A stretch of 31,554 nucleotides of DNA from a virus, in IMG/VR virus record IMGVR_UViG_3300006854_000041, positions 1 through 31,554 of that record; one strand, written 5' to 3'. Shown here piece after piece: positions 1 to 31,554 of this stretch (within the stretch, counting starts at the first letter, position 1; every line of letters begins with the position of its first letter). A program made the position numbers and the translations under genes. A model generated the notes under the pieces. The model did not search any database and was not told where the DNA came from. It was given only the letters and a program-made list of their open reading frames with translations.

Positions 1-6
1 AAAGCC

Positions 7-276
7 ATGAGCAAAGCCACTGAGGAGTTGAAGGCACTTGCTGCTGACATTGATCAACAGCATATGGCCAGCCGTCTTACTAACTTGGTCAACGCCGTCC
101 TGGCCGAACTGGAGCAGGCCATGAAAGACCGGGAACTCGCGGTTAAGCTCGACGAAGCAAAAGAACTCCTGCGCGACACCAAGTCCATGGTAATGCGCAT
201 CGACGATAACCGCGAATGGTTAGAGCGGCGCAACCGTCTGCTCGGATGGCCGCCACTGCAAAAGTATGATTCCTAA
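7..276 (+). CDS. Small coiled-coil protein of unknown function
   Basis: An 89-residue, highly charged, mostly helical protein. Its centre (about residues 28-75) is rich in Glu, Lys, Leu and Ala and could form a coiled coil. There is no signal peptide or membrane segment. The stop codon TAA directly precedes the ATG of the PP-loop gene, so the two are very likely co-transcribed. I do not recognise the family. The ATG lies six bases from the window edge, so a longer upstream reading frame cannot be excluded. Confidence 0.6.
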   Translation: MSKATEELKALAADIDQQHMASRLTNLVNAVLAELEQAMKDRELAVKLDEAKELLRDTKSMVMRIDDNREWLERRNRLLGWPPLQKYDS

Positions 277-1128
277 ATGAAGCATATCTGCAACGTGTCA
301 GGTGGCGCATGTTCGTTCTGGGCTATCCATCGAACGATTGAGGCTCACGGCAAGGAAAACACGGTGGGTATATTCGCCGATGTTCTCGTTGAACACGCTG
401 ACCTTTACGAGTTCAACCGGCACACCGAGGAAGTCTTGGGAATCAAACTAATTCGCGTGTCTCGCGAACTCACGCCGATGCAACTTTTCGCGAAGGAAGG
501 TCTTATCGGCAACGCGCGATTTCCAATCTGCTCCGTGCGGCTCAAGCGCGAACCACTCAATGAATGGATGGGGGCGCACTACGAATTGGACGGCAATCAG
601 GAGAACTTTTTGAAGGAACACGCCTCGGTCGTTCTTGGTTTCGATTGGACTGAATGGGGCCGTGTTTCCGACTTTCAAGCCGAGCATCCCACTTGGACTT
701 TGGAAGCTCCAATGTGCGAGGCTCCCCTTTGGGACAAGTGCGAGATGATTGCGCGGTGCTTGGATCTTGGATTCAAAGCGCAAACCCTTTACGAACTTGG
801 TTTCCCCCATAACAACTGCGGAGGAGCCTGTGTCAGAGCGGGTATCACACAATGGGTGATGCTTTACCACACTCAGCCGATTACGTTTGGGACGTGGGAG
901 ACCGACGAAACCAATGTGCAAGCGGAGTTCCTCCGCCGTGGAATTTTTAGTGCTCACTTCACTATCCTAAAGGATCGTCGCAACGGGACGACGCGACCGC
1001 TTCCTCTACGAGAACTCCGCGCACGAATCGAATCCGGCGAGAAATTTCCAACCGACCAGTGGGGGGGATGCGGGTGCGGAGGGGCGACTGAGCCACCGAT
1101 TTACGAGCAGGAGGTAAAGGCGGAATGA
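277..1128 (+). CDS. PP-loop / PAPS reductase-like protein
   Basis: A 283-residue protein of the adenine nucleotide alpha hydrolase (PAPS reductase-like) type. The N-terminus has the PP-loop SGGACS (residues 8-13), followed by a strand and Asp (GIFADV, 31-36) as expected for an ATP-pyrophosphatase fold. Conserved-looking cysteines follow: PICSVRLKR (83-91), NNCGGACVRAG (179-189) and a Cys-rich GGCGCGG near the C-terminus, which could bind a metal or an Fe-S cluster. Known relatives reduce PAPS/APS or activate substrates with ATP, and phages often carry such genes with unclear roles. No sulfate-assimilation partner is present, so a role in nucleic-acid thiolation or modification is as likely as sulfate reduction. 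The start is fixed by the abutting stop of the upstream gene. Family assignment is fairly sure; the substrate is unknown. Confidence 0.75.
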   Translation: MKHICNVSGGACSFWAIHRTIEAHGKENTVGIFADVLVEHADLYEFNRHTEEVLGIKLIRVSRELTPMQLFAKEGLIGNARFPICSVRLKREPLNEWMGAHYELDGNQENFLKEHASVVLGFDWTEWGRVSDFQAEHPTWTLEAPMCEAPLWDKCEMIARCLDLGFKAQTLYELGFPHNNCGGACVRAGITQWVMLYHTQPITFGTWETDETNVQAEFLRRGIFSAHFTILKDRRNGTTRPLPLRELRARIESGEKFPTDQWGGCGCGGATEPPIYEQEVKAE

Positions 1129-1170
1129 AGCCACGCCTTCACGACATCAACCGCGGCGTTTGCCGGTGAA

Positions 1171-1368
1171 ATGAAATTCAGACCATCCTTGAAGCCACAG
1201 AACCTCAGCAAGAACGCTTGGTATTATGAAGGGTTTAGCGGGATCTCGGTCATCCAATGGGTCGATTCAAATAATGCTCGACACGCTTCGATAACCAAAA
1301 TTCCCTGGTGTAAGATCCTAAAATCGTGGGGCCGTTGTCGGCGGACTAAGCGAAAGGCAAAGGGATGA
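1171..1368 (+). CDS. Small basic protein of unknown function
   Basis: A 65-residue basic protein with a Lys/Arg-rich C-terminal tail (RCRRTKRKAKG). It has no recognisable motif beyond a cluster of aromatic residues in the middle. Its stop overlaps the ATG of the LuxR-type gene (ATGA), which supports translation as a pair. It begins 42 bases after the PP-loop gene. Confidence 0.5.
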   Translation: MKFRPSLKPQNLSKNAWYYEGFSGISVIQWVDSNNARHASITKIPWCKILKSWGRCRRTKRKAKG

Positions 1369-1592
1369 TCCGCGTCACCGACAAGGGACGTTGGTGGATG
1401 CTGACTCCTCATCAGCAGAGAATTTTCAAATCACTAGCCGGGGGTTTGAGCACCAAGGAAACTGCCTCCACGTGCTCTATTTCACGGAGCGCGGTCGAAA
1501 AACATCGTGACAGTATTTATCGCAAGACGGGCTGCCGAACCCATCTGGACATCTGCCGGATGGCGATACGGCTTGGGTTAATCGATCCTTAG
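1365..1592 (+). CDS. LuxR-type (GerE) helix-turn-helix DNA-binding protein
   Basis: A 75-residue stand-alone HTH domain. The order of elements matches the LuxR/GerE C-terminal domain: LTPHQQRIFKSLAGGLSTKE (13-32), then the recognition-helix segment ISRSAVEKHRDSIYRKTG (39-56), then a last helix ending in GLI. No receiver or ligand-binding domain is present, so it probably acts as a small phage transcription regulator, or as a sigma-region-4-like factor, whose structure is similar. Its start overlaps the upstream stop. The gene ends 15 bases inside the tail of the frameshifted extension of the convergent FN3 lipoprotein gene. Confidence 0.8.
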   Translation: MIRVTDKGRWWMLTPHQQRIFKSLAGGLSTKETASTCSISRSAVEKHRDSIYRKTGCRTHLDICRMAIRLGLIDP

Positions 1593-1715
1593 TTGGAAGA
1601 AGGATTCACCACCAGAGTTCGTCACCGTCAGAGTAACAAACCCAGGCACCGGGAACCACGGACCAGCCAAGTTCGTAGCCATCAGTGCGGTGAGTGTCCA
1701 GGTTTGGACGGTTGA
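1578..1715 (-). other. -1 frame C-terminal extension of the FN3 lipoprotein
   Basis: If ribosomes slip back one base after codon 142 of the lipoprotein, translation continues for 45 residues in the -1 frame to TAA at 1578-1580. The extension contains LMATNLAGPWFPVPGF and ends in GESFFQLRID, a beta-strand-rich sequence that reads as real protein. The full product would be 187 residues. The alternative is a one-base deletion in the T run, either real or a sequencing error. Confidence 0.55.
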
Positions 1716-2140
1716 AAAGGGAGATTGTAGAGCACCCCCGAGCTCTTGGTGGATTCCTTTCCGGTGGGACTCAGCGCGGTTGCAGCAAATAAGTAGGTTC
1801 CACTGGTGATGGTCACGCTGGCATTGGTGGTCGGGCTTGCCACAAAGTTCGTGTAGTTCCCCTGCGCCGGTCCCCAGTAAAGCCGGTAGCTTCCCGTGGG
1901 AGGTACGTTGTTAGTGTCGAACCACGCCCAGGTGATATTGGTGGAGATCGCCACCGGAACCGGCTTAGCCTTAGCCGCGGCGAGAGCTGGTAACTTTGGC
2001 GGCGCCACAGCCGGCGGCCGAGTCGCCGTAGAGCAGCCGCAAAGGATTGCCCCAAGTGCCAGCCACACGGCCAGCACCGATCCGAAACGTTGAGACGTGA
2101 AGTGAAAGATCGCCTGTGCAGGTTGGGGCAAAGTGATCAT
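1682..2140 (-). CDS. FN3-like lipoprotein (zero-frame product)
   Basis: A 152-residue exported lipoprotein. Residues 20-35 form a hydrophobic signal segment ending in a lipobox with the lipidated Cys at 36 (LCGC). A Pro/Ala-rich linker (41-62) follows, then a beta-sandwich segment resembling fibronectin type III/Ig (ITWAWFDTNN, SYRLYWGPAQGNYTNF, TYLFAATAL). The zero frame stops soon after this domain. A canonical -1 slippery heptamer lies at codons 140-142, and the -1 frame stays open for 45 more residues that look like natural protein, so a longer fusion product is likely. It follows the 61-aa minus gene with only three bases between them. Such domains in phages usually decorate virions; a lipoprotein could instead sit in the host envelope (lysis or exclusion). 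The role is unknown. Confidence 0.7.
   Translation of the reverse strand: MITLPQPAQAIFHFTSQRFGSVLAVWLALGAILCGCSTATRPPAVAPPKLPALAAAKAKPVPVAISTNITWAWFDTNNVPPTGSYRLYWGPAQGNYTNFVASPTTNASVTITSGTYLFAATALSPTGKESTKSSGVLYNLPFQPSKPGHSPH
1715..1721 (-). promoter_or_regulatory. Canonical -1 ribosomal frameshift heptamer
   Basis: On the minus strand the sequence is C CCT TTT in the zero frame, which fits X XXY YYZ with X=C and Y=T. Five bases further on, GTCC and GGAC can pair across a six-base loop; this is a weak hairpin at a normal spacing. The position next to an open, protein-like -1 frame is what makes it notable. Confidence 0.5.
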
Positions 2141-2143
2141 GGT

Positions 2144-2329
2144 TTACTTGTTGGACAGATTTCGGGACAGGAACCGTTCCACCGTCGCCTTCATGCCGTG
2201 CTCGACGGCCACGCGCAGGATATAAGGGATCGTCGGCACCATCTCGTTGCGCCGCTTCAATTCGTTCTGGATCGCCGCAAACTGCCGGTGGTGGGATGGA
2301 TCGACTTCAACCAGTTTTCTCTTTGCCAT
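2144..2329 (-). CDS. Small basic protein of unknown function
   Basis: A 61-residue, mostly helical, charged protein with no clear motif. The C-terminal half (VPTIPYILRVAVEHGMKATVERFL) looks like the second half of a small ribbon-helix-helix or antitoxin-type protein, but I cannot confirm this. It ends three bases before the lipoprotein ATG on the same strand. Its start is divergent from terminase, and it overlaps the longest terminase reading frame by 34 bases. Confidence 0.45.
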   Translation of the reverse strand: MAKRKLVEVDPSHHRQFAAIQNELKRRNEMVPTIPYILRVAVEHGMKATVERFLSRNLSNK

Positions 2330-4233
2330 GCCTCACTGTGCCAGCCATTGCAACATTCTGCAACATCGAAGTTGACGAAAACGATTCCGTGCCCCAGAGT
2401 CTCGCCGTGGCCGAAGCTGTTGCACGCCGAGAAAAGCCTCCCATTCTGGCTTATGGCCTGGATTGGGACCGAGCCGAGTTCCACGACACGCTAGAAATCG
2501 AGTTCTACATGATGCGGCAGGGCGGCTACGTCGTGTTCGACGGAAAACGCTACGGTGAAGGCCTTTTCTCACATTCCAAAACCGCGTTAACACTGCTTTG
2601 GCCGGATGAGGATCATCACAAGTGGTCGGACCTGATGCTCCACTCTCTATGCGAGGAGCGCATAACCGTAGTGCAAGGCGCCAAGGATACCGGAAAAACG
2701 CATATGATTTCTAAGTACGCGTTAATGGACTACTGGTTGGATCCAGAGAACACCCTTAGCCTTTGCACCTCGACAGGAATCCGGGAGCTGGAACTTAGAA
2801 TCTGGGGTGACATCAAGGATCTATTCCAGCAGGCTCGCTCGAGATACCCACATCTAGCGGGGAACGTGAACCACGCTGCGCACGGTATCTTCACCGATTC
2901 CCTCGACGAAAAAGGAAACGTGAGGGATTGGCGACGCGGCCTAATCTGTATTCCCTGCCTCGGCGGTGAGGGGGAATGGATTGGGCTGGAGCGTTTCGTA
3001 GGGCTGAAGCAGACGCGTCGGCGCCTGTGGGGTGATGAGTGCCAGTTTGTCCACTCGGTTTATGTCAACGTGCTAGATGCGTTCGACAAGGGCGACTTTA
3101 AGGGAGGGTTTTTGGGCAACCCAATTGGAGGCAATGGCAAGGCCTTGGATAAACTTGCCGAGCCGAAAGCCGGGTGGTCGAGCCTTGGAGAGATCACCAA
3201 GACCACCACTTGGAGAAATAAGTACGGCGGCATCACGATCAACCTCGTGGGCACCGATTCGCCTAACTTCGATCCAGATCGTCCGAAGTATTACAACTAT
3301 CTCCCCGACCAGGACGACGTTGATCGCGTAGCCAGCCGTAACGGCAAGGACTCTCCCCAGTTCTGGACCCTGATCATGGGCGTCCGGAAGATCGGAGCAG
3401 ATCTCTACCGCGTGCTCACGATCGAAATGTGCGAGCGCGAGGGCGCATTCAACACCGTTACCTGGGCTGGCGGTGAGACCACCAAGATATACGCCATTGA
3501 CGCCGGATTCGGTGGCGACCCGTGCGAAGTCGTGGACATCGAGTTCGGCGAGGATCACAACGGCGTCATGGTGATCAAGTTCTCGCCAACGCGCACCATC
3601 CCTATACGCATCAGCGCGGATGTTTCGGCCGAGGATCAGATCGCCCTCTACGTCAAAAGCGAATGCACGCGCCTGGGTGTGCCTGACGAGAACATTTTCT
3701 TCGACGCCGGCATGAGGGCCACGCTTCCGATCTCGATGTCTCGCATCATCTCCGCCCAGGTCAATGCCGTGAACTTCGGCGGGCCGGCGACTGATCGACC
3801 CGTCAACGAGGATACGTTCACGATCGACCCAAAGACCAAAGAGAAGCGGTTGATGAAGTGTTCGGAGCAGTACTCGAAGTTCGTTACGGAGCTTTGGTAC
3901 TCCGTGCGTGAACTGGTCGAGGCAGGTCAGGCCCGTGAACTTCCCAAGCCCGCCGCCGAGGAGTTTGCCTTGCGAGACTGGCGTTGGGTGCCCGGCCCAC
4001 TTGGCCAGCGTTACGAACTCGAAACCAAGCCCGAATACAAGGCGCGCAATCAGGAAAGCCCGAACAAAGCCGACGTGATTGCGATCGCCGTCGAGGGCGC
4101 GCGCCGACTCGGGTTTCAGATCCGAAACCCCAAGAAGTATCAGAACCCGGAACAAAAGGACGATCAATGGTTGGAGCGCGAGTTGCTGAAGTACCGGGCG
4201 TTTGTTAAAAAGAGCGAGCTTAGCTATCGATGA
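2296..4233 (+). CDS. terL: Terminase large subunit (packaging ATPase-nuclease)
   Basis: A 645-residue protein that cuts and pumps phage DNA into the prohead. The ATPase half has a Walker A loop GAKDTGKT (128-135), a Walker B RRLWGDE (242-248, catalytic Glu 248) and a GNP coupling motif (274-276). The nuclease half shows the RNase H-fold acidic triad: YAIDAGFG (Asp 402), IFFDAGM (Asp 470) and SPNKADVIAIA (Asp 593). The length is typical. The start is uncertain: ATG at 2296 overlaps the divergent minus gene, whereas GTG at 2338 would remove the overlap and still begin well before the ATPase. No small terminase subunit is obvious next to it; the HTH gene at 1365 is a weak candidate. The next gene overlaps its stop (ATGA). 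Confidence 0.93.
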   Translation: MDRLQPVFSLPCLTVPAIATFCNIEVDENDSVPQSLAVAEAVARREKPPILAYGLDWDRAEFHDTLEIEFYMMRQGGYVVFDGKRYGEGLFSHSKTALTLLWPDEDHHKWSDLMLHSLCEERITVVQGAKDTGKTHMISKYALMDYWLDPENTLSLCTSTGIRELELRIWGDIKDLFQQARSRYPHLAGNVNHAAHGIFTDSLDEKGNVRDWRRGLICIPCLGGEGEWIGLERFVGLKQTRRRLWGDECQFVHSVYVNVLDAFDKGDFKGGFLGNPIGGNGKALDKLAEPKAGWSSLGEITKTTTWRNKYGGITINLVGTDSPNFDPDRPKYYNYLPDQDDVDRVASRNGKDSPQFWTLIMGVRKIGADLYRVLTIEMCEREGAFNTVTWAGGETTKIYAIDAGFGGDPCEVVDIEFGEDHNGVMVIKFSPTRTIPIRISADVSAEDQIALYVKSECTRLGVPDENIFFDAGMRATLPISMSRIISAQVNAVNFGGPATDRPVNEDTFTIDPKTKEKRLMKCSEQYSKFVTELWYSVRELVEAGQARELPKPAAEEFALRDWRWVPGPLGQRYELETKPEYKARNQESPNKADVIAIAVEGARRLGFQIRNPKKYQNPEQKDDQWLERELLKYRAFVKKSELSYR

Positions 4234-4415
4234 AAACCGCCGAAGAATGGGTGTCAGGCCTTCATGCTTATGGAGAGGAGTATCAGCCCGAGGACTGGAT
4301 CGAGATGCAGGCAAAGAAACTTGTTGAAGTGATTCAGGCGATTCAGGCGGATGCTCGTGAAGATATGTTAGAAGATTTAGAGACTCTCAGGCACACGTTA
4401 AAAATTAAACTATGA
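4230..4415 (+). CDS. Small acidic helical protein
   Basis: A 61-residue acidic, probably all-helical protein with a repeated VIQAIQAD segment. Its start overlaps the terminase stop and its stop overlaps the next ATG, so it is translationally coupled on both sides. No family is recognised. Its place behind terL suggests a packaging or head accessory, but this rests on position only. Confidence 0.55.
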   Translation: MKTAEEWVSGLHAYGEEYQPEDWIEMQAKKLVEVIQAIQADAREDMLEDLETLRHTLKIKL

Positions 4416-5101
4416 TCAACTTCTCACGTTCCGAGTTTCCCAACGGTGGGTGGCAATTCCTTCAAGCCGCCACTGGCTGGGAAGCCCCTAATCCCAAGGG
4501 CAACACCTTCGATCAACAGGTCGTCAACATCATAAAACACCGCCTCGCTAACCCAGCAATGATCGTAAAACATAAACTCGCTACCGACGCCTTCAACGTC
4601 GGCAACGAGTTGGAGAACTATACCCGGGCGCGCCTGGGCATGGGCGCCATGGGGGCAGACCTCCCAAAATCGACGGCCCCGGCGTCAATACCTCAGATGT
4701 CGGGGCCCGTGCAAGCGGCTGTTGCGGCGGTTAAGAAACTCGCAGCAGGGGCGGCATTGCTCCTTGAGTGGGAGGAGAGCGGCATGACGGCTGTTGCGCC
4801 AGAGGAGTCAGAGAGGCGGGCGGGAATATGCTCGACATGCCCGAAGAACGAACAAGGTAAGACGCTCAGCGAGATTTTCACCATCCCGGCATCTGAGGCG
4901 ATCAGGCGTCGCTACGAACGGCTGGAAGGGCTGAGCTTGAAAACTTCGCACGATGACAAGTTGAAAGTTTGTTCTGCCTGCCTTTGCCCGCTACGGTTGA
5001 AGGTTCACGCGCCGCTATCTTTGATTTTAAAGAGATTGAAGGCCGAACAACGAAACGATTTAGATTCTCGTTGTTGGATTCTTTCTGAAGAAAAAGGTTG
5101 A
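4412..5101 (+). CDS. Cys-rich, zinc-ribbon-like phage protein
   Basis: A 229-residue protein. The first third is soluble and mixed. An Ala-rich helix (100-118) is followed by two Cys pairs: CSTC (140-143) and CSAC-x-C (187-192) with a nearby His 199. These look like a split zinc ribbon. It is coupled to the upstream gene by an ATGA overlap. I do not recognise a defined function. The pattern of a Cys-pair C-terminal domain behind terminase suggests a nucleic-acid- or protein-binding accessory. Confidence 0.6.
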   Translation: MINFSRSEFPNGGWQFLQAATGWEAPNPKGNTFDQQVVNIIKHRLANPAMIVKHKLATDAFNVGNELENYTRARLGMGAMGADLPKSTAPASIPQMSGPVQAAVAAVKKLAAGAALLLEWEESGMTAVAPEESERRAGICSTCPKNEQGKTLSEIFTIPASEAIRRRYERLEGLSLKTSHDDKLKVCSACLCPLRLKVHAPLSLILKRLKAEQRNDLDSRCWILSEEKG

Positions 5102-5128
5102 AAAGCAAAGCGGGTTAGGTTTATCTCT

Positions 5129-5245
5129 ATGAATGCTTCAATCAGGAAATATTTCTCTAGCATCGGAAAACGTGGAGGTAGAGCTAGGTCTCCATCCAAA
5201 ACCGCTGCAGTTAGAAGAAATGCGAAACTTGGAGGCAGACCTAAA
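5129..5245 (+). other. N-terminal module of the HNH gene in another frame
   Basis: From ATG 5129 the first 39 codons encode a basic segment with GKRGGRARSPSKTAA and AKLGGRPK. I recognise this Gly-Gly/Arg/Lys pattern as a recurrent DNA-binding N-terminus in phage proteins. The frame then runs on without resemblance to anything to 5341. Skipping one A in the AAAA run at 5243-5246 would join it to the HNH frame (K39 followed by SKHQIQVRRDW). It is therefore probably the true N-terminus of a frameshifted HNH gene. Confidence 0.45.
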
Positions 5246-5816
5246 ATCAAAACACCAGATTCAAGTACGTCGAGACTGGCAAAAACGAAACAAGGCCAAG
5301 CTAGTGGAAATCAGAAAGCGGCACTACTACAAACACATTGAGAAATGTAGAAAACAGGCCCTAGACAGTTATTATAAATATCGTGAGAAAAACGGCCCAA
5401 AAAGGCGTGAAAGAGATAGGAAACTTAACAAAAAACGGAGGGAAATAAAAAGGAAATATAATAAACAATACTACCAAGAGCACAAAGAACGCCTTTTGGA
5501 ATACCAGAGAAATTATGCTGTCAGAAACCCACATATCAGGGCCAAGAACGATGCTAAACGAAGGGGAGCGATTGTTGGCTGCCCGCATGTCGGAAGGGTC
5601 ATTAGGTTGTGGAGATCCCAAAAAACATTCACGTGCTTCTATTGCCGTAAAAGCTTTTCCAGAAAACATCTTCACGTTGACCATGTGACTCCGATAGCCA
5701 TAGGCGGGAAACACTCAGTCGATAATATTTGCAAAGCGTGTCCGTCCTGCAACCACACAAAATGCGCGACACCAGTTGGAAAATTCGTTACGCAAGGCCA
5801 ACGCTTGCTGATCTAG
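5133..5816 (+). CDS. HNH homing-type endonuclease (probably frameshifted 5' end)
   Basis: A 227-residue reading frame whose C-terminal 60 residues form a zinc-containing HNH nuclease. It has CFYC (168-171), the catalytic HVDH (181-184), Asn 198 in DNIC and the second Cys pair CPSC (203-206). Residues 40-125 are very basic and helical, as expected for DNA contact. The stretch is noticeably A-rich compared with the genes around it, a sign of recent transfer. The first 35-40 residues in this frame look unnatural; the likely N-terminus is in the 5129 frame. The gene ends one base into the start codon of the next glycosyltransferase gene. Such enzymes cut a site in a related genome and spread themselves. 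Confidence 0.8.
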   Translation: MLQSGNISLASENVEVELGLHPKPLQLEEMRNLEADLKSKHQIQVRRDWQKRNKAKLVEIRKRHYYKHIEKCRKQALDSYYKYREKNGPKRRERDRKLNKKRREIKRKYNKQYYQEHKERLLEYQRNYAVRNPHIRAKNDAKRRGAIVGCPHVGRVIRLWRSQKTFTCFYCRKSFSRKHLHVDHVTPIAIGGKHSVDNICKACPSCNHTKCATPVGKFVTQGQRLLI

Positions 5817-6520
5817 TGCGGATCGTCCTAGCCTACATCTGCGTCACCGAAGGCGTCATCAGTGCGGACTTCGCTGCTCGGTTCGTGGGGAGCTATCTCG
5901 CGTGCCCTCCGGAGGCTGAGCACAAGACGGTGATCGTGTGCAACGGCGGGCCTCTACGCCGGGAGTTGTCCCTGCTGTTCGACCCGCTTGCACCAGCCTA
6001 CCTGCCGCGCGTGAACGATGGCGGTTGGGATCTGAGCGCGTACCTAGACGTGGCGCACAAAATCCCGTGCGACATGCTCGTGTGCCTGGGTGAGTCGGTT
6101 TACTTCCATCGTCCTAGGTGGCTCAGGCGCATGGTGCAAGCCTGGGAGAAATACGGACCAGGCTTATACGGTTTCTGGGCCAGTAATCTCGTGAGACCCC
6201 ATCTCAACACCACCGCTTTTGTGTGCGACCCAAATGATCTGAAAACCTTCATGCCGCCGACAAACCGCAAGGAAAGGTACGAAGCAGAGCACGGCCAGAA
6301 CTCCTGGTGGCGCACCCTGCAGTTCCGAGGCAAGCCGACGATGCTGGTCACTTGGGATGGCGTGTGGCAGCCAATGCAGTGGCGCACGCCGAGGGACATC
6401 CTCTGGCGAGGATCGCAGACGAACACGCTGGCGTACTGCACGCACACGGACCGCTACAACGCGGCGGATACTAAAACCAAGGCCAAGTGGGCTAGGGCGG
6501 CTGATGCTCCGTATCGATGA
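5816..6520 (+). CDS. Glycosyltransferase-like protein, paralogue 1
   Basis: A 234-residue protein starting at GTG 5816, overlapping the HNH stop. I chose this start because the product then aligns from its first residue with the paralogue at 7350. Both run from a short N-terminal strand through TVIVCNGG/LIIVSNGG and GWDLSAY/GWDIGAM to DMLVCLGESVYFHRPRWLRRM/EMMVFFGTTAYLRGPHWLKRM. The Rossmann-like start and the GWD motif fit a GT-A glycosyltransferase fold of the kind used in surface polysaccharide synthesis. A longer frame reaches back to 5729 but lies inside the HNH gene. Sugar donor and acceptor are unknown. Its stop overlaps the next methyltransferase ATG. Confidence 0.6.
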   Translation: MRIVLAYICVTEGVISADFAARFVGSYLACPPEAEHKTVIVCNGGPLRRELSLLFDPLAPAYLPRVNDGGWDLSAYLDVAHKIPCDMLVCLGESVYFHRPRWLRRMVQAWEKYGPGLYGFWASNLVRPHLNTTAFVCDPNDLKTFMPPTNRKERYEAEHGQNSWWRTLQFRGKPTMLVTWDGVWQPMQWRTPRDILWRGSQTNTLAYCTHTDRYNAADTKTKAKWARAADAPYR

Positions 6521-7353
6521 ACAAACCATTGGCCATCGACCTTTTCTGCGGACTCGGCGGCTGGACTGAAGGGTTGCTCGCCGAAGGCTACGACGTTACC
6601 GGCTTCGACATCGAGGCGCACGATTACGGCGACGGCAAACGCTACCCTGCGAAGCTAGTAATTCGCGACGTGCTGACTATTCACGGCAGCGAGCTCAAAG
6701 ACGCCGCGCTCATCGTGGCCAGTCCACCGTGCCAGGAGTTTTCCTATATGGCCATGCCGTGGAGCCGGGCTAAAGCCATCGCCGCCGAATACCGCAGCGG
6801 CCAGCGTGACGCGAAGAAGCTCACCGCGCTTTTCGACGCCTGCTTCCGCATCCAACGCGAGGCCATTGAAGCGGCTGGCCATCACATTCCGATTGTTGTG
6901 GAGAACGTCCGCGGTGCTCAGCCTTGGGTTGGTCGCTCCAAGTGGAACTTTGGCAGCTACTACCTTTGGGGCGACGTGCCGGCGTTGATGCCTATTACAA
7001 TGCGGTTTAAGTCGCAAGGGATGAACTGGTCAGACCGAACCAAGCACGGCCAGGATTTCACGCGGATTGCTGGTCGGCAAGCCGAGGGATTAAAACTCCC
7101 TCGCAACGGCCACCGCCACACGCGGCACCTGACGAATCAAGCCGAGCACGGAACAAAGTTTTCCCAAAGCGGCGATGCTTGGTTCGATGGAACGCCGCGC
7201 GATGCGAATGGTCAAAAAGGACCAAGCGCGTTGAGCAGCAAAAGCAAATCCCGCAAAGCCGCCTCCGCAGAGATTGCGCGGATTCCGTTCGCGCTCGCGT
7301 CTTGGATTGCGAGCGTTTATCGACCTAAGATGGAATTATCCGAAGCGCGATGA
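6517..7353 (+). CDS. DNA (cytosine-5) methyltransferase
   Basis: A 278-residue C5-cytosine methyltransferase. Motif I DLFCGLGG (8-15) binds S-adenosylmethionine; motif IV SPPCQEFSY (69-77) carries the catalytic Cys 72; motif VI is ENVRG (129-133). A C-terminal segment IPFALASWIASVY (about 262-274) fits motif X. It is shorter than typical bacterial enzymes and has only a small region for target recognition, which is common in phage versions. No restriction enzyme is adjacent, so it most likely protects phage DNA from host restriction. Both ends overlap neighbouring genes by four bases. Confidence 0.9.
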   Translation: MNKPLAIDLFCGLGGWTEGLLAEGYDVTGFDIEAHDYGDGKRYPAKLVIRDVLTIHGSELKDAALIVASPPCQEFSYMAMPWSRAKAIAAEYRSGQRDAKKLTALFDACFRIQREAIEAAGHHIPIVVENVRGAQPWVGRSKWNFGSYYLWGDVPALMPITMRFKSQGMNWSDRTKHGQDFTRIAGRQAEGLKLPRNGHRHTRHLTNQAEHGTKFSQSGDAWFDGTPRDANGQKGPSALSSKSKSRKAASAEIARIPFALASWIASVYRPKMELSEAR

Positions 7354-8033
7354 ACACGATCTGCACCTACGTCTTTCCCGTCGCTGACGGCCGCCATTAC
7401 GAGGACGCGGTGAGGTTCGTGGCGTCGTACAACCTGCGTCCAGCCGGCGCCGATCACCGGCTGATCATCGTGTCCAACGGCGGCCAACCCACATTCGAGA
7501 TGCGTTGCCTGCTCGAACAACTCAACCATCCCTATGAGGTGTTCGTTCACGACAACACGGGCTGGGATATAGGAGCCATGCAGGCCGCAGCCCGTAACTA
7601 CCCGGCCGAGATGATGGTTTTCTTCGGCACGACGGCGTATCTGCGCGGACCGCACTGGCTCAAGCGCATGGAGGATGCGTTCAAGACTCGCGGCCATCAA
7701 TGTCTCTACGGCTCGACGGCGAACCAGGGTGACGCGCGCGTGAACGTCACGCCGCACATACGCACGACAGGATTTTGGTGCTCGCCTGCGCTGATGAACA
7801 TGTACCCCAACCGAGTGACGGATCCTAGCCAGAGATACCCTTTCGAGCATGGAGTCCTTGGGTTCACGCAATGGTGTCGCAACCAAGGTTACGGCGTCTA
7901 CATGGTGACATGGGATGCCGAGGTGGAGTTTCCGCACTGGGATGCGATACCGAACGGGTTCCATCAAGGCGACCAGAGTTCTCTGATCGTGGGAGATAGG
8001 CTCACGCGGGTTCCATACGGGTGCGATCCATGA
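7350..8033 (+). CDS. Glycosyltransferase-like protein, paralogue 2
   Basis: A 227-residue protein clearly related to the gene at 5816 over its full length. Shared elements are IIVSNGG (residues 40-46), DNTGWDIGA, MMVFFGTTAYLRGPHWLKRM and a later MVTWD that matches MLVTWD of the paralogue. These fit a GT-A-like fold; I see no clear DxD, so metal binding is uncertain. It sits between the two DNA methyltransferases with four-base overlaps on both sides. Candidate roles are synthesis of a virion or host-surface glycan, or glycosylation of a modified base; the sequence does not decide. Confidence 0.6.
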   Translation: MNTICTYVFPVADGRHYEDAVRFVASYNLRPAGADHRLIIVSNGGQPTFEMRCLLEQLNHPYEVFVHDNTGWDIGAMQAAARNYPAEMMVFFGTTAYLRGPHWLKRMEDAFKTRGHQCLYGSTANQGDARVNVTPHIRTTGFWCSPALMNMYPNRVTDPSQRYPFEHGVLGFTQWCRNQGYGVYMVTWDAEVEFPHWDAIPNGFHQGDQSSLIVGDRLTRVPYGCDP

Positions 8034-9106
8034 TCACCATTCTCCAAGGCGACTGGATCGATCAGTTGCGCACATTACAGGACAGATGCGTGGAAACATG
8101 CGTAACGTCGCCGCCGTATTGGGGCCTTCGAGACTACGGCGTTGCTGGCCAGATTGGACTTGAGAAAACTCCCGAGGATTACGTTGCCAAGCTAGTCGAA
8201 GGATTCCGCGAAGTGCGCCGGGTGCTGCGCGACGATGCAACACTTTGGCTGAATCTTGGGGATAGCTACGCTTCTCAAGGCGGAAGTTTTGATCCCGCAG
8301 ATTGGGATAATAAGCAATCCACAAATCGCGGCAGCATTGAAAAATCGAGACAGGCACCCACAGGACTCAAACCGAAAGACTTAGTTGGCATTCCATGGCG
8401 GGTAGCCTTCGCGCTTCAGGCTGACGGCTGGTATCTGCGCTCGGACATCATCTGGCACAAGCCCAACCCGATGCCCGAGAGCGTCACCGACCGGCCAACG
8501 AAGTCGCACGAATATATTTTTCTGCTCACGAAACAGGAGAGGTATTACTACGACGCGGAGGCGATTAAGGAGCCGTCCAGCCCCAACTCGCACGCATTCG
8601 CCAGCCAGTTTCGCGGCAGCCCGACAGACCACCGATTCCAAGACGGCAAGGTAATTCATCCGAAAGCGAACGGCCGCAATTCTCGAATGGTCGTGGAACG
8701 CGCTGCGGGTAAAGAGCACAGCAAACCGAACCCTTCGCGTTCCCACGTTCCTGGTGTCACACCCAAATCTGCGGCAGCCGGTTCGGGAATTAAGGCTAAC
8801 GAGAGCTTTCATGCGGCTGTTTGTGATTTAGTTCCAGACCGCAACAAGCGCACCGTCTGGACCGTGGCAACGTCGCCATACAAAGAGGCGCACTTCGCCA
8901 CGTTCCCGCCTGACCTGATCAAGCCGTGCATCTTGGCTGGCACTCGCCCAGGAGATACCGTCCTTGATCCATTCGGCGGCAGCGGAACCTCTGGCCAAGT
9001 CGCGCTCGAACTCGGGCGCAAGGCTGTGCTAATCGAACTCAACCCGAAGTATGTTCAGATGATCAAAGGTCGCTGTAACGTAACGCCAGGGTTGGCACTC
9101 GCATGA
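8030..9106 (+). CDS. DNA N4-cytosine/N6-adenine methyltransferase
   Basis: A 358-residue amino-methyltransferase with catalytic motif IV TSPPYWGL (26-33) before motif I DPFGGSGT (313-320), the order of the beta class. A variable 100-residue central region (about 180-280) is the probable target-recognition domain. SPPY occurs in both N4-cytosine and N6-adenine enzymes, so the base is not decided. I prefer ATG 8030, which gives an ATGA overlap with the upstream stop, over GTG 8021. No cognate endonuclease is adjacent, so protection from host restriction is the likely role. Confidence 0.88.
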   Translation: MITILQGDWIDQLRTLQDRCVETCVTSPPYWGLRDYGVAGQIGLEKTPEDYVAKLVEGFREVRRVLRDDATLWLNLGDSYASQGGSFDPADWDNKQSTNRGSIEKSRQAPTGLKPKDLVGIPWRVAFALQADGWYLRSDIIWHKPNPMPESVTDRPTKSHEYIFLLTKQERYYYDAEAIKEPSSPNSHAFASQFRGSPTDHRFQDGKVIHPKANGRNSRMVVERAAGKEHSKPNPSRSHVPGVTPKSAAAGSGIKANESFHAAVCDLVPDRNKRTVWTVATSPYKEAHFATFPPDLIKPCILAGTRPGDTVLDPFGGSGTSGQVALELGRKAVLIELNPKYVQMIKGRCNVTPGLALA

Positions 9107-9783
9107 AGATCGTCGTATTCTACCACGCGTACCTGTTCTCCGGCTCTCCACCCGATCTCCTCCCGCACGCCTTCGCCGTCGTACAGCACCAGATGCACCG
9201 GCTCTGCGCGAGCGGCCTGGCTGACGCGGCTTCGGAGATCATCGTGGGGATCAACGGCGGCGATGAAAGTCTTGACGTGGCACGGCTTGTCGTGCCGCGC
9301 AAGGCAAAGCTGGTCGGTCATGGCCTGCAGTCGAAGTGCGAGAACCCGACGCTGGTGTTGCTCGAAAACTGGCTCAAGGCGAACCCGGAGGAGGCGTACG
9401 TGTTGTACCACCATGCCAAAGGATCCAGTCACGATCCAGCTACGGAGTACGGCAAGTTCGATGGAATGTGGAGAGAGTGTATGCAGGCCAACTGCGTCGA
9501 TAATTGGAGAAGGTGCGTTTCCGACCTTTCTGGGTTTGAAGCGGTGGGGTGTCACTGGCTTCAGAATCAAGGGCATGATAGGAGCCAACATTACTTTGCA
9601 GGAACATTTTTCTGGAGTCGTGCTTCTTTTCTGCGTACCTTACCAAGTATATTCCAGCGGGAGAGAATTAAAGTGTCTGGTATTGGGTCATCAGAGAGTA
9701 AGTATGAAGCCGAAGTATGGATTGGCAATGGTCCAAGATTGCCGATCATTCGCGATTACCACCCAGGCGGAATAGCCCATTGA
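9103..9783 (+). CDS. Glycosyltransferase-like protein
   Basis: A 226-residue protein. It shows an N-terminal strand (MKIVVFYHAYLF), a second strand EIIVGINGG (44-52), YVLYHHAKGS (about 98-107) and YFAGTFFWSRASFL (about 164-177), with a C-terminal EAEVWIGN. These recur in a family of small predicted glycosyltransferases of cell-surface loci. It differs from the 5816/7350 pair. The start overlaps the methyltransferase stop. The last third is lower in GC than the first, next to the incoming HNH-AP2 gene. Confidence 0.5.
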   Translation: MKIVVFYHAYLFSGSPPDLLPHAFAVVQHQMHRLCASGLADAASEIIVGINGGDESLDVARLVVPRKAKLVGHGLQSKCENPTLVLLENWLKANPEEAYVLYHHAKGSSHDPATEYGKFDGMWRECMQANCVDNWRRCVSDLSGFEAVGCHWLQNQGHDRSQHYFAGTFFWSRASFLRTLPSIFQRERIKVSGIGSSESKYEAEVWIGNGPRLPIIRDYHPGGIAH

Positions 9784-10262
9784 TGAAGAAAATAAAACTG
9801 ACTCAAGGGAAGCACGCGATGGTCGATGACGAGGATTATCATTGGCTCAGTCAACGGAAGTGGTACGCAGTCAAAGTATCACACGCTGGAACCTCCCCAA
9901 CTTGGTACGCAAAACGATGGCCGAATTTGTATATGCACCAAGCAATATCGATTCGCATGGGTTTTCGTTCTGCTAAAGGCAATGACCATGCAGATGGGAA
10001 CGGATTAAACAATCAAAGGTTTAACATTAGAAAAGCTTCGTACACACAGCAAAACGGAAACAGGCGCAAAGAATCTGGATGCCGAAGCAAATTCAAAGGG
10101 GTTTATTGGAGAAAAGATAGAGGCCACTGGGTTGCCAGGTTGCGGCACAAATGGACAAGTTATTATTTAGGTTCCTTTGTTGAGGAGGAGTTAGCTGCGA
10201 GAGCTTACGATAATGCAGCAAGGAAAATTTTTGGAAGCTTCGCTAGGTTGAATGCCCCATGA
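9783..10262 (+). CDS. HNH endonuclease with AP2 DNA-binding domain
   Basis: A 159-residue homing-type nuclease. The N-terminal half has the HNH_3 pattern: LYMHQ (49-53), NDHADGNGLNN (67-77) and a later Asn-rich NIRKASYTQQNGN. Residues 103-157 form an AP2 domain (SKFKGVYWRKDRGHWVARL, then YYLGSF and AARAYDNAARKIFG). The start ATG overlaps the previous stop (TGATG); an upstream in-frame extension to 9717 lies inside the previous gene. It is A-rich compared with its neighbours and sits cleanly between two coupled genes, as expected of a selfish insertion. Confidence 0.92.
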   Translation: MKKIKLTQGKHAMVDDEDYHWLSQRKWYAVKVSHAGTSPTWYAKRWPNLYMHQAISIRMGFRSAKGNDHADGNGLNNQRFNIRKASYTQQNGNRRKESGCRSKFKGVYWRKDRGHWVARLRHKWTSYYLGSFVEEELAARAYDNAARKIFGSFARLNAP

Positions 10263-11347
10263 CACCGGAACTCGAAGCCGCCTACCGTGACGCCGCTCGG
10301 CCGTTCTATGAGGGCGGAGGCGCGATCACGGAAGATGTTACTCGTCTGAGGAACTGGCGGGTGTTTTTGGAAATCTGCTCTGCCTGCAACCTTCGCTGTC
10401 CGACTTGCACCAAAGGGAACCAGCCAGCCGTCAACGGACTCAAGTACGAGCACCAGACCGGGATCATGGACGAGTCATTGATGGAACGAATTCTCGACAA
10501 GATCCAGTCCGAGAACCCCAAGGCTTTGATCTTCTGCTACGGCAATAGTGAACCATGGCTGCATCCCAAACTCCCTGAGTGCATCGCCTCGATCAAACGC
10601 CGAGGACTATCTCCGCAGTTGTCCAGCAACCTCAATTACATGCAGCGGGTGCCTGAGACGTTGGAGGCCGGTCCTGACCTACTCATCATCAGCCTTTCGG
10701 GATGGACACAGGAGGTTTATGAGAAGGGGCACGCAGGCGGTAACATCGAAAAGGTCAAGGCCAACATGCGGATTTTGGCCGAGGCAAATAACCAACGTCC
10801 CGCCGACAAGCGCATCGACATCAGGGTTAATTTTCACGTGTACACGGACAATAGCCACGAGATCGAACCGATGCGTGAGTACGCTGCCAGCTTGGGTCTT
10901 GGGTTCTTTACCTCGCTCGCCAGGGCGATTTCAATGGAAAGCACCATTCAGTACGAGCGGCACTTGGATCCAGACGCCACGCCGTTCGAGGTGCAGGAAG
11001 GGCAACCAGACTGGAACAAGATTTTCCCGCCGGTGTCGCAGACGTATATCGACACGATGAAGCGGCTGAAGATCCCACCCACCGAGGCGCGCGAGATGTA
11101 CAAGCATCATCCTATGCGCGAAGTGTGCCCTGTTGGAGCCGGGATGCTTTTCACGTTCATCAGGCACGACGGACTGGTGCAGATGTGTGCTTGCACGGCT
11201 GACCGCCGGATCACGCTCGGCAACTACTTGGATCTGACTCCGGATCAAATGATCGAGAAGCGCACCGGACATTCGATTTGCAAGAAGTGCCTTCACTACC
11301 GGAACAACCTCTACTACAACCTTGTCGATCGGGACAAATGGGAATGA
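10259..11347 (+). CDS. Radical SAM enzyme with SPASM-like C-terminal cysteines
   Basis: A 362-residue radical S-adenosylmethionine enzyme. The cluster-binding CxxxCxxC is at Cys 43, 47 and 50 (CNLRCPTC). A strand with CYGNSEPWLHP (93-103) matches the SAM-binding GGEP region. The C-terminus carries Cys 290, 310, 312, 341 and 344, a SPASM/twitch-type set for auxiliary Fe-S clusters. Members modify peptides, sugars or cofactors. Here it is flanked by glycosyltransferases and sugar-type methyltransferases, so a carbohydrate or nucleotide substrate is the simplest guess. The ATG overlaps the HNH-AP2 stop. Confidence 0.88.
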   Translation: MTPELEAAYRDAARPFYEGGGAITEDVTRLRNWRVFLEICSACNLRCPTCTKGNQPAVNGLKYEHQTGIMDESLMERILDKIQSENPKALIFCYGNSEPWLHPKLPECIASIKRRGLSPQLSSNLNYMQRVPETLEAGPDLLIISLSGWTQEVYEKGHAGGNIEKVKANMRILAEANNQRPADKRIDIRVNFHVYTDNSHEIEPMREYAASLGLGFFTSLARAISMESTIQYERHLDPDATPFEVQEGQPDWNKIFPPVSQTYIDTMKRLKIPPTEAREMYKHHPMREVCPVGAGMLFTFIRHDGLVQMCACTADRRITLGNYLDLTPDQMIEKRTGHSICKKCLHYRNNLYYNLVDRDKWE

Positions 11348-11955
11348 GAGACTTGGACACCATCGGAAGGTTGTATGAAACTGACAAAGCTACGGTGTTC
11401 ACTCGTACGTACGCCAAGCCCAAGGCTTACACGCTTCACTACGCGAGGTGTTTCGATCCGCTAAGAGACGACTGCATTAAGCTCCTGGAAATAGGTGTCG
11501 GCGGTGGAGAATCGGTGCAAATGTGGCTAGACTACCTTCCATACGCTGCGGTGTTCGGAGTTGATCTAGTCGAGAAAACTAATCCTTGGAACACGCCCGG
11601 TCGAGGTGCTCACTCGCGTTATACGTTCCTTCAAGGCGACCAGACCGACAAAACCATGTGGGCGTGCTTCCTGGCTGACTGCGGGAAGGACTTCGACATC
11701 ATCATCGACGACGGCTCGCACGAACCCAAAGGAATCATCACGGCCTTCGAGTGCCTGTGGCCAGCCGTGAAACCGGGCGGGTATTACGCCATCGAGGATC
11801 TCGGGTGCGGCTTCACTAGCCCTGGATACCCGTCGCACTTGGATTGGCTGCGCGTGCAAATGGAGGCGGTGAACCAGGGATTGGGCGACATTGATTCTGT
11901 TTACTTTGCTAGGGAGTTGGTCATATTGCGCAAAAAGCCATGTATCACGACGTAA
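11344..11955 (+). CDS. Class I SAM-dependent methyltransferase, MycE-like
   Basis: A 203-residue protein. I chose ATG 11344, which overlaps the radical SAM stop (ATGA); an in-frame extension to 11278 would run inside that gene. The N-terminus IGRLYETDK, the SAM site LLEIGVGGGESVQMWLDYLP and the acidic FDIIIDDGSH resemble sugar O-methyltransferases of the macrocin/MycE type, in which acidic residues bind a metal near the DDG motif. The substrate is unknown. It overlaps the following C-methyltransferase gene by 16 bases. Confidence 0.75.
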   Translation: MRDLDTIGRLYETDKATVFTRTYAKPKAYTLHYARCFDPLRDDCIKLLEIGVGGGESVQMWLDYLPYAAVFGVDLVEKTNPWNTPGRGAHSRYTFLQGDQTDKTMWACFLADCGKDFDIIIDDGSHEPKGIITAFECLWPAVKPGGYYAIEDLGCGFTSPGYPSHLDWLRVQMEAVNQGLGDIDSVYFARELVILRKKPCITT

Positions 11956-13196
11956 CGAAATGCCGAGCCTGCGATTTTGGATCCTGGGATCGCCAAGGCA
12001 AAGCCGGAGAGTCTCCCGAGAAGCTCGTTCCTGTGCTCGATCTCGGAGTCCAACCACTAGCCAACGACTTCCGCCAAACCGGCCAGGAGAAATCCGGGTA
12101 CGCCCCGCTCAAAGTCCTCTACTGCCCTCGGTGCTCGCTGGCTCAACTCTCAGTGGTAGTGCGCCCAGAAGTCCTGTACTCGAACTACGCCTATGTCACG
12201 AGCAACAGCCGCACGATGCGCGATCACTTCGGCACCCTCACCCGAGACATCCTAACCGAGATCACCGCCGGGCCAGCTATCGAGATCGGCAGCAACGACG
12301 GATTGTTCCTGGCCTATCTCTCTGATCTGGGTTTCGGAAACTTGGTCGGCATCGACCCGGCGAAGAACCTCGCCGAACGAGCCAACAAACTCGGGATCAC
12401 GACGATCAACGACTTCTTCAACCCGGACTCAGCCGAGGCGGCGCGCACGTCATGCGGAGAGCCTTCACTGATCATCGCGCGCCATGTGTTCTGCCACGTC
12501 CACGACTGGCACGGGTTCGTGAACAATCTCAATGCGATGGCCGGCAAGAACACCCTAATATGCCTGGAGGTGCCCTATGCTGTTGACCAGCTTGCCGCCG
12601 GCAGCTTCGACCAGGTTTACCACGAACACCTGTCGTACCTGAGCATCAAGGCGATGAAGGCGTTGCTGAACGACACAGTGTTTCACCTGCACCGGATCTG
12701 CCATTACCCGGTTCACGGCGGAGCCATCGTCATTATGATCCGGCGCAACGACGCCAAAGAACCGCCGCACCCATCGGTCGAGCAATACTTGGAAAAGGAG
12801 GACTGCAGCGAGAAACGCTGGCTGGACTTCGCCGGTAATGCCCATAAACAGATCGCGAACCTTCGTGAAATGGTGGAGGAGTTAGCCTTTAAAGGCAGGA
12901 GGATATGCGGTTACGGCGCATCGGCGAAGGCGACTGTGTGGATCTCCGCCTGCGAGTTCACTCGCAAGCAGATCGGCATCGTGTGCGATTCGACGGCGCA
13001 AAAGGTGGGTTGCACCATCCCGGGGACAGACATCCCAGTGACCAACGAGGGGGACCACTTCACCGGCTGCTTTGATTACGTGGTCCTATTTGCGTGGAAC
13101 TACGCCAGGGAAATCATGGAACGCGAAAAGGGGTTCAACCACGGAGGATTTTCGTGGATTGTTCCTGTGCCAAAGCTGGAGATGATAACGGCGTGA
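11940..13196 (+). CDS. Sugar-nucleotide C-methyltransferase (TylC3/TcaB9-like)
   Basis: A 418-residue protein with the full three-part layout of NDP-deoxysugar C-methyltransferases. There is an N-terminal zinc domain with CRAC (8-11) and CPRC (62-65), a SAM-binding domain with EIGSNDG (115-121) and the family hallmark FDQVYHEHLSY (223-233, catalytic His region), and a C-terminal Rossmann-like domain with GYGASAK (324-330). Relatives add a methyl carbon to C3 of a keto-sugar nucleotide in antibiotic and O-antigen pathways. Finding it whole in a phage suggests a branched-sugar product. No sugar dehydratase is visible in the window, so the substrate would come from the host or from elsewhere in the genome. 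Confidence 0.9.
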   Translation: MYHDVTKCRACDFGSWDRQGKAGESPEKLVPVLDLGVQPLANDFRQTGQEKSGYAPLKVLYCPRCSLAQLSVVVRPEVLYSNYAYVTSNSRTMRDHFGTLTRDILTEITAGPAIEIGSNDGLFLAYLSDLGFGNLVGIDPAKNLAERANKLGITTINDFFNPDSAEAARTSCGEPSLIIARHVFCHVHDWHGFVNNLNAMAGKNTLICLEVPYAVDQLAAGSFDQVYHEHLSYLSIKAMKALLNDTVFHLHRICHYPVHGGAIVIMIRRNDAKEPPHPSVEQYLEKEDCSEKRWLDFAGNAHKQIANLREMVEELAFKGRRICGYGASAKATVWISACEFTRKQIGIVCDSTAQKVGCTIPGTDIPVTNEGDHFTGCFDYVVLFAWNYAREIMEREKGFNHGGFSWIVPVPKLEMITA

Positions 13197-13242
13197 AAAC
13201 CTTTGTCATTGCTAGTGGCTGAGGAAGGGAGTAAAGCGGGTC

Positions 13243-15543
13243 ATGCGTTTTGACAATGCCAGCAAAGTGGAAGAATGCGTGTGGAACATGCGCCTCGCGG
13301 ATCTTCCTCGCGACGAGAACCGGACGATCATTAATCAGCTCTTTAACGGAGATCCGCCGCTAGACGAGGCTTTGGCAGAGGAAAATAACGTAGAGATCAA
13401 TCGCAATGACTTGGAAGGTCCGATCCTGATGAGCAACGCCCGTCGCCAGTGGAACCAGGCGATGTTGGGGGCAGAGAATTTTTTCACCGTCACTCTGGAC
13501 TCCGGACCACCGGCCAAACGCCGGGAGTGGGGGCATATCATCACGCGAGAGATCAATCGTCGGCTAAAGAAAACTCGTCGCCAACTTGAGGAGAAACGTG
13601 CGACTGGAGGCACAACGCTGTTGCACGGTCGCGGTGCCTCGACCTGGAACACCCGGCGATCGGTGATTCCGGTTCCATTGGGAATGCCGAGCGTGCTCAT
13701 CCCAAGTGAGACCGATCTGGACTTCGAGAACCTCGCTTACTTCTCCATTTTCCGAGAGTGGACACCGAGCCAGCTTTACACTATGACCCATGGCCCAAAG
13801 GTGGATCCGGGTTGGGATATGGAATTGGTGATGAGTCAGCTTCGGTATGTGGCCGAGCAAGTGACCAAGCAGCCGAACGCCACGGCTTTTCAGTACATGC
13901 CAGAGCGCATCGAGGAGTTGATTAAGCAGGACATGGGATTCTGGGGCAGTGACGCTGTTCCTACCGTTGACGTGTGGGATTTCTTCTTCCGGGAGGCAGA
14001 GGAGGATGGGAAAGGCTGGTATCGCCGAACTATTCTCGACTGGGGTGTGACGGACAGCGTAGCCCGAACATTCAAGAGCAAACCCGATCACTCCAACAAG
14101 GACGCCGACGGGAAATTCCTCTACACGTCGAAGAACCGGAAGTACGCCAACTCGATCAACGAGATCATTCAATGCCAATGGGCGGACTGCTCGGCGGTGT
14201 TCCCTCAAAAGGTGCATTCGGTGCGTTCCTACGGCTGGCTGCTCTGGGGCGTGTGCGATCTTCAAAACCGGCTTCACTGCAAGTTTAACGAAGCGGTGTT
14301 CCAACAACTCATGTGGTTCTTCCGGGTGCCTAGCAACGAACAGTTCACACGGCTTAAGATGGCCAACTTCGCGCACATGGGTGTCATCCCTCCTGGTATT
14401 GAGTGGGTGAAGGCGCAAGACCGCTATGCCCCGCCTTTGCCGCTGGTGGAGTACGCCTTCACACGCAACCGCGGACTGATGAACGAAAGCTCGACAGCTT
14501 ATTCCCAGGATTTCACGCGCCAGAATCAGGGCAAGGAAATGACGGCGACCGAGACCATGGCGATTGTCAACGCCTCGAACGCTCTGATCGGCGGGTTTCT
14601 CACACAGGCCTACGATTACGAGGATTTCAAGCACCAGGAACAGTGCCGGAGGATCCTGATCAAGAACAACCCGGACACCATCGCTAAAGAGTCGATCAGG
14701 GCGATCTTGAAAAAGGGCGTGCCAGAACAGATGCTCGACATAGATCGTTGGATCGTCCAGACCGAGCGCGTCATCGGCGCCGGAAACAAGCAACTCGCCA
14801 TGGGTCAGGTGCAATTCTTGCAGGGAGTGAGGAAGAACCTGGGTCCGTCGCAACAGCGCAAGATCGATCACATCTCGATCGAGACCGCCCTCGACGATCC
14901 GGCTTTGGCTGAGGAACTCGCCCCGGTCGATGGTCAAAAGACGGCCAGCAACTCGATGCACGACGCACAACTATCCACCGAACGTCTCATGCGTGGACTA
15001 CCGTTGGCTCCGCGCGATGAAATGGTGTACGAAGATTACGTGAAGGTCTGGATCGCTGACCTGGAACTGATGGTCAACCAGACCGAGCAAACCGGTGGCA
15101 TGGCTTCTCCGTCCGACATCCGTGGCTGGAACACCATGATCGAGCAGACCAAGAGCTTCCTCAAAATCATGGCCGGGAACGATGAGGACAAACAGAAGGT
15201 CAAAGCCTACGCCGATCGGCTAAAGGTGGTGGGCAACTTGGTGAAGGCGTTTGAGCAACGGTTTATGCAGATGGCGGAGAAGCAGCAGAAACAGAACGGG
15301 CAGGCTGCACCGGATCCGAAGATTGCCGCCCAAGTGCAGGGCAAGATGGCTCTGGATGCCGTGAAGGCTAGGAACATGGAAACCAGTCACGCGCAGCGTA
15401 CAGCTCAGAAGCAAGTGCAGTTTGAACAGAAGTTACAGCAGGATGAGCGGCGCACCAACGCCGAGATCCGGCTGGAGAACGCCAAGGCCGCTCATGAGCT
15501 TGTGCGCGGGAACCTCAAAGCCTTTAACGAACCGACTGAATAA
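13243..15543 (+). CDS. Portal protein
   Basis: A 766-residue soluble protein between the packaging gene and the scaffold/capsid genes, the usual place of the dodecameric portal. It has a mixed alpha/beta body, a region FREWTPSQLYTMTHGP (about 167-182) and a long helical, Lys/Gln-rich C-terminus (about 650-766) like the barrel or crown of long portals. A weak GGGAG-type ribosome site (gaagggag) lies 13-20 bases before the ATG. The call rests on size, position and general character rather than on a catalytic motif. The 46-base gap before it is the largest break in the preceding 11 kb of + strand genes and may hold a start of transcription. Confidence 0.8.
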   Translation: MRFDNASKVEECVWNMRLADLPRDENRTIINQLFNGDPPLDEALAEENNVEINRNDLEGPILMSNARRQWNQAMLGAENFFTVTLDSGPPAKRREWGHIITREINRRLKKTRRQLEEKRATGGTTLLHGRGASTWNTRRSVIPVPLGMPSVLIPSETDLDFENLAYFSIFREWTPSQLYTMTHGPKVDPGWDMELVMSQLRYVAEQVTKQPNATAFQYMPERIEELIKQDMGFWGSDAVPTVDVWDFFFREAEEDGKGWYRRTILDWGVTDSVARTFKSKPDHSNKDADGKFLYTSKNRKYANSINEIIQCQWADCSAVFPQKVHSVRSYGWLLWGVCDLQNRLHCKFNEAVFQQLMWFFRVPSNEQFTRLKMANFAHMGVIPPGIEWVKAQDRYAPPLPLVEYAFTRNRGLMNESSTAYSQDFTRQNQGKEMTATETMAIVNASNALIGGFLTQAYDYEDFKHQEQCRRILIKNNPDTIAKESIRAILKKGVPEQMLDIDRWIVQTERVIGAGNKQLAMGQVQFLQGVRKNLGPSQQRKIDHISIETALDDPALAEELAPVDGQKTASNSMHDAQLSTERLMRGLPLAPRDEMVYEDYVKVWIADLELMVNQTEQTGGMASPSDIRGWNTMIEQTKSFLKIMAGNDEDKQKVKAYADRLKVVGNLVKAFEQRFMQMAEKQQKQNGQAAPDPKIAAQVQGKMALDAVKARNMETSHAQRTAQKQVQFEQKLQQDERRTNAEIRLENAKAAHELVRGNLKAFNEPTE

Positions 15544-15548
15544 CCACC

Positions 15549-15929
15549 GTGAAAATTATCATCGAAACTATCCCTCACGACCAACAACGCTATCCGACCG
15601 TGGGCGACTGGACTTATGATCCTGACGGCACCCTCCACATTAAAGTGAGTGGGCTTTCCGACTGGCGCCGCGAGGCATTGGTGGCCGTTCACGAACTGGT
15701 CGAGGTGCTGGTGTGCAAAAACGATGGCGTGACCCAAGAGGCGGTTGACGAGTTCGACACCAACTACGAGAAAGAGAGGAAACCTGGAGACGAGTCCGAG
15801 CCTGGGGATGATCCTAATGCGCCGTACGTGCGGCAGCACTGCATCGCCACTGGGGTCGAAAGGATCCTAGCCGCCGAACTTCGAGTAAATTGGAAGGATT
15901 ACGAGGAAGAACTTTGCGCGCTTCCGTGA
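15549..15929 (+). CDS. HELVE-motif small phage protein
   Basis: A 126-residue protein from a GTG start five bases after the portal stop. The sequence ALVAVHELVEVLVCKNDGVT (43-62) contains HExxE, reminiscent of zincin metalloproteases, followed by EAVDEFD. I recall similar HELVE plus AVDxFD proteins in other phages, without known function. A lone HExxE does not prove protease activity. Its position behind the portal makes head maturation one possibility. Confidence 0.6.
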   Translation: MKIIIETIPHDQQRYPTVGDWTYDPDGTLHIKVSGLSDWRREALVAVHELVEVLVCKNDGVTQEAVDEFDTNYEKERKPGDESEPGDDPNAPYVRQHCIATGVERILAAELRVNWKDYEEELCALP

Positions 15930-16108
15930 ACATTCCTTGGCTAAAATGGAAAGATGATGGATGGATTGGAATTGTGACGGGGCATCTTCATAAATGGCAT
16001 ACCATTGCTAGAACTCACCCACGAGGCCACACCAGAAGAAAGTGTGTTAAGTGTGCAGCCTTAGAGTACTACACCACGTCCAGAGGGTGGCAGCCACTGA
16101 AAAAATGA
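15926..16108 (+). CDS. Small basic zinc-binding-like protein
   Basis: A 60-residue protein starting at GTG 15926, which overlaps the upstream stop (GTGA). It has HLHKWHTIARTHPRGHTRRKCVKC, split here as a His-rich part and a CxxC pair, so a small zinc-binding module is possible. A longer frame from 15890 would overlap the previous gene by 40 bases. Its stop overlaps the next ATG. Confidence 0.5.
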   Translation: MNIPWLKWKDDGWIGIVTGHLHKWHTIARTHPRGHTRRKCVKCAALEYYTTSRGWQPLKK

Positions 16109-17397
16109 AAGAGGTTTCCCAAGTAACTGCGGCGTTCGTGGATCACGGCGGTTTGTATCTTCCGCTCGCCTTGAAATTAGGCGAGTCGTACAAACGCCTG
16201 CTCTACGTCGATCCGTGCGAGGTCGCGTTTCCCAAGGTCAACCAAGCCGTGATCGGCGACGGATTCGAGACCATCGAGCGGGTCAACAGCTTTTGGCCGC
16301 ACAAAAAGGAGATCGACCTGTTCATCTTTCCAGATAGCCAAGGTGGAGAACTTCAGAGAGAACTGTCCACCCAAGGCTTTCCAGTGTGGGGATCCTTCGA
16401 GGCTGAGAAATTGGAACTCTCCCGGGAGTACTTCCACAAAATACTCAAAGACGTTGGGCTGGAAGTCCCAACCTTCGAGCGCGTGAAAGGAATTTCCGGC
16501 CTACGCGAACATGTGCGCGACAAGCAAGAGAAGTACATCAAAATCTCCAAGTTCCGTGGCTCCCTGGAAACATTCCACTGGAGATCATGGGCCGACGATT
16601 CCAACGTGCTCGACCTGTGGTCCGTGCGATTTGGTGGCGTGGCTGACAAGATTCCGTTCCTAGTGTTCGACGAGATTCCAACCGACATTGAAATCGGTGG
16701 TGACACCTACAACATTCTTGGGCAGTGGCCGAACGTGATGTGTGATGGTACTGAGGCCAAGGACAAGGGTTACATCGGGGCCTTCAAGGAAATGCGGGAC
16801 ATGCCAGAACAGACTCAGACGGTGATGGATGCCTTTGGTCCGGTCCTGGGAAAGTTGGGGATGAAAAATTTTTGGTCGATGGAGATCCGTGTGACTGGAG
16901 ACAAGGCGTATTTCATAGATAGCACGCCAAGGGGGCCGTTGCCGGGCACCGGATCCCAGATGGAACTATACGGCAACCTTCCTGAGATTATCCTCGCCGG
17001 CTCGCACGGAGAACTTGTGGATCCTGATCCCGCCGCGTTCTTTTCGGCTGAGTGCATCCTGACCATGAAGGGCGACAAGGAACTCTGGGGAAGCCTGGAA
17101 GTTCCCAAGCCGCTCGAACGCTGGATGAAACTCGGCGGCGCTTGCAAAGTGGACGGGCGCCTGTGCTTCCCGCCGGATGACTCGCACGCGCAGGAAATCG
17201 GATGGCTAGTCGCGATTGGAGACTCTCCCCGCGAGACCATCAAAAAGATCCTGGGTTACGCCAAAGAGTTACCCAGCGGCGTGACAGCCGCGACCGAATC
17301 ACTCGTGGACATCCTCAAGGAAATCGAGTCCGCGAAAGAGGAAGGGATCGTGATGACAGAACAGAAAATGCCCACACCAGCGGAGGTGGTTGAATAA
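16105..17397 (+). CDS. ATP-grasp-like protein (PurD-like), tentative
   Basis: A 430-residue protein. I place the start at ATG 16105, overlapping the upstream stop, not at 16051. The order of elements fits ATP-grasp ligases: an N-terminal pre-ATP domain; a linker with ELSREYFHKILKDVGLEVPT; a lysine strand YIKISKFRG that would contact ATP; and late elements FWSMEIRVTGDKAYFIDSTPRG that resemble the metal-binding Glu/Asn strand region. Known members join a carboxylate to an amine. A role in nucleotide, peptide or glycan modification is open. I see no complete signature, so the fold call is moderate and the reaction unknown. Confidence 0.5.
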   Translation: MKEVSQVTAAFVDHGGLYLPLALKLGESYKRLLYVDPCEVAFPKVNQAVIGDGFETIERVNSFWPHKKEIDLFIFPDSQGGELQRELSTQGFPVWGSFEAEKLELSREYFHKILKDVGLEVPTFERVKGISGLREHVRDKQEKYIKISKFRGSLETFHWRSWADDSNVLDLWSVRFGGVADKIPFLVFDEIPTDIEIGGDTYNILGQWPNVMCDGTEAKDKGYIGAFKEMRDMPEQTQTVMDAFGPVLGKLGMKNFWSMEIRVTGDKAYFIDSTPRGPLPGTGSQMELYGNLPEIILAGSHGELVDPDPAAFFSAECILTMKGDKELWGSLEVPKPLERWMKLGGACKVDGRLCFPPDDSHAQEIGWLVAIGDSPRETIKKILGYAKELPSGVTAATESLVDILKEIESAKEEGIVMTEQKMPTPAEVVE

Positions 17398-17490
17398 ATA
17401 AAAACCAAACCATGCCGTGGCCCACCGGAGCTTGCCGCTGCAAACTGCACCTCACCGGAACTTTGTTAGCCACTGCTTAAAATCATAGCA

Positions 17491-17709
17491 ATGAACTCTG
17501 AACTTGAAAAGTTAAATTACCCTCAGATTCCAAAGAAAATTGAGGAGGATGCCGTGACGAGATCGATAAAAAAAGCCGATGCTTTCAGTAAACCAGGAGT
17601 TGACAGGCCTGCCAACAAGGGCACGCGATTTCGCCCGATGCAGTACAAACGTCCACCCGGACGGCCTCGGACTCGCAAGCGAGATCCGCGAGAAGTTCGA
17701 TTTTACTGA
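17491..17709 (+). CDS. Small basic protein of unknown function
   Basis: A 72-residue basic protein with a Pro/Arg-rich tail (PPGRPRTRKRDPRE) like an AT-hook or unstructured nucleic-acid-binding tail. It is preceded by a 93-base gap after the ATP-grasp-like gene that holds only a 22-codon reading frame. No family is recognised. Confidence 0.5.
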   Translation: MNSELEKLNYPQIPKKIEEDAVTRSIKKADAFSKPGVDRPANKGTRFRPMQYKRPPGRPRTRKRDPREVRFY

Positions 17710-17711
17710 GT

Positions 17712-17936
17712 ATGATAATTCGGTTTAGAAAAACGTGGATAGCCTTTGAGCGGTACAGGTTGGCTGGATTCTTCAGCGTGCGGTGGCCATCTTCGAGGTT
17801 TACCCAAGTTGAAATAATGATCTCAAAGCGTGGGATTACAATATCAAACAACATCGGCGGTCAGCTCGGACCCGAAAGGCTGTCCCATGGTGTTTATTGG
17901 AGTGATTTTCTCAAATACGGGGTGAGATTCCATTAA
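17712..17936 (+). CDS. Small protein of unknown function
   Basis: A 74-residue protein that starts two bases after the previous stop. It is basic, with several aromatic residues, and has no clear motif. It is supported mainly by tight packing between two other genes in the same direction. Confidence 0.4.
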   Translation: MIIRFRKTWIAFERYRLAGFFSVRWPSSRFTQVEIMISKRGITISNNIGGQLGPERLSHGVYWSDFLKYGVRFH

Positions 17937-17939
17937 TCT

Positions 17940-18218
17940 ATGCCACTACGCACCGCCCGAGAAGCCTTTCTTGTCCACCCAGACAAGGCGCAATTCGCAA
18001 CGTTGGCCGACAACAAGGCGTTCGACGCGGCGGCCGAGTACGCGCTTCTGGCCTACATCGAAGAACTTCCGAACACAGATTCGGACCCGAATGGTGCTTG
18101 GACCCAACACGCCAAGGTCATGGGCGCGCGCCGAGTCTTGGAAATTCTCCGCGTGCTTCACATTCCCGTTGAACCTCCGCCTCGTTTCAAACCACCAACG
18201 CTCAAGCCTCCTTCATAG
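17940..18218 (+). CDS. Small head-region protein of unknown function
   Basis: A 92-residue protein. It is largely helical, with a central VMGARRVLEILRVLHIP, and ends in a Pro-rich tail. It lies three bases after one gene and three bases before the scaffold-like gene, as is usual for small head-assembly accessories. Confidence 0.55.
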   Translation: MPLRTAREAFLVHPDKAQFATLADNKAFDAAAEYALLAYIEELPNTDSDPNGAWTQHAKVMGARRVLEILRVLHIPVEPPPRFKPPTLKPPS

Positions 18219-18221
18219 CCT

Positions 18222-19496
18222 ATGCCTACAGCACCACCACCAGCACCAGCCAAACCCGCCGCTATAGCCCCTACTCCTTCCGCACCGGCGCCAGCGCCGA
18301 AGCCAGCACCAACACCGCGTCCAGTAGTCGTCCCCAAGGAAAAACCACCCGAGGATTACATGGGTGACGCCGCCGCTGAGCTGGACGCGCTAGCCGCTGA
18401 CGAACCACCACCTAAGCCAGCAGCCAAACCCAAGGCGACAGCTAAGCCTGGAGAGGAACCTCCGAAACCTGCCTCGGTTGCCAAACCCGGCGATAAGCCC
18501 GCTGAGGCTACCCCGCCGGCCGCTGACCCTGACGAGCCGGTGAAGATCAACGATCTCCGCACCACCTACCGCGAACTAAAGAAAAAGGTCCAAACTGAGT
18601 ACGAGCCTAAGCTGCAGCAAGTTGCCACGCTCGAAGCCCGCATCAAAGAACTCGAAGGCGCCAATCCGCCGGAAGTGAAGATCCTTCAGGAAAAGCTGAC
18701 GGCGGCCGAGTCGAGGCGGAATGAGCTTGAGGAAAAGGTGGCTCTGTTCGACTACCGGCAGACTTCTGAGTTCCTTGAGAAGCATCAAAAGCCTTACCTG
18801 CAACAGTGGGCGCGCGCTCGCAAAGACCTAGCGGAAATCTCCGTCGAGCTTCCGAACGGCGAGTCTCGTGTCGCCAACGATCAGGATCTTGTTGAACTTC
18901 TCAACCTTCCACTCGGCAGGGCACAGCTTGAGGCCAATAAGAAGTTTGGAGACCTTGCCGATGCCATGATGCGCCACCGCGAGAGAATCCTAGATCTCGT
19001 TGATAAGCAGGACGAAGCTGTTGCGGAGGCCACGAAGCGGGCGATGGAGAAAACCAAGCTGGATCCCGTCCAAGCCAAAGCCAACGCCGAGCGCGTCGCC
19101 AAGGACTGGACAGCGGCCAACACCGCGATCGTCGAGAAATGGCCTAAGATGTTCGGTAAGATAGACGATGACCCGGATGGCAACGCGCTACTCGAGAAGG
19201 GCCTAGCCTTAGCTGACCGACTGTTCTCCCCGACACCGGACACGCAGCCTAAGAACGAGGCGGAGGCCTTGCGCCTACACGCGATGATCCGCCAGAAGGT
19301 TGCCAACCACGATCGCCTTGCTCTGTGGCACAAAAGAGACCTCGCCACGATTGCTGAACTCCGAGCCGCGCTCGACGAGTACGAGAAATCGGATCCCAAC
19401 GGCGGCCTGGGTGGCGGACCTAGCGGCGGCGGTACTGGAGGGTTCCTTGAGGACGCCAACGCCGAACTTGATGCCCTCGACCGAAAGGGAACATGA
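18222..19496 (+). CDS. Scaffold-like head assembly protein
   Basis: A 424-residue low-complexity and coiled-coil protein. Residues 1-110 are dominated by Pro, Ala and Lys. About 115-280 is a long Glu/Lys/Leu-rich coiled coil (starting near TTYRELKKKVQTEYEPKLQQ). The C-terminus has a Gly-rich stretch and the acidic NAELDALDRKGT. An earlier AAAELDALAADE (about 49-60) echoes that end. This layout, upstream of the capsid gene, is typical of internal scaffolds that shape the prohead and are then removed. Alternatives are a minor virion protein. The stop overlaps the next ATG. Confidence 0.65.
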   Translation: MPTAPPPAPAKPAAIAPTPSAPAPAPKPAPTPRPVVVPKEKPPEDYMGDAAAELDALAADEPPPKPAAKPKATAKPGEEPPKPASVAKPGDKPAEATPPAADPDEPVKINDLRTTYRELKKKVQTEYEPKLQQVATLEARIKELEGANPPEVKILQEKLTAAESRRNELEEKVALFDYRQTSEFLEKHQKPYLQQWARARKDLAEISVELPNGESRVANDQDLVELLNLPLGRAQLEANKKFGDLADAMMRHRERILDLVDKQDEAVAEATKRAMEKTKLDPVQAKANAERVAKDWTAANTAIVEKWPKMFGKIDDDPDGNALLEKGLALADRLFSPTPDTQPKNEAEALRLHAMIRQKVANHDRLALWHKRDLATIAELRAALDEYEKSDPNGGLGGGPSGGGTGGFLEDANAELDALDRKGT

Positions 19497-19963
19497 ACCT
19501 CCGAAGTCTCAGCGCCAATCAACTCCTGAAGATTCTTAGGAAATTCCACAAGCGCGACCCGAGGCCGGCCGCCCAGGAATGGGCGCGACGCATTGAGAGC
19601 GGGCCGAAGAAGTCCTGCATCCCCAAGGCGAAGCTACGCCGGGCTGGGCTGATACCGAAGGTTGGTGATCTGGTGCAGGTAAAATCTCCGAAGTCTAAGG
19701 AGGAGTTTCCTGGGCTGATTGTATCTGACGGCGAGAGCTACTTTATGATCACTCGGCCTATCGAAACTGGCGAGGAGATAGGGGGAGAAGCTATCAATAA
19801 TGATCTACAAAACAAATGGTGGGCCGTGCGCTATCCGGACGGCAAAGTCAGGATCCCCATAGTTCTCTACCCAGAAAACACGTTCAAATGGTATCGAAGG
19901 GCGAAACATGCGAATCAAACCGTTGAAGGGAAAAGCCTTAATCCAACAGCTTCCGCCATCTGA
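19493..19963 (+). CDS. Hypothetical head-region protein
   Basis: A 156-residue basic protein. The first 60 residues are helical and Arg/Lys-rich; the rest seems to be a small beta-barrel-like domain (VGDLVQVKSPKSKEEFPGLI, then WWAVRYPDGKVRIPIVLYP). The ATG overlaps the scaffold stop, and the C-terminal 56 bases overlap the GroES gene in another frame. No family is recognised. Confidence 0.55.
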   Translation: MNLRSLSANQLLKILRKFHKRDPRPAAQEWARRIESGPKKSCIPKAKLRRAGLIPKVGDLVQVKSPKSKEEFPGLIVSDGESYFMITRPIETGEEIGGEAINNDLQNKWWAVRYPDGKVRIPIVLYPENTFKWYRRAKHANQTVEGKSLNPTASAI

Positions 19964-20222
19964 TAAAACCGATTCAGGATTATGGATTCCTGACGTTGCC
20001 AATGACACACCCCGTGGAGAAAAGGTCAAACCGATTCGAGGTCTCGTAAAAGAGATCGGTCCTTGGAGAACGGTGAAAAGTGGGCATTCGGTTATGCCTC
20101 ATATAAAAGTAGGAGACGAGGTGATCGCTACCGTTTACGGAGGTGTCAGGTTGGAGGATAGACTCGGAGATCGATTGCGCCTCGTGGATGTAGAAAGCAT
20201 TTTGGCGGTGATCGAGAGTTAA
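19908..20222 (+). CDS. GroES-like co-chaperonin
   Basis: A 104-residue protein matching Cpn10 in length and order. It starts IKPLKGKALIQQLPP (the usual PL-D-R-V-L-V strand), has the mobile-loop region SDKTDSGLWIP, then KPIRGLVKEIGP, KVGDEVIATVYGG and the C-terminal DVESILAVIE. GroES caps the GroEL folding chamber. Phages such as T4 (gp31) and others encode their own to fit large capsid proteins. Its place just before the capsid locus supports the same use. A purine-rich site (gaaggg) precedes the ATG by seven bases. No GroEL is present in the window, so it would work with host GroEL. Confidence 0.9.
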   Translation: MRIKPLKGKALIQQLPPSDKTDSGLWIPDVANDTPRGEKVKPIRGLVKEIGPWRTVKSGHSVMPHIKVGDEVIATVYGGVRLEDRLGDRLRLVDVESILAVIES

Positions 20223-20239
20223 CTCAATCACCGCCAAAA
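20200..20239. terminator. Long perfect hairpin at the 3' end of the pentamer array
   Basis: TTTTGGCGGTGAT (20200-20212) and ATCACCGCCAAAA (20227-20239) are a perfect 13-bp inverted repeat. The 14-base loop itself holds the 10-base palindrome GAGTTAACTC (20216-20225). It covers the GroES stop and the last pentamer of the minus-strand array. No T run follows on either strand, so it is not a classic rho-independent terminator. It could still end or protect transcripts arriving from both sides, or be a processing site. Confidence 0.6.
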
Positions 20240-20628
20240 CCACAGCGGTCCCAAACGTGCCCTACCGTTACCGACCGAACCCTAGACCACCAAGGCGAAC
20301 TCAATTAGTCCGGACCTAACCCTACCCGACCACGCCTTAGCGAACCTTTCCGAAACTAACCCGAGCAGACCGTGCCTATCCTAACCCTTCACAACCAGAC
20401 CTGACCAAACCGTGCCTGAGAGTACCCAAGCACAACATTGCGCACCCGACTACTCCTTGCCCGAGCCTGCCTTTCCCAATCATAGACTGCCTAACCGGCC
20501 TTTCGGCCCGAACCATACCGCACCGCGCCCCACATAACCGGACCGGAGCTTAGCGAACCAAGACTCTACCCGCCGCACAGCGTCCTACCAAGACCGAGCA
20601 CACCTGAACCCTCCATGCCACAGAGTAC
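20236..20628 (-). ncRNA. Degenerate GGTNN pentamer array, putative structured or guide-like RNA
   Basis: A 393-base stretch without an open frame. Read on the minus strand it has a strict five-base period. In block 1 (20628 to 20509) I count 21 of 24 pentamers with G at position 5; in block 2 (20495 to 20236), 44 of 52. Positions 1 and 2 are mostly G and T (about two thirds each), so the register gives GGTNN with two freely varying bases. The two blocks are separated by the 13-base hairpin segment at 20496-20508, which resets the phase by three bases. Some words recur (GGTTCGCTAAG twice, GGCACGG twice, GGGTACTCT twice), but the units are not copies of one another. A five-base period cannot be coding. 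It starts 25 bases after the stop of the RAMP-like gene on the same strand and is very likely part of the same transcript. It does not match any RNA family I know. Confidence 0.75.
20496..20510 (-). ncRNA. Central GAAA-tetraloop hairpin of the array
   Basis: On the minus strand the sequence is GGCC-GAAA-GGCC, a four-base GC stem closed by a GNRA tetraloop. The tetraloop forms only on the minus strand, which points to a minus-strand RNA. It lies between the two pentamer blocks. The 18 bases around it (20496-20513) recur exactly on the + strand in the capsid gene leader at 22650-22667. Confidence 0.65.
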
Positions 20629-20647
20629 CCTGGCTTTACGAGCCAGG
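20629..20647 (-). ncRNA. Hairpin between the RAMP-like gene and the array
   Basis: CCTGGCT (20629-20635) and AGCCAGG (20641-20647) pair perfectly across a five-base loop. It sits exactly between the stop of the RAMP-like gene and the first pentamer. There is no T run on the minus strand, so read-through into the array is expected. It may mark the 5' boundary of a processed RNA. Confidence 0.6.
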
Positions 20648-20652
20648 CCATG

Positions 20653-21282
20653 TTACAGATCGAGAATTTCAAACTTCACGACCTGAAATCTTCCAAACGT
20701 TGGACGAAAATCACCAACGCCAATCAGCTTACCAGCCTGCCCGATGACCTCGTTTAACAGTGTGGGAGAGACGTACTCCGGCAAGTTCACTTGAAGCTGG
20801 ATTGTCGCCGTCCAGCCAGCTTTGACCGCTGGCCGAGTTCTTGTGATGGCATTACGCTGGATGCACACCCTGCGTTTGTCCTCGTAGTCCCATTTTTTAA
20901 CTCCAAGTGATGCCAAGTTAGTGATCGACACCACGGCAGCTTTGAACAAGTCGGCCGCCGATTTTCTAGGACTGCGCGGATCCTGACGAAACTTCGCGGC
21001 GGCGATCAGGCTCATGCGTAGGTACTCTCCCGGGATGGCCAATTCACCTTTCTCGTTACGGTAAACGTAGCTCTCGATGTCGTCGGACTTTTTCGCAGCA
21101 CTGCCCTTCTTGGCCTTGCTCTTTTCTTCTACCGCCTCGCAATTCCACCGATGAAACAGGAGATCCGCACTTCCTTCGATCGTAACCTCTGCTATGTACG
21201 GTATCTCCATTTCTACCAGTTCTTTAGCTCCATTAGTTGGCGATTCCCCTCCAATTTCCGTCTGTCTTGATACTGCCTTCAT
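20653..21282 (-). CDS. Orphan RAMP/Cas7-like phage protein
   Basis: A 209-residue protein. I place the start at ATG 21282 because it has a good ribosome site (ggaaagg, 6 bases before) and because the extra 47 residues of the longest frame look unnatural. Elements in order: a strand AEVTIEGSADLLFHRW (31-46); a Lys-rich loop (52-66); YVYRNEKGELAIPGEYLRMSL (72-92); an Arg-rich helix segment FRQDPRSPRKSAADLFKA (98-115); TRTRPAVKAGW (147-157); a strand (158-168); and the Gly/Arg loop GVGDFRPTFGRF (188-199) before the last strand. I recognise this as a family common in phages but unannotated. The strand-helix order and the C-terminal Gly-rich loop recall RRM-fold RAMP proteins such as Cas7, which coat RNA at a regular spacing. 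That fold is inference. The neighbouring minus-strand pentamer array is its likely binding partner. No other Cas gene is present. Confidence 0.65.
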   Translation of the reverse strand: MKAVSRQTEIGGESPTNGAKELVEMEIPYIAEVTIEGSADLLFHRWNCEAVEEKSKAKKGSAAKKSDDIESYVYRNEKGELAIPGEYLRMSLIAAAKFRQDPRSPRKSAADLFKAAVVSITNLASLGVKKWDYEDKRRVCIQRNAITRTRPAVKAGWTATIQLQVNLPEYVSPTLLNEVIGQAGKLIGVGDFRPTFGRFQVVKFEILDL

Positions 21283-21495
21283 TGTGACCTTTCCACGCCC
21301 CAGCACGCCGCGCCTAAGCAAAGCCGATCCTGCCGCTTCGAAGCTCGCCGTGATTTGGGCAAGCACCCGCCCGCCGCGGTGTAGCCAACGCCGGGAGGCG
21401 TTGCCGACAACGAACGAGTGCAAAATGTTTGGTTTAACTTCATCCGGCTACAACGGACTGGTGCCATATTGACCTTAATCAGAATGGAAGGCAAG

Positions 21496-21523
21496 TTGAT
21501 TTCCTGAACTTTTCAGCGATACT
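21496..21523 (+). promoter_or_regulatory. Possible promoter with a dyad operator in the spacer
   Basis: TTGATT, a 16-base spacer, then GATACT fit a sigma-70 promoter moderately well. The spacer holds the inverted repeat CTGAA-CTT-TTCAG. Transcription would start near 21530 and reach the terminator at 21586, giving an RNA of about 57 bases. Confidence 0.35.
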
Positions 21524-21553
21524 CAGATCACTTCGTAGAAGTTTAGGATTGGT

Positions 21554-21586
21554 CCCCGCCGGTTACGAGTCCGGCGGGGTTTTTTA
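21554..21586 (+). terminator. Rho-independent terminator, + strand
   Basis: CCCCGCCGG (21554-21562) and CCGGCGGGG (21571-21579) form a perfect 9-bp GC-rich stem with an 8-base loop, followed directly by six T. It acts on the + strand only. It would stop either a short RNA from the promoter just upstream or read-through from the head genes across the minus-strand module. Confidence 0.9.
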
Positions 21587-21600
21587 TTTGGGCGGATGAG

Positions 21601-21762
21601 TTAGGCGGGGAAACCTTTTGCTTCGTCGGGAAATGCATCCACGTGGGCGAAAAGCTCCTTCATGATGTGGCGATCTACGTGCTCTCCAAATTTCTTTTGG
21701 TCTACGAACTTTCGACCGCATATAGGACATTTGATTGGTGACTTTTTAGGACTGGTTTTCAT
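21601..21762 (-). CDS. C2H2-type zinc-finger mini-protein
   Basis: A 53-residue protein read directly from the minus strand (ATG at 21762-21760, TAA at 21603-21601). After a basic start (MKTSPKKSPI) comes one classic C2H2 finger: CPIC (12-15), a 12-residue spacer KRF-type with Phe 19, then His 28 and His 32. The tail is acidic and Pro-containing. A single finger suggests a DNA-, RNA- or protein-binding adaptor. It lies 15 bases after the XRE gene on the same strand, so the two are probably one operon, with the RAMP-like gene further downstream. A purine-rich stretch (aaagaaag) lies 9-16 bases before the ATG. Confidence 0.7.
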   Translation of the reverse strand: MKTSPKKSPIKCPICGRKFVDQKKFGEHVDRHIMKELFAHVDAFPDEAKGFPA

Positions 21763-21777
21763 GTGTTGTTCTTTCTT

Positions 21778-21948
21778 TTATTGCGCCATGCGCCTCTTGA
21801 TTTCGGAAATGGATAATGCGTGCGGCACACTGTGGCCGGTCTCCCATCCTTCGTAAGTGCGGATATTCACCTCTAAGAACTCTGCGGCCTGCTTTTGAAG
21901 AAAACGTTTCGATCTTCTCCACTTTTTCAATTCAGTTTTGAATTTCAT
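21778..21948 (-). CDS. XRE/Cro-type repressor-like protein
   Basis: A 56-residue HTH protein starting at ATG 21948. The helix-turn-helix runs through LQKQAAEFLEVNIRTYEGWE (17-36), the form seen in Cro/C1-type and short antitoxin-like regulators. The longer frame to 22008 would cross the promoter region and overlap the divergent gene, so I reject it. The -10 box ends six bases before the ATG, so the message may be nearly leaderless. A perfect 11-base dyad lies inside the promoter, which suggests autorepression. Confidence 0.8.
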   Translation of the reverse strand: MKFKTELKKWRRSKRFLQKQAAEFLEVNIRTYEGWETGHSVPHALSISEIKRRMAQ

Positions 21949-21950
21949 AC

Positions 21951-21982
21951 TTGAACTATACTCGCAACTTGCGTAGTGTAAA
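21951..21982. promoter_or_regulatory. Overlapping divergent promoters with a shared operator
   Basis: Minus strand: TTTACA (21982-21977), 16 bases, TATAGT (21960-21955), reading into the XRE gene. Plus strand: TTGAAC (21951-21956), 17 bases, TAGTGT (21974-21979), reading into the HNH gene. The dyad CGCAA-C-TTGCG (21963-21973) lies in the spacer of both, so one bound dimer would block both. Confidence 0.65.
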
Positions 21983-21987
21983 GTTAA

Positions 21988-22626
21988 ATGAGCATCGAGA
22001 GCAAGCACGCATATCGGTTTGGGTATCTAAAATCAGAAAAGTGGAAGGGTGTCCGATTGGAAGCCTTGGTAAGAGAGAAGGCTAAGTGCCAGATTTGTGG
22101 AGACGAGTCGATTTCTAATGACGCTCATCATGTCTGGTATCCTGAATCGATTTGGGAGACTACCGAGAAGCACCTAGTGGTCCTCTGTAGGGGGTGCCAC
22201 GAGTTTGTTCACGCAATGCTGCCTGAGTGTAAGACTGACGATGAAGAAAAGGGGAGGACTCAGTGGATCAAGCTAAGGAATGCCATTCTCGCGTGGCGGC
22301 AGGACAAACAACCTCTGTTTAAGAATTACCCAGATATTCAGGAGGCATCCGACAAACTCACAACGGTAAAGAGTTTGCGGGACGCGTACTTGTCGTTGAA
22401 GGCTGAGTATAAAGAACAGGCCAAAGTTATCGAGGATTATCAAAAACGGCTGCTTATACAGATGACCAACGGCACACCAATTCCAGAAACCAATCCCACT
22501 ATGCAAATTGACCATGAGGAACAAGTAAACATGGTTCTTGGGTTGGTGGAAAAGTGGGCAACCTCTTATCATCGTCACGCAACTTGCGGTAAAAAGAAAG
22601 TTGAACCGAAAAAGAATCGCTCGTAG
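21988..22626 (+). CDS. HNH endonuclease-like protein
   Basis: A 212-residue protein. The N-terminal 80 residues form a zinc-type HNH domain: CQIC (34-37), DAHHVWYP (45-52, with the catalytic His pair), LCRGCHEFVH (66-75, second Cys pair and last His). Residues about 85-200 are helical and charged, without a known domain. The layout fits HNH proteins of phages that act as homing or packaging nucleases; packaging-type enzymes usually sit next to terminase, which is not so here. The base composition is A-rich. It is divergent from the XRE gene and shares its operator. Confidence 0.8.
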   Translation: MSIESKHAYRFGYLKSEKWKGVRLEALVREKAKCQICGDESISNDAHHVWYPESIWETTEKHLVVLCRGCHEFVHAMLPECKTDDEEKGRTQWIKLRNAILAWRQDKQPLFKNYPDIQEASDKLTTVKSLRDAYLSLKAEYKEQAKVIEDYQKRLLIQMTNGTPIPETNPTMQIDHEEQVNMVLGLVEKWATSYHRHATCGKKKVEPKKNRS

Positions 22627-22864
22627 ATAGCTGACAGTGGCGTGAATTTGTTCGGGCCGAAAGGCCGCCACCCGAACCCCTGGTTCCTGAGTCTCCAGCT
22701 AAAAGCAACTCCGGTTCCCGAAGCCCGTCACAATTCGGTTCGTAGGTCTGGAGGACCACGCGCAGCGTTCGAGACACGCGCAGATACACAGCAGGAGAAT
22801 TGCTGGCTGGCGTGTGCCCCCTCAATCGATCCCCTGCCAATTCCATAAGAGAAAGTTTTTAGAA
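22627..22864 (+). other. Structured leader of the major capsid gene
   Basis: A 238-base gene-free stretch. GTTCGGG (22650-22656) pairs with CCCGAAC (22671-22677) around CC-GAAA-GG, giving a tetraloop-capped stem with a six-base bulge. Further elements are GGTC/GACC (near 22746-22757), two ACGCGCAG copies and CAGCA/TGCTG (22789-22805). The first hairpin contains the 18 bases shared with the array hairpin. No promoter stands out. The last 20 bases before the ATG are A/T-rich (agagaaagtttttagaa). Confidence 0.55.
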
Positions 22865-24412
22865 ATGGCCCTTACATGCCGTTCGTTCACAGATTTTTTA
22901 AGCCGCCGATCCGAGCACTTAGATGATGAAATCATCCGTGCGATGCACCCCATCGACACGTGGATCGGCCACGTTTCGATTGGAAGATTCGCCGCGCAAG
23001 ATGGCGTCGAACATACTTTCGACCGCTTTGAAAATGTGTTTCCAGACCTCCGAGGCGCCTGGGAAGATGTAACCGCCGCATCCTGCGTCGGTCAACCCTG
23101 CGATCCGTCGAGCACCAAGATCGGCTTGGGCTTCACGCGCGACAGCTACAAGCTGCAACGCAAGGCCTACGAGACTGATCTGTTCTGCTTCGACCAGATC
23201 CTTTCGGCGGACCGCGCCAAGCAACAGTTCGCGCACGTCATTCGCGTTAATCGCCGGGCTTCGACGTTGATCACGTCGCATCGGATGCGCACCGAAGCGA
23301 TCCGGATCGCCAAGTACAAATGGGCGACGGCGAACAACTCGCTGGTGCCGATTACAGCGGTGTGGGATTCGACGATGACGTTTTTGACGATCTCGACGAT
23401 GCCCACGTCGAAGATCACGGCGCGGCACCTGCAACGCCGGGTGCAGCCGCAGATCCGCGAAGGCGCGCTCTCCGAGGACATCAATCGATCCACGCAACCC
23501 ATGCTTGAGTTCGTCACCGACATGGATGAAGTGTGGAACATGGTCGAGGGCAACCCCGAGTTGACCGACCACTGGCGGTTTACCGATTTCGTGGATGCCG
23601 AGAAGTACCACAAGTACGGCTGGGTTGGGAAACTGGGCAACTACGGCCTGCGCGCCGATTGGACTGCGCTGCGGTTCAACAAGGTGTCCACTTCTGCCGC
23701 CGGCACTGTGCTGCAGATCGTTTACCCTTACACGAACGTCGCTGCGACCGAGGGCATCAAGGAAATCGTCAACACCGACTACGACAACGCCCAGGTGCAG
23801 GCGGACTTCATCTGGCACCGCATGGCGATGACTTCGCTCGTGCGCGACACGACAGCGATCAACCCGGAAATGCCGTTTGCCATGCGCGACTTCGCCGGCA
23901 AGTGGCAGTTCGTCATGGACAACCTCACGTGCGGCCTTGATGTAAACGGCAACCCGATCGCCGTGGACAACGCCCGGCGCAACAAGGGCAAGTTCATCGC
24001 CGACTTCAGCTACGCCACCCAGGCGCAGTATCCCGAACTCGCCGAGGTGTTCTTCCACCTGCGCGAGCCTGCCTGCATCGTGGACGTGCCGAACTGCGCG
24101 AATGACCCAGGATACCCGGCCCAGAACTACAACTCAGCCAATGCGCTGTGCCCGAGTTCAACCGTGGTCCTCACGTTCTTGCCAGTGCTCAACGCGGCGA
24201 CTGGGACGTACGAAGTGCCTCGTGACTCGATCCTGTGCAACGGCTTGAACATCCTCAACGATCCTTTGACCGGCACGAGCACACTGACCGCGCTGGTCGC
24301 CCAAATGAACACGGTCCTTGCGGCGATGGGAACTTGGGCCGTCTCTGGATCGAACATTACCCTCACAGGCGCCGTTTGCCAGAGTGTCAACATACCCTGG
24401 ACGGTTGACTAA
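22865..24412 (+). CDS. Major capsid protein (candidate)
   Basis: A 515-residue soluble protein from ATG 22865 (a longer frame to 22814 lies in the structured leader). It is placed after scaffold and GroES and before small virion genes, as a capsid gene should be. It has mixed alpha/beta content with no signal peptide and no catalytic motif. Its N-terminal third contains DRFENVFPDLRGAWEDV and several Cys residues (for example CVGQPCD), and its C-terminal 100 residues look like a separate beta domain. The GC content and codon use are strongly biased (many GTC, CTC, AAG), as in highly expressed genes. The call rests on context, size and composition; I see no family signature. Confidence 0.7.
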   Translation: MALTCRSFTDFLSRRSEHLDDEIIRAMHPIDTWIGHVSIGRFAAQDGVEHTFDRFENVFPDLRGAWEDVTAASCVGQPCDPSSTKIGLGFTRDSYKLQRKAYETDLFCFDQILSADRAKQQFAHVIRVNRRASTLITSHRMRTEAIRIAKYKWATANNSLVPITAVWDSTMTFLTISTMPTSKITARHLQRRVQPQIREGALSEDINRSTQPMLEFVTDMDEVWNMVEGNPELTDHWRFTDFVDAEKYHKYGWVGKLGNYGLRADWTALRFNKVSTSAAGTVLQIVYPYTNVAATEGIKEIVNTDYDNAQVQADFIWHRMAMTSLVRDTTAINPEMPFAMRDFAGKWQFVMDNLTCGLDVNGNPIAVDNARRNKGKFIADFSYATQAQYPELAEVFFHLREPACIVDVPNCANDPGYPAQNYNSANALCPSSTVVLTFLPVLNAATGTYEVPRDSILCNGLNILNDPLTGTSTLTALVAQMNTVLAAMGTWAVSGSNITLTGAVCQSVNIPWTVD

Positions 24413-24431
24413 GAGACTTCGGTGGTTGGTG

Positions 24432-24467
24432 GCCTCCCCGTGTGGTGGCGGGGAGGCAACTTTATTT
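24432..24467 (+). terminator. Hairpin after the capsid gene, partial terminator
   Basis: GCCTCCCCG (24432-24440) and CGGGGAGGC (24449-24457) form a perfect 9-bp stem with an 8-base loop. It is followed by aactttattt, a weak T tract. It would reduce, rather than stop, transcription past the capsid gene and may protect the capsid message. It also overlaps the leader of the next gene and offers GGGAGG 14-19 bases before its ATG. Confidence 0.65.
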
Positions 24468-24469
24468 CT

Positions 24470-24814
24470 ATGAAAATGCAAGATCACGAAGATGAAATGT
24501 CGTCGCTGTACGGTTCGGACGAACACGAAGGCAACGACGAAGGAAAGTCCCCGCCCAAGTCTGTGGACGAGGAGATGGATGACAGTAACACGGCGGTCGC
24601 GCCGGTGAAGGTCTTGCAGGGGAAAGGCGGCGAACCGCTGAAGGAAGGCGACGAAGTGGTCGTGAAGATCGTCAAGGTTTACGGCGATCAAGCCGAGTTC
24701 TCATACTCGAACACGAAGCCGAGTGAAATCGGAGGAGGTGGCGAGGAGGACTACGGCAAGGAGATTGACGCCATGGACAAAGCTGGCGGGAACCCGGGCG
24801 GCATGGGATACTAA
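24470..24814 (+). CDS. Acidic protein, possible capsid accessory
   Basis: A 114-residue, very acidic protein from ATG 24470; the longer frame to 24422 crosses the hairpin. The first 45 residues are Glu/Asp/Ser-rich and probably disordered. Residues 50-80 (VLQGKGGEPLKEGDEVVVKIVKVYGDQ) look like a small beta barrel. The tail is Gly-rich. Its place behind the capsid gene suggests a decoration or head-completion protein. Confidence 0.5.
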   Translation: MKMQDHEDEMSSLYGSDEHEGNDEGKSPPKSVDEEMDDSNTAVAPVKVLQGKGGEPLKEGDEVVVKIVKVYGDQAEFSYSNTKPSEIGGGGEEDYGKEIDAMDKAGGNPGGMGY

Positions 24815-24838
24815 CCAACAGAAAGGCAAATTTGACGT

Positions 24839-25219
24839 ATGGCAACAGTGACTTGCACTCTTAACAACCTGATCCAATCCGCAAAGTGCTTCTCGTGTTT
24901 TTCGGAGAAGGAGAACCAAGCGGCGATCGTGTATTTCCTGGAACAACGGCGCGCGCAACTTGCCGGGCAAACACCCCAAACTCCAAACCAACTCCGCACG
25001 CAATCTGCGTGCATGACCTGTATCCCCATCGATCCTGTGGCCGATGCGAACGACGCGGCGGTGGCCCAAGCCGGGGCGATTGCGGCCGGGGTGTCTGGAT
25101 CGAGCACGCAAACGATTGCTCAGATTCGCGCGGCGATAAATGCCTTTGCGAACATGAGTTTGGACGATCTCAGGACTATTGAGATCCTCCTTCGATGCCA
25201 GCTCAACGCCTTCCCTTAA
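24839..25219 (+). CDS. Virion protein with one Cys-pair adaptor module
   Basis: A 126-residue protein. Residues 6-42 carry a module also found in the next two genes: TLNNLIQSAKCFSCFSEKENQAAIVYF, split here at its CFSC pair (Cys 17, Cys 20). A second Cys pair follows in ACMTCIP (58-64). The C-terminal 60 residues are Ala-rich and helical and end in LRTIEILLRCQLNAFP. The module may dock neck or tail proteins to one another. The family's function is not known to me. Confidence 0.55.
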   Translation: MATVTCTLNNLIQSAKCFSCFSEKENQAAIVYFLEQRRAQLAGQTPQTPNQLRTQSACMTCIPIDPVADANDAAVAQAGAIAAGVSGSSTQTIAQIRAAINAFANMSLDDLRTIEILLRCQLNAFP

Positions 25220-25222
25220 GCC

Positions 25223-25453
25223 GTGGCAATTTCTTGCGACCCAGCGAGTTTGGTGGCAGCCGCACGCTGCATGGAGTGCGTGCCGCGAGAAATGCAAGTG
25301 CCAGTGGAACTCTACCTGTTGGCTACGGCGTCTGGGGGCAGCACTGACCCAGCGACACTGGTTGCCGCGGCCAAGTGCTTCAAATGCCTGACGACGGATG
25401 AGCGTGAATGGGTGAGGCTATATCTTCTATGCCTCCTGGCCGGTGGAACATGA
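25223..25453 (+). CDS. Small virion protein made of two Cys-pair modules
   Basis: A 76-residue protein from GTG 25223, three bases after the previous stop. It is almost entirely two copies of one module: DPASLVAAARCMECVPREM (6-24) running on to YLLA, and DPATLVAAAKCFKCLTTDE (42-60) running on to YLLCLLAGG. Each has an x-L-V-A-A-A-[RK]-C-x-x-C core and a following helix. This makes it a duplication of the N-terminal unit of its neighbours. No strong ribosome site is visible. Confidence 0.6.
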   Translation: MAISCDPASLVAAARCMECVPREMQVPVELYLLATASGGSTDPATLVAAAKCFKCLTTDEREWVRLYLLCLLAGGT

Positions 25454-25459
25454 AACGCC

Positions 25460-26911
25460 ATGGCACTCTCTTGTTCTCCTTCCAGCCTGATCGCGGCGGC
25501 CAAATGCTTCTCGTGCATTCCGAAGTCTGAACGCCGGCACGTCCGAGCTTACCTTCTTTGCCAAGTCGCTAACGGCGGGCTTGGAAATCTGATCCCTGGT
25601 GGATCCGTCTGCTCCGGTGGCACGTTCACGCTCAACGTCAAGGCGAACACAACGTACGACATCACTTGGGGTGTCGAGACTCAGGTAAACATCTGCGGCG
25701 CGGTTTATCCGAGCACGGGTCAGGGGACGGTGACGACTGTTTTTACTGGGGCGTGTACTCAGATGGTGTTCACGTGCAGCGGCGGGGCCGTGATCACATC
25801 GCGGGTGACGCCATCGAGTAAGACACCAGTTCCATCAAACTTCACCTGGTCTCTAAGCGCAAACGGACTTACCGGGGATGCTGCCTGGGGAACGGTCCCT
25901 GGCTTCGTCACTCAGACCGAACTCTGGACCAGCACCGACAACGTGACGTTTGCTCTGGCGGCTACGGTTGCGGCACCTGGCACAAGCGTCAGCGTCACCA
26001 GCCCGGCGTCAGGAGCCGTTCTCTACGCCAAGATCCGGTTCGTAGCTCCGACCGGGGCTCCTCCGGCTGGGGCATTTACGGGTGTTCTGAATATTCCAGA
26101 TGTCACGACGGCGGCATGGGCGGCAACGGCGATTGCCAACGGAGGTGCGGCGCCGTCGAAGCAGAGGATCAAGGACGCTGACGTGTTCTATCTCGGTGTC
26201 GTGGCCGATGGGATTCGATCGAAGATCCTTCACCTGAACTTTATTGACTCCACCGACCTCACGGCGGCTCGGTGCCCGATCATCCACGATCAGGGATTCT
26301 CGATTTGGACGTTCGTGGGTGGAGCAGGCTGGGGGATCAGCAACAATGGCCTGCTGTTCAACAACGCCGGAAGTGCGTTTGATACTGGGTTCAATCCGTT
26401 TACGGCGTTCGCAAACGATACCGACGCGGCGATGGTTGTGTGCGCTTTTACGACTACGGGAGGGATTTTTGCCATGGCCGGGTACACGAATGATCCGGCA
26501 ACCCAAACTCAGGACTGGGATTTGTTCCCTTACATCGGAGTCACCACATCGCACTATATCCGCACCTGGGACAACGCAAACGGTCAATTGCAGGTGGCTC
26601 ATGGAGCTTGGCTGACTGAAGGTTATTACTGCGGTAGCCGATTGTCGGCAACTGACTTGAGAATGTTCCATGCGGCCAGTGCTAACGCTCACGCTCAGAT
26701 CGGCGCCACGCTGGCCACGACTGGTGGCACACGTCAAAACGCCACTTGTTACGCCGTCGGAGAGCGAAACATCGCTGGTGGAGTTGCCATAAACAGTCCG
26801 GACACCTGCTCTCTGGTGGCGTTCTGCAAGGGATTGACTCAGGCGGAATCGGCGTTGCTCCAAGCGAGATTTACAACCTTTAGAACTGCGGTTGGCGGTG
26901 GATGGCCATGA
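25460..26911 (+). CDS. Virion protein: Cys-pair module plus beta-rich and lectin-like domains
   Basis: A 483-residue protein. Residues 1-38 are the fourth copy of the Cys-pair module (SSLIAAAKCFSCIPKSE and so on). Residues 45-110 are beta-rich. About 115-215 resembles an FN3/Ig-like repeat (SNFTWSLSANGLTGD, LYAKIRFVAP). The remainder, with SIWTFVGGAGWGISNNG and LDLFPY-type strands, looks like a concanavalin/LamG-like fold. Such domain sets are usual for tail fibres or appendages that bind surface sugars. It starts six bases after the previous stop. Domain calls after the module are approximate. Confidence 0.55.
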   Translation: MALSCSPSSLIAAAKCFSCIPKSERRHVRAYLLCQVANGGLGNLIPGGSVCSGGTFTLNVKANTTYDITWGVETQVNICGAVYPSTGQGTVTTVFTGACTQMVFTCSGGAVITSRVTPSSKTPVPSNFTWSLSANGLTGDAAWGTVPGFVTQTELWTSTDNVTFALAATVAAPGTSVSVTSPASGAVLYAKIRFVAPTGAPPAGAFTGVLNIPDVTTAAWAATAIANGGAAPSKQRIKDADVFYLGVVADGIRSKILHLNFIDSTDLTAARCPIIHDQGFSIWTFVGGAGWGISNNGLLFNNAGSAFDTGFNPFTAFANDTDAAMVVCAFTTTGGIFAMAGYTNDPATQTQDWDLFPYIGVTTSHYIRTWDNANGQLQVAHGAWLTEGYYCGSRLSATDLRMFHAASANAHAQIGATLATTGGTRQNATCYAVGERNIAGGVAINSPDTCSLVAFCKGLTQAESALLQARFTTFRTAVGGGWP

Positions 26912-26914
26912 TCA

Positions 26915-27241
26915 ATGCACCAGCAACAACCAAACATGGATTTAGGGCTTATGATTCCGACTACGTTAATGGCGATGGTCTCGACTTTGTTCGCTCAGTC
27001 GGCCCCGCAGATCACGGGCGACTGGAAGGTGGACATCCGAACCGTTTGCTCGGTTGGCGGAGTCGTGTTAGCCCTGACATGGTACATTCGGGGTTGGATG
27101 AAGAAGATAGAAGCCGGCCAGGCGGAAGCAAAAAAGGATCGGGAATCGGTGTACAGGCAGCTTGGCCAGGATCGGCAGGAGTTCAGGGAAACCTTCAAAG
27201 AAATTTTCAACCGCTTAAACGAAAGGCCTAGGCAAAGATGA
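26915..27241 (+). CDS. Membrane protein with coiled coil, holin-like candidate
   Basis: A 108-residue protein with two hydrophobic stretches, MIPTTLMAMVSTLFA (about 13-27) and VCSVGGVVLALTWYI (about 44-58), then a charged helical tail (63-108). Two transmembrane segments and a basic, charged tail fit small holins, but also other phage membrane proteins. ATG at 26936 is an alternative start. The overlapping frame at 26902 has no such features and is a shadow. The next gene overlaps its stop. Confidence 0.55.
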   Translation: MHQQQPNMDLGLMIPTTLMAMVSTLFAQSAPQITGDWKVDIRTVCSVGGVVLALTWYIRGWMKKIEAGQAEAKKDRESVYRQLGQDRQEFRETFKEIFNRLNERPRQR

Positions 27242-27324
27242 TCATGCTGATCGTGACCTTTTTGGCCGGTGTGGTTGTTGGATACTTACTCAACTTTTAC
27301 GTGAACAAAAATACTCTTAAATAA
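27238..27324 (+). CDS. 28-residue single-span membrane peptide
   Basis: ATG 27238 overlaps the upstream stop (ATGA) and encodes a peptide that is a single hydrophobic helix (LIVTFLAGVVVGYLLNFYV) with a short Lys-rich tail. It ends three bases before the next lipoprotein ATG. Size, coupling and hydrophobicity support a real gene, perhaps part of a lysis set with its neighbours. Confidence 0.5.
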   Translation: MIMLIVTFLAGVVVGYLLNFYVNKNTLK

Positions 27325-27327
27325 CCT

Positions 27328-27918
27328 ATGAAACGAATCGCTTTCTCACTACTGGCTTTCCTGGCCATTTGCGGCTGCTCAGTCGTCGGCAAGAACCCGC
27401 GTCCTCCCACGGCACTCGAATCCGGGATCTTCAACGTCACGACCAACTATGCCCCAGTGGTGACGCAGTACGTGACTAACGGAGTCCCGGTTTACGTGAC
27501 CAACATCATCCCGCAGTATCAGTACTCGGCGACTGGACAAGGCGCCCAGGACATCAAAGGCGTGGCCGGAACCATCGGGACGTTGTTCGGGGCGGGAGGC
27601 GTGGCAACAACTGCGGTCAGCGGATTACTGGCTCTGTGGGGTTATCTGAGATCCTCGAAGAACTATGCGACGGCGGCTAATACAGCTCAACTCGTAGAGA
27701 CCCTTCGTCAATTCATCAAGAGCCTTCCCAACGGAACAGCGTACGATTCAGCCCTCACTCAATTTATGACTCAGCATCAGAATGAAGCTGGTGTGCTGGC
27801 TCAGGTCACTCAGATCCTAGCCAGTGAAGTGAGTAACCCGGATGCCAAAGTCGCGGCCGATTCGGTGATAACGACGCTGCGCCAGTTGGGCATCGATGTG
27901 CCGCAGTCTAAAGGTTAA
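27328..27918 (+). CDS. Phage lipoprotein with a second membrane segment
   Basis: A 196-residue exported protein. The signal segment ends in a lipobox (LAICGC, Cys 17). The stretch after it (35-70) is rich in Tyr, Val, Thr and Asn. A Gly-rich hydrophobic segment (GTIGTLFGAGGVATTAVSGL, about 81-100, then LLALWGYL) could span a membrane. The C-terminal third is helical. It directly follows two small membrane proteins, so a role in lysis or envelope disruption (spanin-like) is possible. No endolysin is visible in the window. Confidence 0.6.
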   Translation: MKRIAFSLLAFLAICGCSVVGKNPRPPTALESGIFNVTTNYAPVVTQYVTNGVPVYVTNIIPQYQYSATGQGAQDIKGVAGTIGTLFGAGGVATTAVSGLLALWGYLRSSKNYATAANTAQLVETLRQFIKSLPNGTAYDSALTQFMTQHQNEAGVLAQVTQILASEVSNPDAKVAADSVITTLRQLGIDVPQSKG

Positions 27919-27936
27919 TAATCAACGGGAGTCGTT

Positions 27937-28260
27937 ATGCCCATCATCAGTGTTCTCGCCCAGCTCGTCCCGGCGGCCGGGGTCGAGACGCTTCTTTATA
28001 GCCCGGATCCGTCGAACAATGCGCTGATTCAGGAACTCGCCGTGTGCAACCGTGGAGCGGTTACGGCCACTTTCCGGTTCTCGATCTCGATTCTTGGAGG
28101 CGCAACTCAGACCAAGGATTTCCTGTACTTTGATATGCAGTTGCCGGCCAACGAGACTTTCGCCAGTGAATTGGGAGTCACCATCAGAGCAGAGGACGTG
28201 ATCCGAGTCCTCGCCTCAAATGGGAATCTGACCTTCACGATTTTGGGGGCGGTAACATGA
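27937..28260 (+). CDS. Small beta-sandwich virion protein
   Basis: A 107-residue protein, nearly all beta. It has ETLLYSPDPSNNALIQELAV (17-36), FRFSISI, KDFLYFDMQLPANETF (about 60-75) and EDVIRVLASNGNLTFTI near the end. Similar short proteins occur beside fibre genes in many tailed phages. A good ribosome site (cgggag) lies seven bases before the ATG. The stop overlaps the fibre gene ATG. Confidence 0.6.
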   Translation: MPIISVLAQLVPAAGVETLLYSPDPSNNALIQELAVCNRGAVTATFRFSISILGGATQTKDFLYFDMQLPANETFASELGVTIRAEDVIRVLASNGNLTFTILGAVT

Positions 28261-29492
28261 TTCACGAGTTTGCATCCTCTGGGATTTCAGGTGGTGCTCT
28301 GAAAGGAGCCTATGGTGAAATGCGTTTTACGGGCAACCTGACGCTCACACTTCAAGCGGCGTATTTCTCATTCGGTGGAGCATGGGTGGCCGGAGACAGC
28401 AGTGGGGTGACTCTGAATACTGTAACCGGGAAAATGACGGCAAACGTCTCCGCGGAGTTCCGGTTAATATTCTCAGCCGCGATTCAGCCTCAGACGAGCG
28501 GCCACAGCTACAAATTCGCGTTTTTTAGGAACAACAATCTCTTGGCAAATGATGTCATGGAGATCACTATCCCCGGAACTGATCTTACCGAAATAGTCGT
28601 TGATGTTCTTTTCTCGCTAGCTATCAATGACGCGGTTGAGGTTCGAGCACAATGCACGGACGCAGCGGGAACCACGATCACCATTCGGAATGCGAATTTC
28701 AATATCATAGCCTTATCAAGTGGCGCCTCAGGCCCACAAGGGAACCAGGGAAACCAGGGAGCGTTCGGTGGGCCTCAAGGAAATCAGGGCGATCAGGGAT
28801 TCCAGGGCACGCAAGGAAACCAGGGAAACCAGGGTAGCCAAGGATTTCAGGGCACACAGGGGGCGCAAGGGACACAGGGCACGCAGGGCAATCAGGGGAA
28901 TCAGGGATCGCAAGGATTCCAAGGGACGCAAGGTTTCCAAGGCACACAAGGGACGCAAGGCAATCAAGGCAACCAAGGGACGCAAGGTTTTCAAGGCACA
29001 CAAGGAGTCCAAGGAACGCAGGGAATTGTAGGCGGTCAGGGGCCACAGGGAGATGTGGGGACGATCTACACCAGGGCAGGAAATCAAGTCGATCTCGGGG
29101 TAACGACTGTGAGCGACGTTTTCTCGAATCTGCTTTCATTAGCGGCGAATGGAGTTTACGAATACCACGCAGTCGTTGCGCTCCAGCCAACGGCTGGAGT
29201 GCAAGGTGTTCAAGTTGGCGTGCAATGTTCGGTGGTTGGATCTACCGTGGCTGGAAGAGTTATCGGACCTCAGACAGCCGGCGTGTCAGACTCATCTTAC
29301 TACCAGACCGCTCAAGGTGTCGGAGTTCTGCCGACACAAAGAACAGCAGGGGCTCAGTGCGTGGTGTTGGATGGGGTAATGATTGCGCCAAACTCGAACT
29401 GTACTATCGGCGTACAAGCAAAGGGGGTGCAAGCAGTGCAACGGTGGTTTGCGAAAGCCAACTCCTTTATGAAGCTGACTAGAATATCGTGA
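28257..29492 (+). CDS. Collagen-like tail fibre
   Basis: A 411-residue fibre protein. Residues 1-155 are a beta-rich N-terminal domain, 159-268 are Gly-X-Gln collagen triplets with a few breaks (for example near 169-173 and 257-261), and 269-411 form a C-terminal beta domain that probably drives trimerisation. Gln fills nearly every third triplet position, with Asn, Thr, Phe or Ser at the second. Proline is rare, so stability must come from Gln/Thr contacts and not hydroxyproline. Collagen-like phage proteins are usually tail fibres or appendages. It overlaps the upstream stop by four bases. Confidence 0.88.
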   Translation: MIHEFASSGISGGALKGAYGEMRFTGNLTLTLQAAYFSFGGAWVAGDSSGVTLNTVTGKMTANVSAEFRLIFSAAIQPQTSGHSYKFAFFRNNNLLANDVMEITIPGTDLTEIVVDVLFSLAINDAVEVRAQCTDAAGTTITIRNANFNIIALSSGASGPQGNQGNQGAFGGPQGNQGDQGFQGTQGNQGNQGSQGFQGTQGAQGTQGTQGNQGNQGSQGFQGTQGFQGTQGTQGNQGNQGTQGFQGTQGVQGTQGIVGGQGPQGDVGTIYTRAGNQVDLGVTTVSDVFSNLLSLAANGVYEYHAVVALQPTAGVQGVQVGVQCSVVGSTVAGRVIGPQTAGVSDSSYYQTAQGVGVLPTQRTAGAQCVVLDGVMIAPNSNCTIGVQAKGVQAVQRWFAKANSFMKLTRIS

Positions 29493-29495
29493 TTT

Positions 29496-29687
29496 ATGAA
29501 AAAAGAAACACCCACCACATACTGCACCCACAAAGTCGAACTCGAAATCCGTGGCCAATGCCTGACGATAGAGTTTGTCGGACCAGAGGAACCTCCAATG
29601 ACGGCGGACGAAGTAAATCAAATCTGTAAGTCAATACGAGAATGCTTTGACTGCGGCCCAGATGGTGCCTGTGGTCCACAGGGCTAA
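29496..29687 (+). CDS. Small acidic Cys-containing protein
   Basis: A 63-residue protein with a short beta hairpin (HKVELEIRGQCLTIEFVGPE), a helix and a Cys-rich end CFDCGPDGACGPQG. The ending GPDGACGPQG is collagen-like, as in the upstream fibre gene. The function is unknown. It lies three bases after the fibre gene. Confidence 0.5.
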   Translation: MKKETPTTYCTHKVELEIRGQCLTIEFVGPEEPPMTADEVNQICKSIRECFDCGPDGACGPQG

Positions 29688-29691
29688 ACCA

Positions 29692-30912
29692 TTGAAGATC
29701 TCACTCTTTACTCCCAGTCATGACACGTCGTTCCTGCCGCAGGTGTGGGACTCGATCAAGAGCCAATCTCACTCCGATTTCGAGTGGACTGTGCTTCTGA
29801 ATAATGGCGCGTCAAACTACGAGAACCCGGATCCAAGGGTGCAGGTGTTGCGAGACACGAGAGGCATCCCAAACGTGGGATACCTAAAGCGAGTTGCCTG
29901 CGAACTTAGTCACGGCGATATTCTAATGGAGCAAGACCACGATGATATTCTGTTACCTGGAGCCCTTGATCAATGCTCAAAAGCATTTCAGGATCCGTCC
30001 ACAGGGTTTGCCTACTCTAATACAGTCAACCACGACATCCGGAATAATACGCCTATTTCCTGGGATTCGCGCTATGGCTGGACGTATCGAAAGTTCCAGC
30101 ACGAAGGCGGTGACTATGTTGAAGCTGTTTCAGCCGAGCCTTTCCCTCAAAGCATCTCCAGAATTTGGTTTGCACCCAACCATTTCCGCGCGTGGCGCAC
30201 AGACACCTATTGGAAAGTCGGCGGTCACAATGCCACGATGAAGATCACCGACGACCACGACCTCATGTGCCGCACGTATCTCACGGCCAACATGGTCCAC
30301 GTCGATCAGCCGCTCTACCTCTATCGCGTCCATGGTGGGAACACTTGGCTCAAGAACCAGGACGACATCACTAGGACGATGTGGGAGTGCCACGACAAGT
30401 ATATCGAACCGATGATGCTGAAGTGGGCGAAGGACCGCGGCCTGCGCTGTATCGACATCTGTGGTGGCGTCAACCCTACTGATGGTTACGAATCGGTGGA
30501 TATCGCCAACGCCGATGTGACAGCGAATCTCGATGAACGCTGGCCGTTTGATGATAACAGCGTCGGAGTTATTCGCGCGCACGACGCCATCGAACACTTG
30601 CGAAGCCACGTTCACACGATGAACGAGGCGTACCGGGTGCTGGCGCATGGCGGACTTTTTGACATACTTGTTCCGAGCAGCGACGGGCAGGGAGGTTTCT
30701 GCGATCCAGGGCACGTGAGCTTTTGGAATTACCGATCCTTTCGTTATTACACCGAGGGGGCCTACAAGAAGTTCGTGCCGGATTTCAAAGGCCGCTACCA
30801 AGTGCTCAAGCTACGGGATATTCGCATGTGGGATGATCTGCCTTACATCTCGGCACACTTGATCGCGGTGAAGCAGGAGAAGCCCAGGTTCTACGGCGAC
30901 TTGCTAATCTAA
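29692..30912 (+). CDS. GT2 glycosyltransferase fused to a methyltransferase-like domain
   Basis: A 406-residue two-domain protein. From TTG 29692 it begins KISLFTPSHD, the normal first strand of GT2 enzymes; ATG 29647 is an alternative that would overlap the previous gene by 41 bases. The GT2 domain (1-230) has DILMEQDHDD (76-85, the metal-binding acidic motif), HFRAWRTDTYWKVGG and TDDHDLMCR (186-194, catalytic acid region). The C-terminal domain (about 250-406) has CIDICGGV, VIRAHDAIEHL and YRVLAHGGLFDILVPSSDG, the order of a class I methyltransferase with an atypical first motif. It may add a sugar and methylate it, probably on a virion or host-surface glycan. Confidence 0.8.
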   Translation: MKISLFTPSHDTSFLPQVWDSIKSQSHSDFEWTVLLNNGASNYENPDPRVQVLRDTRGIPNVGYLKRVACELSHGDILMEQDHDDILLPGALDQCSKAFQDPSTGFAYSNTVNHDIRNNTPISWDSRYGWTYRKFQHEGGDYVEAVSAEPFPQSISRIWFAPNHFRAWRTDTYWKVGGHNATMKITDDHDLMCRTYLTANMVHVDQPLYLYRVHGGNTWLKNQDDITRTMWECHDKYIEPMMLKWAKDRGLRCIDICGGVNPTDGYESVDIANADVTANLDERWPFDDNSVGVIRAHDAIEHLRSHVHTMNEAYRVLAHGGLFDILVPSSDGQGGFCDPGHVSFWNYRSFRYYTEGAYKKFVPDFKGRYQVLKLRDIRMWDDLPYISAHLIAVKQEKPRFYGDLLI

Positions 30913-30916
30913 TGAT

Positions 30917-31554
30917 ATGCCCGGGACTGAAAACCAAACTCTGGTTGCCGATGGTGCTTTCGACTTCGCTGGCGGCGTCGATTCCCAGGCCCTCAAGACG
31001 GTTCAAAGCTCCCTGGTGCCCCATGGGTTACGCCGAGATCAGCTCTCCTGGCTCAACAACGCCACCGTTCGAGGCGGAGGTATTCTTCAGCGAACCGGCT
31101 GGAAAAAGAACAATGACGCAGCCGCCGCTGGCGGGCTTTACCAAGGCGGAATCATGTATGAGCCGATCGACGGCAACTCCGATCCCTACCTCATCATTAG
31201 CGTCTCCGGCCACATCATTCGCGTCCTCCTGGAAGCCCCGTTCACAGTCACCGATCTTTCCGCCTTCTACCACATTTTCAACCCAGCCACTACGACGCAG
31301 AGCTTCTTCTGCGAAGGGGAAGGGTTCCTGGTAATCCAGGCCGGCGACGGGGTGACGTTGCCGATCTTCTACGCCAGCGCAACCTCGACTACGCCAGAGC
31401 TATTTCGACGATCTGCAGGGCTTACCGGTGTGCCTGCTACCAGCGAACTCCCATCGGCGACGGCGATGGTTTACTACGGCAATCGCATCTGGTATGCGCG
31501 CGGCCGACAATACACCGCGGGCGACATTGCTGGCAACACGACTTCTGGAACGCT
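30917..31554 (+). CDS. Large virion protein, 3' end outside the window
   Basis: From ATG 30917, four bases after the glycosyltransferase stop, an open frame continues to the window edge (212 codons). It has a beta-rich sequence with QLSWLNNATVRGGGILQRTG (43-62), YLIISVSGHIIRVL and, near the edge, ATAMVYYGNRIWYARGRQYT. The last motif (tyrosine-rich strand followed by NRxWYAxGxQY) recurs in phage structural proteins that I believe are beta-propeller-like tail or neck components. The frame at 30912, which overlaps it, lacks any such pattern and is a shadow. The true length is unknown. Confidence 0.7.
   Translation, partial: MPGTENQTLVADGAFDFAGGVDSQALKTVQSSLVPHGLRRDQLSWLNNATVRGGGILQRTGWKKNNDAAAAGGLYQGGIMYEPIDGNSDPYLIISVSGHIIRVLLEAPFTVTDLSAFYHIFNPATTTQSFFCEGEGFLVIQAGDGVTLPIFYASATSTTPELFRRSAGLTGVPATSELPSATAMVYYGNRIWYARGRQYTAGDIAGNTTSGT

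Follow-up and report, generated by a model that had tools for sequence, protein, structure and literature searches.

A predicted phage lipoprotein gene is split between two reading frames, with a complete FN3 domain in the zero frame and a C-terminal protein module beyond it in the -1 frame. The gene lies on the minus strand of IMG/VR virus record IMGVR_UViG_3300006854_000041, and by the window we mean the whole analysed stretch of 31,554 bases. The original prediction read the split as a programmed -1 frameshift and offered a one-base deletion as an equally good explanation. It was right to offer the latter. Relatives of the gene carry FN3 and module in one frame. On balance we think that an ordinary gene for FN3 plus module has probably gained or lost one base, whether by mutation or by sequencing or assembly error, and we place this cause of the split ahead of programmed -1 frameshifting.

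Translation of the window places the zero frame between an ATG at 2138-2140 and a TGA at 1682-1684 (Table 1). The CCT and TTT of the C CCT TTT heptamer are codons 141 and 142, its leading C is the last base of codon 140. Counting on from the TTT, the 11th codon is the zero-frame stop. A slip of -1 at the heptamer leads into 45 sense codons (1715-1581) followed by a TAA at 1578-1580. These counts agree with the original prediction, which left the strand unstated. The product is a predicted exported lipoprotein, judged by eye from a hydrophobic stretch followed by LCGC. The stop codon of the 61-aa ORF sits 3 nt before the lipoprotein ATG on the same strand, an adjacency from which we regard a shared transcript as probable. 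At the other end of the gene, the 3' end of the LuxR-type HTH gene overlaps the end of the -1 frame extension.

Table 1. Features of the lipoprotein locus (window coordinates)
Feature	Position	Strand	Remarks
Zero-frame ORF	1682..2140	-	152 aa; signal/lipobox region, linker, FN3 domain and a 10-residue non-homologous tail past the heptamer
Putative signal peptide, lipobox-like LCGC (Cys36)	2033..2140	-	Read by eye from the translation
FN3 domain, approximate bounds	1718..1945	-	Alignment with relatives; Pfam fn3 in relatives
SD-like GGGGG run, upstream of heptamer	1735..1739	-	Published spacing 6-17 nt (PMC4066793)
C CCT TTT heptamer	1715..1721 (read 1721-1715)	-	In phase with the zero frame
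-1 frame extension, Verrucomicrobiota C-terminal module	1578..1715	-	45 codons + TAA
Convergent LuxR/GerE-type HTH gene	1365..1592	+	Pfam GerE 37.2 bits
Small ORF directly upstream of the lipoprotein gene	2144..2329	-	61 aa; adjacency only

A codon-usage scan finds the best switch from the zero to the -1 frame at 1714-1709, immediately past the heptamer, with the -1 and +1 frames of the extension being indistinguishable by codon usage alone. The homology boundary matches this position, in that FN3 similarity stops before LPF and the module begins at about TVQTW. The break thus falls in the linker between two modules.

Relatives of the gene were reached through the capsid protein, with which 78 related IMG/VR loci were identified, as well as one contig from a Pedosphaera sp. 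MAG. Together these point to a Verrucomicrobiota host for the phage. About 20 lipoprotein homologues are present in the related records. The FN3 part of the original prediction is supported through these relatives, one of which (L097) scores 33.3 bits against Pfam fn3 (cut-off 25), while the window lipoprotein itself matched no family in family-profile searches. In nine phage records (G001, G003, G031, G035, G043, G045, G046, G048 and G073) and four host proteins (L126, L128, L131 and L134) the FN3 domain is followed by the tail module in a single frame. A structure model of one relative (L104) has a mean pLDDT of 70.7 and no significant PDB match. Other relatives (L097, L098 and L092) consist of FN3 only and terminate in a hydrophobic strand. 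The zero-frame tail of the window gene, QPSKPGHSPH, has no such strand and resembles no relative. We found no relative whose module is out of frame with FN3, and in all of those checked the linker between FN3 and module lacks an in-phase heptamer. That the relatives are single-frame with heptamer-free linkers argues for a break in an ordinary two-part gene and not for a conserved recoding site. The comparison of the site among related phages that the original prediction proposed has thus yielded single-frame relatives and conservation of the heptamer in none of those checked. An uninterrupted frame in relatives, which it named as the observation that would count against frameshifting, is seen only in distant relatives, and no close relative was found.

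The arrangement of the two parts varies elsewhere in the family. The module precedes FN3 in G005, G006 and G007 (L111, L086/L101 and L087/L102, respectively), and in G072 (L099/L119) module and FN3 are encoded by separate adjacent genes, both of which have a signal-like start. From its sequences the lipoprotein family looks modular and shuffled. Searches of annotated phages gave no relatives of the lipoprotein, terminase or portal, and searches of viral contigs gave none of the lipoprotein, the terminase, the 61-aa ORF or the phosphoadenosine phosphosulfate (PAPS) reductase-like gene. A literature search on FN3 lipoproteins of Verrucomicrobia phages returned nothing relevant.

Judged by its homologues, the extension is a genuine protein segment and not a chance open frame. 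A search of 384 Verrucomicrobiae genomes with the extension gave 16 matches in 11 genomes, all of them the C-terminal 40-50 residues of open frames that are mostly large. The matches follow the pattern ATN(L/V)xGPWxxVxGa...F(F/Y)R(L/I)R and each terminates within a few residues of the motif, defining a module common to the C-termini of many exported Verrucomicrobiota proteins. A profile of this module matches the -1 frame ORF at E=9.6e-11 and the 45 aa alone at E=1.1e-11, the extension reaching 39.9 bits against 11 bits for the best of 2000 shuffles, although these scores are partly circular because the profile was built from sequences found using the extension itself. The circularity is eased by the matches of the same profile to the in-frame phage tails of G031 (3e-7), G003 (5e-5) and G073 (8e-4), which are independent of the window. 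No other window ORF gives a significant match. The earlier description of the extension as natural-looking, beta-rich protein was right. Profiles built from divergent phage homologues gave no significant match to the extension. In the window gene the C-terminal W...F[FY]R module is thus confined to the -1 frame, where its motif reads FFQLR.

These observations place the gene in a family that encodes small exported (lipo)proteins in Verrucomicrobiota phages, composed of a signal peptide, an FN3 domain and a C-terminal W...FF/YR module, which the relatives show to be normally encoded in one frame. Insertion or deletion of one base at or near the CCCTTTT run would leave the module in the -1 frame. 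If the change is a true mutation, the gene would yield mainly a truncated protein retaining the complete FN3 domain, perhaps with a trace of full-length product through slippage at the run. We favour the indel because FN3 and tail share a frame in the nine phage records and several host proteins, and because the module profile recognises both the -1 segment of the window and the in-frame tails of G031, G003 and G073. It is further favoured by the lack of a conserved heptamer, the dissimilarity of QPSKPGHSPH to the relatives and the ordinary folding of the downstream sequence (48% of random gene positions fold equally well; z lies between -1.3 and -2.5 for different stretches). Likewise, a survey of reading-frame transitions (GeneTack) attributed singletons with in-frame relatives mainly to sequencing errors or indels, and found indels to be enriched near 3' ends (PMC3711429).

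Against the indel stand the coincidence of the break with an in-phase heptamer of an efficient class, the SD-like run, the domain boundary and the -1 direction. In-phase X_XXY_YYZ heptamers number 34 in 8903 window codons, and at this rate the chance of an accidental one in the 12-16 codon junction is ~5-6%. The quality of the assembly also weighs against it, as does the failure of a gapped exact-match scan to find a near-identical record across the slip site at any run length, and hence an intact copy. Comparison with relatives revealed no other sense-strand frame break in the record. In addition, the 12,282 bases at window 19273-31554 are identical without a gap to a second record (G012, IMGVR_UViG_3300007076_000027), an overlap that does not include the slip site and that joins two assemblies which may not be independent. 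The assembly therefore looks accurate, and the chance of an assembly error is lowered but still present. The second record runs ~17 kb past the end of the window, so the window is a partial genome.

The main alternative, which we consider possible but less likely than the indel, is programmed -1 frameshifting at C CCT TTT, with most ribosomes stopping after FN3 and a minority adding the C-terminal module. The heptamer is in phase, lies within the overlap of the two frames and belongs to the H_HH.U_UU.Y class, one of the most efficient in E. coli; with no stimulator present, C_CC.U_UU.U still gives a shift of more than 0.10% (PMC4066793). The upstream GGGGG matches the published GGNGG pattern within 6-17 nt (PMC4066793). 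Its calculated pairing with the anti-SD exceeds that at every other one of the 34 in-phase heptamers and ranks in the top 0.8% among random gene positions. SD-like motifs of the published pattern set are nevertheless found upstream of 20% of in-phase positions in the window. The codon-usage switch and the domain boundary both coincide with the site, and the FN3-only relatives make a short product plausible. In-frame relatives are themselves compatible with frameshifting, because the Ig-like domains of phages are encoded in frame in certain cases and reached by a frameshift in others (PMC5009743). Against programming, the heptamer is conserved in none of the relatives checked (close ones were not found), the downstream structure is not unusual, and the carrier does not seem to be a structural protein of the virion. 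The two proposed products are predictions from sequence. Were the programming real, ribosomes that stay in the zero frame would make a lipoprotein with its FN3 domain complete, and those that shift would add the module, perhaps with some role at the host surface. Tentatively, then, an internal SD-like sequence may aid the -1 shift to give a minority form of the exported FN3 lipoprotein with an extra module. Of the original prediction, the in-phase efficient heptamer and an SD-like run at accepted spacing are in its favour, and the single-frame relatives with heptamer-free linkers are not.

It is very improbable that the zero-frame stop is the true end of the gene and the -1 segment a chance open frame or a disused remnant, as the FN3-only relatives and the null result with the divergent phage profiles might suggest, given that the Verrucomicrobiota module profile matches the extension at 1e-11 and no other window ORF, and that the zero-frame tail is without the hydrophobic strand that closes the FN3-only relatives.

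The window probably belongs to an uncharacterised lineage of Verrucomicrobiota phages with dozens of IMG/VR relatives. Proteins of 645 aa (2296-4233), 766 aa (13243-15543) and 532 aa (22814-24412) are taken as terminase, portal and capsid, respectively, on the basis of size, order and sequence impression and not of a family match. None of the three matches a PHROG, and no annotated phage record has a match to the terminase or portal candidate. A phosphoadenosine phosphosulfate reductase-like gene at 277-1128 (PHROG 424, E=5e-31) adjoins the LuxR-type HTH gene, and a collagen-like protein with G-x-Q/N repeats at 28257-29492 matches phage tail fibre families. The genes at 5729-6520 and 7350-8033 form a paralogous pair, similar via shared relatives, whose members recur close together in many related phages.

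Should the break be an indel or an error, the result is of use for annotation, in that it restores the actual domain composition of a phage lipoprotein family about which little is known and shows a plausible-looking slippery site to be non-conserved. If frameshifting were true, the gene would represent an unusual controlled addition of a domain to a phage surface lipoprotein. Domains appended by frameshifting would then be known beyond virion proteins, on a lipoprotein of the cell surface, and the in-frame and FN3-only relatives would serve as natural controls.

Among known systems, the window gene resembles the singleton transitions of the GeneTack survey (PMC3711429) in being a single case with in-frame relatives and a break near the 3' end of the gene, but it differs from them in that its break coincides with a slippery heptamer of an efficient class, preceded by an SD-like run. 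The likeness to frameshift-appended phage Ig-like and FN3 domains, as in the T3 capsid, Lactobacillus phage A2 and SPP1 gp17.1* (PMC5009743, PMC9022992), is looser than originally stated. In common with these cases, a beta-rich C-terminal segment follows a slip-prone site at a domain boundary and lies in a different frame. However, those are virion structural proteins whose products have been shown, whereas the window protein is a predicted lipoprotein known from sequence alone. Moreover, its FN3 domain lies upstream of the slip site, unlike the appended domains; SPP1, for example, adds an FN3 domain by a +1 shift (gp17.1*; PMC9022992). The FN3-plus-module proteins of Verrucomicrobiota phages (G031/L104, G003/L100 and G001/L088) and hosts (L131 and L134) share with the window gene a putative signal peptide, the FN3 domain and a short beta-rich tail with a conserved W and F[FY]R motif at the C-terminus; they are encoded in a single frame, whereas the tail of the window gene is in the -1 frame and carries the motif FFQLR.
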